From NCBI GenBank assembly GCA_024692905.1, contig JAILLY010000062.1:1-64000 (forward strand): a DNA stretch of 64,000 bases, given 5' to 3'. Source of the DNA: Lachnospiraceae bacterium (GTDB taxonomy: Bacteria > Bacillota > Clostridia > Lachnospirales > Lachnospiraceae). The position numbers and the translations under genes were made by a program. Below the pieces are notes generated by a model that saw only the letters and a list, made by a program, of their open reading frames with translations, ran no database searches and had not been told where the DNA came from. This document shows, piece after piece, positions 1 to 64,000 of this stretch; the stretch's first letter is position 1, and each line of letters begins with the position of its first letter.

Positions 1-800
1 CTTTGGCGCCTTTCGGTATTTATGATCATCCTGTATACCTCAAAGTACCTGCACCGGCATAAAAGCTCCGATGCGACTCCCTGCCTGTATTTTAGGACCC
101 TAAGAGGCTGTTTGGGTTCATCGGCAGAGGTAAGGTTTGCAGCCTCAAGCGCCTTATCTATATGAAGGTCGCGAAGACTGCCCGACTTATCGGTCCTGCC
201 GTAATCATAAAGACGGTAGGTAAGGTTCGAACTCTCCTGTATCTCGGCAAGAAGAACACCGGCTCCGATCGCATGTATGGTCCCTGCCTCCACAAAAAAC
301 ACATCGTCTTTCTTTACGGGAACGCTCTGCAGATACCGGTTTATGGTGCCGTCCGCGATCGCATTTCTCATCATTTCCGCGGTCACGGTCCTGTTAAGCC
401 CGTATATGAGCCTTGCATCCTTTGCCGCATCAAGCACATACCACATTTCAGTCTTGCCGCGCTGCCCGTTCTCATGCTCCGATGCATATTCGTCACTCGG
501 ATGTACCTGGACCGACAGATCCTTGTCGGCATCTATGAACTTGATCAGTATCGGCAGCTCGGATATTCCCTGAGAATGGGTGCCCAGATATTCGGGATGC
601 TCCTTTAACACATCCGCAAGGATCATTCCGTCAAACTCACCGCCCTTAACGTAGCTTGGACCGTCGGGATGGGTAGAGCACTCCCATGTCTCCGCAAGGG
701 GCGACATGTCGATACCCTTCTCAAATTCATCGTTAAGCCTTCTTCCGCCCCACAGGTAATCCTTCCCCGAAGGCCTAAGAAGCAGCGGCCTGTTTCCCAT
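1..800 (-). CDS. manA: Mannose-6-phosphate isomerase, class I (3' end cut by window)
   Basis: Interconverts fructose-6-phosphate and mannose-6-phosphate, the entry step to GDP-mannose. It reads from an ATG at 800 with no stop before base 1, so the C-terminus lies outside. The short clostridial class I form is recognised by the zinc-site region VQVHPSDEYA, then KTEMWYVLDA, then FFVEAGTIHAIGAG and EIQESSNLTYRLYDYGR. It starts 2 nt after the ManC stop, so the two are probably cotranslated as the last visible genes of the XRE-ManC-ManA operon. The function is secure from family knowledge; how long the protein is cannot be seen. Confidence 0.9.
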   Translation of the reverse strand, partial: MGNRPLLLRPSGKDYLWGGRRLNDEFEKGIDMSPLAETWECSTHPDGPSYVKGGEFDGMILADVLKEHPEYLGTHSQGISELPILIKFIDADKDLSVQVHPSDEYASEHENGQRGKTEMWYVLDAAKDARLIYGLNRTVTAEMMRNAIADGTINRYLQSVPVKKDDVFFVEAGTIHAIGAGVLLAEIQESSNLTYRLYDYGRTDKSGSLRDLHIDKALEAANLTSADEPKQPLRVLKYRQGVASELLCRCRYFEVYRMIINTERRQ

Positions 801-802
801 AC

Positions 803-2119
803 TTAATACTCCAGCGGATATTTGGTCTTATCATGTACGCTGATCTCGCGTCCGAGCTGTACCTCGATAAGCTTAAGTTCCGTCTTCGCGATCACTGTAT
901 GCCTGCATCCGGCGCTCATCGCTATGACATCACCGGCGGTGATGCTCTGCTCCATACCGTCAACTATGGTCATGCCCTCTCCGGACAGTACCACCCATAC
1001 CTCATCGCGGTTCCTGTGACTGTGGTAATTCATGGAATTACCTTCATTAAGAGTCACCTTTATCGTCATGGATCCGGTCTCGACATCCATTACCCTGTAG
1101 CTTCCCCATGACTTCTCGGCATACATGATCTGCTGCTCCATGCCGTCGACAAAGGGCTTGATACGTGAACTTGATTCCTTGTCCGATACAAGTATCCCTT
1201 CCGGGGACGCAGATATAATAACATCCGTTACTCCGATCGCGAGCACGGGGACGTCCATCTCGTTTACTATATGCACCCCTTTGCATTCGTTATCCAGGAT
1301 GCCCTTACCGATCACTCTTTCCTCCATCGCCGCGGTAAGGCTGTTCCATGTACCAAGATCCTTCCACTTGCCGGAAAACCGCTTGACCTGGATCTTCTTT
1401 TCCTTTTCAGCGACCGCATAATCGAAGCTTATCCTGGTCAGCGTCTCATATTTGTCGAGAAGATCCTTATGATCGGTAAAGTCGATCAGTTCGTGGGCCT
1501 TCCTTAAAACATATGAAAGCCTGCAGGCAAAGACGCCGCCGTTCCACAGCGCTCCCTGCTTAATATACTCCGCTGCCTCTTCGGCGGTGGGTTTCTCCTT
1601 AAATGTCGAAACATATGAGGTTGCATCGGAAGTTTCCGGTATGATATATCCGTATCTTTCGGATGGCGATGTGGGTTCAATGCCCATAAGGACCAGATCC
1701 GCTTCGCCTTTTAAGACCTGTTCGGAGAGTTCCTTAAGCGCCCTGAAATAATCCTCTTCGACATACGGGTCGACAGGACAGATTATCACGGGCTCATCGG
1801 GATTGACTCCCTCTTCGTCCGCAAGATATGAAGATGCCAGTGCTATTGCCGGAAAAGTATCCCTTCTGCAGGGCTCTACCGACACGGATGCATCGTCGCC
1901 AAGCTGGTTCCTGATCGCGGATACCTGGGTCTTTGAGGTCGCTATCGTTATGACCGCCTCGGGATCGATCCTGCGTATCTGCCGGTACATCCTCTGGAGC
2001 ATGGACTCATAAGCCCCTTCTCCGTCCTTGAAGATCTTGATAAACTGTTTGCTTCTGACATCATTTGACAGCGGCCACAGGCGTTTGCCCGATCCGCCGG
2101 ATAGTAAAACAACATTCAT
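803..2119 (-). CDS. manC: Mannose-1-phosphate guanylyltransferase with C-terminal cupin
   Basis: Makes GDP-mannose from mannose-1-phosphate and GTP. The 438-residue protein has an N-terminal nucleotidyltransferase fold with the signature GGSGKRLWPLS near residue 8 and RSKQF just after it. A C-terminal cupin at about 345-430 contains YHSHRNRDEVWVVLSGEG, as in the bifunctional ManC/AlgA class whose cupin carries phosphomannose isomerase activity. A separate ManA directly follows, so the isomerase activity may be redundant. The ATG overlaps the upstream regulator stop as TGATG. A second, cupin-less paralogue lies at 40576-41643. Confidence 0.9.
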   Translation of the reverse strand: MNVVLLSGGSGKRLWPLSNDVRSKQFIKIFKDGEGAYESMLQRMYRQIRRIDPEAVITIATSKTQVSAIRNQLGDDASVSVEPCRRDTFPAIALASSYLADEEGVNPDEPVIICPVDPYVEEDYFRALKELSEQVLKGEADLVLMGIEPTSPSERYGYIIPETSDATSYVSTFKEKPTAEEAAEYIKQGALWNGGVFACRLSYVLRKAHELIDFTDHKDLLDKYETLTRISFDYAVAEKEKKIQVKRFSGKWKDLGTWNSLTAAMEERVIGKGILDNECKGVHIVNEMDVPVLAIGVTDVIISASPEGILVSDKESSSRIKPFVDGMEQQIMYAEKSWGSYRVMDVETGSMTIKVTLNEGNSMNYHSHRNRDEVWVVLSGEGMTIVDGMEQSITAGDVIAMSAGCRHTVIAKTELKLIEVQLGREISVHDKTKYPLEY

Positions 2120-2724
2120 CAGTATGTGATCAAATATCCCTTCTTTTTCTTCTTATCCTTTTTATCTTTTTTGTCTTTTTTATCCTTCTTGTCTTTTTTG
2201 TCCTTCTTGTCCTTTTTATCCTTTTTATCTTTCTTATCCTTCTTGTCAGGCTTTTCGTCCGTATCCCTGACGGAAGGTTCACTGCTCTTCCTTATGCTGT
2301 AATCATCATCGTCATTGGCAACGCTTACCGCCTCAAGGATAGCGGGACTCTTCTTATCTTCCTTCTGTCCTTCCTCCTTAGCCTTATCAGCTGCCTTTCT
2401 TGCTTCCTTAACCTCTGTATCATCAGCCTTCTTGGCTTCCTTAGCCTCCGGTGCGGCGGCTTTGGGTATTGCCCTTGCAGGTGCCTTTGCGGCCGGTGCG
2501 GCGCTCCTTAAGCGTTTATCCTCATGTTCGATCCCCGAAAGCAGATAATAAGGAGAGACTTCAAGAACTTCGCAGATTATGAGTATCTTGTCAGATACCG
2601 GATTGGTGCCCTTCTTCTTCCAGTCGCTTATGGTACTCTCCGCGATCCCGGTCTTACGCGAGAACTCCTTTTGCGTGAATCCCTTTTTACTGATTAGTTC
2701 AAATATCCTTTCGCTGATCGTCAT
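2119..2724 (-). CDS. XRE-family DNA-binding protein with (DKK)n tail
   Basis: Residues 1-65 form an XRE/Cro helix-turn-helix (FTQKEFSRKTGIAESTISDWKKKG), so the protein probably binds DNA. Residues about 70-150 are an Ala/Lys/Glu-rich, probably disordered linker. The C-terminus is eleven consecutive DKK tripeptides followed by KKKKGYLITY. The strong site GGAGGGGG precedes the ATG at 2724, and the gene is translationally coupled to manC (TGATG). Its place at the head of the operon suggests, without proof, that it regulates GDP-mannose synthesis. The tail encoded by 9-bp repeats is unusual and could vary in length in frame. Confidence 0.8.
   Translation of the reverse strand: MTISERIFELISKKGFTQKEFSRKTGIAESTISDWKKKGTNPVSDKILIICEVLEVSPYYLLSGIEHEDKRLRSAAPAAKAPARAIPKAAAPEAKEAKKADDTEVKEARKAADKAKEEGQKEDKKSPAILEAVSVANDDDDYSIRKSSEPSVRDTDEKPDKKDKKDKKDKKDKKDKKDKKDKKDKKDKKDKKKKKGYLITY
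2149..2247 (-). repeat. Eleven tandem 9-bp units encoding DKK
   Basis: Eleven in-frame 9-nt units, each GAY-AAR-AAR on the minus strand, encode the lysine-aspartate tail of the XRE protein. The units are not identical at third positions, so the repeat is old or under protein-level selection. Gain or loss of a unit keeps the frame. Confidence 0.9.
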
Positions 2725-2847
2725 ATCCTACCCCCTCCCGGATCCTCCGGTTCTCCGTTTACATGAACTTAACTGCCATAAGATCGGTCAACTGTCTGCA
2801 TTTACAGGACCTTTATTAAGTATACTCCAAATAAGTGCGTATTTCTA

Positions 2848-4098
2848 CTAATCCCTCCTGAATATATCCCTTGTATACACCTTTTGGGAAACATCATCGA
2901 GCACGGCATCATACCTGTTTGCTATTATTGCATCCGAGCGCTCCTTAAACGCATTTATATCGTTCACAACCTCGCTTCCGAAGAATGTCGTGCCGTCTTT
3001 AAGCGTCGGCTCGTATACGATCACGGTCGCACCCTTGGCCTTTATACGCTTCATTATGCCCTGGATAGAACTCTGGCGGAAATTATCCGACCCCGTCTTC
3101 ATCGTGAGCCTGTATACTCCTATGACCACATCATGCTCACCGCTGCTGTCATAGGAACTGCTGTTGTAATAATCATAATATCCGGCCTTATTCAGCACAC
3201 GGTCGGCTATAAAATCCTTTCGCGTCCTGTTTGACTCTACTATTGCCTGTATGAGATTCTGGGGGACATCGCTGTAATTGGCCAGGAGCTGCTTGGTATC
3301 CTTGGGCAGACAGTATCCGCCGTATCCGAAGGACGGATTGTTATACTGGTCGCCGATACGGGGGTCAAGGCAGACTCCCTTTATGATATCCCGCGTATTA
3401 AGTCCCTTGGATTCCGCATAGGTATCAAGTTCGTTAAAATATGATACCCGAAGTGCCAGATAAGTATTTGCGAACAGCTTTACCGCTTCAGCCTCGGAAA
3501 AACCCATGATCAGGGTCTCGACATCTTCCTTCAGTGCTCCCTGCTTAAGAAGCCCCGCAAAGACCCCGGCTGCCTTAACGAGCCTTTCATCACTAAGATC
3601 GGTCCCTACGATTATCCTCGAAGGATACAGATTATCATAAAGAGCCCTGCTCTCGCGCAGAAATTCGGGAGCAAACATGATGTTCTTCGTGTCATACCTG
3701 TTCCTTACGGCTTCGCAGTAACCAACCGGAACAGTGGATTTTATGACCATTATCGCATCGGGATTATACCTTATGACCTGTTGTATGACCTCTTCAACCG
3801 CAGATGTGTCAAAGAAATTCCTGTTTGGATCGTAATTGGTGGGTGTTGCGATTATAACGTAATCCGCACCGGTATATGCCTCTTCCGGATCGAGCGTTGC
3901 CGTAAGGTCGAGCTCCTTTGTGGCCAGGTACTCCTCCATTTCCGCGTCAACGATCGGAGACTTCCTCCTGTTGATCATCTCAACCTTTTCGGGAACTATA
4001 TCAACCGCCGTCACATGATCCCTGACGGACAGAAGCGTTGCCATCGACATGCCGACATATCCGGTTCCCGCAACGGCAATGTTGTATTTCTTATCCAT
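2848..4098 (-). CDS. ugd: UDP-glucose 6-dehydrogenase
   Basis: Oxidises UDP-glucose to UDP-glucuronate with two NAD+, a precursor of acidic capsule and exopolysaccharide sugars. The 416-residue protein has the NAD-binding [10 protein letters not shown] at residues 11-20, a central dimerisation segment with IKSTVPVGY and APEFLRES, and the catalytic cysteine at residue 263 in [13 protein letters not shown]. The length is typical. It has its own extended -10 promoter and follows a terminator. A related UDP-ManNAc dehydrogenase is less likely because the short spacing and LRES motif match Ugd. Confidence 0.88.
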
Positions 4099-4128
4099 GT
4101 ATCTCTCCCCGTATGTTTAATATGATCT

Positions 4129-4157
4129 ATTATACCATATCTCACATTTGCTGACGA
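4129..4157 (-). promoter_or_regulatory. Sigma-A promoter for ugd
   Basis: On the minus strand TCGTCA (4152-4157) is 17 nt from TATAAT (4129-4134), which is preceded by TGG as an extended -10. It points at ugd, with about 25 nt of leader containing the site GGGGAGAG. Confidence 0.6.
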
Positions 4158-4162
4158 GATGT

Positions 4163-4198
4163 AAAACAGCCCGGAGAAGATATCCCCGGGCTGTATTT
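4163..4198 (-). terminator. Terminator after the ABC transporter operon
   Basis: A 9-bp stem (ACAGCCCGG with CCGGGCTGT, 4166-4174 and 4186-4194) with short T runs on both sides follows the solute-binding protein gene. The T run is only four bases, so termination may be partial. Confidence 0.6.
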
Positions 4199-4227
4199 TC
4201 ACACAAGCGTCATATACTCACTGTGTA

Positions 4228-5781
4228 TTACTTCTTCCATTCATCGTACTGCTTCTGGAACTCGGCAAGAACTTCCTGATAACCTGCCTCATCAAGAGCT
4301 GCCTGGTATTCCTCGATGGTCTTCTCAACATCTGCTGAAGGATATCCACCGTTCTCAAGAGCGAAACCGTAGGTCTCAAATACGTTCTGGCATGCTGCGT
4401 ATGCTGCTTCTACAGGTGCCTTGTCGAAACGGAAACCTGCTGCCGATGAAGTATTTGCACCACCGTTGAACTCCTTGTAAAGCTCAGCCTTGTTGTCGGG
4501 CTCGTTTGCAAGAGGGGTAACAACCGTAGCTGAAGCCGACTCCCACATTGAATGATTGTAAACTGCGTTCTCAACCTGCTCTACATGGCCGTTTGCATCA
4601 TAATTGAAGTCTTCGCCTTCGATACCGAATGTATAGATATCGGCAAGCTTCTTATCGGTGTAAAGGAGACCCATGAACTCGATGGCTGCCTTAGCCTGCT
4701 CCTCGGTGCTGTTTGCGGTTACGCAGTAGCATGAACCAAGAGCTGAGTTGGAGTGTGCCCATCTGTCGGTTGCGGGCTGCATCGTAACATCCTGCTCGTA
4801 ACGTGAATCTGCCTCATCGTTAACCGGGATATCCGTCCACCATGAAATTCCCCAATCCTGAGTCTGGGTAGTGGTATCGGTCGTAACCTTTGTTACATCA
4901 TCCTCTGAGATGTAGCCTTTCTCTGCCCACTGGCACATAAGAGTACAGAACTCCTTGTACTGAGGTGTAAGGATGGTATCTACTACGGAATCACTTGCCC
5001 TGTCAACTGCAACCCAATTAGCGGTTGAATCAGCAGTGAAGAAATCGAAATCATTGATGTACCAGCGATAGAACATAGCGGTCTTCTGTGTAAGGAAAGG
5101 ATACTTAAGTCCGTCGTTCTTTGCATCCTCGAGCATGGGCTCAAGATCAGCAAGCTTCTTAACGCTGGTGATATCCCAGTTATGCTGGTCGATAAGCTCC
5201 TGACGGAACATAAAGTCATAACCTTCAACATTGTCCTTGTATACGGGAATGAAGTAGTTCTTTCCATTATACTTGGTAGCTTCCCACTGTCCCTCGTCCA
5301 TTGAAGCATAGAGGTCGGTGCCGGGAAGAAGATCGGTGATGTCATAAACCGAGTTCTGGGGAACAAGGTCGTTGGTTCCGATCGTGCTTTCCCATGAAGC
5401 GGTCCAGAGAAGATTGATCTCGTTGTTTGCAAGTGCGAGGTTAGCCTTCTCGGTGTACTCACCTGAGTTGATATCGGTAAGCGTGATACTTACGTTTGCG
5501 CCTTTTTCTGCAAGATAAGCATTGATCGCATCCTGTACCTGCGCTGTCTTTGCAGAATCAGGAGTGGTATTGAAGCAGCATCTGTAAAGACTGATGTTTA
5601 CGCCGCCTGCAACGTCGGATGAACCGGCGTCACCGGCAGGAGCAGCCGCATCAGTTTCGGGTGCTGTAGCACCACCGTCTGCGGGAGCAGCTGCCTGTCC
5701 GCCGCCGCAGCCAACCATGCCAAATACCATTGCTGAAGCAAGAGCAATCGATAAAACTTTCTTTACTACTTTGTTTTTCAT
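4228..5781 (-). CDS. Carbohydrate ABC transporter substrate-binding lipoprotein (LplA-like)
   Basis: Extracellular substrate-binding protein for an oligosaccharide importer. It has a signal peptide with lipobox GMVGC (lipidated Cys25), then an Ala/Pro/Gly-rich linker and a family 1 solute-binding fold of about 460 residues. The 517-residue size and the two LplB/LplC-type permeases upstream match the Bacillus LplABC/YtcQ class, whose members take up plant or host glycan fragments and normally borrow a shared MsmX-type ATPase. No ATPase gene is present here. The ATG follows GGGAGGT. The substrate cannot be read from sequence. Confidence 0.88.
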   Translation of the reverse strand: MKNKVVKKVLSIALASAMVFGMVGCGGGQAAAPADGGATAPETDAAAPAGDAGSSDVAGGVNISLYRCCFNTTPDSAKTAQVQDAINAYLAEKGANVSITLTDINSGEYTEKANLALANNEINLLWTASWESTIGTNDLVPQNSVYDITDLLPGTDLYASMDEGQWEATKYNGKNYFIPVYKDNVEGYDFMFRQELIDQHNWDITSVKKLADLEPMLEDAKNDGLKYPFLTQKTAMFYRWYINDFDFFTADSTANWVAVDRASDSVVDTILTPQYKEFCTLMCQWAEKGYISEDDVTKVTTDTTTQTQDWGISWWTDIPVNDEADSRYEQDVTMQPATDRWAHSNSALGSCYCVTANSTEEQAKAAIEFMGLLYTDKKLADIYTFGIEGEDFNYDANGHVEQVENAVYNHSMWESASATVVTPLANEPDNKAELYKEFNGGANTSSAAGFRFDKAPVEAAYAACQNVFETYGFALENGGYPSADVEKTIEEYQAALDEAGYQEVLAEFQKQYDEWKK

Positions 5782-5850
5782 TCTAAAACCTCCCTTTGGA
5801 TATATATTTCATAATGTGAACACTATTGTCACATCTTGAAATCACTTTGA

Positions 5851-6780
5851 TCAGCCCTTTACCGAACCTACCGTAAGTCCCTTTACGAAGTACTTCTGGA
5901 AGAAGGGGTAAGCAACCATTATGGGGCCAATGACTATGATGACCGTGGCCATGGTCGCCGAATACTGGGGGATCGTTCCTCCCATCGCCGCCCTCGCGGA
6001 TGCGGGGACGTTTGAGTTATTGAGCAGGAACTCAATACTCTTCTGTATATTTATAAGAAGAAGCTGAAGTGGCTTCTTGGTATCCGTTTTGATGTAGAGC
6101 AGGGCGTTCTGCCAGTCATTCCAGTACGCGGTCGCCATCATGAATCCGACCGCAGCCAGTGAAGGCTTCATAAGCGGAAGGGTGATCTGGAAGAAGGTCC
6201 TGTATTCTCCGGCTCCGTCTATCTTGGCTGCTTCCATTAGCTCGGCCGGTATACTGTTGGCTATGTAGGTCCTTAAGATGATAACGTTCATCGTCGTGAC
6301 CATGAGCGGAAGGATCAAAAGCAGGAGCGAATCCTTAAGATGATAATATGTTGTGAAAACGATGTATCCGGAAAGCTGTCCGCCGTTGAAGAGCATCGGG
6401 ATCAGCAGATAGATCGATAAAAACTTCGAAAGCCTGAAATCCCTGCGGCTTATCGAATATGCGAACATACTCATTATGAGCAGTCCCGCAAGAGTACCGA
6501 CGATAGTAACGAAGATCGTGACTCCGTATGAAGTTAAGAGCCTTTTGCCGTAACGCAATACGGCATTGACGCCTGCCATCGACCATTTCTCGGGGAAAAA
6601 CGTGAAGCCGTGCTGCGATATATACTTCTCATCCGTGAATGCTGCAACAAAAGTCAGTACCACGGGGAGGAATGCAAAGAGCGTATACAAAAGCAGGAAG
6701 AACAGCAGTATACATTGCCCAACATTTACCTTATCTTTTCTTGAAGGAGCCAGATCCAGATCTTTGCCTTTTTTTGCCAT
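5851..6780 (-). CDS. Carbohydrate ABC transporter permease (LplC/YtcP type)
   Basis: One of two membrane subunits of the importer. It has about six hydrophobic segments, the first near residue 25, and a cytoplasmic EAA loop (ELMEAAKIDGAGEYRTFF) near residues 180-200 that contacts the ATPase. The terminal FQKYFVKGLTVGSVKG is characteristic of the CUT1 LplC/YtcP subgroup. Length is 309 residues. It lies 17 nt downstream of the partner permease and 69 nt upstream of the binding-protein gene, forming a three-gene operon. Confidence 0.88.
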   Translation of the reverse strand: MAKKGKDLDLAPSRKDKVNVGQCILLFFLLLYTLFAFLPVVLTFVAAFTDEKYISQHGFTFFPEKWSMAGVNAVLRYGKRLLTSYGVTIFVTIVGTLAGLLIMSMFAYSISRRDFRLSKFLSIYLLIPMLFNGGQLSGYIVFTTYYHLKDSLLLLILPLMVTTMNVIILRTYIANSIPAELMEAAKIDGAGEYRTFFQITLPLMKPSLAAVGFMMATAYWNDWQNALLYIKTDTKKPLQLLLINIQKSIEFLLNNSNVPASARAAMGGTIPQYSATMATVIIVIGPIMVAYPFFQKYFVKGLTVGSVKG

Positions 6781-6797
6781 TTGACCCTACCTCCTTC

Positions 6798-7703
6798 TCA
6801 GAATAATGCGTTCTCGGGTTCGATCTTGCGAACAAGCCCGTTTGCAAACAACATCAGCAGCAATCCCACAACGGACTGGAACAGCGATGTTGCAGCCGTA
6901 AATCCGAAGTTGGAATTCTTGAATATCGCATTAAGTATGTAAGAATCGATAACCTGGGTCTTACTGTAGAGGATACCGCTGTTTCGCGTTACCTGGTAGA
7001 AAAGACCCGTATCCGATTTCATTACCGAACCTACCGAAAGAAGGAGCATTACCGTTATCATAGGCACGAGTGAAGGCAGTGTGATGTGCCATATCTGCTG
7101 CCACTTGTTCGCTCCGTCTATCTCGGCCGCCTCATAAAGCTCGGAATCTATGCCCGCAAGGACCGACATATAGAGGACCGAACCGTAACCTGTATCCTTC
7201 CATACCTTTACTATGGTAAGTAAAAGCGGCCAGACCGCTGCGGTCGAGTAAAACCTCGTGGTCATTCCGAAAGACTTGTTAAGTATTCCGGTATCGGTAC
7301 TTATGAACGCATATACTATAAACTGCACTGCTGCGTAGGAAATGAACACCGGGATTATCATGAGCGTCTGCATCGTCTTTGCGCAGCGCTTGAACACGCA
7401 CTGGTCGATCGCTATCGCAAGGACTACATTAAGGAAAGTTCCCACTGCGGTAAAGATCAGATAATACATGAACGTGTTCTGTGTCATCTGTATGAAAGTT
7501 GCCTTGGATTTCATTAAGATCATGAAATTCTCAAGTCCGTTCCAGGGACTTCCGAAGATGCCTTTCTGGAAATCGTATCTCTTGAATGCCATAACAAGAC
7601 CGGCCATGGGTACATACATGATAAAGAAAAGGACCAGGAATGCAGGGAGTGCCATTATCACATGCGCTCTGTGCTTCCAGGTGTTTTCGAAAAATCCCTT
7701 CAT
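6798..7703 (-). CDS. Carbohydrate ABC transporter permease (LplB/YteP type)
   Basis: First gene of the importer operon and partner permease. It has six predicted transmembrane segments and an EAA loop (ELYEAAEIDGANKWQQIW). The open frame extends to 7844, but the ATG at 7703 is chosen because AAGGAGAG lies just upstream and the protein then starts MKGFFENTWKHRAHVIMALPAFLV like its homologues; the extra 47 residues are Cys/Lys-rich and overlap the promoter. The resulting 301 residues match the family. Confidence 0.88.
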   Translation of the reverse strand: MKGFFENTWKHRAHVIMALPAFLVLFFIMYVPMAGLVMAFKRYDFQKGIFGSPWNGLENFMILMKSKATFIQMTQNTFMYYLIFTAVGTFLNVVLAIAIDQCVFKRCAKTMQTLMIIPVFISYAAVQFIVYAFISTDTGILNKSFGMTTRFYSTAAVWPLLLTIVKVWKDTGYGSVLYMSVLAGIDSELYEAAEIDGANKWQQIWHITLPSLVPMITVMLLLSVGSVMKSDTGLFYQVTRNSGILYSKTQVIDSYILNAIFKNSNFGFTAATSLFQSVVGLLLMLFANGLVRKIEPENALF

Positions 7704-7743
7704 ACTGTGCTCTCCTTGTTCAAAAAACCTGGCTATTACTTTG

Positions 7744-7757
7744 CTTAATCGTTTTCG
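7744..7757 (-). promoter_or_regulatory. cre-like operator candidate
   Basis: CGAAAACGATTAAG on the minus strand keeps the core AAACGAT of LacI/CcpA-type operators but loses the outer bases. It sits at about +1 to +14 relative to the predicted start, where repression would be expected. It could equally serve a local LacI-type repressor or be chance. Confidence 0.3.
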
Positions 7758-7764
7758 CTCTTTA

Positions 7765-7793
7765 ATATTATTACATATTTTACAATTTTGCAA
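7765..7793 (-). promoter_or_regulatory. Promoter of the ABC transporter operon
   Basis: TTGCAA (7788-7793), 17-nt spacer, TAATAT (7765-7770) on the minus strand, about 55 nt before the permease ATG. The surrounding 150 nt are very AT-rich, and a second TATAAT about 70 nt upstream lacks a good -35. Confidence 0.6.
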
Positions 7794-7947
7794 GCATGAT
7801 CTTTTTGAAATTGTGCATTTTGGATGTTTTTGGATATTATACACATATTTTATACGCTTTAATTTTGCACTTTGCTGGTATTTTGTCTACTTTTTACTTA
7901 AACGATATAAATTTCTTAAATATGATGCATTTTTTTGATTTTGCCAT

Positions 7948-7979
7948 AAAAAAGTTCCCCGGGCGATCCCGGGGAACTT
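7948..7979 (-). terminator. Strong terminator of the HerA-like gene
   Basis: A perfect 12-bp stem (7952-7963 with 7968-7979) with a CGAT loop is followed on the minus strand by six T. It lies 13 nt beyond the stop of the ATPase gene. Confidence 0.9.
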
Positions 7980-7992
7980 ATACTTTCGTTAA

Positions 7993-9741
7993 TTATTTAA
8001 GCTTGAAAAGCGTACCTATGATGCCTCTTCCGAGCGAAGCTCCGACATTACCTCCGACTTTCTTGCCGAACGATCCGCCCATGGTCTTGCCGAGCGCATT
8101 GCCCACTTCACGTCCCACGGTTCCGGCTGTAGAGGACGCAACTCCCTTGACAGCATTCTTGACCGCATTCTTCTTTGCGGCCTCCTCGCGCTCCGCCTTC
8201 TTTTTCGCAGCTTCCTCCTCTTTCTTCTTTGCGGCCTCCGCACGGGCAGCCTCGCGTTCGGCTTCCCTTCTCGCGGCAGCTTCTTCCTTTTCGGCCTGTT
8301 TCTTCGCCGCGGCTTCTTCTCTCTCTGCCTGCTTTCTTGCCGCTTCCTCTTCCTTAAGCCTTAACTTCTCAGCCTCTGCTTCCTCCTTCTCTCTCTGCTT
8401 CTCAAGGAGAGCGTTCCGGACTTCTTCATCCTCTTTGGCTTTAAGCCTTATAAGGAATTCATAGGCCGAATCCCTGTCAACGGATTCATCATATTTTAAG
8501 TGCAGGAAACTGCGGCTTATCTCACCGGCCCTGTCTTCGTCATCGATCGCTCCCATCCTGCTCTGGGGCGGAAGTATCTTAGTCTGTTTTACAATGGTCG
8601 GGATGCCCTGCTCGTCAAGCACCGAAACGAGAGCTTCACCGATACCGAGCGAGGTCAGCACCTCATAGGTATCAAATTCGGGGTTTTCCCTGAATGACTG
8701 TGCGGCCGCCCTGCAGGCCTTCTGTTCGCCGGGTGTATATGCATGCAGCGCATGCTGGATCTTCGTTCCGAGCTGCGCCAGCACCGCATCCGGTATATCC
8801 CTGGGATTCTGGGTTATGAAGAACACTCCGACTCCCTTACTCCTTATGAGCTTGACGACCTGCTCAACCTTGTCAAGAAGCGCCTTTGGTGCGGAATCAA
8901 ACAAAAGATGGGCCTCATCGAAGAAGAATACCATCTTCGGCCTGTCAAGGTCTCCGGCTTCGGGAAGAGTTTCAAACAGCTCCGAAAGCATCCAGAGAAG
9001 GAAGGTTGAATACATATTGGGGTTATTGATGAGCGTCTGGCAGTCAAGCACCTGGATCGTGCCTCTGCCTTCGGGACTCCTTGTTATCCAGTCCCTAATA
9101 TCAAGAGCGGGTTCACCGAAGAACCTGTCGGCCCCCTCCGCTTCAAGCGCCATTACGGACCTCATTATGACACCAAGGCTCTGTGTCGGGATATTTCCGT
9201 ACTTAACGCTGAGTTCCTTACAGTTCTCGGTCACATAGCTTATCATGGACCGTAGATCCTTGGTATCTATAAGGAGCATGTTCTTATCTTCGGCGAGCAT
9301 GTCATCCGCTATCCTGAAGATGACCGTAAGTATATCTGTCTGGGTCTCGTTTAATCCGAGTATCCTCCCCAAAAGGAGCGGCCCCATCTCGGTAACCGTC
9401 GTCCTGAGAGGCAGGCCCTTTTGCGCATATACATCCCAGAATTCCGTGGGATAGGATTTAAATGCAAATCCTTCATCATTAAGGGCAAACCTTTCGATCC
9501 TTTTATTCATATCCTCGGTTTCGACACCGGGACGGCACATTCCGGCCAGGTCTCCCTTGACGTCGGCAAGAAAAACCGGGACGCCGCAGTCGCTGAACGA
9601 TTCGGCCAGCACCTTAAGGGTCACGGTCTTACCCGTTCCCGTGGCTCCGGCTATCATTCCGTGCCTGTTTGCCATGGAAGGATAGATGAACACCTTCTCT
9701 TCACCAGACCTGCCAATCCATATCTTCTCTTCATTATACAT
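7993..9741 (-). CDS. HerA/DUF853-family ATPase with charged coiled-coil and Gly-rich tail
   Basis: A FtsK/HerA-superfamily P-loop ATPase of the YjgR/DUF853 group, whose role is not established. Walker A is GATGTGKT at residues 32-39 and Walker B KMVFFFDEAH near 270, followed by FITQNPRDIPDAVLAQLG with a sensor-like Gln-Asn. Residues about 435-530 are a Lys/Glu/Ala coiled coil. The last 50 residues are Gly-rich (GKTMGGSFGKKVGGNVG), like membrane-active glycine zippers. The ATG at 9741 is preferred over an upstream start 28 residues earlier because GGAGGG precedes it, giving 582 residues. It has its own promoter and terminator. Confidence 0.85.
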   Translation of the reverse strand: MYNEEKIWIGRSGEEKVFIYPSMANRHGMIAGATGTGKTVTLKVLAESFSDCGVPVFLADVKGDLAGMCRPGVETEDMNKRIERFALNDEGFAFKSYPTEFWDVYAQKGLPLRTTVTEMGPLLLGRILGLNETQTDILTVIFRIADDMLAEDKNMLLIDTKDLRSMISYVTENCKELSVKYGNIPTQSLGVIMRSVMALEAEGADRFFGEPALDIRDWITRSPEGRGTIQVLDCQTLINNPNMYSTFLLWMLSELFETLPEAGDLDRPKMVFFFDEAHLLFDSAPKALLDKVEQVVKLIRSKGVGVFFITQNPRDIPDAVLAQLGTKIQHALHAYTPGEQKACRAAAQSFRENPEFDTYEVLTSLGIGEALVSVLDEQGIPTIVKQTKILPPQSRMGAIDDEDRAGEISRSFLHLKYDESVDRDSAYEFLIRLKAKEDEEVRNALLEKQREKEEAEAEKLRLKEEEAARKQAEREEAAAKKQAEKEEAAARREAEREAARAEAAKKKEEEAAKKKAEREEAAKKNAVKNAVKGVASSTAGTVGREVGNALGKTMGGSFGKKVGGNVGASLGRGIIGTLFKLK

Positions 9742-9832
9742 TGTGAACCCTCCGGAATATCTGCACGATACGTAAGACAGCCGGTGATAAACACCCGGTC
9801 TGCGACCGTGATACATGATATGCAACGCATAA

Positions 9833-9862
9833 ATTATAGCACAATATCCCGGTATGACTCAA
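9833..9862 (-). promoter_or_regulatory. Promoter of the HerA-like gene
   Basis: TTGAGT (9857-9862), 18-nt spacer, TATAAT (9833-9838) on the minus strand, leaving about 85 nt of leader before the ATG at 9741. Confidence 0.55.
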
Positions 9863-9869
9863 CAGGGTA

Positions 9870-10802
9870 TCAATCCGTAAGTATAAGTACCCATACGGTA
9901 TATCCGCCTACAGTCGCGCAACCGAGGCCGGCCTTTGCGTAATCGACATTTAACATACACCTGTTATGTGAAGGAGACAATGACCAGGCATCTACCGCGC
10001 TTGCTGCCGAAGAGTAGCCGAGCGTGATATTCTCGCCGGAAACATTATATTCGATGCCGTTTTCGGAAAGGACAGTAACCGCGTTCTTTCCGTTCGGCCT
10101 TATATGCGAAAACCTCTGGGTGGCCTCTTTTGCTCTTTGCGCAGCCGCAAGGTTAAGCTCCTCGCTGAAACTTAAACTTCCGGCTCCGGCCTTGGCACGC
10201 TTTGCATTGATCGTTCCGAGTGCCGTACTCATCTCACTCGTCACGGTGCCCGATGCTCCCTTTGAACCGTTTGATGAGACCGAGGCCGAAGAAGCAGCCG
10301 GAGCAACCGGCTTACCCTTATCCTTAACCGCGGGCCTTGCGATATCGTCAGCATCGCAGGACCTGCTTCCGACGGATGTCGAACCGTTCGGATCATAGGA
10401 ACCTACCCTTGCAGACTTTGCTTCCTTCTTCTCCTGTACGGGCGCTGCCGGCTCAAGGACGTCGTCTTCATATTCCGGTATGTCCGTATCAATGACTATC
10501 TCATCCTCTTCATCATAGGAAGAAAGAAGGCAGTCATCCAGCGGGATCTCATATCCGGTATCATATTCATCATAAGAAATATCAAGCGGGATCTCGTATC
10601 CGGCATCATATTCATCATAGGAAACTTCAAGCGGGATCTCGTATCCGGGATCCTGGTATGTCCAATCATATTCGAGAGGGATCTCATATTCGGTATCATC
10701 GTAAAAACCGGAATAGACACCTGCATGTGCAACAGACGCGGGCAGGATCGCAAATACTGCAAAAGCTGCCGCAAAAACTGAAATCCTGATCACCTTATTC
10801 AT
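9870..10802 (-). CDS. Secreted CAP (SCP/PR1) domain protein with YEIPL repeats
   Basis: Exported protein of 310 residues. Residues 1-27 are a signal peptide ending near VAHA. Residues 39-88 contain YEIPL every 15 residues, in an acidic Tyr/Asp-rich context. A Ser/Pro/Ala linker follows, then a CAP domain from about 190 to the end with FSHIRPNG, GENITLGY and a W..SPSHNRCML segment. The bacterial YkwD-type family is often cell-wall associated, but its activity is unsettled. GGGAG precedes the ATG. It is monocistronic, with a promoter about 180 nt upstream. Confidence 0.85.
   Translation of the reverse strand: MNKVIRISVFAAAFAVFAILPASVAHAGVYSGFYDDTEYEIPLEYDWTYQDPGYEIPLEVSYDEYDAGYEIPLDISYDEYDTGYEIPLDDCLLSSYDEEDEIVIDTDIPEYEDDVLEPAAPVQEKKEAKSARVGSYDPNGSTSVGSRSCDADDIARPAVKDKGKPVAPAASSASVSSNGSKGASGTVTSEMSTALGTINAKRAKAGAGSLSFSEELNLAAAQRAKEATQRFSHIRPNGKNAVTVLSENGIEYNVSGENITLGYSSAASAVDAWSLSPSHNRCMLNVDYAKAGLGCATVGGYTVWVLILTD
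10539..10688 (-). repeat. 45-bp tandem coding repeats in the CAP protein gene
   Basis: Four copies of a 15-codon unit starting with YEIPL are at residues 39, 54, 69 and 84. The two middle units are nearly identical in DNA as well as protein, so recent duplication is likely. Confidence 0.85.
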
Positions 10803-10978
10803 AATAATCTCCCTTCATTATCGTATTCGTATTAAAGAATGATATCGGTAATATCGTCCTTCAAACGAAATACATGCAGTAATGCCTTCCCCGTGCATCA
10901 CAACGACCCCATTATCACCGTATGGTCACAAAACATCACATCCCCATGTAAATATCACATTATGACCATTGCATGCTT

Positions 10979-11007
10979 ATTATACATCACATTTATACCA
11001 ATGTCAT
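10979..11007 (-). promoter_or_regulatory. Promoter of the CAP protein gene
   Basis: ATGACA (11002-11007), 17-nt spacer, TATAAT (10979-10984) on the minus strand. The leader would be about 170 nt. One TGTGATG motif lies in the spacer and three more downstream, which would suit an operator array. Confidence 0.5.
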
Positions 11008-11072
11008 CATTTTTTTCAAAATTGTTAACTGAATCGGATCTCCCAAAAAATAACCTGCGTTTCTAGTGTTTT

Positions 11073-11102
11073 AAAAACTTCCGGTATTTATATGCCTCCG
11101 GA
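11073..11102 (-). terminator. Possible terminator of the dehydratase operon
   Basis: TCCGG and CCGGA arms (11080-11084 and 11098-11102) enclose a 13-nt loop and are followed on the minus strand by AGTTTTT. The stem is only 5 bp and lies about 120 nt after the stop codon. Confidence 0.3.
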
Positions 11103-11219
11103 TCGTGTTTCAGTTAAAACAGGATTTAATTTAGTTGTGAACAGGGATTTTTGCAATTTTTCTCGAACTGTCGTTCGGATACGTTTTATTTCGCTAAAGT
11201 ATTAAGTCGTGTTATAAAC

Positions 11220-13193
11220 TTAATCGCAGGGGCTGTAAGTCGGTACTACTTTCCTGACATATTCACCTATGCTGTCATTGTTCTCATAGCAGACAGCCAT
11301 GAGTTCCTGCAGATCATCTATGAATTTCTCGGGATCGAACTCTATGGGTTTGCCTATATGTATCATCTTATTCGGGGTCGTCTGCATACCTTCCTCTGCC
11401 ATAAGTTTCTCTTCATACAGTTTTTCACCGGGCCGCAAACCGGTATATACTATCTTGATATCGACATCGGGTTTGTATCCGGAAAGCTTGATCAGATTTC
11501 TCGCCAATGTGTCTATCCTGACAGGCTCACCCATGTCCAAAACGAATATCTCACCGCCGTGCGCATACACTCCTGCCTGCAAAACGAGGGAAACAGCCTC
11601 CGGTATAGTCATAAAATAACGTATGATATCAGGATGTGTGACCGTAACGGGTCCTCCGTTCGCTATCTGCTTTTTGAACAAAGGCACAACCGAACCGTTC
11701 GAACCGAGTACATTGCCGAACCTTACCGCAACAAATTCCGTCTTTATGCTGCTCGTATCGATCTTCCTGTATACCCTGACTCCTTCCGAATCAACCTCAT
11801 GCTGGAAAAGCCTCGGGATCATATCAACCTTACCGTCCCTTATAAGCTGGTTGAAAGCCTGGATGACCATCTCGCACAGTCTCTTGCTCGCTCCCATTAT
11901 ATTTGTAGGATTGACAGCCTTATCCGTGGATATGAGCACAAACCTCTCACAGCCGTTCAAAAGAGCGGCGTGGGCGGTCTTATAGGTACCTATCGCATTG
12001 TTCTTTATGGCTTCGCAGGGACTGTCCTCCATAAGCGGCACGTGCTTGTGAGCCGCCGCATGGTACACAACCTGGGGATGATATGTCTCAAATACGGAAT
12101 TGATCCTCCTCGAATCCCTGATAGAACCGATCAGCACGGTAAGATTAAGTCCCGGATAATCGGTCCTTAACTCCTGTTCTATCTCGTATGCGCTGTTTTC
12201 GTAAATATCAAGGATAATAAGATGTCCGGGCTTATGGGCCGCGATCTGGCGGCATAATTCGCTGCCGATAGAGCCTCCGCCTCCCGTGACGAGAATGACT
12301 TTACCCGTAAGATAATTGAATATCTCGTCTAAGTTGACTTTTATGGATTCCCTTCCGAGGAGATCCTCTATCTTCACGCTCCTCATCGAGCTTACGGAAA
12401 CCTCGCCGTTGACGAGCTGGTACATTCCGGGGAGGTTTTTGAGCTCGCAGCCCGTTTCCTTACATATATTAAGTATATCCCTCTTGGCCGAAACATCGGA
12501 ATTGGGAAGCGCAACGTATATCTTCTTTATATTATATTCGCCGATCGCGCTCAATATCCGGTCGCGTCCGCCTATTATGGGCACTCCGTCGATATATCTG
12601 TTCCATTTGTTGGGGTCGTCATCGACTATGCAGCAGATCCGGTCCGTTGTCTCCTTCGAATGGCTTACATCCCTTAAGATCATCTGCCCCGCCGAACCGG
12701 CACCTATAAGGAGAACGTTATCCTCACGTTCCACGGTCCTGAAACCGCCCTTAAAGTCCATAAGGAGGAAGAACCTGTAGGAAAACCTGACTCCGGCGAC
12801 CAGCACGAACTGGACGACAGCTCCGAATATGTAATATGACATGGGCATCCTCTGGATAAAGGATATGCCCACGGTATGGAATACAAAACATATGGCCGAA
12901 GCGATGAGGATGCGCATAAGCTCGCTGTAACTTGCGAACCGCCATATCGTCTTATACATCCTCTGCCTTGCGAAGACCAATACGCAGAAGATCGTATAAA
13001 TGGGCGCAAATATGAGAAAAGGCCTCATATAATCATCGGGAATAAGCCTGAACCTGCAGTCAAACCTGATCCAGAGAGAAAAAAGATATGAAAGGTTGAC
13101 CGCGATGATATCAAAAACGATCAGTATCGCGGCTATCGCCTTCCAGTGTTCTATATGAAGTTTGCGTAAAATACCGTCAAATTTATCGTTCAT
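11220..13193 (-). CDS. Membrane nucleotide-sugar 4,6-dehydratase (PglF/WbpM/CapD family)
   Basis: Probably converts UDP-GlcNAc (or a related sugar) to its 4-keto-6-deoxy form for surface glycans. Four N-terminal membrane segments lie within residues 10-135, then a CoA-binding-like Rossmann fold with LLIGAGSAGQ, then the catalytic SDR domain with VTGGGGSIGSELCRQ. The active site reads STDKAVNPTNIMGASK; Met in place of the usual Tyr before GASK is the hallmark of these large dehydratases. An in-frame TTG at 13217 would add eight residues; neither start has a strong ribosome binding site and I prefer the ATG. It is last in the 17.8-11.2 kb run. Confidence 0.88.
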   Translation of the reverse strand: MNDKFDGILRKLHIEHWKAIAAILIVFDIIAVNLSYLFSLWIRFDCRFRLIPDDYMRPFLIFAPIYTIFCVLVFARQRMYKTIWRFASYSELMRILIASAICFVFHTVGISFIQRMPMSYYIFGAVVQFVLVAGVRFSYRFFLLMDFKGGFRTVEREDNVLLIGAGSAGQMILRDVSHSKETTDRICCIVDDDPNKWNRYIDGVPIIGGRDRILSAIGEYNIKKIYVALPNSDVSAKRDILNICKETGCELKNLPGMYQLVNGEVSVSSMRSVKIEDLLGRESIKVNLDEIFNYLTGKVILVTGGGGSIGSELCRQIAAHKPGHLIILDIYENSAYEIEQELRTDYPGLNLTVLIGSIRDSRRINSVFETYHPQVVYHAAAHKHVPLMEDSPCEAIKNNAIGTYKTAHAALLNGCERFVLISTDKAVNPTNIMGASKRLCEMVIQAFNQLIRDGKVDMIPRLFQHEVDSEGVRVYRKIDTSSIKTEFVAVRFGNVLGSNGSVVPLFKKQIANGGPVTVTHPDIIRYFMTIPEAVSLVLQAGVYAHGGEIFVLDMGEPVRIDTLARNLIKLSGYKPDVDIKIVYTGLRPGEKLYEEKLMAEEGMQTTPNKMIHIGKPIEFDPEKFIDDLQELMAVCYENNDSIGEYVRKVVPTYSPCD

Positions 13194-13229
13194 CGCATGT
13201 CCAAACGCAGTGATCAACGTCTGTAATGG

Positions 13230-14399
13230 CTACTTCCTGTTCCTGAGTCCCTCGATATAATGCCCAAGCCTCTCCATGGCAACCTTGAGCTTTTCAAGAG
13301 AATATGCATAACTGATCCTTATAAAGCCCTCTCCGCTGTCACCGAAGGCCGAACCCGGAACGACCGCAAGCCTCTCGGCATCGAGAAGGGCAAAAGCAAA
13401 CTCCTCGGAGGTCATGCCGAACTCCCTGATATCGGGGAATACGTAAAATGCGCCGTAAGGTTCGAAGCAGGATAATCCCATCTCCTTAAAGGAATGCATA
13501 AGGAACCGCCTTCTCTGGTCATATGATTCCCTCATCATCTTAACATCCTTATCTCCGTTCCTTAAAGCCTCAACAGCCGCATACTGGCTCGTAGTCGGGG
13601 CGCACATGATGCAGAACTGATGGATCTTGGTCATCTGGGAGATTATCTGTTCGGGACCGCAGGCGTATCCGAGCCTCCATCCCGTCATGGCAAATCCCTT
13701 CGAAAAGCCGTTTATTAAGATGGTCCTCTCCTGCATTCCCGGAAGCGAAGCTATCGAGCAGTGATCTCCGCAGTAGGTCAGTTCACTGTATATCTCATCG
13801 GATAATACGAATATATCCTTCTCAATACATACCTTTGCGATATCCTCAAGATCCTCCCTTGTCATGACAGCCCCTGTCGGGTTATTCGGGAACGGCATCA
13901 CAAGAATCTTGGTCTTATCCGTGACAGAATCAAGCAGCTCCTGTTTCGTAAGCCTGAATTCATCTTCGTTTTTGAGTTCTATGATGACGGGGACGGCACC
14001 GGCAAGTATCGCGCAGGGCTCATACGAAACATAGCTCGGCTGAGGGATCAGGACCTCATCGCCCGGGTCGCACATGGCACGCATCGCGATATCGATGGCT
14101 TCGCTTCCGCCTACCGTGATTATGACCTGTGACTTCGGATCGTATTCGATGCCGCATTTTCTTCCGATATATCCCGTTATCTCCTCTCGCAATTCGATAA
14201 GTCCGGAATTGGAGGTATAAAAGGTCCTTCCTTTTTCGAGGGAATAGATGCCCTCATCCCTTATATGCCAGGGCGTGTCAAAGTCAGGCTCGCCGACGCC
14301 CAGGGAGATCACATCCTTCATCTCGCTTGCGATATCGAAGAACTTACGTATGCCTGAAGGCTTGATATTGACGATCGTTTCAGATAACGGGTTCCTCAT
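13230..14399 (-). CDS. PLP-dependent class I/II aminotransferase
   Basis: Fold-type I aminotransferase of 389 residues, similar to PatA/aspartate aminotransferases. It has SLGVGEPDFDTP near residue 32, the NPTGA motif after MPFPN, and the PLP lysine in INGFSKGFAMTGWRLGY near residue 231. Its start overlaps the Lrp-family regulator stop as ATGA, so the pair is translationally coupled. A role in amino-acid metabolism sensed by that regulator is likely, but the amino acid cannot be named. Confidence 0.88.
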   Translation of the reverse strand: MRNPLSETIVNIKPSGIRKFFDIASEMKDVISLGVGEPDFDTPWHIRDEGIYSLEKGRTFYTSNSGLIELREEITGYIGRKCGIEYDPKSQVIITVGGSEAIDIAMRAMCDPGDEVLIPQPSYVSYEPCAILAGAVPVIIELKNEDEFRLTKQELLDSVTDKTKILVMPFPNNPTGAVMTREDLEDIAKVCIEKDIFVLSDEIYSELTYCGDHCSIASLPGMQERTILINGFSKGFAMTGWRLGYACGPEQIISQMTKIHQFCIMCAPTTSQYAAVEALRNGDKDVKMMRESYDQRRRFLMHSFKEMGLSCFEPYGAFYVFPDIREFGMTSEEFAFALLDAERLAVVPGSAFGDSGEGFIRISYAYSLEKLKVAMERLGHYIEGLRNRK

Positions 14400-14878
14400 G
14401 GCATCATTATCATCCTTTCATCCGTCTTGTCACCGTTAAGTATGGTTCCGTGATCCTTATACTTCTTGAGCACGAAATGTGTCGTCGTGGAGATAACATT
14501 CTCAAGCGTCGAAAGCTTCTGGGTCACGAAACTGCTTACTTCCTTAAGAGTCTTGCCTTCGAGCGAAACGAGAAGATCATAGCCTCCCGAGATGAGATAT
14601 GTCGCATTGACCTCGGGGTACTTATATATCCTTTCGGCTATATCATCAAATCCGTGGCCGCGCTGGGGAGTTACCCTGACTTCTATGAGCGCGTTCACAC
14701 GGTCTGTAGTCACCTTGTCCCAGTCTATAAGGGTATGATATCCGCAGATTATCCCCTCGGATTCCATATCTGTAAGTTCCTTTGTTATCTCGGCTTCCGT
14801 CGTTCCGAGGAGCACGGCCAGTTCGGCAAGCTCAACACGGCTGTTCTTTTCGATGTAATTAAGTATCTTCTCTCGCAT
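14396..14878 (-). CDS. Lrp/AsnC-family transcriptional regulator
   Basis: Feast/famine regulator of 160 residues. The N-terminal helix-turn-helix contains RVELAELAVLLGTTEAEITKEL, and the C-terminal RAM domain begins VNALIEVRVTPQRGHGFDDI and has the loop ISGGYDLLVSLEG, which binds amino-acid effectors in this family. The ATG at 14878 follows GGAGGAATGAA; a longer frame from 14914 has no better site and overlaps the upstream gene. It probably controls the coupled aminotransferase. Confidence 0.87.
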   Translation of the reverse strand: MREKILNYIEKNSRVELAELAVLLGTTEAEITKELTDMESEGIICGYHTLIDWDKVTTDRVNALIEVRVTPQRGHGFDDIAERIYKYPEVNATYLISGGYDLLVSLEGKTLKEVSSFVTQKLSTLENVISTTTHFVLKKYKDHGTILNGDKTDERMIMMP

Positions 14879-14879
14879 T

Positions 14880-15878
14880 TCATTCCTCCGTACTAAAGAT
14901 CTTATATAATTCATCCGGGCCGGGAGGAGTCAGATAACGCGCGTTACCCTTGTTTAACAGTATCCTGTCCCTGCCTTCCTCTATCTTTCCTATGATCGTT
15001 GCCTCGATGCCGGCCTCTTTAAGATCCCTTATAAGCTCCGGACCGTCGCCGGCGGTTATGAGCATGGATCCGCTTGAGATCAGTTCGTAAGGATTTATAT
15101 CAAACACCTCGCATATCTCAACGGTCTCCTGCCTTATGGGTATGCTCAGCATATCAACCTTAAGTCCGGCTCCCGAAGCCTCGGCAACTTCCCATAATGC
15201 CCCGAAGACCCCTCCTTCGGTTATATCATGCATAGCCGTTACACGGTGCTTAACGGCTATCCCGGCTTCCGGCACCACCGACAGGTACCTGATAAAACCC
15301 GCCGCTTCTCCGATAAAGGAAGAACTGAACCTCTTTAGCAGCTCCTCCTCCTTCTCCCTTGCGATTATCGACGTCCCCTCAAGTCCGATCCATTTGGTAA
15401 CGATTATGTCGTCTCCGGGACGTGCACCGCCGGTAGTTATATATTTATCCCTACGGACCTTTCCTACTCCTGTCACGGTTATGACCGGCTGGTTCACCAC
15501 CCGTGTGACCTCGGTATGTCCGCCTATGGTCTGTATATCCAGCTCGCTGCAGGCTTCCTCCACCTGCTCCATTATCTCCTTAAGGTCTTCCTCCACACAA
15601 CCCTCGGGCAGGAGGATCGAGAGCATTACTCCGATAACCTCGGCGCCTGCCGATGCTATATCATTTGCGGTTACATGAACCGCTAAAGACCCCATCTCGT
15701 GAGATGTTCCCGTGATGGGATCGGTGCTCATCACATATACCTCATCGCTGCCGAGTCCTATCACTGCACAGTCTTCGCCGACCGCCGCTCCCTGCAGTAT
15801 CTCCGGACGTCTTTTCTTTATCCGGTTTATCACGGACCTCCTGAGTACGGATTCGGGTACCTTGCCTGTCTTCATCAT
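14880..15878 (-). CDS. AIR synthase-related (PurM-like) protein
   Basis: ATP-binding PurM/HypE/ThiL superfamily protein of about 332 residues. Visible family features are GEDCAVIGLGSDEVYVMSTDPITG at the nucleotide site, HVTANDIASAGA, and MHDITEGGVFGALWEV in the C-terminal domain. HypE partners are absent, so hydrogenase maturation is not supported and the substrate is unknown. The ATG at 15878 is 9 nt after AAGGA; the upstream ATG at 15887 directly abuts that site. The stop overlaps the Lrp ribosome binding region. Confidence 0.75.
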   Translation of the reverse strand: MMKTGKVPESVLRRSVINRIKKRRPEILQGAAVGEDCAVIGLGSDEVYVMSTDPITGTSHEMGSLAVHVTANDIASAGAEVIGVMLSILLPEGCVEEDLKEIMEQVEEACSELDIQTIGGHTEVTRVVNQPVITVTGVGKVRRDKYITTGGARPGDDIIVTKWIGLEGTSIIAREKEEELLKRFSSSFIGEAAGFIRYLSVVPEAGIAVKHRVTAMHDITEGGVFGALWEVAEASGAGLKVDMLSIPIRQETVEICEVFDINPYELISSGSMLITAGDGPELIRDLKEAGIEATIIGKIEEGRDRILLNKGNARYLTPPGPDELYKIFSTEE

Positions 15879-15890
15879 GCCTGTCATTCC

Positions 15891-17657
15891 TTATTCGCCC
15901 CCGGTATCCTGCCCTTCGCCGGCTGCCTCGGGTGCCGGCTGTTCCGGGGCGGGCGCCGGCTGCTCACCTTCCGTTCCCGGCACGTTCATAAGCATTGCAG
16001 GATCTATGATACCAGCGTTCACCTGGGCGGCGGCATTCTTACATGCTTCGATGCTGCCCGTTGCGATGGCATTGTTGATCACCTGTTTGACAAACGAATT
16101 ATCCGTTGCGGTCCCTACGGATGCAGTCCTCGGTACTGCCTGGTATTTGCTCTTGTTAATCTTGACACGGTCGGTCTCAACCCCGTCCACCTTGACTATC
16201 TTCCAGTATTCTCCCAGATAACCCGTGTGGGCTGACTGTACCGAAACCTTGCCGGCCTCCATCTCGGGATCGGCAACGACCTTCTCACCCTCGGGCTCGG
16301 TACGTTCGAGTTCAACACTCTCAAATGAGATCGTCCTGTTGGACGGACGGGTCTCAACTCCGTAAATATTGAAAACGACCTGCTTGTCATCGGTCGTATA
16401 ACCTTCTATGAATATGGGATCGGAAAGATTATTGGTGAATTTGAAATCCTTGGATGTTCCCGAGATGGCCGCATCCGCGGACATATCCACATAACTGACG
16501 ATCATGGAATGGTTATACCGTTCATCCACCTGCAGTTCCGCCCTGATCACGGCATTATACAGTGTCGAACTCACCTGGCAGATACCTCCGCCGAGACTCT
16601 CGACAACAAGGCCGTTTAAGTAAGATCCCGCCAGATAATAACCGTTTTCCTCGGTAAACGGGCTGACGGTCTCATATACCGAAAGCTGCTCACCCGGATA
16701 CAGGACCTTTCCGTTAATGAGCTTTGTTCCGTTCCTTACGTTACCCGAACGCTCCTTACCCGACGAAGAAAAACTCGTCGTAAAGCTTCCGAGCAGATCG
16801 TGGATCTTCATAAGATCCTCGGCCTTGCCTTTCGGTTGTATCATTCCGGATACGAGTTCGATGCTTATGTCGTCCTTCTGCCATGAAGACATTTCTTCCA
16901 TGACGGCGTCTACCGACTTATCCACATCTATTCCGAAGCCTTCCTGGCCCTCAAAGACCTTGAACTGGCCGTTCTCTCTGGTCATCGTGGCATCCTTCGC
17001 TTCGCTTCCGCTCGCATCGCTCTCTGCCTGGATAACGTTCCTTACATATGACTTATCTGCACTTACATTGATGTCATATACCTTATGTTCGATCTGAAGA
17101 TCCTTGTTGGCCTTGTATCTTGCGATGACATTTCCGGTCTTGCCAAGGCCTATCGCTTCAAGAAGGATATCGCTGTTGGACCATTTGATACCCAGATCCC
17201 CTGCGGATACGCTTGTTACGCGTCCGTTAATTGAAGCAAGGGATATCTGCCTTCCCCTTAAGACTCCGATCCTCTCCTCGATGCTGTCCTTTGCTTCCTT
17301 ATATGTCATCCCGGAAAGGTCGATATCATCTGCGTATATACCCGCACCTATCCTGGCATTGGGATCCACGTGAAATGAGGCGGGGACCTCAACGTTTATC
17401 TCGGTGGTGAGGCTGTTTGCATTCTCAAGCACCTCATCCTTTGTGGGGTCCACGTCTTCCTCTCCGGAAGTGATATTTATCGTTATCTCGCTGCCTGTAT
17501 CCTCCTTTTCGGCGGGGGCATCGAAAACGATGACATCTTCCGATTTATTGATGACATTGGCTGCGCCCGCCGATGCGGCACAGACAGGCATCGCAGTGTT
17601 GACTGTCATTGCAGCTGCGCACAGAAGCGCGATACGCAGCTTAATAGCTCTTATCAC
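15891..17657 (-). CDS. Secreted VanW-family protein with peptidoglycan-binding-like repeats
   Basis: Exported protein with a signal peptide ending near MPVCAA. The middle has two YoaR-type PG-binding-like segments (about 100-300), then the VanW domain with LYPGEQLSVYE, GGGICQVSSTLYNAV and RYNHSMIVSYVD, and a Pro/Ala/Glu-rich tail. VanW proteins are tied to the cell envelope, but no reaction is established. I choose a GTG at 17657, 6 nt after GAGGG, giving 588 residues; an ATG at 17675 lacks a ribosome binding site. Confidence 0.83.
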   Translation of the reverse strand: MIRAIKLRIALLCAAAMTVNTAMPVCAASAGAANVINKSEDVIVFDAPAEKEDTGSEITINITSGEEDVDPTKDEVLENANSLTTEINVEVPASFHVDPNARIGAGIYADDIDLSGMTYKEAKDSIEERIGVLRGRQISLASINGRVTSVSAGDLGIKWSNSDILLEAIGLGKTGNVIARYKANKDLQIEHKVYDINVSADKSYVRNVIQAESDASGSEAKDATMTRENGQFKVFEGQEGFGIDVDKSVDAVMEEMSSWQKDDISIELVSGMIQPKGKAEDLMKIHDLLGSFTTSFSSSGKERSGNVRNGTKLINGKVLYPGEQLSVYETVSPFTEENGYYLAGSYLNGLVVESLGGGICQVSSTLYNAVIRAELQVDERYNHSMIVSYVDMSADAAISGTSKDFKFTNNLSDPIFIEGYTTDDKQVVFNIYGVETRPSNRTISFESVELERTEPEGEKVVADPEMEAGKVSVQSAHTGYLGEYWKIVKVDGVETDRVKINKSKYQAVPRTASVGTATDNSFVKQVINNAIATGSIEACKNAAAQVNAGIIDPAMLMNVPGTEGEQPAPAPEQPAPEAAGEGQDTGGE

Positions 17658-17700
17658 GATCATCCCTCGATTCATGAATTATTGTATGATATAATGATAA

Positions 17701-17805
17701 TTACTGAAGCAGATAAACAAGCGTGGGTACAACCATTGCAAGCACCAGGATAAAGATTATGATGCCGGACATTATCTTTCTTGATCTTTTATTGTAGAAG
17801 TTCAT
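17701..17805 (-). CDS. Small membrane protein, 34 residues
   Basis: A short frame reading MNFYNKRSRKIMSGIIIFI and ending MVVPTLVYLLQ: a basic N-terminus followed by one hydrophobic helix of about 20 residues. The ATG at 17805 is 6 nt after GGAGG. A longer frame from 17907 would overlap the divergent gene and lacks such a site. It precedes the VanW gene by 43 nt and probably shares its transcript. No family is recognised. Confidence 0.6.
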   Translation of the reverse strand: MNFYNKRSRKIMSGIIIFILVLAMVVPTLVYLLQ

Positions 17806-17857
17806 ATGGTACCTCCGGTAACGTACATAGATCAGCACTCTTAAAGGAATATTATAT

Positions 17858-18535
17858 ATGATTTCGCCCATTTTTACAACTATAGTGATAGTTTTTCTGT
17901 CCGTCATGATCTACATGAAGGTCACCACCAACCGCTTCAATACAGGCGACGAAAAACGGCTCGAACTCGAACGCAGTTCCAACTCGGTCCGAAGACAGAG
18001 CCTTGACGATCTTGAATATATCACGATACCTTTCGGATCGCTACCGTTCACCCAAAAAAGCGATAAAGAGCCGGAAGCCGCCAAAGGAAGCGATAAAGAG
18101 CCTTCCGACGCGGATATACCTGACTGTGAGGCTGCGATCCTTGAACTTAAAGATAAGAAGATCGTGAATTTTACCGGCATTTCAAATACCGATCTTAAGA
18201 TGGCATACGGAGCACCGAACCTTCCCCTGCTTTCCGAATATGACCAGAATTATACCCTGCTTATCAAGTCACTTGATTCATGGGGAAGCCGTCTGCTTGA
18301 ACAGGGCAGAAAAGAAGACGCAAAAAAAGTCCTCGAATTCGCGGTCGAATGCAGGACAGACTTAAGGTCGAGCTATATGATGCTTGCGGATATGTATGCC
18401 GAGGGATTTGAGTTTGACAGGATCGACCGTCTTATAGAGGTCGCAGAAGGGATAAATTCACTTATGAGCGGCCCCATAGTCCGCGCTCTTAAGGAAAAAT
18501 GCGACATAAACATGTATGTCGGAAAGAAATCCTGA
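17858..18535 (+). CDS. Membrane-anchored protein with TPR-like C-terminus
   Basis: A 225-residue protein transcribed opposite to its neighbours. Residues 4-20 form one membrane anchor, and residues 30-95 are charged and probably disordered, with a duplicated SDKEP segment. Residues about 125-215 are helical with TPR-like spacing (SWGSRLLEQGRKEDAKKVLE, SSYMMLADMYAEGFEFDRID). I do not recognise a named family. AAAGGA lies 9 nt before the ATG. It converges on nth with a 12-nt gap. Confidence 0.75.
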   Translation: MISPIFTTIVIVFLSVMIYMKVTTNRFNTGDEKRLELERSSNSVRRQSLDDLEYITIPFGSLPFTQKSDKEPEAAKGSDKEPSDADIPDCEAAILELKDKKIVNFTGISNTDLKMAYGAPNLPLLSEYDQNYTLLIKSLDSWGSRLLEQGRKEDAKKVLEFAVECRTDLRSSYMMLADMYAEGFEFDRIDRLIEVAEGINSLMSGPIVRALKEKCDINMYVGKKS

Positions 18536-18547
18536 CCGCCTCCCGGA

Positions 18548-19168
18548 TCACTTGTTTCTGCAGTATCCGGTAAGGGGGCACCTCTCACACTCCGGACGCT
18601 GTGCCTTGCATATCTCGCGTCCGAAGGTGATAAGCTGCATATTTATAAGTATCCAGTGATCTTTCGGTATTTCCTTCATAAGATCGTATTCTATCTTAAC
18701 GGGATCCTTCTCCTTCGTAAGTCCGAGCCTTCCGGATATCCTCCCTACATGCGTATCTACCACGATACTCTCAATACCGAATATATTCCCGCGTATCACA
18801 TTGGCCGTCTTGCGGCCGACACCGGGCAGAGCCGTAAGGCTTTCAATATCCGAAGGTACCCTGTCGTCATAATCATCATGCAGTTTGCGGCAGCATGCGA
18901 TTATGTTCTTTGCCTTATTATGATAAAAACCGGTGGAATGGATATCCCGTTCGAGTTCATGAAGATCGGCTTCCGAAAATGCCCTGATATCCGGATATTT
19001 TACGAAAAGGTCCTTCGTAACGATATTGACCCTCGCATCGGTACACTGCGCGGATAATATCGTTGCGATCAGCAGCTGCCAGGGGTTATCGTAATTTAAG
19101 TAACATCTGGCATCCGTCCCGTACATTTCGTCCAATATGCGTAATATCTCTCCGGTCCGTTTCTTCAT
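18548..19168 (-). CDS. nth: Endonuclease III
   Basis: DNA glycosylase/AP lyase for oxidised pyrimidines. The 206-residue protein has the helix-hairpin-helix LPGVGRKTANVI with catalytic Lys120, Asp138 in VVDTHVGR, and the [4Fe-4S] cysteines 187, 194, 197 and 203 in the canonical 6-2-5 spacing. It starts 13 nt after telA with no strong ribosome binding site, which suggests coupling at the end of the cps-xpaC-telA transcript. Confidence 0.95.
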   Translation of the reverse strand: MKKRTGEILRILDEMYGTDARCYLNYDNPWQLLIATILSAQCTDARVNIVTKDLFVKYPDIRAFSEADLHELERDIHSTGFYHNKAKNIIACCRKLHDDYDDRVPSDIESLTALPGVGRKTANVIRGNIFGIESIVVDTHVGRISGRLGLTKEKDPVKIEYDLMKEIPKDHWILINMQLITFGREICKAQRPECERCPLTGYCRNK

Positions 19169-19181
19169 CTTAAGATAAGTA

Positions 19182-20387
19182 TTACTGCTGTCCCGATGCC
19201 CGGCTCAACTCGATGAGCTTCGTATGCATCTCGGTCTCGATCCTTGACAGCTCCTTCTCGGCCTCGGCGCGCTTTGCACGTCCGTCAGCCTGGATCTGGA
19301 CTACCTCATTAAGCGTATCTATGAGCGTCTGGTTCGTATGGGTCAGGGTCTCGATATCAACGATGCCTCTCTCGGATTCCTTTGCGGACTCTATGGTCGC
19401 TATCTTTAAGGCCTCCGCATTCTTCTTGAGCATCTCATTGGTAACGTCCGTAACTTCCTTCTGAGCCTTGGCGGCCTCGCTTGAATGGTTTAAGCCGATG
19501 GCGATGACCATCTGACTCTTCCAGAGAGGTATGGTATTAACGAGCGTGCTCTGGATCTTCTCGGACATCATCGTGTCGTTGTTCTGGATGAGACGGATCT
19601 GGGGAGCCATCTGCATCGAGATGTTCCTCGTAAGCTCAAGGTCATAGATCTTCTTTTCAAACCTTTCGATCATCGATGCATAATCCGATGCGGCCTGCGA
19701 ATCCTCGGGAAGTCCTGATTCTTCAGCCTTTTTAAGCAGTTTGGGAAGCTCCTCCTGCTTGGCTATCGCGAGTTTCTCCTTGCCGGCAAGGATATATAAT
19801 GTAAGGTTTTTATAATATGTAAGGTTCGTCTCGTACATCTTGTCAAGCATCGCAACATCCTTAAGGAGAGTCACCTGATGCCCTTCCATGACTTTGACTA
19901 CCTTGTTGACGTTGGCTTCTGCCTTGTCATATCTTGCAAGCAGCGCGCTTGCCTTCTCCTGTCCCTTCTTGAAGAGTCCGAAAAGCCCCTTCTTATCCTC
20001 GTCATTATTAAAGCCCTTAAGCTCGCCGACGAGTCCCGTAAGCAGCTCGCCTATCTGTCCCATATCCTTGGTACGCACGCTGTTTAAGGCACCTTCCGAG
20101 AAATCGGCTATCTTTTTCTGTGCGCCTGCGCCATACTGTATAACGAGCTGGGAATTATTCAGATCGATCTGGGAAACATAACTGTCCACAACCTTCTGTT
20201 CTTCGGGGGTCAGTTCACTCTTCGTCTTGATATCCGAAAGCTCCGTTCCGTAGTTCACGGGCGTATGAGCAGGTGCGGGTTTCTCCTCCTCAAGCGGTGC
20301 AAATGGAGACTCGTATAATTCCGCCTGCGGTACAACCGCCTCTGCTGCCGTTCCTTCAGTTAATGATCCGTTTGTGTTAACATCCAT
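19182..20387 (-). CDS. telA: TelA/YaaN-family toxic-anion resistance protein
   Basis: A 401-residue, mostly helical soluble protein of the TelA family, originally linked to tellurite resistance and more broadly to envelope stress; the mechanism is unknown. The N-terminal 45 residues are acidic and Pro-rich. The rest is coiled coil, with LVNTIPLWKSQMVIAIGLNHS and a THTNQTLIDTLNEVVQIQ segment near the end. GGAGG precedes the ATG. It follows xpaC by 18 nt; this XpaC-TelA pairing is common in Firmicutes. Confidence 0.87.
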   Translation of the reverse strand: MDVNTNGSLTEGTAAEAVVPQAELYESPFAPLEEEKPAPAHTPVNYGTELSDIKTKSELTPEEQKVVDSYVSQIDLNNSQLVIQYGAGAQKKIADFSEGALNSVRTKDMGQIGELLTGLVGELKGFNNDEDKKGLFGLFKKGQEKASALLARYDKAEANVNKVVKVMEGHQVTLLKDVAMLDKMYETNLTYYKNLTLYILAGKEKLAIAKQEELPKLLKKAEESGLPEDSQAASDYASMIERFEKKIYDLELTRNISMQMAPQIRLIQNNDTMMSEKIQSTLVNTIPLWKSQMVIAIGLNHSSEAAKAQKEVTDVTNEMLKKNAEALKIATIESAKESERGIVDIETLTHTNQTLIDTLNEVVQIQADGRAKRAEAEKELSRIETEMHTKLIELSRASGQQ

Positions 20388-20405
20388 TCTCGTTTCCTCC
20401 GTATA

Positions 20406-21731
20406 TTATTGTTGCTTAAGAGCCGTTTCCTGAGTGAGACCCTCCTGGGTCAGCATGGTCGTAAGCACCTGTGCATCACTGGTCACATCCCAGACGGAAT
20501 CCTGGAACAGGTTGTTTAAAAGCTGCACAAATGCTTCGTTGATAGTATCGAGTGTCTTCTCTATTTCGGCCTTGGCCTGTACTATCTCCTTGCCCGGAGC
20601 GGTCACTTTGTCATATTCACTGTATGCTTCAACGAGCTTGAGCATCGTAGGCAGATAGTAATCCATGAGCTTATGCATCCTGTCCATCTGCTCCGGATGC
20701 TCCTTGACTCTTGAAAACATCTGCTTTAAGAGACCCTCAAGACAGTCAAGCTTGGCGCTTATCACCTCACCCGGGATATCATCGTTGAGCTTATGGAGCC
20801 TGTTCACAGCATCCATACCCTCGGATACCATGATATCGAGTTCGGACTGCTCGGCCCCCGTAAGTGAAGCTTCCTCCTCATTTTTCATCCTGCTCATCGT
20901 CTGCTCATATTCCTTATATACATCCGATGACAGCATCAGGGTGGTTTCCGCCTCATCCAAATACCCTTCGGGATAAAATCCCTTCTTAAGCATCTTTTTA
21001 ATATCTTTTTTGAGCTTTTTCTCCGCAATACCGGTCGCCGATGATATCTGGCTGAGCTTTGCATACAGCTTTTCACCGCATATCACGGCATATCTCTTTG
21101 CTCTTTCGAGCAGCTTGCGGTGCTGTACTCCCGATACGATGAACCCTGCGCTTATAAGAGTCAGCGTAAGGAACGTTATCACGCCCGAAATATGACCCGG
21201 ATCGCTTCCCAAGGAGGCTGCGACAGCCATGGTCATGATCCCGAAAACAGTTGCGCATACGCTTCCGAATACTATGCCGAGAATACTCGAATTATCACCG
21301 ACCGCATTGAACTTAATGGGGAGCAGCTTGCCGTTTTTGATGATCGCATTCGGCGAACGCATCTTTCTTCTTAACTCGGACTGCTTCCTTCTTTCCTCAA
21401 GCTCCTGCTTCCGCCTTGCGGCCATTGCCATACGCTCGTTATTTAACCTTTCGTTACGGAGCCTCGCCCTTTCGGCCCTTTCTCTCTCAAGCTGCTGCTG
21501 TCTTTCCCTCGTAGCAGCCCCGGCAGAATAGTTGGTATACCTGTGGCCGTTTTGGTCGCCGCTCCTGTACCCGGTACTCCTCTCAAGCTGGTCGGTCGCC
21601 TCATCTATCACCATGTTCACGGAATTGGATATGGCTTCATTAAGCCTGGAAAAGTCACCCCTGCTCAGGCTTATCTTAAGTGATTCCTTTATCTCTTCAC
21701 CTATGTCGTTAAGTAAGCTGCTGTCACCCAT
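20406..21731 (-). CDS. XpaC-like protein, TelA partner
   Basis: A 441-residue protein related to Bacillus XpaC, named for a phosphatase-like phenotype whose biochemistry is unproven. An Arg/Glu/Gln-rich coiled coil (about 75-125) is followed by two membrane segments (about 150-200) and a long helical cytoplasmic region. The KLSQISSATGIAEKKLKKDIKKMLKKGFYPEGYLDE segment resembles a winged-helix motif found in this family. It sits between cpsD (11 nt upstream) and telA. Confidence 0.75.
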   Translation of the reverse strand: MGDSSLLNDIGEEIKESLKISLSRGDFSRLNEAISNSVNMVIDEATDQLERSTGYRSGDQNGHRYTNYSAGAATRERQQQLERERAERARLRNERLNNERMAMAARRKQELEERRKQSELRRKMRSPNAIIKNGKLLPIKFNAVGDNSSILGIVFGSVCATVFGIMTMAVAASLGSDPGHISGVITFLTLTLISAGFIVSGVQHRKLLERAKRYAVICGEKLYAKLSQISSATGIAEKKLKKDIKKMLKKGFYPEGYLDEAETTLMLSSDVYKEYEQTMSRMKNEEEASLTGAEQSELDIMVSEGMDAVNRLHKLNDDIPGEVISAKLDCLEGLLKQMFSRVKEHPEQMDRMHKLMDYYLPTMLKLVEAYSEYDKVTAPGKEIVQAKAEIEKTLDTINEAFVQLLNNLFQDSVWDVTSDAQVLTTMLTQEGLTQETALKQQ

Positions 21732-21742
21732 ACAAACACCAT

Positions 21743-22468
21743 TCAGTTGGAGGAATAGTCTCCGTAATAATCTCCGTAGTACTTGCCGTAGTATTTACCA
21801 TAATAACGGCCGTAATATTTGCCGTATTTGCCGCCCATCTCAACCTTGTTGAGAATGATGCCGAGAATAGGACAGCCCGTTTTGCGTATCTGCTCGATCA
21901 CACGCTCGGCAAACTTCCTGCTTATTGCCCTGGCTTCCATCACAAGAGCCACGCCGTCACAGTTCTGCGCTATGATCGCGCTGTCTATTACGCTTCCTAA
22001 AGGAGGCGTATCAATTATAACATAATCATATATATCCCTGAACTTGGAAAGGACAAGCTTAAACCTTGCGGTTCCGAGCAGCTCGGAGGGGTTCGGGGGT
22101 ACGGGTCCCGTAGGTATTATGTGCAGTCCCCTGATATTGGTCGAGTATATCACATCCTGGATATCCCTGCGTCCTGCAAGGAAGTGGGAAAGGCCGGATG
22201 ATATCTTGGTTATCTGGTATCTTCCGAGGATGACTGACTTTCTCATATCGGCATCTATAAATAACACATGTTTTCCCGCTTCCGCCATGGATATGGCAAG
22301 ATTGAAGGATACCGATGACTTTCCTTCGTTCGGCACACAGCTGGTAATGGCTATTACCTTAACATTGTTGCCGCAGAATTCCATATTACTTCTTAATGAC
22401 TTATATGCCTCGTTGGTCTTGAAATCCAGCTTGGTCTTCCGGTTTATGGTGATTACCTTAGTATCCAT
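21743..22468 (-). CDS. cpsD: CpsD/CapB-type tyrosine kinase
   Basis: Bacterial BY-kinase that autophosphorylates a tyrosine tail and controls polysaccharide polymerisation with its membrane adaptor CpsC. The 241 residues include Walker A CVPNEGKSS (44-52), Walker A' IDADMR (71-76) and Walker B VIIDTPP. The C-terminus carries 12 tyrosines in about 28 residues as XYYG repeats. The ATG at 22468 lies 9 nt after GGAGG, replacing a TTG three codons earlier. It overlaps cpsC by 11 nt. Confidence 0.92.
   Translation of the reverse strand: MDTKVITINRKTKLDFKTNEAYKSLRSNMEFCGNNVKVIAITSCVPNEGKSSVSFNLAISMAEAGKHVLFIDADMRKSVILGRYQITKISSGLSHFLAGRRDIQDVIYSTNIRGLHIIPTGPVPPNPSELLGTARFKLVLSKFRDIYDYVIIDTPPLGSVIDSAIIAQNCDGVALVMEARAISRKFAERVIEQIRKTGCPILGIILNKVEMGGKYGKYYGRYYGKYYGKYYGDYYGDYSSN
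21750..21835 (-). repeat. 12-bp repeats encoding the XYYG tyrosine tail
   Basis: Repeated 12-nt units encode KYYG, RYYG and DYYG at the kinase C-terminus. The regular four-residue period is more uniform than the tyrosine clusters of many BY-kinases. Confidence 0.75.
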
Positions 22469-23285
22469 TCTTTTCAACCTCCGTTCCCGGTCTTAACACA
22501 GCCATGTTCACCGGAGTTGTCGCAGTCTTGGAATTAAATTCCTTATCCGAACGGCGTTTCTTCTTCTTTCTGCCCCTGTCGTTCTCGCCGGCCTTCTCAT
22601 CCACATACGGGATCGAACCGAGCACGCTGACCTTAAGGTAATGTTCGATATCATCGGGATTCTTGATCGTATCATCCATTACGTAGATAAGGATGATCAC
22701 GACTATGGCAAAGAACACTCCGCCCATTCCGCCGATCAGCGTATTCCTGAATACCTTGGGTGATGACGCTTCGGTCGGAACGTCTGCTTCCTCGACCACG
22801 TTAACGGCCTCGGTGTTCATTACCGCCGAAATATGCTCGGATGCGGAGTTCCTGATGGCATCCGCAATGTCACGGGCCGTTTCGGGACTTGAATCCTCGA
22901 CCGTGATCGTAACGATACGTGTATCGGTGGGAACGGTAACGCTTATCTTTCTCTTAAGCTCACGGTTGTCCATGTCAAGCGCCAGCTCGTTCCTTACTTC
23001 CTCAAGCACCGGACGGCTTGTGACCAGTTCCTGATAGTCCTTGGTCAGCTGCGTACCGGTCTGAAGATCCGAATATGTGAGCGTTTCATTGCTCTGACGG
23101 TTGATTATGTACATCTTGGTCGTCGATTCATACTGCGGGGTGATGACATATACGCACAGAACATAAGTGACCGCTCCCGCAAGCGCGCCAAAGAGCACGA
23201 TCATCCACAGCTTGCTCATAAGGACGCCGATCAGTTCGACTAAGTCTATCTCTATTTCTTCCGAATTCCTGTTTCCAGTTTCCAT
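22458..23285 (-). CDS. cpsC: Wzz/CpsC-type chain-length determinant and kinase adaptor
   Basis: Membrane adaptor that activates CpsD and sets polysaccharide chain length. Of 275 residues, the first membrane segment is about 22-45 and the second about 180-205, with an extracellular domain between them starting ITPQYESTTKMYIINRQ. The C-terminal cytoplasmic tail of about 70 residues is Lys/Arg-rich (DRGRKKKKRRSDKEF) and likely contacts the kinase. GGGAG precedes the ATG. Confidence 0.9.
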   Translation of the reverse strand: METGNRNSEEIEIDLVELIGVLMSKLWMIVLFGALAGAVTYVLCVYVITPQYESTTKMYIINRQSNETLTYSDLQTGTQLTKDYQELVTSRPVLEEVRNELALDMDNRELKRKISVTVPTDTRIVTITVEDSSPETARDIADAIRNSASEHISAVMNTEAVNVVEEADVPTEASSPKVFRNTLIGGMGGVFFAIVVIILIYVMDDTIKNPDDIEHYLKVSVLGSIPYVDEKAGENDRGRKKKKRRSDKEFNSKTATTPVNMAVLRPGTEVEKNGY

Positions 23286-23313
23286 TTAATATTTCTCCCG
23301 GATCATCATATGA

Positions 23314-24039
23314 TCAGTATAACGGCCGGTTATTGATGATGTTTACCGCATTTGCGAATAACAGCCGGGCCGCATAATCTTTGTCGCATTTCTTACATAT
23401 TATCCTGGCGCATTCGGCCATGTCAGGCTTCCTGCTCCCCATACTGTGTGCATCGGTACCTATGAAGTGGATCCATTCCTCCTTAAGGAGCTTCTTGATA
23501 AAACGCCTTATCGTAAAACCGCCCTCACCGGTTATCGTTGCCGAATTGACCTGTATATAGGCCCCGTTGTCCGTAAGCTCCCCGACAAACGAAGGCTCCC
23601 TTACAAGACAGTCATACCTTTCAACGTGAGCGAGTATCGGATAATAGCCGCTGTTTAACATATTATGGACCGCTTCGGCCAGTTCGCGCTTCTTGACCCC
23701 GTTTGAGAATTCAAGCAGCACATAATTTGACTCCGCAAGGGTATGGACCCTTCCCTCCTCTATCCATTCGGGTACGCTTGGGTAATAATATATCTCATTT
23801 CCGATAAACAGCTTAAGATCGGGGTGGATCTCGTTAAGATGGCTCTTTAACTCCTCAAAGACCTCATCTATGACTTCTGCTGCCGTCTCAACATATCCCC
23901 CGTGATAATGCGGCGTCAGGATGATCGCCCTTATACCCTCGGAGTAAGCATGATCCAGCATCGCTAAGGACATGTTCATATCCCTCGATCCGTCATCGAC
24001 TCCGGGAAGTATATGACAATGCATATCCAGATAATACAA
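23314..24039 (-). CDS. cpsB: CpsB/YwqE-type tyrosine-protein phosphatase (PHP fold)
   Basis: Manganese-dependent phosphatase that removes phosphate from CpsD. The PHP metal ligands are visible as DMHCHILPGVDDGS at the start, TPHYHGG near residue 41, ILAHVERY and GTDAHSMGSRKP near the end. The start is a TTG at 24039, 7 nt after AAGGA. It is the first gene of the cpsB-cpsC-cpsD-xpaC-telA-nth run, with a possible -10 just upstream. Confidence 0.92.
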   Translation of the reverse strand: MYYLDMHCHILPGVDDGSRDMNMSLAMLDHAYSEGIRAIILTPHYHGGYVETAAEVIDEVFEELKSHLNEIHPDLKLFIGNEIYYYPSVPEWIEEGRVHTLAESNYVLLEFSNGVKKRELAEAVHNMLNSGYYPILAHVERYDCLVREPSFVGELTDNGAYIQVNSATITGEGGFTIRRFIKKLLKEEWIHFIGTDAHSMGSRKPDMAECARIICKKCDKDYAARLLFANAVNIINNRPLY

Positions 24040-24060
24040 TGTCTTATCCTTTCAACGTTT

Positions 24061-24066
24061 ATTATA
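24061..24066 (-). promoter_or_regulatory. Possible -10 of the cpsB operon
   Basis: TATAAT on the minus strand lies 21 nt upstream of the cpsB TTG start. No good -35 is present at 16-18 nt, so an activator may be needed or transcription may come from the glycosyltransferase genes upstream. Confidence 0.35.
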
Positions 24067-24112
24067 GAAGTTTACTACACATACTCACCCTACGCAAGGC
24101 AGGAGTATAAGG

Positions 24113-25246
24113 TCACGAAAGTGCCTCCGCCATGCGGTCCCAGGAAAACCTGTACTCCCGGTCGGCAATACCCTGTATATATCTGTCCTTCCTGCCTTCC
24201 GAAAAATACGTATGGATGGCAGAGGCAAGCGCCTCATCATCGAAGGGCTCCACGATCATTCCGGTCACGTCGTCCTCAACAACCTCCGGGAGTCCGCCTA
24301 CCCTCGTGACTATCACGGGCTTTCTGAATCCGTATGCTATCTGGACTATCCCGCTCTGGGTCGCCGATTCATACGGCAGTACCACAAGATCTGCCGCCGA
24401 GAAGTATTTTTCCACCTCTTTATCCGGGACATACCCGTCTTTTATGGTTATATCTTCACCTATTCCGAGGCTGTCAATAAGTGCAAGGTATTCATCCTTT
24501 CCGCCGTCAAAGTCACCAACGACATAAAGCTTCGGGATCCTGCCGGCTCCTTCATACCTGTCTTTAAGTATATGCATCGCATTTAACAGGTGCTTAAGTC
24601 CCTTATATTCCCTTACAAATCCGAAAAACAGCATCATATCTTCATCATCCGGGATAGATAACCTCTTCCTTGCACTGCCGCGGTCAAGATTCTCAAAATT
24701 AAATGCGCTGTATGTCGGATGGACCGAAACCCTGTAATCAGCATCGGGCTTTATCGACAGAAGATCCTTAACCTCACCGTTCGCATGCAGGATGAATGAG
24801 TCTCCTCTCTTTAATGCCATGCGTGTAAGCTGCCTGTCAAGCGGGAATCTCTCGTGGGGGAACACGTTATGGCATATATATACGACTTTTATACCTGCCT
24901 TCTTAAGCCTGCGCGTCAGCAGCGTATAGCACGGCGCGAAATAGGGATGCCACCACTGGATGATGACTTTCTCCGGTTTCATGCGGACAATCTCCCCTGC
25001 CGTCTTAAGTATATTGAACGGGTTTGCCGTATTTATAAGGAACTTCGTACCCTCAACCCTGAAGTGATCGTTTTCGTAGTCTCTCTGCTCCCTTTTGAAA
25101 AGAAGCTTCGGATACTGCATGCTGTATGAGATCATCTCCACATCGCGGACCTTTGAAAGCGCACGATACATAAGACCTGTATAATGGGATATCCCGCCTT
25201 TATACGGATAAACGGGCCCGATCAGTACCCACTTATTCTCTGCCAT
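24113..25246 (-). CDS. Glycosyltransferase, GT4 family
   Basis: GT-B-fold retaining transferase of 377 residues. The N-terminal donor-independent domain has GPVYPYKGGISHYTG. The C-terminal domain has the GT4 hallmark EKYFSAADLVVLPYESATQSGIVQ, containing the EX7E-like acidic pair, followed by PVIVTRVGGLPEVV. It probably adds a sugar to a surface glycan intermediate. It overlaps the next glycosyltransferase upstream by 14 nt, so the two are coupled. Donor and acceptor cannot be named. Confidence 0.87.
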   Translation of the reverse strand: MAENKWVLIGPVYPYKGGISHYTGLMYRALSKVRDVEMISYSMQYPKLLFKREQRDYENDHFRVEGTKFLINTANPFNILKTAGEIVRMKPEKVIIQWWHPYFAPCYTLLTRRLKKAGIKVVYICHNVFPHERFPLDRQLTRMALKRGDSFILHANGEVKDLLSIKPDADYRVSVHPTYSAFNFENLDRGSARKRLSIPDDEDMMLFFGFVREYKGLKHLLNAMHILKDRYEGAGRIPKLYVVGDFDGGKDEYLALIDSLGIGEDITIKDGYVPDKEVEKYFSAADLVVLPYESATQSGIVQIAYGFRKPVIVTRVGGLPEVVEDDVTGMIVEPFDDEALASAIHTYFSEGRKDRYIQGIADREYRFSWDRMAEALS

Positions 25247-26207
25247 TCTCCGCTTCTTCTCTTTCTTTCTCCGAATAATCCAGGCGCCTTACCCTGTACT
25301 GGATATCCTCAAGGAGTTTCCGGTTATTTGCGATAACATCAGCCTGGAGCCCTACTATGAAGGTCATGAAACCAAGCAGCATGAGAGTTGACGAGAATAC
25401 AAGTGACTGTATATGCCCAAGTCCCGAACCCGCAAAGAAATATATAAGGAACCTGACCGCCAGGGCAAATCCCAGAGTGAACGGTATAAGTCCGAGTATC
25501 GAAAAGAACGTAAGCGGCCTGTACATCATAAAGGCACGCACTATCGTCAGCATCGAGCGCTTGACATATCCGAACATGGAATGGAAGAGACGTGACTTCC
25601 TTAACTCACCGTTGGTCCTTACCGGAACCGAGGTTATCGCCATATTGGTCCTTCCGGCCTGAACGATCGTCTCAAGCGTATAGGTATAGTTGTTCATAAC
25701 GTTAAGATGCATGGCCGCTTCACGCGAAAAGGCACGGAAGCCGCTTGGTGCATCAGGGATGTCGGTCTTGCTCGCGACTCTGACGACATAGCTGCCGAAA
25801 TGCTGGAGCCGTTTTTTAAGCGGTGAGAAATGCTCCGTAGCATCTATCGGACGTTCGCCAATGACTATGTCTGCTTTCTTATCAAGGATGGGACGTACCA
25901 GCTTCTCGATATCCGCACCGCAATACTGATTGTCAGCATCGGTATTTACGATGATATCGGCTCCGTTACGCAGGCACGCATCGATCCCGGCCATAAATCC
26001 CTTGGCAAGACCCTTGTTCTTTGTGAAGCTGACGATATGGTCAACTCCCCATTTCCTTGCCACCTCGACCGTATTGTCGACGCTCCCGTCATTGATTATG
26101 AGCACTTCTATCTCGTCTATCCCGTCTATATGCTTCGGCAGATCGTTTAACGCGATCTCGAGCGTTTCCGCCTCGTTTAGACAGGGTATCTGTATTATGA
26201 GTTTCAT
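25233..26207 (-). CDS. Membrane glycosyltransferase, GT2 family (dolichol-phosphate-mannose-synthase-like)
   Basis: Residues 1-225 are a GT-A domain with QIPCLNEAETL, the metal-binding NTDADNQY and FRAFSREAAMHL. Two C-terminal membrane helices follow near 235-305, then a basic tail. This layout is typical of polyprenyl-phosphate glycosyltransferases, which charge undecaprenyl phosphate with one sugar. AAGGAATAAGGT precedes the ATG. It forms a cluster with the adjacent GT4 and GT2 genes. Confidence 0.87.
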   Translation of the reverse strand: MKLIIQIPCLNEAETLEIALNDLPKHIDGIDEIEVLIINDGSVDNTVEVARKWGVDHIVSFTKNKGLAKGFMAGIDACLRNGADIIVNTDADNQYCGADIEKLVRPILDKKADIVIGERPIDATEHFSPLKKRLQHFGSYVVRVASKTDIPDAPSGFRAFSREAAMHLNVMNNYTYTLETIVQAGRTNMAITSVPVRTNGELRKSRLFHSMFGYVKRSMLTIVRAFMMYRPLTFFSILGLIPFTLGFALAVRFLIYFFAGSGLGHIQSLVFSSTLMLLGFMTFIVGLQADVIANNRKLLEDIQYRVRRLDYSEKEREEAENGRE

Positions 26208-26210
26208 ACC

Positions 26211-27149
26211 TTATTCCTTCTCTCTGGCTATATAGATCGGCCTTCCCTTTGTCTCAAGATAGGTCTTTGCAAGATACTGCCCGACCACTCCTATGCAGAA
26301 CAGCTGTATCCCGCCCAAAAACAGGATTATACATATCATGGACGGCCAGCCGCTGGTGGGATCACCGTAAATAAGCGTCCGGATTATGATAAATACGATC
26401 ATCACAAACGAAAGGACCATGAACATAAGTCCGATGAGTGTGCTTATCGTAAGCGGTGCGGTCGTAAAACCGACAAATCCTTCTATCGAATACAGGAACA
26501 GCTTCCAGAAGTTCCATTTCGTCTCTCCCGCCACTCTTTCGCGGTTCTCATAGTCAAACCACTTCGTCTTAAAGCCGACCCAGCTGTATATCCCCTTGGT
26601 GAACCTGTTGAATTCCTTCATATCAAGGACTGCGTCCACCATTGTCCGCGTCATTATGCGGTAATCCCTGGCTCCGTCCATGATCTGAAGATCGGTCATC
26701 CGGTTCATGATACGGTAAAACCGCCTTGCGAAGAACGAACGGATGGGAGGTTCGCCCTTACGGGTGACTCTTCTTGTTGCCGCAGAATCATACCCTTCCT
26801 CCGTTACTGCCCTGTACATATCCGGAAGCAGCGAGGGCGGATCCTGAAGATCTGCATCCATTATCACCACGTGATCCCCGTGCGAATTCTCAAGGCCGGC
26901 GTAGATCCCGGATTCCTTGCCGAAATTACGGGAAAATGACACAAAATGGACTCTGTCGTCATTTGCCCTTAAGCCTTTTATGACTTCAAGGGTCTTATCC
27001 TTAGAACCGTCGTCTATGAACAGGAGCTCAAAATCAAGCCCCGGAAAGGTTCCCTTCATCTCATCCATTGTCCTGCATATCTCTTCGTAGAAAATCGGCA
27101 GGGCAGGTTCTTCATTATAGCAGGGCACTACGATCGATAGTAAACTCAT
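26211..27149 (-). CDS. Membrane glycosyltransferase, GT2 family (GtrB-like)
   Basis: A 312-residue polyprenyl-phosphate hexose synthase type. The GT-A domain has VVPCYNEEPALP, the DXD region VIMDADLQDPP and YRIMTRTMVDAVL, then two membrane helices near 230-290. It resembles GtrB/YkoT enzymes that make undecaprenyl-phosphate-glucose. The start overlaps the U32 protein stop as ATGA. The downstream GT2 gene is a divergent paralogue with the same layout. Confidence 0.87.
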   Translation of the reverse strand: MSLLSIVVPCYNEEPALPIFYEEICRTMDEMKGTFPGLDFELLFIDDGSKDKTLEVIKGLRANDDRVHFVSFSRNFGKESGIYAGLENSHGDHVVIMDADLQDPPSLLPDMYRAVTEEGYDSAATRRVTRKGEPPIRSFFARRFYRIMNRMTDLQIMDGARDYRIMTRTMVDAVLDMKEFNRFTKGIYSWVGFKTKWFDYENRERVAGETKWNFWKLFLYSIEGFVGFTTAPLTISTLIGLMFMVLSFVMIVFIIIRTLIYGDPTSGWPSMICIILFLGGIQLFCIGVVGQYLAKTYLETKGRPIYIAREKE

Positions 27150-28408
27150 GCTTCAGTCCTCAAAGCGGTATCCTGTATACCGCATCTTAATATATCATAC
27201 ATTTCCGCACAGGGCGGATCCAGAATAAGCTTAAGCTTCTGCTTTGCATGGGGTGCGCTGTCCATCTCCTCACCCTCTTCGTTCTTTATGGAGACTACGG
27301 TGACTTCCATATCCCTTCCGTCGGGCTTCATCACCTCTATCTTATCGCCTTTTCGGAACTTATTCTTCTGCTCCGTCATGACCGAGCCGTCCCCGCATTT
27401 ATCTTCGATCATCCCGAGATATACGGATTCCTTAACATACGTGCTGTTATCGTAGATCTGCGTACTCTTATCCGGCTTGCCGAAATAGAACCCGGTTGTG
27501 AACCGCCTGTAGGTGCACTGGGCTATCTCATGCCTGTACAGATCCATATTCGACCGGTACTTCTCCTCCGACTCAAGATAGTCATCTATTGCCTTACGGT
27601 AGGTCCTTGAAACGGTAGCGACATACAGCGCCGTCTTCATCCTTCCCTCTATTTTGAAGCTGTCGATCCCCGCATCGATCATTTCGGGTATATGCTCTAT
27701 CATGCACAGATCGCCGGAATTGAAGATATAGGTCCCGCGTTCGTTCTCAAATACAGGCATATACTCTCCGGGCCTTGTCTCCTCCATAAGCACATATTTC
27801 CAACGGCACGGATGCGTGCATTCTCCCCGGTTCGCATCCCGTCCCGTAAGGAAATTGCTTAGCAGGCACCGCCCGGAATATGAAATGCACATAGCTCCGT
27901 GGATGAAGCTCTCTATCTCCATATCTTCAGGGATATGCTCCCTTATTTCCTTTATCTCCTCAAGGGAGAGCTCCCTGGCGCTTACCACACGCTTCGCTCC
28001 CTGCTTATACCAGAAGTCATAAGTCATGTAGTTGGTATTGTTGGCCTGCGTGCTTATATGTATATCTATATCAGGGCATTCTTCCCGTGCTATCGTAAAT
28101 ATACCCGGATCCGCTATTATAAGTGCATCCGGTTTAAGCCCGGCAAGCTCCCTTAAATATTCCCTTGCACCGTCAAGATCGTAATTATGCGCAAGGATAT
28201 TTACGGTCACATGAACCTTTACCCCGTGTTTATGGGCAAAGTCAATGCCGAGCGCCATCTCCCGGCGGGTAAAGTTCTTTGCCTTTGCCCTGAGTCCGTA
28301 GGCCTCGCCGCCTATATATACCGCATCGGCTCCGAAGATGACCGCCGTCTTCAGCACCTCAAGGCTGCTTGCGGGTACCAGAAGTTCAGGTTTCCTTATC
28401 TGTTTCAT
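27146..28408 (-). CDS. Peptidase U32-family protein, tRNA hydroxylation type (TrhP-like)
   Basis: Despite the family name, related proteins (TrhP in Escherichia coli, YrrN/YrrO in Bacillus) install 5-hydroxyuridine at tRNA position 34. The 420 residues start PELLVPASSLEVLKTAVIFGADAVYIGGEAYGLRAKAKNF and include the cysteine signature IHGAMCISYSGRCLLSNFL with further cysteines in RGECTHPCRWKY, suited to a metal cluster. The methyltransferase that completes mo5U (TrmR) is directly upstream and overlaps by 23 nt, matching the Bacillus yrrM-yrrN-yrrO order. Confidence 0.85.
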   Translation of the reverse strand: MKQIRKPELLVPASSLEVLKTAVIFGADAVYIGGEAYGLRAKAKNFTRREMALGIDFAHKHGVKVHVTVNILAHNYDLDGAREYLRELAGLKPDALIIADPGIFTIAREECPDIDIHISTQANNTNYMTYDFWYKQGAKRVVSARELSLEEIKEIREHIPEDMEIESFIHGAMCISYSGRCLLSNFLTGRDANRGECTHPCRWKYVLMEETRPGEYMPVFENERGTYIFNSGDLCMIEHIPEMIDAGIDSFKIEGRMKTALYVATVSRTYRKAIDDYLESEEKYRSNMDLYRHEIAQCTYRRFTTGFYFGKPDKSTQIYDNSTYVKESVYLGMIEDKCGDGSVMTEQKNKFRKGDKIEVMKPDGRDMEVTVVSIKNEEGEEMDSAPHAKQKLKLILDPPCAEMYDILRCGIQDTALRTEA

Positions 28409-29057
28409 ATTGCTTCACACTTACGCTTACGCCGTCATCCACGGGCAGGATGACTGTGCTTAACCTCTCATCATGGGTAAGGACATACAGGTACTCCCTC
28501 ATGCGGGAATGTATCGTCCGGTCCCTGCGGGCAACCGCATAACGCGACATGAGCACGTCCCCGTCCTGCATGACGTTATCCGACACGAGTATCCCTCCCG
28601 GAAGCAGCAGCGTCATCACATCATCAAAGAAATTAAGATACTGCCCTTTAGCCGCATCCATAAAGATAAGTCCGAACTTCCTGCCCTTTCCTGCAAGTTC
28701 CTTCAGTATATCGGCCGCCTCGCCCTCAAGCAGGGTAATGCAGCCGTCATATCCCGACTTTTTGAAATTCTCCTTTGCGGCCGGGATCCTTTTATCGTAT
28801 TTCTCTATCGTGGTTATCGTGCTGCCCTTTGGCATGCACCCAGCCATAAGTATCGCCGAATATCCGACGGCGGTCCCGACTTCCAGTATATCCTTGGGCC
28901 TGGACCCGCTTATTATGACTTTAAGCAAACTCCGTACGGTCGGCCTTATTATCGGAACGCCTTCAAGGACAGCGGTACGTTCAAGTTCATCAAGGAAGCT
29001 CCCGTTACCGCTGCTTAACGATCCTAAATATGTATTGATCCTCCGGTCGTCTGTCAC
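28386..29057 (-). CDS. trmR: tRNA 5-hydroxyuridine methyltransferase (TrmR/YrrM)
   Basis: SAM-dependent O-methyltransferase of 223 residues, predicted to methylate 5-hydroxyuridine in tRNA to mo5U. Motif I is ILEVGTAVGYSAILMAG, the metal and acidic residues lie in LIFMDAAKGQYLNFFDD, and SDNVMQDG follows. I choose a GTG at 29057, because GGGGA lies 8 nt upstream, it begins 4 nt after the preceding stop, and its N-terminus (M/VTDDRRINTYL) resembles Bacillus YrrM. A frame open to 29162 would add 35 residues overlapping the previous gene. Confidence 0.85.
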   Translation of the reverse strand: MTDDRRINTYLGSLSSGNGSFLDELERTAVLEGVPIIRPTVRSLLKVIISGSRPKDILEVGTAVGYSAILMAGCMPKGSTITTIEKYDKRIPAAKENFKKSGYDGCITLLEGEAADILKELAGKGRKFGLIFMDAAKGQYLNFFDDVMTLLLPGGILVSDNVMQDGDVLMSRYAVARRDRTIHSRMREYLYVLTHDERLSTVILPVDDGVSVSVKQYETDKET

Positions 29058-29061
29058 GGCA

Positions 29062-29664
29062 TCATTCCCCGTTGCCTTCCGGGATATCATCACCTTCGCC
29101 GGCATAGGCTTCCTCTGAATCTGACGTATCATCCGCGGCAGGTTCGGGCTCATCCTCCTCACCCTCGTAAGGAGTCTCGCCTTCCTGCATGTCGCCTTCG
29201 ACCAGTTCGGAACCCGATTCGATGGGAGCGGTTATGTCATAGGTCACATCGGGCATGTCTCCAAGCTCTTCGGGCTTGTATTCCTCTTCCTCTTCCTTTT
29301 CATCCGCCTTCGTCAATATTGCCATCAGTTCATCAACCGTATAGGAATTGTTGAGGGTATACGTTCCGGGATCGATGCTTCCTTTGTGCTCGGTCAGCTT
29401 TGCCTGGACAAAGAAGAGTGCCCAGTCCGTGGTGATACCCTTTTCCTCGAGCTTCTTGGCAATGCTCCTTAAGCTTTCGCCCTTTTCCACGGATACAACT
29501 ATATCGCGCCCCGGCGCCTCGGCCACGGGACCTTCGGTAAATACGCGGAAACCGAAATCATAGGCCTTTTTGCCAACCGTCGAGACCAGTATGATGCAGC
29601 CGATAAGCACGACCGCCCTTATTATCGTCCCTATGAAACTTACAGTAAGATCCAATACTTTCAT
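29062..29664 (-). CDS. MltG-like LysM-type membrane protein lacking the catalytic domain
   Basis: A 200-residue protein with one membrane helix (about 8-30), then a segment resembling the N-terminal LysM-like domain of the transglycosylase MltG/YceG: VSVEKGESLRSIAKKLEEKGITTDWALFFVQAKL and GSIDPGTYTLNNSYTVDELMAIL. Full MltG is about 350-380 residues; here the catalytic half is replaced by an acidic tail of about 70 residues. It occupies the yrrL (mltG) position of the Bacillus gene order, beside yrrM. A transglycosylase activity is not supported. Confidence 0.75.
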   Translation of the reverse strand: MKVLDLTVSFIGTIIRAVVLIGCIILVSTVGKKAYDFGFRVFTEGPVAEAPGRDIVVSVEKGESLRSIAKKLEEKGITTDWALFFVQAKLTEHKGSIDPGTYTLNNSYTVDELMAILTKADEKEEEEEYKPEELGDMPDVTYDITAPIESGSELVEGDMQEGETPYEGEEDEPEPAADDTSDSEEAYAGEGDDIPEGNGE

Positions 29665-29688
29665 AATCTGCTATACTTTGCCTCCGAA

Positions 29689-30015
29689 TCATTCATCAAG
29701 CACGGCAACTACCCTGTCTGTTATATACTGGAACATCCTTGAGAAATCCACCTCGGCCAGGATAAAATCGCTCACCCTTGAATCGCTGCACAGTTCCTCC
29801 ATCCTTCCCGATATCTCCTCGGATCTTCTTTCATATTCTTCTTCGCTCATCTTCTGGACGCTCATGTTAAGCTCGCGTATCCTGCCGACGGCGTCCATTG
29901 CGCCCTCATCATTCCTGACTTCGTCAAATCTCTTTCTGTAATTTATGCATTCCTCCGACTCCCTGACCCGTTCAACCAGGCTTTCAAGAGCGGATTCGAG
30001 CTTATCGTCATACAT
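29689..30015 (-). CDS. YlbF/YmcA-family protein (RicF/RicA-like)
   Basis: A 108-residue helical protein with the YlbF-family pattern SEECINYRKRFDEVRND followed by a second long helix and FSRMFQYITDRV at the end. In Bacillus, YlbF and YmcA form the Y-complex, which guides RNase Y mRNA maturation, competence and biofilm. The gene overlaps the RNase J gene by 8 nt, so it is translationally coupled to a nuclease. AAGGAAAGATGT precedes the ATG. Confidence 0.8.
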   Translation of the reverse strand: MYDDKLESALESLVERVRESEECINYRKRFDEVRNDEGAMDAVGRIRELNMSVQKMSEEEYERRSEEISGRMEELCSDSRVSDFILAEVDFSRMFQYITDRVVAVLDE

Positions 30016-31696
30016 CTTTCCTTATCTCTGCCTCCATGATTATGGGCATTATCATGGGACGCCTCTTCATCTTCTTCCATACATAGCTTGACATCGCGTC
30101 CTTTATTATGCTCTTCATCCTTCCCCAGTCGCCTATATTCTTATCCTGGATCTTGTCAATGGCTTTTAAGGCTACTTCCCTTGTCTCCTCCATTATCTCA
30201 TCGGATTCCTTGACATATATGAATCCTCTGGTCACTATGTCGGGGCCGGCGAGCACCCTGTTGCTGCCCTTTTCAAGAGTCAGAACGACCATCAGCATTC
30301 CGTCCTCGGCAAGGGTCTGGCGGTCACGGATGACAACGTTGCCTACATCTCCGACACCGAGTCCGTCAACGAATACGGCTCCGGTCTGTACCTCCTCGGT
30401 GATCCTGGCGCCGTTGCGGTTTATCGAGAGCACCTGGCCCGTGGTCAGTATGAATATATTCTCCGAGGGGATCCCGAGTTCCCTTGCTATCCCGGCCTGT
30501 GCCTTTAAGTGCTTGAACTCACCGTGTACCGGTATCGCATATCTGGGCTTTACCAGCGTATATATGAGCTTGATCTCCTCCTGGCAGGCATGACCCGATA
30601 CATGGGCATCCTGGAATACGACATCCGCGCCCTTGATGCTTAACTCATTGATGAGCTTGGCCACGGCTTTTTCGTTCCCGGGGATGGGGTTTGATGAAAA
30701 AATGACTGTATCTCCGGGCTTGATCTGGAGCAGCTTGTGAGTGCTGGTCGCGATCCTGTTAAGCGCCGCCATGGTCTCTCCCTGGGAGCCGGTCGTGATG
30801 ATAACGATCTTCCTGTCGGGATAGTTCTTTATATCTTCTATATCGATCAGCGTATTTTCATGAACATCAACGTATCCGAGTTCGGTCGCCGCCTGGATGA
30901 CGTTCACCATGCTGCGTCCTTCGACCACGACCTTGCGCTTATGCCTGTAGGCGGCATCTATTATCTGCTGGACCCTGTCAACATTGCTCGCAAAGGTAGA
31001 TACGATGATCCTTGAATCCTCATGCTCCGAAAACAGCGAATCTATCGTCTTGCCCACGGTCTTCTCGGAATTGGTGAAGCCCGGACGCTCGGCATTGGTA
31101 GAGTCACACATCAGCGCGAGAACTCCCTTCCTTCCAAGCTCCGCAAAACGCTGGAGGTCTATCGGATCCCCGTACACAGGGGTGTAGTCAACCTTAAAAT
31201 CACCCGTATGCACCACGGTGCCCACGGGCGAGGTGATCGCCAGGGCACATGCGTCGGCGATGCTGTGATTGGTCCTTATGAATTCAACCTTGAACGCGCC
31301 CAGGGTCACCACATCCCCGGCCTTTACGACCCTTCTGTCGACAAGGTCGAGTATGCCGTGTTCCTTAAGCTTCCCTTCTATGAGCGCCTGGGTAAGACGC
31401 GTCGCGTATACCGGTACATTAAGCTGCTTTAATACGTACGGAAGGGACCCGATATGATCCTCATGTCCGTGTGTTATGACAAATGCCTCCACCTTATCCG
31501 CATTATCCAAAAGATAGGTGATGTCGGGTATCACAAGATCGATACCGAGCATATCGTCCTCCGGGAATGCCAGTCCGCAGTCCACTACCACGATCGAATT
31601 CCCGTATTCAAAGGCGGTTATGTTCATTCCTATCTGCTCAAGTCCTCCGAGCGGGATTATCTTAAGCGCCTTACCGCCGCTTTTTTTCCTTGCCAA
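30008..31696 (-). CDS. rnjA: Ribonuclease J
   Basis: Dual 5'-3' exonuclease and endonuclease for mRNA decay and rRNA maturation. The 562 residues hold the metallo-beta-lactamase motif HGHEDH at 76-81, HTGDFKVDYTP, a beta-CASP domain with CDSTNAERPG and TTGSQGE, and a C-terminal domain containing PVHGEFKHLKAQAGIA. The start is a TTG 7 nt after AAGGAG. Whether it corresponds to J1 or J2 cannot be decided from this window. Confidence 0.92.
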   Translation of the reverse strand: MARKKSGGKALKIIPLGGLEQIGMNITAFEYGNSIVVVDCGLAFPEDDMLGIDLVIPDITYLLDNADKVEAFVITHGHEDHIGSLPYVLKQLNVPVYATRLTQALIEGKLKEHGILDLVDRRVVKAGDVVTLGAFKVEFIRTNHSIADACALAITSPVGTVVHTGDFKVDYTPVYGDPIDLQRFAELGRKGVLALMCDSTNAERPGFTNSEKTVGKTIDSLFSEHEDSRIIVSTFASNVDRVQQIIDAAYRHKRKVVVEGRSMVNVIQAATELGYVDVHENTLIDIEDIKNYPDRKIVIITTGSQGETMAALNRIATSTHKLLQIKPGDTVIFSSNPIPGNEKAVAKLINELSIKGADVVFQDAHVSGHACQEEIKLIYTLVKPRYAIPVHGEFKHLKAQAGIARELGIPSENIFILTTGQVLSINRNGARITEEVQTGAVFVDGLGVGDVGNVVIRDRQTLAEDGMLMVVLTLEKGSNRVLAGPDIVTRGFIYVKESDEIMEETREVALKAIDKIQDKNIGDWGRMKSIIKDAMSSYVWKKMKRRPMIMPIIMEAEIRKDV

Positions 31697-31740
31697 AATA
31701 TCACTCCTTAGTTCTTCAACGGGACCCCGGTCCCTTTATT

Positions 31741-32019
31741 CTATCCTACTATCTGCGTATCTCCGAGAGAATCTTCGAAAATCCCGGCTACGATCTCAAG
31801 TTCATCATCATCTATTTCCTCATAGATGCTCTCCTTTGCTTCCGCCGGTGCCGTATCTTTAAGGATCATACACTGCGCATCACCCTTTGGCGCGTCCGCC
31901 ACGAGGATATAATTGCATCCGTTTATCCTTGTCTCATCTATGATATACCATTCGGACGTGCCTTCATCCGTCTCAAATGTTATCTTTCCCGATCTTTCTT
32001 CCTTCTTAAGCTCTTCCAT
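31741..32019 (-). CDS. DUF1292 protein (YrzB-like)
   Basis: Small acidic protein of 92 residues from a family of unknown function. It shows the DUF1292 pattern [29 protein letters not shown] followed by [17 protein letters not shown]. The ATG at 32019 is preceded by GGGGAGAG, and a longer frame to 32079 lies inside ruvX. It overlaps ruvX by 14 nt, in the conserved order IreB-RuvX-DUF1292 seen as yrzL-yrrK-yrzB in Bacillus. Confidence 0.85.
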
Positions 32020-32446
32020 CGGTCTCTCCCCGCAGGCTCTCGAGGTAACCCTGCAATATGAACACCGCAGCGATCTCATCGACGTATTCCTTACGGTCTT
32101 CGCGCCTTATACCGCCTTCGATCATTGCCTTTTGCGCCGCCACCGTCGTAAGCCTTTCGTCCCACAAAATGACGGGGAGTCCCGTGCGTCTCTTCAGCGC
32201 TTCGGCAAATTCCCTGGTCTTTTCGCAGCGTTCTCCCTCGGTGTTGTTTAAGTTCTTGGGATACCCGAGCACTATGCGGTCGACCTGATTCTCACTGCAC
32301 AGTTCCTCTATCCTGGCGTAAGTCCTCCGTAACTTGTTCTCGTGCTCACGCCGTATTATCTCAACTCCCTGGGCAGTCAGAAGCAGGGGATCGCTCATGG
32401 CTACCCCTACCGTTTTGGACCCAAGATCAAGTCCCAGTATCCTCAT
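32006..32446 (-). CDS. ruvX: RuvX/YqgF pre-16S rRNA nuclease (resolvase fold)
   Basis: RNase H-fold protein of 146 residues, implicated in 16S rRNA 5' maturation and, in other species, Holliday junction resolution. It has [16 protein letters not shown] at the start with the first catalytic Asp, [13 protein letters not shown] in the middle and [10 protein letters not shown] near residue 97. It begins one base after the ireB stop. Confidence 0.92.
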
Positions 32447-32447
32447 C

Positions 32448-32711
32448 CTAAACCCAGCCGTTATTCTTGATATACTGGGTCAGCAGTTCCTCGACCAGTT
32501 CATCACGCTCAACCTTCATGATAAGGCTTCTTGCGTTGTTATGACTGGTGATATATGTCGGATCGCCCGACATTATATATCCGACTATCTGGTTGACCGG
32601 ATTATAGCCCTTCTCGTTTAACGCCTCAAATACCGAGGATAATACCACCTTTACTCCGGTTTCCGGTTCGACCTGAACATTAAAATGCTGTGTGTTTCCA
32701 AGATCCTGCAT
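32448..32711 (-). CDS. ireB: IreB-family regulatory phosphoprotein
   Basis: An 87-residue protein of the IreB/YrzL (DUF965) family. In Enterococcus, IreB is phosphorylated by the kinase IreK and affects cephalosporin resistance. Family residues visible include [38 protein letters not shown]. The ATG at 32711 follows AGGAG with 7-nt spacing; the frame extending to 32846 overlaps the promoter. It is the first gene of the long minus-strand run. Confidence 0.9.
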
Positions 32712-32788
32712 GATCAATCTCCTGTTCACTGATTTTTGGGCACGGAACACGGTCCGTTCACCCTGCGCGACTGCGCATAGATATTGAT

Positions 32789-32817
32789 ATTTTACCCCAT
32801 TTTCAAAAAAAAGACAA
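32789..32817 (-). promoter_or_regulatory. Promoter of the ireB-ruvX block
   Basis: TTGTCT (32812-32817), 17-nt spacer, TAAAAT (32789-32794) on the minus strand, about 78 nt before the ireB ATG. Confidence 0.5.
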
Positions 32818-32830
32818 CACCGCCGCTCGA

Positions 32831-32859
32831 TTGACAAAACCTTCAACAGGCCATAAGAT
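32831..32859 (+). promoter_or_regulatory. Promoter of the cysteine desulfurase-thiI genes
   Basis: Perfect TTGACA (32831-32836), 17-nt spacer, TAAGAT (32854-32859), giving a leader of about 30 nt. It diverges from the ireB promoter, whose -35 starts 13 nt away. Confidence 0.7.
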
Positions 32860-32894
32860 ACTCTTTGCAGGACAAATAAAGGAAATAGGAAGAA

Positions 32895-34088
32895 ATGACT
32901 GTATATCTTGATAACTCAGCTACCACAAGATGCTTTGACAAGGTGCGCGGATACATGTCCGAGATCGAGGACATGTACTACGGGAACCCTTCAAGCATGC
33001 ATATGGCCGGGATAGAAGCCGAAAAACACGTAAGATATGCCACGGAGGTTTTTTCGCGTCTTTTAAAGGCAGGCCCCAAAGAGATAGTGTATACTTCGGG
33101 CGGTACCGAATCGGATAATCTTGCCCTTATAGGATGCGCAAGGGCAAACAGCCGCCTGGGAAAGCACATCATAACCACTAAGATCGAGCATCCTGCGGTA
33201 CTTGAGACCTGTGCATACCTTGAAAAGGAAGGCTTTGACGTAACCTGCCTTGAACCAGACGGCTCGGGCAGGGTAAGGGAGGATGACTTAAGGGCCGCTC
33301 TCAGGGACGATACGATCATGGTATCCGTTATGTATGTAAATAACGAGATCGGTTCACTCCAGCCCATAGCAAAGCTTGGTAAGATCATAAAGGAGCATAA
33401 CGAAAACACGCTGTTCCATGTCGATGCCGTCCAGGGCTTCGGGAAATTCAGGATAAATCCCTCGCGTGAAAAGATAGATCTTCTTTCGATAAGCGGACAT
33501 AAGATACACGGCCCCAAGGGCGTGGGTGTTCTCTATATTAACGATAAGGTCAGGATACATCCCGTGATCTTCGGCGGAGGACAGCAAAGAGGCTTGCGGT
33601 CCGGCACTGAAAACGTTCCGGGCATCGCCGGAATGGCAAAGGCGGCCGATCTGCTGTATACTGACTTTGAAACAGGTACCGGCCGGCTGTATGAACTTAA
33701 GACCATGTTCATAAACGAGCTCATGAATCTTGAAGGAGTCACCGTAAACGGACTTCCGGAAGAGTCACCCGAAGCCGGCGATACCCTGGAAGCCAGGGTC
33801 AGGATGAGTGCGCCTCACATCGTCAGTGCATCCTTTGAGGGAATAAGGGCCGAAGTCCTGCTGCATGCCCTTGAGGATAAGGGGATATACGTATCATCCG
33901 GATCGGCATGCGCGAGCAACAAGCCTGCGATAAGCGCGACGCTCAAAGCGATAGGAGTAAAGCCCTCTCTGCTTGACTCTACCGTAAGGTTCAGCATGTG
34001 TGTGGAGACAACAAAGGAAGAGCTTGACTATACACTTGAAGCACTAAAAGAGATATTACCCGCGCTCCGCCGCTATACCAGAAGATAG
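32895..34088 (+). CDS. Cysteine desulfurase (NifS/IscS family), ThiI partner
   Basis: PLP enzyme that takes sulfur from cysteine as a persulfide. The 397 residues include [10 protein letters not shown], the PLP lysine 203 in [25 protein letters not shown] and the active cysteine 339 in [11 protein letters not shown]. The adjacent thiI gene indicates that it feeds 4-thiouridine synthesis, as NifZ does in Bacillus. GGAAATAGGAAGAA precedes the ATG. A general Fe-S role cannot be excluded. Confidence 0.92.
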
Positions 34089-34107
34089 ATAACGGAAAGG
34101 AACCGAA

Positions 34108-35292
34108 ATGGATCATTCGTCATTTTTGATAAAATACGCTGAAATAGCCATAAAAGGCAAGAACCGCTATGTGTTTGAAGATGCCCTCATGAAGCAGATG
34201 AGATATGCCTTAAAGAAGGTCGAGGGTGACTTTGAGATAACAAAGACCCAGGGCCGCGTGCATGTCGACTGTCTCGGAAGCTTCGACTATGATGAGGTGA
34301 TCGGAGCATTATCAAGGGTCTTCGGCATCACCGGCATATGTCCGGTGGTACGTGTTCCGGACGAAGGCTTCGACAGGCTCTCGGAAGACGTGATAAAGTA
34401 TATTTCCGATGAGTATCCCGACAGGAATAAGACCTTCAAAGTCAACTGCCGCCGCGCCAGGAAGAATTATCCCTTGGATTCGCAGGAAGTGAACATGGAA
34501 ATGGGCGGCCGCATACTCGATGCCTTCCCGGAAATGAAGGTGGACGTTCACGATCCCGATATACTTCTCACGATAGAGATCCGCGATGACAATATATATA
34601 TCTATTCAAAGATCATCCCGGGCCCGGGCGGCATGCCCGTAGGTACCGGCGGCAAGGCGATGCTGCTGCTCTCCGGCGGGATCGACTCTCCGGTTGCGGG
34701 TTATATGATCGCCAAGCGCGGCGTCAGGATAGATGCCGTATATTTCCATGCGCCTCCGTATACTTCGGAAAGGGCCAAACAAAAGGTCATGGATCTTGCA
34801 AGGCTCGTATCACGGTATGCCGGCCCGATAACACTTCATGTTATAAACTTTACCGACATACAGCTTGAGATCTACGAAAAATGCCCGCATGACGAACTGA
34901 CCATAATAATGCGCCGTTACATGATGAGGATCGCCGAAGACATTGCCCGGAAGAATGACTGTCTCGGGCTCATCACCGGCGAGAGCATCGGCCAGGTCGC
35001 TTCCCAGACCATGCAGTCCCTGGCAGCGACGAATGAAGTCTGCACGATGCCCGTATACCGCCCTCTCATCGGTTTTGACAAAAACGAGATCATAAAGATA
35101 TCCGAAAAGATAGATACCTTCGAGACTTCAATACTTCCTTACGAGGACTGCTGCACGATATTCGTTGCCAAGCATCCCGTAACGAAGCCGAACGTAAATA
35201 TCATAAGACGATCCGAAAACAATCTTGCGGAGACCATTGATGAGCTCTACAGAAAAGCGATCGAAACAGACGAAGTCATCGTCGTTTCATAA
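34108..35292 (+). CDS. thiI: tRNA 4-thiouridine sulfurtransferase ThiI (no rhodanese domain)
   Basis: Adenylates and thiolates U8 of tRNA using sulfur from the preceding desulfurase. The 394 residues have an N-terminal ferredoxin-like/THUMP region (about 60-165) and a PP-loop ATP pyrophosphatase domain with LLSGGIDSPVAGYMIAKRG near 188, then GESIGQVASQT and YEDCCTIFVAKHP. The C-terminal rhodanese domain of Escherichia coli ThiI is absent, as usual in Firmicutes, so the desulfurase probably transfers sulfur directly. Confidence 0.93.
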   Translation: MDHSSFLIKYAEIAIKGKNRYVFEDALMKQMRYALKKVEGDFEITKTQGRVHVDCLGSFDYDEVIGALSRVFGITGICPVVRVPDEGFDRLSEDVIKYISDEYPDRNKTFKVNCRRARKNYPLDSQEVNMEMGGRILDAFPEMKVDVHDPDILLTIEIRDDNIYIYSKIIPGPGGMPVGTGGKAMLLLSGGIDSPVAGYMIAKRGVRIDAVYFHAPPYTSERAKQKVMDLARLVSRYAGPITLHVINFTDIQLEIYEKCPHDELTIIMRRYMMRIAEDIARKNDCLGLITGESIGQVASQTMQSLAATNEVCTMPVYRPLIGFDKNEIIKISEKIDTFETSILPYEDCCTIFVAKHPVTKPNVNIIRRSENNLAETIDELYRKAIETDEVIVVS

Positions 35293-37063
35293 GGGCAAGC
35301 TCATACTGTTCCTCCTGGGCTGTACATTGGGTGCGGCCTGTTTCTTATGGATATACGGGGCAAGGGTCTTAAATCCCGTATATGACGGATGGCTTTTTGG
35401 CGGTGACATAGATCTTGCTCAGCATTATATCGGCTTCTGTCATTACCGCTTAAGTCCGTGGCGTTTTCCTCTCGGAATGACCGATACCTTAAGCTACCCT
35501 TCGGCCATGTCCGTGATCTATACCGATTCGATCCCGCTCTTTGCGTTCATCTTCAAGCTTTTTAAAGGGATACTGCCTTTAAGGTTCCAGTATTTCGGGA
35601 TTTTCGGACTGATGAGTTTCATGCTTACGGGCGGACTCTCATCACTCCTTGTTTTCAACCTTATAAGCCGCGATAAGGATATATCCGATCCTGTCTCCGA
35701 CACGGGCTTTCCATTCATAAACGCCAATCTTAACTATATCATAAGCCTTACGGCATCACTTATATATATCCTCAGTTTCACCGTTCTCCAGAGGATGTTC
35801 TATCATACGGCGCTCGGTGCCCAGTGGATCCTCATACTTGCGCTGTATATATGGACGGTCAGGGGATCTTTGAGCAAAGTCAGGGTCTTTACGCTCTACT
35901 GCCTCATGGGATTTCTCTGCGTCGGCATACACAGCTATTTTATCCCGATGACCGGACTTATCCTGCTTGGAGCATCAGTCGAAACATTAACCGTCCGTAA
36001 GGACAGCTCGTTTAAGGAAGAGCTGATGAATCTTGCCGGATTCTGTGCCTTTGGCCTTCTGACTCTCTTCGTTTTCGGCGCATTTTCCGGTCCTTCAAAC
36101 GGTTACGAGGAAGGGTTTGGAACCTTCACGAGCAACCTTAACACCTTTATCGATCCGCTTTACGGCAGCATCCTTATAAAACCCATGAAGCTTTATTACG
36201 ATTTTCAGTATGAGGGCTACTCATACCTTGGTATAGGCATGTTCCTGCTCATCGCCGCCGCTGCATATTATCTTATCCGGGAGATGCACCGGGAAGGCTT
36301 TAAGCGTTATCTTCGCTCCCATATAAGAGTCACCCTGTTCCTTGTCATCATTATCCTGGGCTTTATGCTTGCGGTGCTTCCGACGGTTGCCTTTTGCGGA
36401 TCAAGGATCGTTTCACTCCCCATCCCGGGCGTGCTTAAAAAGGCGGCAGGCATCTTCCGCTCAAACGGAAGGTTCATCTGGGTGCCGGAATACCTGATCT
36501 TTACAGGAGCCCTGGTATTTAGCTGCAGGCTCTTAAAGGAGCAGTTCCTTAAGTCGGAAAAAGGCAAGAGCATCATGTTAAAGCTCCTTATCTGTGCCGT
36601 CCTGATACAGGTCCTTGACGCGACTGCGGTCATATCGGATAAGCAGGGGTATTTTAAGCATGAACAGTCACACAAAAACCGCTGGGGCACGTTTTTGATG
36701 CCGGGCATAAAAGAGGCCGGGGATGACTTTCCGGACGGGTATGATGAGTTCGTTTTCCTGTTTAACGACCATGAACTCGGTATAATAATGGACACCGCTT
36801 ATTATGCCTATCTAAACGGTATGAAGCTTAACAACTATTACTATGCGAGAAACATCGACGATGCGATAAATGAGGATATTGCCGGGTGGCTTGAGAAGAT
36901 AGGCGAAGACCGGACCGGCGATGATATCGTATACATCTGCTTAAACGAGGACTTGAAAAACGGTATAAGGACAGAAGACGGAAGGACGATCTCCCTTGCG
37001 GATGCGGATATAGACTGGTACGAACTTGATAAGGACCATATGGCCGGGGTTAAAAAAAGGTAA
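35240..37063 (+). CDS. DUF6311-type polytopic membrane protein
   Basis: A 607-residue integral membrane protein with about ten hydrophobic segments between residues 15 and 460 and a soluble C-terminal domain of about 140 residues. Near the N-terminus it reads DGWLFGGDIDLAQHYIGFCHYRLSPWRFPLG, typical of the DUF6311 group, whose layout resembles GT-C lipid-linked sugar transferases; the function is not established. The ATG at 35240 follows GGAG with 7-nt spacing, so the gene overlaps thiI by 53 nt in another frame. Confidence 0.75.
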   Translation: MSSTEKRSKQTKSSSFHKGKLILFLLGCTLGAACFLWIYGARVLNPVYDGWLFGGDIDLAQHYIGFCHYRLSPWRFPLGMTDTLSYPSAMSVIYTDSIPLFAFIFKLFKGILPLRFQYFGIFGLMSFMLTGGLSSLLVFNLISRDKDISDPVSDTGFPFINANLNYIISLTASLIYILSFTVLQRMFYHTALGAQWILILALYIWTVRGSLSKVRVFTLYCLMGFLCVGIHSYFIPMTGLILLGASVETLTVRKDSSFKEELMNLAGFCAFGLLTLFVFGAFSGPSNGYEEGFGTFTSNLNTFIDPLYGSILIKPMKLYYDFQYEGYSYLGIGMFLLIAAAAYYLIREMHREGFKRYLRSHIRVTLFLVIIILGFMLAVLPTVAFCGSRIVSLPIPGVLKKAAGIFRSNGRFIWVPEYLIFTGALVFSCRLLKEQFLKSEKGKSIMLKLLICAVLIQVLDATAVISDKQGYFKHEQSHKNRWGTFLMPGIKEAGDDFPDGYDEFVFLFNDHELGIIMDTAYYAYLNGMKLNNYYYARNIDDAINEDIAGWLEKIGEDRTGDDIVYICLNEDLKNGIRTEDGRTISLADADIDWYELDKDHMAGVKKR

Positions 37064-37100
37064 AAAAAAGGACCTCTGTCCGACGACAAATGCCCTTTTG
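37062..37100 (-). terminator. Probable terminator of the HPr-like gene
   Basis: On the minus strand AAAGGGC can pair with GTCCTTT, followed by eight T, and an inner GGAC/GTCC stem competes with it. It lies between convergent genes. Confidence 0.45.
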
Positions 37101-37124
37101 GTTGTTTACCGACCATTCTGACAA

Positions 37125-37355
37125 TTAGATCATATATGGCTTAATAACAGCCAAAATGTCATCTACATTGTCTTCAGCATGGATGTTAAGGTCGATGGGC
37201 TTAGAAAGATCTAAGCTGAAGATACCCATGATAGACTTGGCATCGATCACGTATCTTCCCGATACAAGATCAAAGTCATAATCAAACTTGGTGATGTCAT
37301 TAACGAATGACTTAACCTTGTCGATCGAATTAAGAGATATCTGTACTGTCTTCAT
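37125..37355 (-). CDS. HPr-like protein without the phosphorylatable histidine
   Basis: A 76-residue HPr-fold protein. The stretch around HPr His15 (normally GxHARPA) reads SLNSIDKVKSFVND with no histidine, so PTS phosphotransfer is not expected. The Ser46 region is kept as DAKSIMGIFSLDL, the site that HprK phosphorylates in HPr and Crh. A perfect AAAGGAGG precedes the ATG at 37355; a longer frame to 37379 runs through that site. It is monocistronic with a near-consensus promoter. A regulatory, Crh-like role is inferred. Confidence 0.8.
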   Translation of the reverse strand: MKTVQISLNSIDKVKSFVNDITKFDYDFDLVSGRYVIDAKSIMGIFSLDLSKPIDLNIHAEDNVDDILAVIKPYMI

Positions 37356-37419
37356 ATTGTTTCCTCCTTTCGTGATCATTATGACCGGTAAGCACTATGC
37401 CTTCCCGAATCACAAGACA

Positions 37420-37448
37420 ATATTAAGACGGGCAAACGGAATTGTCAA
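37420..37448 (-). promoter_or_regulatory. Promoter of the HPr-like gene
   Basis: Perfect TTGACA (37443-37448), 17-nt spacer, TAATAT (37420-37425) on the minus strand. With the strong ribosome binding site this predicts high expression. Confidence 0.7.
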
Positions 37449-37481
37449 TCAAAAAAACTAACAAAGAAAAAAGGAAAAACC

Positions 37482-38798
37482 ATGAAAAAGGTCGCATTTC
37501 ACAACTTAGGCTGTAAGGTTAACGCTTATGAAATGGAACTTATGCAGCAAAACTTCACAAAAAACGGGTTTGAAATTGTACCTTTTTATGAAAAAGCCGA
37601 CATATATGTGATCAATACATGCACAGTCACAAATATCGCGGACCGCAAATCCCGTCAGATGCTCCACAGGGCCAGGGCTTTAAATCCCGATGCCATTGTC
37701 GTTGCTGCAGGATGCTATGTAGAAACCGCACCGGGCAGCGCCCTTGACGACGATGCCGTCGATATCCTTGTCGGTAATAGTGAGAAGGCGGATATCGTAA
37801 GTATCGTGGAGTCTTATATTATGGCTGAGAAGGGACCACAGAACCGTCCCCCGGTCCCTTCTCACCGTCCCCCGGTCCCTTCCGCCCTTACGGAACTCAC
37901 CTCGCATACACGCGCTTATATCAAGATCCAGGACGGATGCGACCAGTACTGCTCCTACTGCATCATACCGTATGCCCGCGGTCATGTGGTAAGCAGGAAC
38001 GAAGATGAGATACTTAATGAGATAAAGGCTCTTGCAGGTTCAGGCTGCAGGGAATTCGTGCTGACAGGGATACATTTAAGCTCCTACGGTCTTGACAGGC
38101 CGTATAATGCGGCTGTGGCTGACGGAAGCTTTGATAACACCGCCCTTACGGATATCATTAAGAAAGTATCCGCAATAAACGACGGCATACGTATCCGCCT
38201 CGGTTCACTCGAGCCCCGCATCATAACGGATGATTTTCTTTCGCAGATGGCGGCACTCAAAAATTTCTGCCCGCATTTTCACTTATCTCTCCAGAGCGGC
38301 AGCGACTCTGTGCTAAAAAGGATGAACCGGAGGTATGATACCGCCGAGTACCTTGAAAAAGTAATGCTCATACGGAAATATTTTGAGCATCCCGCTGTCA
38401 CGACCGATATAATAGTCGGCTTTCCGGGCGAGACCGAAGAGGAATTTAACGAAACAAGGGAATTCCTTGAAAAGGCCGGTCTGTACGAAACGCATATATT
38501 TGCTTATTCAAGACGCCGCGGCACGGTCGCCGACAAGCTTCCCGGCCAGCACACTCAAAAGACAAAGAACGAACGCTCACGGATCCTCAGCGGGGATTCA
38601 CTTAAGCGTTCGGAAAGATTCAGGGAATATTATAAAGGCAGGGAAACCGAAGTTCTCATAGAAGAAAAAACAAGCATAAACGGCAGGATGTATTACACAG
38701 GCTATAATCGTGAATACGTCCGTTTCGACATTGCCGTCGATGACTGTCCCGATCCGGACAAAGACTTAACGGGCTGCTTCATAAACATACGCGGCTGA
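37482..38798 (+). CDS. mtaB: tRNA t6A methylthiotransferase MtaB
   Basis: Radical-SAM enzyme that converts t6A37 to ms2t6A in tRNA. The 438 residues have the N-terminal cluster cysteines 11, 47 and 78 (GCKVNAYE, NTCTVTN, AAGCYV), the radical-SAM motif CDQYCSYC with cysteines 153, 157 and 160, and a C-terminal TRAM region. Residues about 117-134 are a Pro-rich insertion encoded by a tandem repeat, placed in the linker between the first two domains, where it should be tolerated. AAAAGG precedes the ATG. Confidence 0.92.
   Translation: MKKVAFHNLGCKVNAYEMELMQQNFTKNGFEIVPFYEKADIYVINTCTVTNIADRKSRQMLHRARALNPDAIVVAAGCYVETAPGSALDDDAVDILVGNSEKADIVSIVESYIMAEKGPQNRPPVPSHRPPVPSALTELTSHTRAYIKIQDGCDQYCSYCIIPYARGHVVSRNEDEILNEIKALAGSGCREFVLTGIHLSSYGLDRPYNAAVADGSFDNTALTDIIKKVSAINDGIRIRLGSLEPRIITDDFLSQMAALKNFCPHFHLSLQSGSDSVLKRMNRRYDTAEYLEKVMLIRKYFEHPAVTTDIIVGFPGETEEEFNETREFLEKAGLYETHIFAYSRRRGTVADKLPGQHTQKTKNERSRILSGDSLKRSERFREYYKGRETEVLIEEKTSINGRMYYTGYNREYVRFDIAVDDCPDPDKDLTGCFINIRG
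37830..37881 (+). repeat. GGGACC-type palindromic repeat inside mtaB
   Basis: Two identical 17-nt copies (37844-37860 and 37865-37881) with a 21-nt period are preceded by an 8-nt arm at 37830-37837 (AAGGGACC) that is the perfect complement of 37853-37860. The insertion is in frame. A related GGGACC/GGTCCC palindrome lies at 31721-31734 upstream of rnjA. Confidence 0.75.
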
Positions 38799-38834
38799 CT
38801 TATGACATTAACCGTATAAACAGATCATTTCCCG

Positions 38835-39623
38835 CTATCCTTCCAGCATATATACGAGCCATGAAAGCACAGTCATTCCCGCGGTCTCAGTGCGAAGGAT
38901 ACGGTGTCCGAGGGTTATTTCCTCAAATCCGCCTTCCTCTGCCGCATCCGTCTCCTCTTTCGCAAATCCGCCTTCCGGACCGATGAACACGGCAACCGAC
39001 TGTCCCGGCTCTATGTTCCCGATAAGTTCCCTTGTCTTATCCATACCGTTCATGTCGGCAAGTTCATAGGGCATGAGCTTTACTTCCATGTCCCTGCAGT
39101 ATTTAACGGCATCATCAAAGCTCATGATATCCGTCACTTTAGGTATGATGCCTCTTTTGCTCTGCTTGGCTGCGGACTCGCATATGGCATTGAAACGGCT
39201 GACTTTGGCCGGTCCTTTTTTCCCGTCATATCTTACCACGCAGCGTTTCATTGAAACGGGGATTATCTCATATACTCCGAGCTCCACGGCCTTCTGGATG
39301 ATGAGTTCCATCTTATCGCCCTTGGGCAGGCCCTGCAAAAGATAGATCTTATTCGGCAGTTCAACGTTATCTTCCTTTATGAACCTGAGCTTAAGATGTA
39401 CCCTCTCATCCTCAAAGTCCGCCACCTCACAGCGGTATTCCTTACCGTCCGTATCTTCGGGGCCGGCAGATGATGCCCCGTCCGTGCTGTCATTATAAGC
39501 CACAACGGACACCTCTTCTCCGATACGCATCCTGAGTACATTCTTTATATGGTTTACATCCTCTCCTTCGATATATATGTCATCACCGCATATATTCGCA
39601 GGATCAACAAAAAACCGGTACAT
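38835..39623 (-). CDS. rsmE: 16S rRNA (uracil1498-N3)-methyltransferase
   Basis: SPOUT-class methyltransferase for 16S U1498. The 262 residues start with a PUA-like domain (MYRFFVDPANI) and contain KMELIIQKAVELGVYEIIPV and the knot motif VFIGPEGGFAKEETDAA, then LGHRILRTETAGMTVLSWL. The ATG at 39623 overlaps the prmA stop (TGATG); a GTG one codon earlier is less likely. An acidic, Ser/Gly-rich insertion sits near residues 60-72. Confidence 0.93.
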   Translation of the reverse strand: MYRFFVDPANICGDDIYIEGEDVNHIKNVLRMRIGEEVSVVAYNDSTDGASSAGPEDTDGKEYRCEVADFEDERVHLKLRFIKEDNVELPNKIYLLQGLPKGDKMELIIQKAVELGVYEIIPVSMKRCVVRYDGKKGPAKVSRFNAICESAAKQSKRGIIPKVTDIMSFDDAVKYCRDMEVKLMPYELADMNGMDKTRELIGNIEPGQSVAVFIGPEGGFAKEETDAAEEGGFEEITLGHRILRTETAGMTVLSWLVYMLEG

Positions 39624-40579
39624 CACTTACCCCGTCTTCCCGTTACGCTGACCCATTCACCCTGATGCTCCACATCGGTCACTTCAAGGCCCGCTGCCTT
39701 AAAGGCATCGACCACGGTCTGTTCCTTATCCTCAATGATTCCCGAAGTTATATATATCCCGCCCGGTTTAAGATGGCGGACTACCACCGGCGTAAGCGGC
39801 ACGAGGACCTCGGCGAGTATGTTTGCTACGACTATATCGTAGCGCTCATATCCGACCTCATCCTGTATCTCTTTACTGTCTATGATATTTCCGATGATCA
39901 GTTCAAATCCCGCTTCGTCGAGCCCGTTCTTTTCCATATTGTCCCTGACCGCCTCTATCGCACACGGATCAAGATCGGTGCCGACGGCTGACTTTGCCCC
40001 GAACTTATATGCCATTATGGATAATATCCCGCTTCCGGTCCCGACATCCAGCAGCACCGTATCCCTGTCAACATGCCTGCGGAGCTCACGTATGCACAGC
40101 TGTGTCGTTTCATGCATGCCCGTACCGAACGCCGTCCCGGGATCTATATGTATGACCATCTTTCCCTCGTCCTCTTTCTTAACCTCTTCCCACGAAGGAA
40201 CGATAAGTATATCGTCTATGTAAAACTGATGGAAATACTGCTTCCAGTTGTTGAGATAATCCTCATCCTGCAGTTCGGTGGCTATTATGGAGCAGTCCCC
40301 TGCATCCATGAATGACTTTAACTCCTCAAGTTCTTCCCTGACGCTCTGCAATACCGGAGCGTTATCCTCATCGGCATCAAGATAGAACGAAAGATAAGCG
40401 ACTCCGTCATCATCTGCCGTCTGCGGGAGTATATCCACGAACATGGCCTCCTTCTCCCGGTCCGATAACGGTATCTTGTCCTCTATCTCAACTCCCTCTA
40501 TCCCAAGATCCATGAGAGTCGCACTGATCACATCTTCGGCCTGCGTGGTTGTTTTTATCGTATATCTGTTATATTTCAT
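39623..40579 (-). CDS. prmA: Ribosomal protein L11 methyltransferase
   Basis: SAM-dependent trimethylation of ribosomal protein L11. The 318 residues have the substrate-recognition domain at the N-terminus, PGTAFGTGMHETTQLC, motif I LLDVGTGSGILSI near 178 and the DIVVANILAEVL loop. The start overlaps the upstream guanylyltransferase stop as ATGA and the end overlaps rsmE, so manC2-prmA-rsmE is one coupled operon. PrmA-RsmE adjacency is common in Firmicutes. Confidence 0.93.
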   Translation of the reverse strand: MKYNRYTIKTTTQAEDVISATLMDLGIEGVEIEDKIPLSDREKEAMFVDILPQTADDDGVAYLSFYLDADEDNAPVLQSVREELEELKSFMDAGDCSIIATELQDEDYLNNWKQYFHQFYIDDILIVPSWEEVKKEDEGKMVIHIDPGTAFGTGMHETTQLCIRELRRHVDRDTVLLDVGTGSGILSIMAYKFGAKSAVGTDLDPCAIEAVRDNMEKNGLDEAGFELIIGNIIDSKEIQDEVGYERYDIVVANILAEVLVPLTPVVVRHLKPGGIYITSGIIEDKEQTVVDAFKAAGLEVTDVEHQGEWVSVTGRRGK

Positions 40580-41643
40580 AAATATTCCTCTCTTCCGTCA
40601 GACTTAAGGAGCTCAATCACCTTCTTTATATCCGCCGTGGCGGACTTATCGCATATGAGCATCGCATCGGGCGTATCCACCACCACGATGCCTTTAAGCC
40701 CGACCGCGGCTACCAGTTTATCCTGTGCCTGTATGATACAGTCATTCACGCCGGCCGCGATCACATTCCCGTCGATCACGTTGCCGTCTTTGTCCATATC
40801 CCTTATCCTCGCGACTGCGGTCCATGACCCCACGTCATCCCATCCAAAATCACCCGGGATCGTATATATATTGTCGGCCTTCTCCATAATGCCGTAATCT
40901 ATCGATACGGATTCAAGTGTCGGGAATATCTCATTAAGCACCCGCTCCTCATCCTTTGTTCCTATCGCATCACCTATAGCCTCAAGTCCTTTTATCATAT
41001 CCGGAAGGAAGTTTTCAAACTGCTTCCTTATCACGGAAGCTTTCCATATGAACATGCCGGCGTTCCACAGATAATCCCCGGCCTCAAGATACTCCTTTGC
41101 CCGCTCAAGAGAAGGCTTCTCAACAAACCTTTCCACCCTGTATCCGCTTAAGACCCTGTCCTTTGTGTATTTGATATAACCGTAACCTGTTTCCGGGTAA
41201 TTAGGCCTTATACCCATGGTCACGAGCGAGTCATGCCCGGAAGCTATCTCAAAACCGCCACTTATAAGCTCCCTGTATCTGTCCCCGTCCTTTATGAGCG
41301 AATCCGAGGGCAGTACCATCATAAGAGCGTCTTCATCCTTCTTAAGTATGTGCATTGCCGCAAGCCCTATGCACGGTGCCGTATTTCTTCCTACCGGCTC
41401 ACAGAGTATATTTTCATCGGGTATCCCGGGAAGCTGCTCCTTAACGAGCTCTTTATATGCCCCGTTCGTCGCTATATAGATATCCTTTATATCAACCAGG
41501 GGGAGTATACGGTCAACCGTTAACTGTATCATCGTCCTGCTGTCATCCGTGAGCGATAAGAACTGCTTGGGCATGTTTTTCCTGCTCCTTGGCCAGAATC
41601 GTTCTCCGCGTCCTCCCGCCATTATAAGCGCCGTCGTTTTCAT
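40576..41643 (-). CDS. manC: Mannose-1-phosphate guanylyltransferase, short form
   Basis: GDP-mannose pyrophosphorylase of 355 residues lacking the cupin. It has LIMAGGRGERFWPRSRKNMPKQFLSL at the start, LCEPVGRNTAPCIGLAA, FVEKPSLERAKEYLEAGDYLWNAGMF and the C-terminal mannose-1-phosphate-type domain. It is paralogous to the cupin-fused ManC at 803-2119 but more distant. Its place ahead of prmA and rsmE suggests constitutive expression, whereas the other copy sits behind a regulator. Confidence 0.9.
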   Translation of the reverse strand: MKTTALIMAGGRGERFWPRSRKNMPKQFLSLTDDSRTMIQLTVDRILPLVDIKDIYIATNGAYKELVKEQLPGIPDENILCEPVGRNTAPCIGLAAMHILKKDEDALMMVLPSDSLIKDGDRYRELISGGFEIASGHDSLVTMGIRPNYPETGYGYIKYTKDRVLSGYRVERFVEKPSLERAKEYLEAGDYLWNAGMFIWKASVIRKQFENFLPDMIKGLEAIGDAIGTKDEERVLNEIFPTLESVSIDYGIMEKADNIYTIPGDFGWDDVGSWTAVARIRDMDKDGNVIDGNVIAAGVNDCIIQAQDKLVAAVGLKGIVVVDTPDAMLICDKSATADIKKVIELLKSDGREEYL

Positions 41644-41662
41644 TTATCCTTCCTCCTGCTTC

Positions 41663-41710
41663 AAAAAAATGCAAACCGTAAGCAGAGTACACCCTGCAGA
41701 CAGCTTGCAT
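41663..41710 (-). terminator. Terminator of the DUF3048 gene
   Basis: Interrupted stem pairing ATGCAA with TTGCAT and CTGC with GCAG, followed on the minus strand by seven T. It separates the DUF3048 gene from manC2. Confidence 0.8.
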
Positions 41711-41719
41711 TTATGGTCA

Positions 41720-42901
41720 TTATTCTCTGATCGTTACATTCTCGATATCAGTATCCTGGATCACACAGATAAAGGTCTTGCCGTTATTGATCTCAAGCTC
41801 ATTCCCTTCAAGATCGTAATACCTTATCGGACACATATCAAAGTTGCCGTTATGAGCTTCATCCGCATCCCTTAACCATATACCGGGAACCATCCGTCCG
41901 TGCGTGAAATACTGGATGACACCTCCCGAGTGACAGTCAAATGCGAGATAATCCTTTTCATCGAGCTGAGCCCATTTATTGTACTGGAATATGACATTAT
42001 CGAAGTATATCTGTTCACCCGTCAGTTCGTCGATCTGGGGTTCATCATACTGGAACCGTCCGTACTGCTCCCTCGACTCATCATACTCAAACCAGGGCTT
42101 GTTTATCTTATAATTCGGAGCCATATAAGTGATCTTCATACCGTCTTCGTTGGTGATGGTCTTATCAAGATCACAGAACTTAAACTTGCCGTTATAATCC
42201 TCGTAATGCTCGCGGCGGTAGCCCATCATCTCAATGCCCGCATCAATACCGGCCGCGCTGGTATATGCGTTATGAGGTGCCTTACGGTCCGTCGTCCTGT
42301 AATATACCGTATCGCCTTCCTTGCCAAGGCCGTTTAAGTTATCAACGTAATCGCTCGCAAGAAGATCGACCGCATAAGCAGCCTGACCGTAATGGCAGTA
42401 TATCGCATCGAACTCAAGCATCGTATATACGAAATACTCACGGCAGCTTCGAACCGAACCGATCTTGTCAAGATCCTCATAGTCCTCAAACAATGCCATA
42501 AGCCTTGTTATCGAACCTTCCACAACATATTCATATACGACATCCGCACGGCTTATGCTGCACATGGGCTGGGCTGCCTTAAGGTTGTTGAGCATGATGG
42601 CTATCGGCCGTTTCGTTCCGATCTCCTTGGAGACCGGGAGTCCCGACAGATAACTGCGCATCTGCCCTTCTTCAAGGCCGTCATCGTCCTCTTCTTCTGC
42701 GGGTGCCTCATCGGGTTTAACACTCTGTGTGGGCTTTGGCGCCGGCGTCGTTACGGGCTTTTCCTGTGCAGTCTGCTCAGGCTTTGGCTGCGGTGCAGGC
42801 TCTTTATATGCATATGCGCTTATTATTATCGCAAGCGCTGCCGCGAAGAAAACACCTATAACGGAATAAGTCCAAATCCTTACTTTTTTTAACGAATCCA
42901 T
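41720..42901 (-). CDS. DUF3048 (YerB-like) membrane-anchored extracellular protein
   Basis: A 393-residue protein with one N-terminal membrane anchor (about 11-30), a Pro/Lys/Glu-rich linker to about 80, and the DUF3048 domain starting RPIAIMLNNLKAAQPMCSISRADVVYEYVVEGSITRLMALF and containing SVRSCREYFV and a C-terminal barrel with VIFQYNKW. The Bacillus member YerB is a lipoprotein of unknown function; here the anchor is a helix, since no lipobox is seen. GGAAAG precedes the ATG. Confidence 0.85.
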   Translation of the reverse strand: MDSLKKVRIWTYSVIGVFFAAALAIIISAYAYKEPAPQPKPEQTAQEKPVTTPAPKPTQSVKPDEAPAEEEDDDGLEEGQMRSYLSGLPVSKEIGTKRPIAIMLNNLKAAQPMCSISRADVVYEYVVEGSITRLMALFEDYEDLDKIGSVRSCREYFVYTMLEFDAIYCHYGQAAYAVDLLASDYVDNLNGLGKEGDTVYYRTTDRKAPHNAYTSAAGIDAGIEMMGYRREHYEDYNGKFKFCDLDKTITNEDGMKITYMAPNYKINKPWFEYDESREQYGRFQYDEPQIDELTGEQIYFDNVIFQYNKWAQLDEKDYLAFDCHSGGVIQYFTHGRMVPGIWLRDADEAHNGNFDMCPIRYYDLEGNELEINNGKTFICVIQDTDIENVTIRE

Positions 42902-42919
42902 TTATCTAAACTTTCCAAT

Positions 42920-42958
42920 AAAAAATGTGAGATAACCGTACAAAAAGTTATCTCACAT
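42920..42958 (-). terminator. Terminator of the heat-shock operon
   Basis: A perfect 12-bp stem (42925-42936 with 42947-42958) with a 10-nt loop, followed on the minus strand by six T. It lies 30 nt after the SIMPL gene stop. Confidence 0.92.
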
Positions 42959-42987
42959 ATTATAGATTATTTGATACTATAAATCAA
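42959..42987 (-). promoter_or_regulatory. Promoter of the DUF3048 gene, abutting the heat-shock terminator
   Basis: TTGATT (42982-42987), 17-nt spacer, TATAAT (42959-42964) on the minus strand. Transcription would start near 42952, inside the first arm of the terminator hairpin. Confidence 0.7.
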
Positions 42988-42988
42988 C

Positions 42989-43738
42989 TTATTTGAGGTC
43001 GTACTCAAGGCGTACCGTTATTGTCGCCGTCTTAAACCTTGAAGAGTTATCAAACGCCCCGTCGTAGGAATAACTTCCGGTCCCCGAGTTCTTTGCCGTG
43101 ATCTGGAACACGCCGAGATTTGATGTCTTAAGCTTGCCGGGCGCTGCCTTGGCGTTTTTGGCCATGATATCTATACGCTCCCTGGCGTTTTCGGATGCCT
43201 TGTCGATAAGGTCAAGCTTTAACGCATCAAGATCCGAATAATAATATTCGGGAGAATATGACGTAAACTCCACGCCCGAATCAAGCAGGCTCGAGATATC
43301 TCTTGATATAAGTTCCACACAGTCGATATCGGAAGATGTTACTGTCAGGCTCTGTGTCAGGGTATATCCGTCAGCCTCGCTTCCGATATAATTACCGTTC
43401 CCGTCGTACTTATCCTTGAAATTCTCCCTTATATCCACGGAGTTGAATACTATATCCTCTTCGTCAAGTCCGCTGTCTACAAGATAATCCTCAACCATGG
43501 AGGCATCCTTCTTGATCTTCTTATAAGCATCCTTTGATGTATAGGCACTCGCCGAGAAGTTTCCTCTCCATATGATTATATCCGCTTCAAAATCAACGCT
43601 GGCACTTCCCGTTGCAGATATCGTATGATCCGTGCCGGACTTAAAATGCGCCATTCCCAAGGCGATCGCAACGCAGCTTATGACTATGCATAAACCGATT
43701 ATCAGTGCCGATATCCATCCGTTCTTCTTTACTTCCAT
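42989..43738 (-). CDS. SIMPL-domain (DUF541) protein
   Basis: A 249-residue envelope protein with an N-terminal membrane helix (about 9-30) and a SIMPL domain beginning TISATGSASVDFEADIIIWRGNFSASA, with SLTVTSSDIDCVELISRDISSLLDSGVEF in the middle. Characterised SIMPL proteins include BP26 and YggE, and YggE is linked to oxidative stress; the biochemistry is unclear. It follows dnaJ by 12 nt with AAGGAG and precedes the strong terminator, so it belongs to the HrcA-controlled operon. Confidence 0.85.
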   Translation of the reverse strand: MEVKKNGWISALIIGLCIVISCVAIALGMAHFKSGTDHTISATGSASVDFEADIIIWRGNFSASAYTSKDAYKKIKKDASMVEDYLVDSGLDEEDIVFNSVDIRENFKDKYDGNGNYIGSEADGYTLTQSLTVTSSDIDCVELISRDISSLLDSGVEFTSYSPEYYYSDLDALKLDLIDKASENARERIDIMAKNAKAAPGKLKTSNLGVFQITAKNSGTGSYSYDGAFDNSSRFKTATITVRLEYDLK

Positions 43739-43750
43739 GGCATTTTCTCC

Positions 43751-44908
43751 TTATTTGTTCCAGAAGCCTTTTTTCTTTTTAGTATCCTTATCCGGTTCCT
43801 GACTGACCGCGTGCAGCGAATCTCCGGTCGCCTTATCGAATTCCTTGAGCAGTTCCTTTGCCTCGTTGCTCAGGTGATCCGGGGTCTGGACAACGAGAGT
43901 CACATAATGGTCGCCCCTTACCTGCTTGTTACGCAGGCTCGGCATTCCCTTGCCCTTTAAGCGGACCCGAGTATCCGTCTGGGTTCCCGCCTTGACCTCG
44001 TATATAACCTTACCGTCCACAGTATCAATATATATCTCTCCGCCCAAAGCTGCAACCGCAAATGAAACGGGAGCCGTCGTATACACATCCATATCACTTC
44101 TCTGGAATATGGGATGACGCTGGATCACTACCTCAACGAGCAGGTCGCCTCTCGGTCCTCCGTTGATCCCGGGCTCTCCCTTTTCACGGATACGTACACT
44201 CTGTCCGCTGTCGATACCTGCGGGGATCGATACCTGGATCTTCTTCTTGCTTGCTATATAACCGCTGCCGTGGCAGTCCGGACATTTATCCTTTACGACC
44301 TTACCGCTTCCGTGACAGTCGGGACAGGTAGAAACATTACGCACCATTCCGAACAGTGACTGCTGGGTATATACCACCTGGCCTTTACCGCCGCACTTGG
44401 AACATGTTTCCGGACTCGTTCCGGGCCTTGCGCCGCTCCCTTTACATGTCGTACACGTATCCTTAAGGGTAAGCTCAAGTTCCTTGTCAACTCCGGTAAA
44501 TGCCTCTTCGAAGGTTATCCTCACGCTGGTACGGATATTGGCACCCTTCATGGGCCCGTTGCTCGAACCGCTTCTCGTCCTTCCCGCTCCGAAAAGGTCG
44601 CCGAATATATCGCCGAATATATCGGAAAAATCAGCTCCGGTAAAGTCAAACCCGCTGCCGAATCCACCCTGGCCGCCTTCAAATGCAGCATGTCCGAACT
44701 GGTCGTACTGGCGTCTCTTGTCCGCATCCGAAAGTACCGCATAAGCTTCACTGGCTTCCTTGAACTTCTTCTCGGCTTCCTTGTCACCGGGGTTCATATC
44801 TGGATGATACTTCTTGGCAAGTGCCCTGTATGCTTTCTTTATTTCATTTTCATCGGCGCCCTTGCTCACGCCAAGGACTTCATAATAGTCCCTTTTTGAT
44901 TCTGCCAT
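43751..44908 (-). CDS. dnaJ: Chaperone DnaJ
   Basis: Hsp40 co-chaperone that delivers substrates to DnaK and stimulates its ATPase. The 385 residues show a J domain with HPD ([11 protein letters not shown]), a Gly/Phe region, four zinc-finger repeats ([16 protein letters not shown] and two CPDCHGSG) and the C-terminal substrate domain. GAAGGAAACAGTT precedes the ATG. It lies 100 nt after dnaK across a hairpin. Confidence 0.97.
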
Positions 44909-44955
44909 AACTGTTTCCTTCTAAGGTAAGAATTACTCCTCCTCATTACGAGTGT

Positions 44956-44981
44956 TGCCCATCCCTGATATGAGATGGGCA
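44956..44981 (-). other. Hairpin between dnaK and dnaJ
   Basis: An 8-bp stem (TGCCCATC at 44956-44963 with GATGGGCA at 44974-44981) with a 10-nt loop and no T run. It is more likely an mRNA processing or stability element than a terminator. Confidence 0.55.
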
Positions 44982-45008
44982 CACAGTCGTATTCATACCT
45001 GTCAGATA

Positions 45009-47024
<2,016 letters not shown>

Positions 47025-47036
47025 CTAAGGCATCAT

Positions 47037-47077
47037 AAGGACTCCTCCCGCAAGCGGGTCCCTCCTCATGATCATTA
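47037..47077 (-). repeat. 41-nt direct repeat, copy 1, starting at the grpE stop codon
   Basis: On the minus strand this copy begins exactly at the grpE TAA. It is near-identical to the copy 97 nt downstream. Confidence 0.85.
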
Positions 47078-47749
47078 CTGTACTACCGCGACCATTGAGT
47101 GTCTTACTACCGTATCCCTGTACATATAACCCTTCTGAAGCTCCTGGGCTACATGACCGCTTTCGTATTCCCCGCTCTCAACCTGCATCACCGCATTATG
47201 GAACTCTGGATCGAACTGCGCTCCGAGCGCCTCGATGGGCTTTACTCCCATGCTGTCAAGCTCGGTCATAAGCTGCTTGTATATCATCCGCATGCCCTCG
47301 GCAAAGGGAGCGTCCTTTTCTTCTTCGGGAACACTGTCAAGGCCTCTTTCAAAGTTATCGATGACAGGAAGGATCTTCTCTATCACTGACTTTGCACCCA
47401 TCTCATACATGGATGACTTCTCCTTCTCGGTCCTCTTACGGAAGTTCTCGAACTCTGCCATCTGTCGTTTTACACGGTCCGTAAGCTGTTCGATCTGCTC
47501 ATCCTTTTTATCCTTTTTCTTCTTAAGGATCTTCTTCTTTCCTTTATTATCTTCGCCTTCCGAAGCTTCGCCTGTATCGTTCTCTTCATCCGCTGCCGCG
47601 TTATCCGAAACGGGATCTTCATCCGGTCCCTGACCGGCATCTGCTTTCTTACCGGCTTTGGCTTTGGTCAGGTCTTCGTCAGAACCCGCTTCACCGGGCT
47701 CCTTTAACTCTTCTTCGTCAAGCCCTTCATTTAATTCCTTTTCAGTCAA
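47075..47749 (-). CDS. grpE: Nucleotide exchange factor GrpE
   Basis: Promotes ADP release from DnaK. The 224 residues have a long acidic and Lys-rich N-terminus of about 80 residues (KGKKKILKKKKDKKDEQIEQL), then the coiled coil with RVKRQMAEFENFRKRTEKEK, and the C-terminal beta domain with PEFHNAVMQV and LQKGYMYRDTVVRHSMVAVV. The start is a TTG 9 nt after AGGAG. The N-terminal extension is longer than in most GrpE proteins. Confidence 0.95.
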   Translation of the reverse strand: MTEKELNEGLDEEELKEPGEAGSDEDLTKAKAGKKADAGQGPDEDPVSDNAAADEENDTGEASEGEDNKGKKKILKKKKDKKDEQIEQLTDRVKRQMAEFENFRKRTEKEKSSMYEMGAKSVIEKILPVIDNFERGLDSVPEEEKDAPFAEGMRMIYKQLMTELDSMGVKPIEALGAQFDPEFHNAVMQVESGEYESGHVAQELQKGYMYRDTVVRHSMVAVVQ

Positions 47750-47772
47750 TTTATATACAGCTCCTTTCGCAT

Positions 47773-48849
47773 CTATTCTTCAAGAACTTCTTTGTCCCTG
47801 TTCTTTTTCCTGCCGTTTTTCTTCTTGTATATTGAATCAAGCTGGCTTGTCAGTGACTTTAACGTCTTAACGACCTTATCGTAATCCATACGCTTTGGTC
47901 CTATGATACCTATCGTTCCCTGCATGCCTTCTTCTAGTTCATATGTGGCTGTAACAACACTGCAGTCCTTCATATTGGACACAGGTGATTCTTCACCGAT
48001 ATAAACCTGTATTGAACCGGTATCGGCATCCTGGTTCGAAAGCGTTTCATATACTATATCAGACAGCTGTTTCTTCTCTTCAAATGCAGTTATTATCTCG
48101 CTTGCCCTTTCGTTATCGGACAGCTCTGGATACTTGAAGATATTGTTCGCACCGCTCGTATATATCTCAAGATCTTCATCAGCCTTTATCGCATCGGCGA
48201 CCGCATCTATAACGTCGCTTATAACTTCCGAATGGATGCCTGCCTGCTCCTTCATCTTCTGGATCGTCCCTAAGGATATCTCCTCGATCGAAAGACCGTT
48301 AAGGTTTGTATTAAGAAGTATGTTCAGCTTAAGCAGCGTTTCATCATCCACATACTGGTCGACCTGTATTATCTCATTCTTGATGATGTTGCCTTCAACA
48401 ACGATAACGGCCACCATCTGATCGTCACCCATGCGTGAGAGCTGGATGAACTTGAGCTTGTTCTGATGGTATCTTGGTGCCGATATCATCGCCGCATAAT
48501 TCGTGTTCACCGAAAGCGACTTGGCGATCTGCTTAAGCACCTGCTCCATCTTGTCGGCCTTCTCGATGAGTATCTCCTTCATCTCATCAACTTCGCGTTC
48601 CTTGTCCGCCATAAGATGATCGACATAGAAGCGGTAACCCTTATCGGAAGGTATCCTTCCGGCGGAGGTATGGGGCTGCATTATATAACCCATCTCCTCA
48701 AGGTCGGCCATCTCATTACGTATGGTAGCCGAACTCAGATTAAGGTCGGTATATTTGGAGATCGTCCTTGATCCGACCGGCTCACCCGTATCGAGGTAGG
48801 TCTTTATTATGGTAAGCAATATGGTTTCCTGCCTGCTGCTTAATTCCAC
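47773..48849 (-). CDS. hrcA: Heat-inducible repressor HrcA
   Basis: Repressor that binds CIRCE and is kept active by GroEL. The 358 residues have a winged-helix N-terminus (PVGSRTISKYTDLNLSSATIRNEMADLEEMGYI, HTSAGRIPSDKGYRFYVD) and a GAF-like C-terminal domain ending GTIGIIGPKRMDYDKVVKTL. The start is a GTG after GGAGGG. As first gene of its own CIRCE-controlled operon it is autoregulated. Confidence 0.96.
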   Translation of the reverse strand: MELSSRQETILLTIIKTYLDTGEPVGSRTISKYTDLNLSSATIRNEMADLEEMGYIMQPHTSAGRIPSDKGYRFYVDHLMADKEREVDEMKEILIEKADKMEQVLKQIAKSLSVNTNYAAMISAPRYHQNKLKFIQLSRMGDDQMVAVIVVEGNIIKNEIIQVDQYVDDETLLKLNILLNTNLNGLSIEEISLGTIQKMKEQAGIHSEVISDVIDAVADAIKADEDLEIYTSGANNIFKYPELSDNERASEIITAFEEKKQLSDIVYETLSNQDADTGSIQVYIGEESPVSNMKDCSVVTATYELEEGMQGTIGIIGPKRMDYDKVVKTLKSLTSQLDSIYKKKNGRKKNRDKEVLEE

Positions 48850-48889
48850 TTTGCACCCTCCTTAAAAAGAGTCCCTCCTTCTGGTCCTG

Positions 48890-48916
48890 TTAGCACTCGA
48901 CAACATAGAGTGCTAA
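48890..48916 (-). promoter_or_regulatory. CIRCE operator (HrcA binding site)
   Basis: Perfect TTAGCACTC-N9-GAGTGCTAA inverted repeat at about +5 to +31 of the hrcA transcript. Binding blocks transcription of hrcA-grpE-dnaK-dnaJ-SIMPL until heat or misfolded protein occupies GroEL. Confidence 0.97.
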
Positions 48917-48927
48917 CATCTATAGAT

Positions 48928-48956
48928 ACATTAGCACCGTATTTATTTATTGTCAA
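48928..48956 (-). promoter_or_regulatory. Sigma-A promoter of the heat-shock operon
   Basis: Perfect TTGACA (48951-48956), 17-nt spacer, TAATGT (48928-48933) on the minus strand, directly upstream of CIRCE. Confidence 0.85.
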
Positions 48957-48960
48957 GTAA

Positions 48961-48992
48961 TAAAAAAAGAAATGCAAAGTATTTTGCATTTC
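48961..48992 (-). terminator. Second, tandem terminator after the histone-like gene
   Basis: A 10-bp stem (48969-48978 with 48983-48992) followed on the minus strand by a seven-T run. It backs up the terminator at 48993-49021 and insulates the heat-shock promoter. Confidence 0.8.
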
Positions 48993-49021
48993 AAAAAAAA
49001 GACACCGGATAAACCGGTGTC
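48993..49021 (-). terminator. Terminator of the histone-like gene
   Basis: GACACCGG/CCGGTGTC 8-bp stem with a 5-nt loop, followed on the minus strand by eight T. Confidence 0.92.
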
Positions 49022-49043
49022 TGGATTTACTGATCGTATCGGA

Positions 49044-49487
49044 TTATGCTTCGAAGCTTCCGTTTACTCCGTCAGCTACGTAGTAAACCATCTTCTCTGC
49101 AGCGTTTACATAGATATCGATCTTCTTAGCATCAGCCTTGTTGATCTTCTTGTAATCCTTGGCTGCCCTTGATACAAGCTTATCAACATCAACGTTCCTG
49201 TCATCAAACTGAAGCTCGATCGTTGACTTAACAACAACCTTCTTGGTAGCCTTCTTGGCTGCGGGCTTCTTAGCTGCTGCAGGCTTAGCCGCTGCCTTCT
49301 TAACTGCGGGCTTAGCTGCTGCCTTCTTAGCTGCGGGCTTAGCTGCTGCCTTCTTGACTGCGGGCTTAGCTGCTGCCTTCTTAACTGCGGTAGCCTTCTT
49401 AACTGCAGGCTTGGCTGCTGCTACAGCTTCAGCCTTCTTCTCGGCTGATGCGGGTGCAACTGCAACCGGTTTCTTAACTTCTGCCAT
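49044..49487 (-). CDS. Ala/Lys-rich histone-like protein with DUF6465-type C-terminal domain
   Basis: A 147-residue protein in two parts. Residues about 10-85 are an Ala/Lys/Pro array of AVKKAAAKP-type units, resembling the tail of histone H1 and of bacterial H1-like proteins. Residues 86-147 are a small folded domain (STIELQFDDRNVDVDKLVSRA and KIDIYVNAAEKMVYYVADG) of the kind called DUF6465 in Lachnospiraceae. Nucleic-acid or nucleoid binding is inferred from composition. It has a consensus promoter, GGAAAGGAG and two terminators, so it is monocistronic and probably abundant. Confidence 0.82.
   Translation of the reverse strand: MAEVKKPVAVAPASAEKKAEAVAAAKPAVKKATAVKKAAAKPAVKKAAAKPAAKKAAAKPAVKKAAAKPAAAKKPAAKKATKKVVVKSTIELQFDDRNVDVDKLVSRAAKDYKKINKADAKKIDIYVNAAEKMVYYVADGVNGSFEA
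49233..49412 (-). repeat. Imperfect 30-bp coding repeats of the Ala/Lys tail
   Basis: Repeated units encoding KPAVKKAAA-type decapeptides. Several neighbouring units are identical in DNA, so slippage or recombination could change tail length in frame. Confidence 0.85.
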
Positions 49488-49562
49488 GTTGATCTCCTTT
49501 CCTCTCTCACAACAAAAAACTACTTATATAAATTTAAAAAATCAACTGCATTGACAATGAGT

Positions 49563-49590
49563 ATTATAGACATTTTTTTGGAAATGTCAA
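49563..49590 (-). promoter_or_regulatory. Strong promoter of the histone-like gene
   Basis: TTGACA (49585-49590), 16-nt spacer, TATAAT (49563-49568) on the minus strand: both hexamers are perfect. The spacer itself carries a seven-A tract. Confidence 0.85.
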
Positions 49591-49694
49591 ATTTTTTTAA
49601 AGTATTTTTTTTATTATTTTTTTTGACGTTTTTTTACATCATTTTTTTGATGATTTTTTGTATGTTTTTTTCATCATTTTTTTAACGGTTTTTT
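49573..49694 (-). promoter_or_regulatory. Array of ten phased A-tracts upstream of and within the promoter
   Basis: On the minus strand there are ten runs of 6-8 A. Plus-strand starts are 49573, 49592, 49605, 49617, 49629, 49642, 49654, 49665, 49677 and 49689. Nine lie upstream of the -35 with 11-13 nt between starts. Such arrays bend DNA and can act as UP elements. Confidence 0.8.
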
Positions 49695-49718
49695 GTTGCG
49701 GATCTTTCTAAAAAAAGA

Positions 49719-50441
49719 TCAGTTTCCGAGGATAGAAAATCCCAAACTTTTACCGTCATTTACAAACATCCGGACCGTCTCAAGCGACAGCTGCGTAAGA
49801 TCTTTTCCGAGGTTCGGAAGCTTCGCTAAAATGTTGTTTGTAACGGTGATTATATCAGTACCGCACTGGTCTGCCTGGATGATATTGTAAAGCTCCCTGC
49901 AGCTTGCCCATAACGATAAAGTTCCGGGTTTCTTTTTACATATTTCCGTTACCTCTTTCATGATCGGCATTGCATCCACACCGGTGTCAAGTATCCTTCC
50001 GGCAAACACCGAAACTATATTTTTTGTACCGGGTTCAAATGCATCCACAACCGCACGTACCTGATCGAGTGTAAGTATCGCTGTCGCATTTATCTTGATA
50101 CCCTTTGCGGAAAGTTTTTTGATAAGCGGAATGCTTGATTCTCCATTTGAATTTGTAATGGGTATTTTAACGTACACATTATCACCGAGTGCCGCGATCA
50201 CGTCGGCCTCTTTTTCCATCGTGTCAAAGTCATCCGCGAACACTTCAAGCGACAACGGAAGATCGGGTATCTCCTTTATCGCTTCCTTTGCAAAGCTGAC
50301 GTAATCCTTAACGCCTGCCTTCTTCATGAGCGTGGGATTTGTGGTGAATCCCTTAACATACCCCTTCCTGTACTCCTCCTTCATTCCTTCGATGTCCGCA
50401 CCGTCTGCATAAACCGTTACCTTAAGATCTTCAAACTTCAT
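49719..50441 (-). CDS. Transaldolase (small, FSA/TalC-type)
   Basis: Schiff-base aldolase of 240 residues. The TIM-barrel family shows KGFTTNPTLMKKAG, the lysine strand VYVKIPITN near residue 86, KINATAILTLDQV, SVFAGRILDTG and WASCRELYN. The ATG at 50441 follows GGAGG; the longer frame to 50477 overlaps the upstream gene. It ends a run of heptose-pathway genes, so it could supply sedoheptulose-7-phosphate, the substrate of the next enzyme. A fructose-6-phosphate aldolase activity is the alternative. Confidence 0.85.
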   Translation of the reverse strand: MKFEDLKVTVYADGADIEGMKEEYRKGYVKGFTTNPTLMKKAGVKDYVSFAKEAIKEIPDLPLSLEVFADDFDTMEKEADVIAALGDNVYVKIPITNSNGESSIPLIKKLSAKGIKINATAILTLDQVRAVVDAFEPGTKNIVSVFAGRILDTGVDAMPIMKEVTEICKKKPGTLSLWASCRELYNIIQADQCGTDIITVTNNILAKLPNLGKDLTQLSLETVRMFVNDGKSLGFSILGN

Positions 50442-50466
50442 ACTCCTTCTCCTCCTATAGAATATT

Positions 50467-51066
50467 TTATGATACAAATTGCTCCATTGCCTTCGGCAAT
50501 TCCCCTTGTATCAGCGCATTGACCATCAGATGCCATACAACACCCTGCCATCCTTCGGCATGAGGTGTGATCCTCTCATCCGCGACTACCGGTATGAGCA
50601 CGCATGCGTCACTCACCTGCTTTGAATATCCGCCTGTCCTTGATACGATGGAAATGACTTTTGCTCCTCTTTCCTTTGCAAGCTTAAGCGCATTTACGAT
50701 ATTGAGACTCGTGGTCTCGGAACCGCCTCCGACCGAGAATACCATGACGCAGTCCTTATCGTTTATCTTTGATGTCTTGAGCCACTCGGAAAAAGTAGTC
50801 TCCCAACCCTCGTCATTTGTACGCGCCGTAAGTTCGGATACGTTATCGGTGGGCGCATAGGTTTCTATCTTTCCTATCTTGCGGAAATCATTGACCGCGT
50901 GCGATGCGTTTGCGGCACTCCCGCCGACTCCGAGGATGAAAAGACGTCCTCCGTCATCCCTTATCTTCTTAAGGATCTCTATCCCTTTTGCGATCTCGTT
51001 CCTGTCGATGGTCTCCACGATCCTTATCGTTTCTTCCATGTACCTGTCAATGTAAGCTGTACTCAT
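50467..51066 (-). CDS. SIS-domain phosphosugar isomerase (GmhA-like)
   Basis: A 199-residue SIS protein with LFILGVGGSAANASHAVNDF, the phosphate loop FSVGGGSETTSLNIV and ITPHAEGWQGVVWHLMV. GmhA enzymes convert sedoheptulose-7-phosphate to D-glycero-D-manno-heptose-7-phosphate; the neighbouring kinase, phosphatase and nucleotidyltransferase genes support that role here. AAGGAGG precedes the ATG. Other phosphosugar isomerases share this fold, so the substrate is inferred from context. Confidence 0.8.
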   Translation of the reverse strand: MSTAYIDRYMEETIRIVETIDRNEIAKGIEILKKIRDDGGRLFILGVGGSAANASHAVNDFRKIGKIETYAPTDNVSELTARTNDEGWETTFSEWLKTSKINDKDCVMVFSVGGGSETTSLNIVNALKLAKERGAKVISIVSRTGGYSKQVSDACVLIPVVADERITPHAEGWQGVVWHLMVNALIQGELPKAMEQFVS

Positions 51067-51112
51067 TTTGTAACCTCCTTATTTGATATTTATACTTCAC
51101 CGCCAAGGCGGA

Positions 51113-52519
51113 TCACTTACCTTTACCTGTATCGGGTATGAACTCTGCTGCTTCGGTAACGTTCCTGACGATGCCGGTCGGTCCCGCATCACACAGTTTC
51201 CTGCAGGCATCACATTTTAATTCACCTATGAATATCGTGTTCACTCCGGCTGCCTGACCCGCGACTATATCTGTAAAAGAATCACCCACCATGAACGAAT
51301 TATCGTAATCGATATTGTAGATGTCCCCCGGTTTAAGCAAAAGTCCGGGCTTTGGTTTCCTGCAGTCGCATTTCTTTATAAGGAATCCTTCCTTTGTGTT
51401 CTCACAGACCGACGGATAATGCGGACACATAAATACGCCGTCGATATCCGCTCCCTGTCCGGCCATCTGTTCAACAAACATCGTGTTTATATCATACAAT
51501 GTCTTTAATTTGCATTTTCCTTTGGCGGCTCCCGGCTGGTTCGTTGCAAGGAATACGTAATATCCTTTTTCCTTCATGATCTTTATTGCTTTTGCCGCTT
51601 CCGGAAATGCCTTAAACTGTTCGACCTTCTGGGGTGAGTCCATCTGTTCGGCATCCTCGTTGAACACTATCTCGTTAAGCACTCCGTCCCTGTCAAGGAA
51701 CACTGCGGGATGCATCTCGTTGAACCTGTACTTTACATATCCCTTAAACTCATTAAGCGCACCGGGACTTCCTATCTCGTAGAAACGTTTTGTGACTATG
51801 TGTGCCGCTATTTTTTTATCAAGGCTTAACCTGTTCTGGATGAGGGCTATGTCAAATTTTATATCTGCCGGCCCACCGTTCTCTCCGGCCCCTGACTCTG
51901 CGGGGATACCGGTTATATCCTTTAAATACTCATCCTCAAAGAGTGACTTTTCATAAACACATACACCGTAATCTATATAATCCATCTCCGGCGTCATGTT
52001 CATCTTGTCGTACAGTTTTATTTCCGTTCCGTCCATGACGACATTGCTCTTGTCAAAACGGTTGCCGTTCTTAAGTACGGTCATGAGTGCACGCATGCCG
52101 CGTGACTTACCCTCGAAATACCGGTACAGTGTTTCCTCATAATCTATATCCATAAAAGAGTCACCGTACATAAGGAGAAAGTCATCCTCCAAAAGACCGT
52201 ATGCCCTCCTTACCGCACCGCCGGTACCGAGCAGTTCCTTCCCGTCGTAGCAGTAGGTAACGGATATCCCGAGCCTGCTGCCGTCGCCGTAATACTCCTC
52301 GATCATCTCGGCACGGTAGCCTATAAGGAACAGGAATTTCCTGAAACCGTGATGCATAAGGAGCTTGAGCGAATAATCAAAGAACGGCCTTCCTTCAACA
52401 TCGACAAGCGGTTTCGGACACTCCTTCGTGTATTCCTTTAACCTTGTGCCGAGTCCTCCCATCAGGACTACAACCTGCATATCCGCGGGTTCTTTTATGT
52501 AAAAACTTCCCTCTGACAA
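51113..52519 (-). CDS. Fused sugar nucleotidyltransferase (HddC-like) and HAD phosphatase (GmhB-like)
   Basis: A 468-residue two-domain enzyme. Residues about 12-260 are a nucleotidyltransferase with VVVLMGGLGTRLKEYTKECPKPLV. Residues about 268-455 are a HAD-IIIA phosphatase with the nucleophile motif FLDRDGVLNE, LATNQPGAAKG and the GmhB zinc loop CPHYPSVCENTK...CDCRKPKPG. In the GDP-heptose route GmhB removes the 7-phosphate and HddC adds GMP, so the two consecutive steps are fused. The start is a TTG at 52519 after GAGG; an ATG at 52480 is possible. Confidence 0.85.
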   Translation of the reverse strand: MSEGSFYIKEPADMQVVVLMGGLGTRLKEYTKECPKPLVDVEGRPFFDYSLKLLMHHGFRKFLFLIGYRAEMIEEYYGDGSRLGISVTYCYDGKELLGTGGAVRRAYGLLEDDFLLMYGDSFMDIDYEETLYRYFEGKSRGMRALMTVLKNGNRFDKSNVVMDGTEIKLYDKMNMTPEMDYIDYGVCVYEKSLFEDEYLKDITGIPAESGAGENGGPADIKFDIALIQNRLSLDKKIAAHIVTKRFYEIGSPGALNEFKGYVKYRFNEMHPAVFLDRDGVLNEIVFNEDAEQMDSPQKVEQFKAFPEAAKAIKIMKEKGYYVFLATNQPGAAKGKCKLKTLYDINTMFVEQMAGQGADIDGVFMCPHYPSVCENTKEGFLIKKCDCRKPKPGLLLKPGDIYNIDYDNSFMVGDSFTDIVAGQAAGVNTIFIGELKCDACRKLCDAGPTGIVRNVTEAAEFIPDTGKGK

Positions 52520-53494
52520 TTATAATACCCTCGATCCTTCCATCTCAAAGCGGAACCTTACTTCTTCCATTCCGGTATCCTTCATCGCTTCGCGCAGCTT
52601 CCTCTTGTCATCACAGTAGAACATTAAGAATCCGCCGCCGCCTGCTCCGATCATCTTTCCGCCTCTGGCTCCGTTCTTGAGCGCCAGTTCATACCATTCA
52701 TCTATCTGCGGATTGCTCATTCCCCCCGAGCGTTTCTTCTTATACTCCCAATGCACGTTCATGATATCGGCGAATGCATTAAGGTCACCCTTCTCAAACG
52801 CAGCCTTGCTCTGGTATCCCAAATCCTTGACAAAATCAAGATTCTTCAACATGTCCGAATTCTTGCTCTTGCTCTTATCATCCTGCTCTTTAAGGATGCT
52901 CCCGGCAGAACGGGAGAATCCGGTAAAGTAAAGGATGAGATTATCCTCAAGATCAAACAGGGTTTCCCTTGAGATATTAAGAGGATCGACCCATACATAT
53001 CCGTCCTTATGGAAGTTCATGCAGGTGATGCCGCCGTATGCCGCTATATACTGGTCCTGTTTGCCGATAGGCTCTTTAAGACGGTTCATCTCGATCTCAC
53101 ATGCTTCTTCGGCGAGCGTACGCGTGCTCACGATATTGCCCTGCATCGTATGAAGAGCGCGAAGGAGCGCAGTCGTGAAACTGCTCGACGAACCGAGTCC
53201 GGTTCCCGCAGGTATGTCTGCCATGGAGCATATCTCGATATTGTCATCCTTCCAGTCAAGGAGCTTAAGTGCTTCCCTTATGATCGGGTGCTGTATCTCA
53301 TCGATCTCCTTAACGTGTTCGAACTTGGAATACTTGAGAATATATCCCTTTTCAAAAGTCTCATGCAGGGTTATATACACATACTTGTCGATTGCTGCCG
53401 ATATAAGGAATCCCTCTCTTTGCTGGTAATAAGAAGGAAGGTCTGTTCCTCCTCCTCCGAGCGAGATCCGAAGCGGGCTGCGTGCTACTATCAT
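52520..53494 (-). CDS. GHMP-family sugar kinase (HddA-like)
   Basis: A 324-residue GHMP kinase with the substrate loop ARSPLRISLGGGGTDLP at the start, the ATP loop PAGTGLGSSSSFTTALL near residue 107 and the C-terminal KMIGAGGGGFLMFY. HddA phosphorylates D-glycero-D-manno-heptose-7-phosphate at C1; mannose-, fucose- and heptose-type kinases are close relatives. The ATG at 53494 follows AGGAGG. It is the first gene of the operon, and a terminator hairpin lies just upstream of its ribosome binding site. Confidence 0.82.
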   Translation of the reverse strand: MIVARSPLRISLGGGGTDLPSYYQQREGFLISAAIDKYVYITLHETFEKGYILKYSKFEHVKEIDEIQHPIIREALKLLDWKDDNIEICSMADIPAGTGLGSSSSFTTALLRALHTMQGNIVSTRTLAEEACEIEMNRLKEPIGKQDQYIAAYGGITCMNFHKDGYVWVDPLNISRETLFDLEDNLILYFTGFSRSAGSILKEQDDKSKSKNSDMLKNLDFVKDLGYQSKAAFEKGDLNAFADIMNVHWEYKKKRSGGMSNPQIDEWYELALKNGARGGKMIGAGGGGFLMFYCDDKRKLREAMKDTGMEEVRFRFEMEGSRVL

Positions 53495-53514
53495 ACTGTT
53501 ATCCTCCTGTGTTA

Positions 53515-53555
53515 AATAAAAAATCCTCATTCGATCATGCAAATCAAATGAGGAT
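53515..53555 (-). terminator. Terminator abutting the kinase ribosome binding site (possible attenuator)
   Basis: A 13-bp stem with one G-U pair (53523-53535 with 53543-53555), a 7-nt loop, then six T, an A and three T on the minus strand. The T run ends about 6 nt before AGGAGG, leaving no room for a promoter after it. Confidence 0.8.
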
Positions 53556-53758
53556 AGTATCCGTTACGATTTCCCAACCACTATTTGCTCATCCTTTTCC
53601 ATTCGCACAAACGTGTATTGAATATTTAATTATATCGCCGACTGTCCTTTGATCACATCATCTTATCCTTTTCCCATCAAGATGATGTAAGCGATCATTT
53701 GGATCCATCAACATATTGAGTTTACCACATCCGTTAAGATATGGCAATAGCACACATA
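53556..53758 (-). promoter_or_regulatory. Leader region of the heptose operon
   Basis: No gene is seen. It holds a TATAAT (53629-53634) without a good -35, and a 9-bp inverted repeat (53656-53664 with 53679-53687) at the expected -35 position. The element GGAAAAGGATRAG occurs twice. It matches no riboswitch class I can recognise. Confidence 0.45.
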
Positions 53759-54718
53759 TTAATCCCTTGCCTCAAATACCCACTGGTTGGCCATGAGATA
53801 CTCGACCGTCTTAACAACGCCTTCCTCAATTGTCGCCTTGGGCTTCCATCCGAGCGAGCGAACCTTTGCGGTATCAAGGTATATGAAAGGATTATCCCCG
53901 ATCCATCCCCTTTCACCTCCGGCATAGGTAAACTCGGGCTTAACGCCGAGCTTGCCGCAGATAAAGCGTACAGAATCATTCACTTCCACGTATTCATCGG
54001 TTCCGAGGTTATAGATGTTGACCTTCTCCTTCGCATTCCTTACCACGGTAAGTATCGCTTCCATGCAGTCCTTAACATACAGATAGGATTTCTTCTGATG
54101 TCCGTCGCCGAGTATGTGAAGATGTGCCGGATCATCCTTTAATCTCTTGCAGAAATCAAATACATGACCGTGCGTATAACGTTCGCCGAGTATCGAGACA
54201 AACCTGAAGATATATGCCGTATATCCGAAACCTTCCGCATAAGCCGCAAGCAGTCCTTCACATGCGAGCTTGCTTGCTCCGTAAAGAGATGTCTGTATCG
54301 GGAAGGGCGCATCCTCCGGAGTGGGTATTACTTCAGCCTCGCCGTATACCGAACCCGTCGACGAAAAGCCTATCCTGTTTATACCGTTGGCCCTCATGGC
54401 TTCCAATACGTTAAAAGTCGCGATGGTATTCTGCTCAAGATCCTTCTTTGGATGCTCACAGCCCATACGCACATCCGCATTGGCAGCAAAATGAAATACG
54501 AATTCGCAGCCCTTCATTGCACCGGTCATCTTCTCAAGATCGAGCGTATCACCCTCAACCAGTGTAAAGCGCGGGTTCTTGAGCGCATCCTCAAGGAATT
54601 CCCTTCTTCCGGTTGAAAAATTATCGTATGCTACAACCTTGTTCTCAGGCTCACTCAAAAGCCTGTCTACCATATTTGAACCGATGAATCCGGCTCCGCC
54701 CGTAACAAAATAATTCAT
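53759..54718 (-). CDS. NAD-dependent nucleotide-sugar epimerase/dehydratase (extended SDR)
   Basis: A 319-residue extended SDR. It has TGGAGFIGSNMVDRLL at the start, HFAANADVRMG, the serine of FSSTGSVYGEAE and the YGASK catalytic pair near residue 148. The C-terminus has NIYNLGTDEYVEVNDSV. It resembles UDP-glucose 4-epimerase-like enzymes; the substrate is unknown. It lies between the GGDEF-like gene and the heptose leader, so it may act on the heptose nucleotide or on another sugar. Confidence 0.83.
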   Translation of the reverse strand: MNYFVTGGAGFIGSNMVDRLLSEPENKVVAYDNFSTGRREFLEDALKNPRFTLVEGDTLDLEKMTGAMKGCEFVFHFAANADVRMGCEHPKKDLEQNTIATFNVLEAMRANGINRIGFSSTGSVYGEAEVIPTPEDAPFPIQTSLYGASKLACEGLLAAYAEGFGYTAYIFRFVSILGERYTHGHVFDFCKRLKDDPAHLHILGDGHQKKSYLYVKDCMEAILTVVRNAKEKVNIYNLGTDEYVEVNDSVRFICGKLGVKPEFTYAGGERGWIGDNPFIYLDTAKVRSLGWKPKATIEEGVVKTVEYLMANQWVFEARD

Positions 54719-54753
54719 ATCTTCCTTCTTTCTCCCTCACCGGGATATTAAGA

Positions 54754-55644
54754 TCATATATCCTTAAGTGCCGCTTCGGTCATTTCCTTAAACCTGATGG
54801 CATCTCTCTTAAGCGACTCATTATACTGCACACATCCGAGCCTCATCTCAACCCTGATCTCGTTATTGGGTACGACACCCGAATAAAGCTCCCTGTCCGC
54901 AAACCTCTCGGTAAGCCTTTCCTCTACGAGCTTTGCGCCGGAGATATCACAGGTAAGTATGACACCGAACCCGCCTTCCGAATCGATCGAATATACCCTG
55001 TCCTCAAGACGTACGGTATCGCATACCACCTTTGAAAGCCTGACCACTACGTCCTGGAACTCGGCTTTCTTAAGTACCGTCTTCATCTCTTCGACGTACT
55101 TGGGCCTTAAGATCATAAGACAGATCTGCTTGTTGTTTCGTTCGGCATAGGATATCTGTGTCTGGATATCCATATACATGCTTCTTAAGTTATATAATCC
55201 GGTGACCGGATCCGTCATGATGAGCTCATTTATCTGCTCACTCATGACTTCGTTGGTACGTTCCTGTTCAAGCTTTGAGGAATTGATCAGTGAATACCCG
55301 AATACAATGAGTCCCGGTACTATGAGCCATCCGAGAGTCACCTTATTATCAAGCCCTCCCGATGCAAGCGATGCAACCTTTATGCCGAGAAAGATGACCG
55401 TCTGTATGGCTGCCAGGATCATTGCCGCGTTTGTGACGCGAAAAGCGGCCAGTACGGCTACCGTGAAGGTGATCGCCACCATCGTCAGGTTCTCCTTATA
55501 CAGTTCCCTGCCGCATCCTGCCATTACTATCGATGCCGCAACAAACGCACAGAAGATGATCACCGTTCCCAGATCGTATGCCGCCTTGCCCGCATATTTC
55601 TTCTTTTTTTCTGTTATGATCTTTTCCTTCTTTTCCCTTGCCAT
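54754..55644 (-). CDS. Membrane protein with degenerate GGDEF domain
   Basis: About 296 residues: a basic N-terminus, four membrane helices (about 20-130) and a GGDEF-fold domain beginning TDPVTGLYNLRSMYMDIQ. The catalytic loop that should read GGDEF is SEGGF in the aligned position (YSIDSEGGFGVIL), so diguanylate cyclase activity is unlikely; a binding or signalling role is inferred. The ATG at 55644 has GGGA upstream; an ATG at 55671 would add nine residues. Confidence 0.72.
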   Translation of the reverse strand: MAREKKEKIITEKKKKYAGKAAYDLGTVIIFCAFVAASIVMAGCGRELYKENLTMVAITFTVAVLAAFRVTNAAMILAAIQTVIFLGIKVASLASGGLDNKVTLGWLIVPGLIVFGYSLINSSKLEQERTNEVMSEQINELIMTDPVTGLYNLRSMYMDIQTQISYAERNNKQICLMILRPKYVEEMKTVLKKAEFQDVVVRLSKVVCDTVRLEDRVYSIDSEGGFGVILTCDISGAKLVEERLTERFADRELYSGVVPNNEIRVEMRLGCVQYNESLKRDAIRFKEMTEAALKDI

Positions 55645-55680
55645 TCCGACAGATCCCGTTCCCTTACGCATACGGATCGT

Positions 55681-55935
55681 TTACTTGCTGCTTAAATATT
55701 CTTCGATACCCTTGATCGCCTCATCCTCATCCTTGCCGTCCGCAGATACCGTGATGGTGTCACCTGCAGAGAGGATAAGAGTCATCATGCCCATGATACT
55801 CTTGGCATTTACCTTTTTGTCTCCCGTCTCGATGTAGATCGAGCTCTCATACCTGCTCGCGACCTGGACAAGCATCGCGATGGGCCTGGCCTCAAGGCCG
55901 TTCTCAAGCTGAATGGTGATTCCTTTCTTTTTCAT
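55681..55935 (-). CDS. Crh-like HPr paralogue (His15 replaced by Glu)
   Basis: An 84-residue HPr-fold protein. The active site, normally GLHARPA, reads GLEARPI, so the phosphorylatable histidine is glutamate, while the HprK site is intact as AKSIMGMMTLIL. Bacillus Crh has Gln at this position and lies directly after whiA, as here. It is therefore expected to be a Ser46-phosphorylated regulator, not a PTS carrier. GGGAGGAGAG precedes the ATG. Confidence 0.87.
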   Translation of the reverse strand: MKKKGITIQLENGLEARPIAMLVQVASRYESSIYIETGDKKVNAKSIMGMMTLILSAGDTITVSADGKDEDEAIKGIEEYLSSK

Positions 55936-55955
55936 AATCTCTCCTCCCGGATATA

Positions 55956-56834
55956 CTATCCTTTGTTTGCTATATCTGAAAGCTTGCGCAGCCTGTGATT
56001 AACGCCCGACTTGCCTATGGGCGGATCGCACATTTCTCCCAGTTCCTTAAGTGACGCATCCGGATATTTAAGCCTCAGATCGGCTATCTGCCTTATCCCG
56101 TAAGGCAGCTGCCTGTAATCCGGCATAGCCATTACCTTTTTTATATCATCCGTCTGTTTGACCGATGCCGTCACGGTCTTGCCTATATTGGCAGTCTCAC
56201 AGTTCACACGTCTGTTTAAGGAGTTGCGCATTTCCTTTAATATCCTTGCGTTCTCATAATCCATAAGCGCAACATGGGCTTCCATGACGCCAAGCGCATC
56301 AACGATAGCTGCGCCCTCCTTGATATATACGACATTATGATTCTTACGGATTATCTCTCCGGCCTTTATATCGAAATGCTTGAGTATATCCTTTATGACC
56401 GCGGCACTGCCGGCGTCGCGGCATACTATCTCGAAATGATAGGATTTATCGGGATCCGATACCGAACCGGCCGCAAGGAACGCTCCCCTTAAATACGCCC
56501 TCATGCAGCAGGATTTCTGTATAAGGACATCACTGTCAAGTACCTGGGAAAGCATCCGCAGTTCATCGGGTCCACCGAGCTTAAGCTTCGAACCGCTTAA
56601 GTACTGCCCTGCATCCGCATTCTTAAATATATTAAATGTTTTTACAAGCAATGTAAAGCATTTTCCCGACGTCAGTTCGTTTTCGAGCTCGATCACCGGC
56701 TCATCTTCCGTATTCCCGTCGGGTAACTTCGCTCCGCTGTATGCAATAAGCGCTGCCAGCTCGGCGAGCTGACAGTGCCTTGATGAACCTGTATGTCTGG
56801 ATAATTCTTCCTTAACTTCCTTCGCAAATGACAT
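55956..56834 (-). CDS. whiA: WhiA sporulation/cell-division regulator homologue
   Basis: A 292-residue protein with a LAGLIDADG-like N-terminal fold (RAYLRGAFLAAGSVSDPDKSYHFEIVC) and a C-terminal helix-turn-helix (LKELGEMCDPPIGKSGVNHRLRKL). In Firmicutes WhiA affects cell division and chromosome segregation. The order hprK, ROK kinase, murB, whiA, crh keeps the whiA-crh pair known from Bacillus but lacks rapZ and glmR. Confidence 0.95.
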   Translation of the reverse strand: MSFAKEVKEELSRHTGSSRHCQLAELAALIAYSGAKLPDGNTEDEPVIELENELTSGKCFTLLVKTFNIFKNADAGQYLSGSKLKLGGPDELRMLSQVLDSDVLIQKSCCMRAYLRGAFLAAGSVSDPDKSYHFEIVCRDAGSAAVIKDILKHFDIKAGEIIRKNHNVVYIKEGAAIVDALGVMEAHVALMDYENARILKEMRNSLNRRVNCETANIGKTVTASVKQTDDIKKVMAMPDYRQLPYGIRQIADLRLKYPDASLKELGEMCDPPIGKSGVNHRLRKLSDIANKG

Positions 56835-56878
56835 CCGCTACCTCTACGGAAAGACTGCCGCCAAGTTCCGGTTATGTG

Positions 56879-57793
56879 TTACTTCCATCCCAGGAAGCAT
56901 ATCTCAGGCTCCAGCTTTACATGGAACCGGTTGAATACTGTCTTCTGCGTCTCTATCATCAGTTTGAGGATATCCGTAGATGTGGCGTTTCCTTTGTTTA
57001 TTATGAATCCCGCATGTTTATCCGAGATCATCGCTCCGCCTATCGAATGACCTTTAAGTCCGGCATCCTCTATAAGCTTGCCGGCATAATGGCCTTCGGG
57101 ACGCTTGAACGTCGAGCCTGCGCTCGGATAATCAAGAGGCTGCTTGGCTGCCCTTTCGCTCTTTATGCTGTCTATCCTTCGCTGGATGGTCTCGGGATCA
57201 CCCTTCTGGAGTTCCATCTCAACCTCCAGGACGATCAGCGGCTCTTCCTTTATAAGGCTGTGCCTGTATCTGAAATTCATTTCGGATGAAGCATATTCGC
57301 ATTTCATCATATATTTAAGATCGTAAACCCTTACTATCCTTACGACCTTTACCATTTCGGACCCGTAGGCACCTGCGTTCATGGTCACGGCTCCTCCTAC
57401 CGTTCCGGGGATACCGCATGCAAATTCAAGGCCCGATAAGCTGTTCTTGTTTGCCTCTCCGCATACCTTTATGAGCGGAGCCCCTGCCTTTGCCGTTATG
57501 TTGGTGCCGAACACCGACACCTGGCCGTAATTCTTAAACAGCTGGATAACGCAGCCTCTGTAACCTGCATCGGATACGAGAAGATTGGTACCGTTACCCA
57601 TTATGAAATACTTCTCTTTCTCGGCCCTTAAGACCTTGATGCATTCGATTATCTGCTCGTCCGTCCTCGGCATGATAAATGCATCCGCAGGACCACCGGT
57701 CTTAAACGACGTATGCAGCCTCATAGGCTCATCCGTCTTGAGATCCCCCTGATACAATATGTCCTTTAATGCCTGGATCGTACTTTGTTTCAT
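56879..57793 (-). CDS. murB: UDP-N-acetylenolpyruvoylglucosamine reductase
   Basis: FAD enzyme that makes UDP-N-acetylmuramate for peptidoglycan. The 304 residues are a type II MurB with MRLHTSFKTGGPADAFIMP, the FAD loop MGNGTNLLVSD, GIPGTVGGAVTMNAGAYG and the proton-donating serine in YPSAGSTFKRP, then GLKGHSIGGAMISDKHAGFI. GGGAGGACT precedes the ATG. It lies 44 nt upstream of whiA. Confidence 0.96.
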   Translation of the reverse strand: MKQSTIQALKDILYQGDLKTDEPMRLHTSFKTGGPADAFIMPRTDEQIIECIKVLRAEKEKYFIMGNGTNLLVSDAGYRGCVIQLFKNYGQVSVFGTNITAKAGAPLIKVCGEANKNSLSGLEFACGIPGTVGGAVTMNAGAYGSEMVKVVRIVRVYDLKYMMKCEYASSEMNFRYRHSLIKEEPLIVLEVEMELQKGDPETIQRRIDSIKSERAAKQPLDYPSAGSTFKRPEGHYAGKLIEDAGLKGHSIGGAMISDKHAGFIINKGNATSTDILKLMIETQKTVFNRFHVKLEPEICFLGWK

Positions 57794-57837
57794 AGTCCTC
57801 CCACCTGTCTGTCCTGTTTTACTTAAACAATACCGTA

Positions 57838-58776
57838 CTACTCATCAAATACAAGCTTTGCGGCGCCGTATATGCCTGCATCATTTCCGAGCTTTGCAAG
57901 CACGAACTTCGCGTCGCGGCTTGCGTGGAATACATATTCCTTATAATACTTCTCAGCCTGGTCTATTATGACTTTTCCTGCCTTGGATACTCCTCCGCCG
58001 ATAACAAACACCTCGGGATTTGTGACCGCCGCGATCGCTGCAAGTCCCTTTCCTAGATATCTGCCGAATTCATCCGCTATCTCCATGGCAAGTCCGTCGC
58101 CTGCCTTGACCGCATCAAATACGGTCTTGGCACTTAATTCACCGCTCCTTAAGACGCTGTCATCACTGCATGATGCAAGCTTGCGTTTTGCAAGCCTTAC
58201 AACACCGGTTGCGGAAGCATACTGCTCAAAGCATCCCTTATTTCCGCATCCGCAGCTTTCCTTCTCATCGTCCTCAAGATGTATATGTCCGATCTCGCCG
58301 CCGGCTCCCATATGACCGGTGACTATCTTACCGTCTATTATAACGCCTCCGCCTATGCCGGTACCCAGAGTCACTACGACAAGATCCCTGTAGCCTTCAC
58401 CGCCGCCCTTCCACATCTCACCGAGTGCGGCTACGTTTGCATCGTTGCCTGCCATGACCGAAAGACCTGTGATCTGCTCAAGCTCCTGCTTTATATTGCG
58501 TACGCCCCAGCCTAAATTAACTGCCTTATGGATGACGCCGTCCTTGTCTACGGGACCGGGTGCTCCGACACCGATACCCGCGATATCCTGCGATGTAAGG
58601 TTCCTATTTGTCATCTCGTCCTTAACCGCCGATGCGATATCGCGCAGGATGTTGCTCCCGTTGTCCGAGGTATCCGTGGGGATCTCCCACTTGTTTATTA
58701 TCTCACCTTCCGGAGAGAACAGCCCCATCTTTATGGTAGTTCCGCCTATATCGGCTGCAAAACAATACCTGCCCAT
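57838..58776 (-). CDS. ROK-family glucokinase
   Basis: ATP-dependent sugar kinase of 312 residues. It has the phosphate-1 motif ADIGGTTIKMGLF, GVGAPGPVD, the catalytic GNDANVAALGEMWKGG, GTGIGGGVIIDG and the ROK zinc motif CGCGNKGCFEQYAS. The ATG at 58776 follows AGGAGG; the frame to 58917 is inside hprK. It starts one base after the hprK stop, linking glucose phosphorylation to HprK signalling. Glucose as substrate is the family default. Confidence 0.92.
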   Translation of the reverse strand: MGRYCFAADIGGTTIKMGLFSPEGEIINKWEIPTDTSDNGSNILRDIASAVKDEMTNRNLTSQDIAGIGVGAPGPVDKDGVIHKAVNLGWGVRNIKQELEQITGLSVMAGNDANVAALGEMWKGGGEGYRDLVVVTLGTGIGGGVIIDGKIVTGHMGAGGEIGHIHLEDDEKESCGCGNKGCFEQYASATGVVRLAKRKLASCSDDSVLRSGELSAKTVFDAVKAGDGLAMEIADEFGRYLGKGLAAIAAVTNPEVFVIGGGVSKAGKVIIDQAEKYYKEYVFHASRDAKFVLAKLGNDAGIYGAAKLVFDE

Positions 58777-58777
58777 C

Positions 58778-59731
58778 TCATGCCTCCTCATCAGACTCTT
58801 CGTCCTCAGAGCCCTTCTTAAGCGAACTCTGAAGCCTTGAATAAAGTTCCTGTGCGGCGTTGTAACCCATCTTCTTCTGACGGTAGTTGACCGCGGCCGA
58901 CTCACATATGATCGCAAGGTTACGGCCGGGACGTATCGGGATATTATGGCATACTACCTTATTCCCGAGATACTCGATATAATTCTCTTCAAGGCCGATC
59001 CTGTCATAATCCTTATCCTTATCCCACTCCTCAAGGCGTATTACCAGATCTATGGACTGGGTATCCTTAACACAGGATACACCAAAGAGCATCTTGACAT
59101 CCACGATCCCTATACCGCGAAGTTCAATGAGGTGCTTGGTTATATTCGGTGCCGAACCTATCAGCGTTTCCTCCGAAACCTTCCTTATCTCAACGACATC
59201 ATCCGTAACAAGACGGTGTCCCCTCTTTATAAGCTCAAGCGCGGCCTCTGACTTACCTATTCCGCTCTCACCCGTGATGAGCACACCTTCACCGTAAACA
59301 TCGACGAGTACTCCGTGCACCGAGATACAGGGTGCAAGTTCGACATTAAGCCACCTTATTATCTCTGCCATGAAATCGGAGGTCGCACGTTTGGTGACAA
59401 GGATCGGAACACCCTTCTCCCTTGCAACGTCAACGAAAACGGGATCGGGCTTTATCTCCCTGCAGAATACGAAGCACGGCGTGCTGTGCGAAAGGACATG
59501 CTCATATCTTTCCTTCTTTTCGCCCGGATTAAGGCCCTCCATATAAGTAGCCTCGACAAATCCGATTATCTGGACACGGGACGCTTCATAATGCTGGAGA
59601 TATCCGGCCAGCTGGAGTGCCGGCCTGTTTATATCGGGAATCGTTATCTTTCTGCCCTTTATATCAATATCGGGAGTGAGATTTTCAAGCTCCATTTTTT
59701 CAATTAATCTGCTTACAGCTACTGTCGACAT
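58778..59731 (-). CDS. hprK: HPr kinase/phosphorylase
   Basis: Phosphorylates and dephosphorylates Ser46 of HPr and Crh, the master signal of catabolite repression in Firmicutes. The 317 residues have an N-terminal domain, then Walker A GESGIGKS (154-161), VTDDVVEIRKV, and the HprK signature ELRGIGIVDVKMLFG with the K4 loop near 250. AAGGCGGGAATCT precedes the ATG. Two HPr-like targets lie in this window. Confidence 0.96.
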   Translation of the reverse strand: MSTVAVSRLIEKMELENLTPDIDIKGRKITIPDINRPALQLAGYLQHYEASRVQIIGFVEATYMEGLNPGEKKERYEHVLSHSTPCFVFCREIKPDPVFVDVAREKGVPILVTKRATSDFMAEIIRWLNVELAPCISVHGVLVDVYGEGVLITGESGIGKSEAALELIKRGHRLVTDDVVEIRKVSEETLIGSAPNITKHLIELRGIGIVDVKMLFGVSCVKDTQSIDLVIRLEEWDKDKDYDRIGLEENYIEYLGNKVVCHNIPIRPGRNLAIICESAAVNYRQKKMGYNAAQELYSRLQSSLKKGSEDEESDEEA

Positions 59732-59768
59732 AGATTCCCGCCTTTCGCATTGATCCTATTATCACATT

Positions 59769-59822
59769 AGTATATCATAAATGACACTTATTATCCACTT
59801 TGTGTGTCATCATTAAATTATA
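59769..59822 (-). promoter_or_regulatory. Promoter candidates for the hprK operon
   Basis: An extended -10 TGGTATAAT (TATAAT at 59817-59822) and a second -10 TATACT (59769-59774) lie before hprK; both have weak -35 matches. Between them is a GTGTCAT/ATGACAC inverted repeat that could be an operator or a weak hairpin. Confidence 0.4.
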
Positions 59823-59843
59823 CCATATCACCCTATGGATTCT

Positions 59844-61061
59844 TCAAGTGTTTTTATCACTTATTTTACCTATGGTGATCATAAAGGCTTTGGTATAGCC
59901 TTCAAGGAGCGGATACCGCTTGAGAGCGGCTCCCTGCATGAGTTTTATCTTAAATCCGTGCATATCCGTGATCTTTTTGGCGACGAACAGCCCGAGCCCC
60001 GATCCGCCCCTGCTGTTTCTCGACTCATCTCCCGTATAAAAAGGATCAAACAGATGAAGAGTCATATCCTCCGGGATAAGTTCGCCCTTGTCGGCAACGG
60101 CGACGCAAAGACCGGTATCTTCCTCAAATGCAAACAGCCCTGCCTCTTTTCCTTCGGACGCATGCTTTATGGCGTTAACGGTCAGATTGGTGATGACTCT
60201 TGTAAACTGCGGCTTATCTATATCGGCAAATATCTTCTTTTCCGGTATGTCTGCATTAAGCTCCATGCCTGCGGTTTCGGCGTCCGTATACAGGGCGGCG
60301 GCGCATTCCCTGACTGTCTCACAGATATCCTCACGAGAAAGAGTAAGCTTATAACCGCTGCTGTCAAGCCTTGTATATTCAAACAGCAGCCGTATAAGAT
60401 CGTTTAACCCCGCCGACTTGTCACGTATCGCGTTAAGATAGGTCTGTTTATCCTCCTCTTTGACAAGGCCGTCTGACAGTGCCTGTGCATATCCGGCTAT
60501 CGTTGTGATGGGCGTCCTCAGATCATGCGCAAGATCGGATATCATAAGAAAACGTTTTTTCTCCTCCTCCATTGCGGCTTCCCTTCTTGCCCTGCCTATG
60601 GCGGAGAATTCCCTTACGGTAACGATCGAGAACCTTGCCGCGCCGATCACGTAAGGGATGACAAGTATTATAAGCAGTATCAAAGCGGATACTATGAGCG
60701 TAAACCTCTGTTTGTCCGACAGACCGGTCACCTCAAGTCCGCTTCCCGCAAAGAAACTGTTCTCTTTTGTAGTTACCGAATTTTGCAGTATCAAGGCAAG
60801 GGTATTATCCGCATTCCCGGGTATGATCCTTGCCAGTGAGCTTACCGCGGCAGACGAAAGAAGGATCAGCAGGTACGGAAGCATAGCCCTTGATGCAAAA
60901 TCATCCGTGATATGCTGCGACGGAAATATAACCTGTGCCATATACGGTACCAGGAACCTGTCCGTGACCGTTGCAAGTACATACTCGGCCGCACCGACGA
61001 TCATCAGGGTCAGTATGAAACGCTTTATTATCTTTTCCTGAAGCTTCTTTTCCTGTTCCAT
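59844..61061 (-). CDS. Sensor histidine kinase
   Basis: A 405-residue membrane kinase. Membrane segments lie near residues 13-35, 60-78 and 120-142, and an extracellular loop lies between the last two. The H box is SDLAHDLRTPITTI with His179, then NLTVNAIKHASE (N box), VAVADKGELIPED (G1) and GGSGLGLFVAKKI (G2). The GSGLGL form and short loop fit HPK1 kinases. It follows the response regulator by 5 nt. The signal is unknown. Confidence 0.92.
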   Translation of the reverse strand: MEQEKKLQEKIIKRFILTLMIVGAAEYVLATVTDRFLVPYMAQVIFPSQHITDDFASRAMLPYLLILLSSAAVSSLARIIPGNADNTLALILQNSVTTKENSFFAGSGLEVTGLSDKQRFTLIVSALILLIILVIPYVIGAARFSIVTVREFSAIGRARREAAMEEEKKRFLMISDLAHDLRTPITTIAGYAQALSDGLVKEEDKQTYLNAIRDKSAGLNDLIRLLFEYTRLDSSGYKLTLSREDICETVRECAAALYTDAETAGMELNADIPEKKIFADIDKPQFTRVITNLTVNAIKHASEGKEAGLFAFEEDTGLCVAVADKGELIPEDMTLHLFDPFYTGDESRNSRGGSGLGLFVAKKITDMHGFKIKLMQGAALKRYPLLEGYTKAFMITIGKISDKNT

Positions 61062-61066
61062 ATGTT

Positions 61067-61750
61067 TTATTTCTCAAACCTGTATCCAAGTCCGCGCAAA
61101 GTTTTTATATACTCCCCGCCGTCATCGTTAAGCTTCTGGCGCAGCTTGCTTATGCATACCATTATATTGTTATCAGCGACCAGATAATCATCGCCCCATC
61201 CGTGCTCATATATCTGCTGTTTGGTAAACACCTTGCCCGGATGTTTCATAAAAAGCTCCATAAGTTTATACTCAACCGGTGTAAGTTCGATCGTTTCCCC
61301 GTTCTTCTTAAGAGTGCAGCTTTCGGGATCAAGTTCAAGATCCCTTACCTTTACCGTTTCCTCCTTAACCTCTTTTGCCCCGAGGCTGTAAAATCTGCGG
61401 ATATTTGAATTGACCCTTGCAACGGCCTCAAGCGGATTGAACGGCTTGGCAAGATAATCATCGGCACCGAGGTTAAGCCCGAGTATCTTATCCGCATCGG
61501 TATCCTTTGCGGACAGTATGATCACGGGCATATTGCTCATCTCCCTGATCTTCTTTAATATATGAAATCCGTCCATGCCCGGAAGCATGACATCAAGGAG
61601 ACACAGGCTCACCTGTCCCTCCTTTATGTATCCGAAGGCTTCATCCGCGTTTCCCGCTTCCAAAGCTTCATATCCTTCATTTTCAAGATAGAGCCGGAGA
61701 AAATTGCGTATCTCCGGCTCATCATCCACGATCAGTATCTTATGCTTCAT
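61067..61750 (-). CDS. OmpR/PhoB-family response regulator
   Basis: A 227-residue regulator with a receiver domain (acidic DDEPE at 9-13, phosphoacceptor Asp53 in LCLLDVMLPGMDG, Lys in DYLAKPFNP) and a winged-helix DNA-binding domain ending in TLRGLGYRFEK. It overlaps the DUF975 gene by 11 nt. Its family binds direct repeats spaced 11 bp, and such repeats lie in the promoter of this operon. Confidence 0.95.
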   Translation of the reverse strand: MKHKILIVDDEPEIRNFLRLYLENEGYEALEAGNADEAFGYIKEGQVSLCLLDVMLPGMDGFHILKKIREMSNMPVIILSAKDTDADKILGLNLGADDYLAKPFNPLEAVARVNSNIRRFYSLGAKEVKEETVKVRDLELDPESCTLKKNGETIELTPVEYKLMELFMKHPGKVFTKQQIYEHGWGDDYLVADNNIMVCISKLRQKLNDDGGEYIKTLRGLGYRFEK

Positions 61751-62651
61751 CTGTTATCGGATCCCCATTGTCATGATCTGCTTTTTCTTCAATATATATT
61801 TCTCCGGCAGCGCCCGTATCAACAGTATATCCGGATGAAAGATTTTCGTAAAGGGCTGCATAGGTTGAATAGAGGTAAGGAAGTACATAAAATACCTCAA
61901 GTATCCCAAGCGTAAACACTGAAAGCAAATGCCATCCCAGGAACGAAAGCCCGAGCACGAATGCATGCCATTTGTTTCCGTCCATCATTTCCTTACTTCT
62001 TGCAAATGCCTCTTCCCTGTCCATATCGGGATCGTCGGCAAGCAGATAAGGGATCATCTTGTATTCATATGACTTTACGATCGCGATAAATACCCCGGCT
62101 ATGGGGATAAGGCACCACAGGAAAAGGTAGAGATCCTTAAAGAACATTACCTTCACGATATTCTTGTAACTCGTATCAAAACCGTGTGCGATATCCGAAA
62201 CTCTTGCGGGTTCCGTAAGGTTATTTACAAAGAACCTGTTAAGTCCTATCTCAAACGGATTTGTCCATAATGCCTTTATCGCAAATACGATCACAGTCAC
62301 TATGACCGAGATGACAAGTACGAATATCACCATAAAGATCACAAATGCAACGGCTGCTTCTTTGTTTCCGGTAAAACCGTTAATGGGATCAAAATGAAAT
62401 TCAAATTCATCTTCGGCTTTTTTTAAGGCAGCGTCCTTATCATCTTCCGTTCCTGCCTCATCCTTCTCTTCAACGTTCTCATCGGCTTCCTCGATGACGT
62501 TGTCGTTATTGTATCTTGCGGGATAACTGAAGCTCGGCGCGGAAACGCCTCCGGCTATTATCGAGAAGATAAACGCAACCGCAACACACTTCCAGTAATT
62601 TAACTTAAATGTTTCCTTTCCCCTTTGTTTTAACTCACCTATTGTCCACAT
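61740..62651 (-). CDS. DUF975 integral membrane protein
   Basis: A 303-residue membrane protein whose start (LKQRGKETFKLNYWKCVAVAFIFSI) and core (FEIGLNRFFVNNL, MIPYLLADDPDMDREEAFARSKEMM) match DUF975, a Firmicutes family of unknown function. It has five or six membrane segments and an acidic extracellular insertion (about 50-90). AAAGGAG precedes the ATG. As first gene of the two-component operon it may be a sensor partner or a target. Confidence 0.85.
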   Translation of the reverse strand: MWTIGELKQRGKETFKLNYWKCVAVAFIFSIIAGGVSAPSFSYPARYNNDNVIEEADENVEEKDEAGTEDDKDAALKKAEDEFEFHFDPINGFTGNKEAAVAFVIFMVIFVLVISVIVTVIVFAIKALWTNPFEIGLNRFFVNNLTEPARVSDIAHGFDTSYKNIVKVMFFKDLYLFLWCLIPIAGVFIAIVKSYEYKMIPYLLADDPDMDREEAFARSKEMMDGNKWHAFVLGLSFLGWHLLSVFTLGILEVFYVLPYLYSTYAALYENLSSGYTVDTGAAGEIYIEEKADHDNGDPITDEA

Positions 62652-62704
62652 TTTTCATTCTCCTTTGAAAATTACGGCTCCTGCCGTGTTATCTTTACAA
62701 GGCG

Positions 62705-62733
62705 ATTATAAGCATGTAACCTTATCCTGCCAT
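62705..62733 (-). promoter_or_regulatory. Promoter of the DUF975-two-component operon
   Basis: TATAAT (62705-62710) preceded by a 17-nt spacer and ATGGCA (62728-62733) on the minus strand. The poor -35 suits activator control. Confidence 0.55.
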
Positions 62734-62758
62734 ACCGGTAACCTTAACATAACCTTAA
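62715..62758 (-). promoter_or_regulatory. Three direct repeats of WTAAGGTTA in 11-bp register
   Basis: On the minus strand TTAAGGTTATG starts at 62758, TTAAGGTTACC at 62747 and ATAAGGTTACA at 62725, i.e. at offsets 0, 11 and 33. Two lie upstream of the -35 and one lies in the spacer. This is the expected layout for an OmpR-family response regulator. Confidence 0.65.
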
Positions 62759-64000
62759 TTTTCTTCCGTCCTACGGAAAAATGCATAAACGCTCTCAGCC
62801 GACTTTCTGTCCATTGACGGGACTTTTGCAAGTTCATCAACACCTGCAGCCTTTATATCCTCAAGCGATGAAAAGCTCTTCATAAGCGCCCTTCTCCTCT
62901 TTTCTCCGATGCCTTCTATATCGTCAAGCACCGAGTGGACCTGGCCCTTACTCCTTAATGACCTGTGGAATTCGATCGCAAACCTGTGTGCCTCATCCTG
63001 TATCCTTGTTATGAGCCTGAAAGCCTCCGAATGCTTCGATATCGGGATCTCGACATTATCGAAATACAGCCCTCTCGTCCTGTGGTTATCATCCTTGACC
63101 ATGCCGCATACGGGGATATTGAGCCCAAGTTCATCAAGCACGCCAAGGGCGATATTTACCTGGCCTCTTCCGCCGTCCATAAGGATAATATCCGGAAATC
63201 TCGAAAACTTTGCCGTATCCTGCGATCCCGTTTCCGTAAGTCCGTGCTTAAATCTCCTTGTCAGCACCTCTTTCATGGATGCATAGTCATTCGGGCCTTC
63301 AACCGACTTTATCTTAAATTTGCGGTAATCATTCTTCTTGGGGCGTCCGTCCTCATATACGACCATGGATCCCACGGAATCAAAACCGCTTATATTCGAG
63401 ATATCATAAGCTTCCATCCTGCTTATGCCTTCTATACCGATAAGCTCAGACAGTTCGGCGACCGCTCCCTCGGTCCTTGCCTGCTCCCTTTTTATCTTTT
63501 CAAGGTCCTGGCGCAGTACTATCCCCGCGTTCTTCGCTGCAAGCTCGACAAGCTTTTCCTTTTTGCCCTTAACGGGAACAGTCAGCTTAACCCTGCTGCC
63601 CTTCTTCTCCGAAAGCCAGTCGGAAACAAGCTCCATATCCCCTATCGGTACCGGGATGATCACTTCCTTGGGGATATAAGGCGTTCCGGCATAGAACTGG
63701 AGCACAAAATTCCTGATGATCTCATCGTCACCGCTTTGCTCCGTATTTTTCATATAGTAATGTTCCCTGCCTATGATCCTTCCCGAACGGATGAAAAAGA
63801 CCTGGATTATGGCAGAATCACCCTCCCTGGCCATGGCGGTGATATCCCTGTCCTCACCGCCGGCATCGGTGATCTTCTGCTTCTGGGCGACCGCTCTTAC
63901 GCTTTCTATAAGATCCCTTATCCTGGCCGCCTCTTCAAACTCAAGTGACTCTGAAAGCTCATTCATCTTTGCGGTAAGCTCGTTTATAACAGGCTTATAA
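62755..64000 (-). CDS. uvrC: Excinuclease ABC subunit C (5' end cut by window)
   Basis: Nuclease subunit of nucleotide excision repair. The frame is open through the right edge, so the N-terminal GIY-YIG domain is missing from view; visible parts are the UVR motif ([21 protein letters not shown]), the RNase H-like domain with [24 protein letters not shown] and [11 protein letters not shown], and the terminal helix-hairpin-helix ([16 protein letters not shown]). The methionine at 63966 is internal, not the start. Its stop overlaps the response-regulator repeats. Confidence 0.95.

Follow-up and report, generated by a model that had tools for sequence, protein, structure and literature searches.

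A transaldolase-containing gene module in Lachnospiraceae, many other phyla and archaea may supply a nucleotide-activated eight-carbon sugar

Within a 64,000-nucleotide stretch of a contig from an uncultured gut Lachnospiraceae bacterium (hereafter the window), we find a module of sugar-nucleotide genes that includes its own transaldolase. We consider it rather probable that this module leads from ribose-5-phosphate via octulose-8-phosphate to an NDP-octose. The original prediction had taken the sugar to be the known D-glycero-D-manno-heptose. The evidence does not support that assignment: the heptose models score below their cut-offs, the SIS protein lacks the zinc set of GmhA, and the gene classes match those of lincosamide octose synthesis. 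Nor is the link that had been drawn to ALPK1 supported: the agonist named there is ADP-heptose, and nothing here indicates ADP or shows heptose.

Gene content of the module

The four genes first described as a unit (49719–53494) are real and intact, open over their full length and all on the minus strand in the ORF reading. The unit is larger, however: the SDR gene at 53759–54718 is its fifth gene, so that the stretch should extend to 54718. The features are as follows.

53759–54718, minus strand: SDR-family sugar-nucleotide epimerase, 319 amino acids, LmbM class (Pfam PF01370/PF16363)
53523–53555, minus strand: hairpin resembling a terminator (14-pair stem, T-rich tail), located between the genes for SDR and kinase and immediately preceding the ribosome-binding site of the latter
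52520–53494, minus strand: GHMP sugar-1-kinase, 324 amino acids from the ATG, HddA/LmbP class (NF049969, PDB 3k85)
51113–52519, minus strand: fused nucleotidyltransferase and HAD phosphatase, 468 amino acids (NCBIfam matches at residues about 14–201 and 270–435)
51917–52480, minus strand: nucleotidyltransferase part of the fusion protein, roughly residues 14–201, HddC/LmbO class (PF00483, NF049965)
51215–51712, minus strand: HAD-IIIA phosphatase part of the fusion protein, roughly residues 270–435, GmhB/LmbK class (PRK08942, PDB 3l8e/2gmw)
50467–51066, minus strand: SIS-domain ketose/aldose-phosphate isomerase, 199 amino acids, LmbN class (NCBIfam, Pfam, predicted structure)
49719–50441, minus strand: small transaldolase, 240 amino acids from the ATG, LmbR class (TIGR02134)

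Families were assigned with NCBIfam and Pfam, which support the enzyme classes named in the original prediction (GHMP kinase, nucleotidyltransferase, HAD phosphatase, SIS and transaldolase); the proposed fusion is also correct, with both domains in the one 468-residue ORF. The kinase ATG is preceded by aggagg. Terminator-like patterns are no commoner than in shuffles (4 found versus a mean of 5.8), and no Rfam family reached its gathering threshold within 48900–56000.

The kinase scored 180.6 bits against NF049969 (HddA), under the cut-off of 600, and its best PDB match was 3k85 (1.1e-49). The nucleotidyltransferase domain reached 93 bits against NF049965 (HddC; cut-off 300). The HAD part of the fusion matches PDB 3l8e/2gmw (E. 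coli GmhB; 1.7e-22) and stayed below the cut-offs of PRK08942 (GmhB; 126.7 versus 178 bits), TIGR00213 (99.3 versus 149.6) and NF050049 (85.9 versus 250). Both domains lie in one ORF in 37/43 of the loci L067–L109, a count that leaves out L062, L117 and L121, as the overlap test fails if either the phosphatase or a second match precedes the nucleotidyltransferase. The window SDR, for which 8RDG is a good PDB match, is 60–68% identical to the SDRs of Lawsonia and Rhizobium cassettes, and an SDR at 50% identity or more occurs in 41 of the 56 loci with 5 kb or more of flanking sequence on each side.

The transaldolase scored 366.4 bits over its full length against TIGR02134 (‘transald_staph’), above the curated cut-off of 281.95. 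Assignment as a fructose-6-phosphate aldolase was not favoured (366 bits for TIGR02134 versus 94 for TIGR00875). The window protein sits inside a sugar-nucleotide module, whereas plasmid records of Treponema, Lactobacillus and Streptomyces carry standalone TIGR02134 copies among other genes. By the rule used, no residues separate the module transaldolases from four standalone TIGR02134 proteins.

The SIS protein has a predicted GmhA-like fold but differs from GmhA in its metal and phosphate sites

The top Foldseek matches of the predicted SIS structure (pLDDT 86, pTM 0.84) are GmhA structures, the best being 5i01 (TM 0.75, 24% identity). The fold is shared with GmhA, whereas the zinc ligands and the phosphate loop differ. 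According to the accessible text of PMC5705639, the zinc ligands of B. pseudomallei GmhA are H64, E68, Q175 and H183, completely conserved in orthologues, and annotated GmhA controls indeed carry H/E/Q/H in 5/5 cases. The metal set of the window protein is H56, D60, E171 and H179, and this H/D/E/H pattern, with two of the four GmhA zinc ligands changed, holds in all 91 clade members examined. A Chloroflexota SIS control that lacks the other features of the clade has D and E in its metal set too. We reject a standard GmhA on these changed ligands and on the score against TIGR00441 (gmhA), 54.4 bits versus a curated cut-off of 209.45.

Among 27 other bacterial genomes with the module, 13 encode a separate GmhA-like protein (at least 145 bits), and the curated gmhA cut-off is reached in only 1/28 genomes of this survey, in which matches of about 46–66 bits were assigned to the module SIS by score, not every position being matched.

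The transaldolase and SIS genes travel together

In the genus of the window's organism, the SIS protein is found at E ≤ 2.6e-69 in 35 of 37 genomes (its own and 36 others) and TIGR02134 above its curated cut-off in 33 of 37; in all 33 the two genes are adjacent on one contig, as judged by comparing coordinates by eye. Across 24 genomes from other genera of the same family, neither SIS (E ≤ 1e-20) nor TIGR02134 above cut-off was detected. In a sample of 299 genomes across the phylum, apart from the window genome itself, just one genome matched the SIS alignment at E ≤ 1e-20, weakly (77 bits), and just one had TIGR02134 above its cut-off; the module is rare in this sample.

The set of SIS, TIGR02134 transaldolase, GHMP kinase, nucleotidyltransferase, HAD phosphatase and epimerase recurs in Lachnospiraceae, many other phyla and archaea, in places as a nine-gene cassette. 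We confirmed at least 574 SIS relatives, of which the best 80 make up the named loci, a set that leans to close relatives. Lachnospiraceae MAGs, many of them rumen-derived, are the nearest relatives among those 80, which fits the Gram-positive gut commensal originally proposed as host. Carriers with strain names include Bacterium C-53 (L079) and strain 1XD21-72 (L108), and Rhizobium jaguaris has the module too. Longer cassettes add a UDPG/GDP-mannose-type dehydrogenase and a Gfo/Idh/MocA oxidoreductase; in the window, no dehydrogenase, oxidoreductase or aminotransferase (lmbL, Z and S classes) adjoins the module.

Of 83 loci spread over many phyla, 77 pair SIS with a transaldolase. The other six lack one at 45% identity or more (the identity thresholds of this survey were our choice): L110 and L138 break off within SIS or directly behind it, L088 continues some 2 kb past it, the matches of L136 and L139 are no better than 26–30%, and L109 shows none within 10 kb on both sides. 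Of 85 plasmid records, 5 carry SIS at 50% identity or more, and all five, among the matches listed, also have a transaldolase at 50% or more. Four other plasmid transaldolases at this level (Treponema, two lactobacilli and S. aureus) come from organisms absent from the SIS tally among the matches listed; the contrast draws on those matches, outside which lie 45/85 SIS and 55/95 transaldolase rows, and on organism tallies. Together with the archaeal data below, the pairing in the genus and in the wider loci leads us to reject chance linkage. The earlier view of the transaldolase as part of one biosynthetic module is supported.

Archaeal carriers and precursor supply

None of the 12 archaeal genomes with the module has a transketolase, and erythrose-4-phosphate and sedoheptulose-7-phosphate therefore lack their usual source there. 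Archaeal-type DHQS, which is linked to aromatic synthesis free of erythrose-4-phosphate, is present in 11/12 of these carriers; the control M. jannaschii has both DHQS and transketolase. A transaldolase occurs in 10 of the 12 archaeal genomes with SIS versus 0/20 relatives without it (Fisher p = 1e-6), in each case within about 2.1 kb of SIS. Two of the ten are divergent (32–33%), with no kinase or nucleotidyltransferase match nearby. The window's genome does contain a transketolase-N match, so that sedoheptulose-7-phosphate should be obtainable there without the transaldolase; both it and erythrose-4-phosphate are probably available to this organism.

A proposed route and its alternatives

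The data show gene content, conservation and linkage, the predicted SIS fold with its changed metal and phosphate sites, and the genomic setting in archaea; we infer every substrate, nucleotide and product use in what follows. Sequence alone does not fix a substrate. In the proposed route, the transaldolase would take a C3 unit off fructose-6-phosphate and pass it to ribose-5-phosphate, with octulose-8-phosphate and glyceraldehyde-3-phosphate as products, and the SIS protein would isomerise octulose-8-phosphate to an octose-8-phosphate. The GHMP kinase would phosphorylate C1. The fusion protein would join the two following steps, with its HAD domain taking off the C8 phosphate and its nucleotidyltransferase domain activating octose-1-phosphate, probably with GTP as for LmbO. 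The SDR would then epimerise the sugar nucleotide, and the product may feed a surface glycan via glycosyltransferases outside the module. In favour of this reading are the class-by-class agreement with the lmb genes, the transaldolase beside SIS in archaea without transketolase, the uniform H/D/E/H metal set and the separate GmhA-like proteins of other carriers. Against it count the heptose names of the best family matches, the transketolase of the window's genome, the Chloroflexota control, the loci without a transaldolase, the two divergent archaeal transaldolases, the absence of residues that set module transaldolases apart, and the single genome that passes the gmhA cut-off.

The main alternative, a GDP-heptose pathway, strikes us as unlikely, although several points favour it. 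The closest named families are GmhA, HddA, HddC and GmhB, with heptose-named best matches for the kinase, HAD and SIS proteins; the SIS fold is GmhA-like; a four-enzyme route is established, as far as the accessible text of PMC10680097 goes; and the transketolase of the window's genome makes erythrose-4-phosphate probable. Against this stand the scores below the curated cut-offs of the heptose families, the zinc ligands altered in 91/91 relatives (ligands as in the part of PMC5705639 consulted), the archaeal carriers without transketolase, and the separate GmhA-like protein in 13/27 other carriers. Moreover, sedoheptulose-7-phosphate needs no transaldolase where transketolase exists.

The same chain of steps might instead begin with another transaldolase acceptor, such as arabinose-5-phosphate, and end in a different long-chain aldose nucleotide, which we regard as improbable. 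The acceptor is not fixed by sequence; ribose-5-phosphate, however, is universal. In the accessible text of PMC5854111, octulose isomers form from different acceptors via aldolase, transketolase or transaldolase, but the acceptor shown for LmbR is ribose-5-phosphate. It seems very improbable that the transaldolase is the genus's housekeeping pentose-phosphate enzyme, placed incidentally in a sugar-nucleotide operon. In favour of that, the window's genome encodes no other PF00923 protein, and TIGR02134 genes can also stand alone, for example beside PTS genes in Lactobacillus plasmids; yet the enzyme keeps company with SIS in loci from many phyla and, in archaea without transketolase, is present only where SIS is.

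Returning to the octose route, we give about even chances to a broader proposal: that it is widespread and supplies many bacteria and some archaea with an unrecognised eight-carbon sugar for their surface glycans, that nearly all members of one rumen/gut Lachnospiraceae genus have it, and that lincomycin biosynthesis recruited its sugar pathway from this older stock. If true, hundreds of genomes would encode a route known only from a few antibiotics, in genes now carried as ‘GmhA-like’, ‘HddA-like’ or ‘transaldolase’. The surface chemistry of bacteria and archaea would gain a further building block, the transaldolase travelling with these clusters would be accounted for, and the origin of lincosamides would become open to testing. 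On this evidence, these commensals should not be listed among the producers of ALPK1-type heptose signals.

Comparison with known pathways

Among Gram-positives, Aneurinibacillus thermoaerophilus has a known heptose system. The GDP-heptose route of Campylobacter jejuni shares with the module its isomerase, C1 kinase, C7 phosphatase and nucleotidyltransferase superfamilies and their step order. It comprises four enzymes and, in the accessible text of PMC10680097, from which the word transaldolase is absent, runs without the transaldolase that the module has.

The likeness to lincosamide octose synthesis extends further. All six classes of lmbR, N, P, K, O and M, as tabulated in the parts of PMC12945683 and PMC4351081 consulted, are present in 49719–54718, a match at the level of enzyme class. 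LmbR uses fructose-6-phosphate or sedoheptulose-7-phosphate as donor and ribose-5-phosphate as acceptor (PMC5854111, accessible text). Celesticetin has ccb counterparts of the lmb octose genes. We take LmbL to belong to the UDPG/GDP-mannose-type dehydrogenase superfamily and LmbZ to the Gfo/Idh/MocA oxidoreductase superfamily; both classes are matched in the longer cassettes and not in the window's module. The lincosamide pathway also has an S-class aminotransferase, of which we found none among the module's recurring neighbours, and the module has no antibiotic genes. In the open-access literature we found no paper on the module outside lincosamides, which is weak evidence of absence. Unlike the lincosamide pathway, the module fuses nucleotidyltransferase and phosphatase in Clostridia and is spread through many phyla and archaea.

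Module architecture

The module lies on the minus strand at 49719-54718 and comprises, in reading order:

53759-54718 (-), SDR epimerase
52520-53494 (-), GHMP kinase
51113-52519 (-), fusion of a nucleotidyltransferase and a HAD phosphatase
50467-51066 (-), GmhA-like SIS-domain protein
49719-50441 (-), small transaldolase

We assigned families using NCBIfam, Pfam and PDB sequences. The four genes that the original prediction had placed in a GDP-heptose locus (49719-53494) are confirmed, and the SDR epimerase is added to them. The transaldolase scores 366 bits against TIGR02134, above the curated NCBIfam cut-off of 282. By the same measure, the SIS protein falls short of gmhA (54 bits, cut-off 209), the kinase of HddA (181 bits, cut-off 600), the nucleotidyltransferase of HddC (93 bits, cut-off 300) and the phosphatase of GmhB PRK08942 (127 bits, cut-off 178). 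Because 264 bases and a terminator-like hairpin immediately before the kinase separate it from the SDR gene, the latter may end a separate transcript in this genome.

Other genes of the window include one (49044-49487, minus strand) for a repetitive protein that is rich in lysine and alanine, resembles histone H1 in composition and contains a DUF6465 domain; a perfect promoter-like site, TTGACA-16-TATAAT, precedes it at 49590-49563. A protein carrying part of DUF6311 (35225-37063, plus strand) lies downstream of aminotransferase V and ThiI genes on that strand. Possible surface-polysaccharide genes (803-14399 and 24113-25246) encode a mannose-1-phosphate guanylyltransferase-like protein with a cupin, a UDPG/GDP-mannose-type dehydrogenase, a CapD-like dehydratase and a group 1 glycosyltransferase.

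Conservation and spread

One set of 99 genomes, including 37 from the window's genus, was searched for both the SIS protein and TIGR02134. Within the genus, all but G012 and G027 carry the SIS protein (35 genomes). TIGR02134 exceeds its cut-off in 33, the exceptions being G012, G013, G027 and G035; the contigs of G013 and G035 break off at the module. By-eye comparison of coordinates places the two genes side by side in all 33 genomes that have both. Neither the SIS protein (E ≤ 1e-20) nor TIGR02134 above cut-off was found in 24 genomes from other genera of the family, and two genomes of the same order (G064, G075) carry TIGR02134 without the SIS protein. Because the same neighbour families recur among 43 loci (L067-L109; a WhiA-like protein in 15 and three further families in 14 each), the module holds a fixed place within this group. 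Next to it in the window, 54754-55671 (-) encodes a membrane protein in which Pfam detects a weak GGDEF domain (26 bits; signature SEGGF), and 17 of the 43 loci have a membrane protein family in the corresponding position.

Scanning genome contigs with the SIS alignment yielded at least 574 confirmed relatives. By title, the best 80 of these span Lachnospiraceae, other Clostridia, Spirochaetia, Bacteroidota, Oligoflexia, Acidobacteria, Melainabacteria, Myxococcales, Omnitrophota, Patescibacteria, other candidate groups, Verrucomicrobiota, Elusimicrobia, Ignavibacteria, Eremiobacterota and Proteobacteria, as well as the archaea Methanoregula, Methanospirillum and Methanoperedens. The module also resides on plasmids of Lawsonia intracellularis and two Rhizobium strains, which together with the best 80 form an 83-locus set. 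A transaldolase of at least 45% identity is present in 77 of these 83 loci, and in 73 it lies within 1.5 kb of the SIS gene (median gap 130 bp). Among the 56 loci flanked by 5 kb or more on either side, the phosphatase occurs in 55, the transaldolase in 53, the nucleotidyltransferase in 51, the kinase in 50, the SDR at ≥50% identity in 41, a Gfo/Idh/MocA oxidoreductase in 20, a second SDR in 19 and a dehydrogenase in 8; seven loci share the nine-gene order SDR-dehydrogenase-SDR2-Gfo-kinase-NTase-SIS-HAD-transaldolase. In 22 of the 83 loci there is a GT2 glycosyltransferase of one recurrent family, suggesting a glycan as the destination of the product; the window's module has none alongside it. 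On the Lawsonia plasmid (L062:6014-26623), genes for very large membrane proteins (1094 and 1105 aa) and for a membrane protein of the lysylphosphatidylglycerol-synthase type are interspersed among those of the cassette. A Pfam search with one of the large proteins (11518-14802) gave no match.

The SIS protein differs from GmhA

The SIS protein has a GmhA-like predicted fold. Its metal quartet, H56, D60, E171 and H179, is present in all 91 clade members (window, 83 loci and seven archaeal loci), versus H, E, Q and H in five annotated GmhA controls. Portions of PMC5705639 describe H64, E68, Q175 and H183 as completely conserved among GmhA orthologues, with mutations lowering activity, and Q175E as the mutant whose four sites all clearly contained substrate. 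Glutamate, the residue of that mutant, is the clade's natural residue at this place. In the phosphate-site loop, the GmhA controls have STSGN (one TTSGN) before S-x-N; the window protein has SVGGG, whose GGG is invariant in the clade, and four to six additional residues come after it. The D/E metal pair alone is insufficient to define the clade, since a sixth control, a Chloroflexota plasmid SIS protein (L173:589-1149), combines it with a GmhA-like loop lacking the insertion; this protein is possibly an intermediate or a separate subfamily.

Among 27 other bacterial module genomes, 13 encode a separate SIS protein scoring at least 145 bits against gmhA (one exceeds the cut-off of 209), versus about 46-66 bits for the module SIS proteins. 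In about half of the carriers, therefore, the module probably does not supply the heptose isomerase.

Sugar-phosphate supply and the length of the product

Transketolase-N has a single strong match in the window genome (204 bits), whose sole PF00923 protein is the module transaldolase. Sedoheptulose-7-phosphate (S7P) would be available without a transaldolase, as would erythrose-4-phosphate (E4P), so this organism alone is compatible with both a heptose and an octose. Sequence leaves the transaldolase's acceptor undecided as well, because no residue marks the module enzymes against four standalone TIGR02134 proteins. Three of these fall among Clostridia module enzymes in the tree, and the fourth groups with L142 on a long branch. 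Standalone TIGR02134-type transaldolases on Lactobacillus and Ligilactobacillus plasmids (L158:4001-4717, L159:3998-4708), which nest among module enzymes, lie next to a LacI regulator and PTS genes.

The archaeal carriers provide a natural test. The SIS protein occurs in 11 of 199 sampled genomes of one archaeal class and in a Methanoperedens genome. Transketolase-N was found in none of these 12 carriers and none of 20 relatives without the SIS protein, all genomes of unstated completeness; the same search was positive in 13 of 14 control genomes, including M. jannaschii. PF00923 is present in ten of the 12 carriers (exceptions G398, where the contig stops inside the SIS gene, and G449) versus none of the 20 (Fisher p = 1e-6), and coordinates place all ten transaldolases no more than about 2.1 kb from the SIS gene. 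Without transketolase, the usual supply of E4P and S7P is missing; a C7 product is then difficult to account for, and ribose-5-phosphate would lead naturally to one of C8. Archaeal-type DHQS goes with E4P-free aromatic synthesis; its presence in 11 of the 12 carriers is in keeping with such synthesis, though short of proof. The archaea may have another source of E4P. The heptose pathway of the original prediction is still plausible, but it is the weaker reading. We moderately favour a lincosamide-type nucleotide-octose pathway, probably serving a glycan, and infer all its substrates; ribose-5-phosphate would be the starting point and the product would have eight carbons.

In two variant archaeal loci (L164 in G411, L167 in G540), the SIS gene adjoins a divergent transaldolase (32-33% identity; two of the ten). 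No kinase or nucleotidyltransferase match was found in the 16 kb covered, and weak Gfo/Idh/MocA and SDR matches are present.

Comparison with known pathways

The Campylobacter GDP-heptose route, in the portions of PMC10680097 that describe it, consists of four enzymes and a transaldolase is not mentioned; the window module, by contrast, includes one. The lincomycin octose genes, as listed in Table 2 of PMC4351081 and Table 1 of PMC12945683, encode a transaldolase (LmbR), isomerase (N), kinase (P), C8 phosphatase (K), guanylyltransferase (O), epimerase (M), dehydrogenase (L), oxidoreductase (Z) and aminotransferase (S). LmbR, according to part of PMC5854111, forms an octulose by transfer from a donor, F6P (fructose-6-phosphate) or S7P, to the acceptor ribose-5-phosphate. 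Likened by enzyme class, the module has counterparts of R, N, P, K, O and M, to which the longer cassettes add a dehydrogenase and an oxidoreductase. LmbL and LmbZ belong to the superfamilies of these two.
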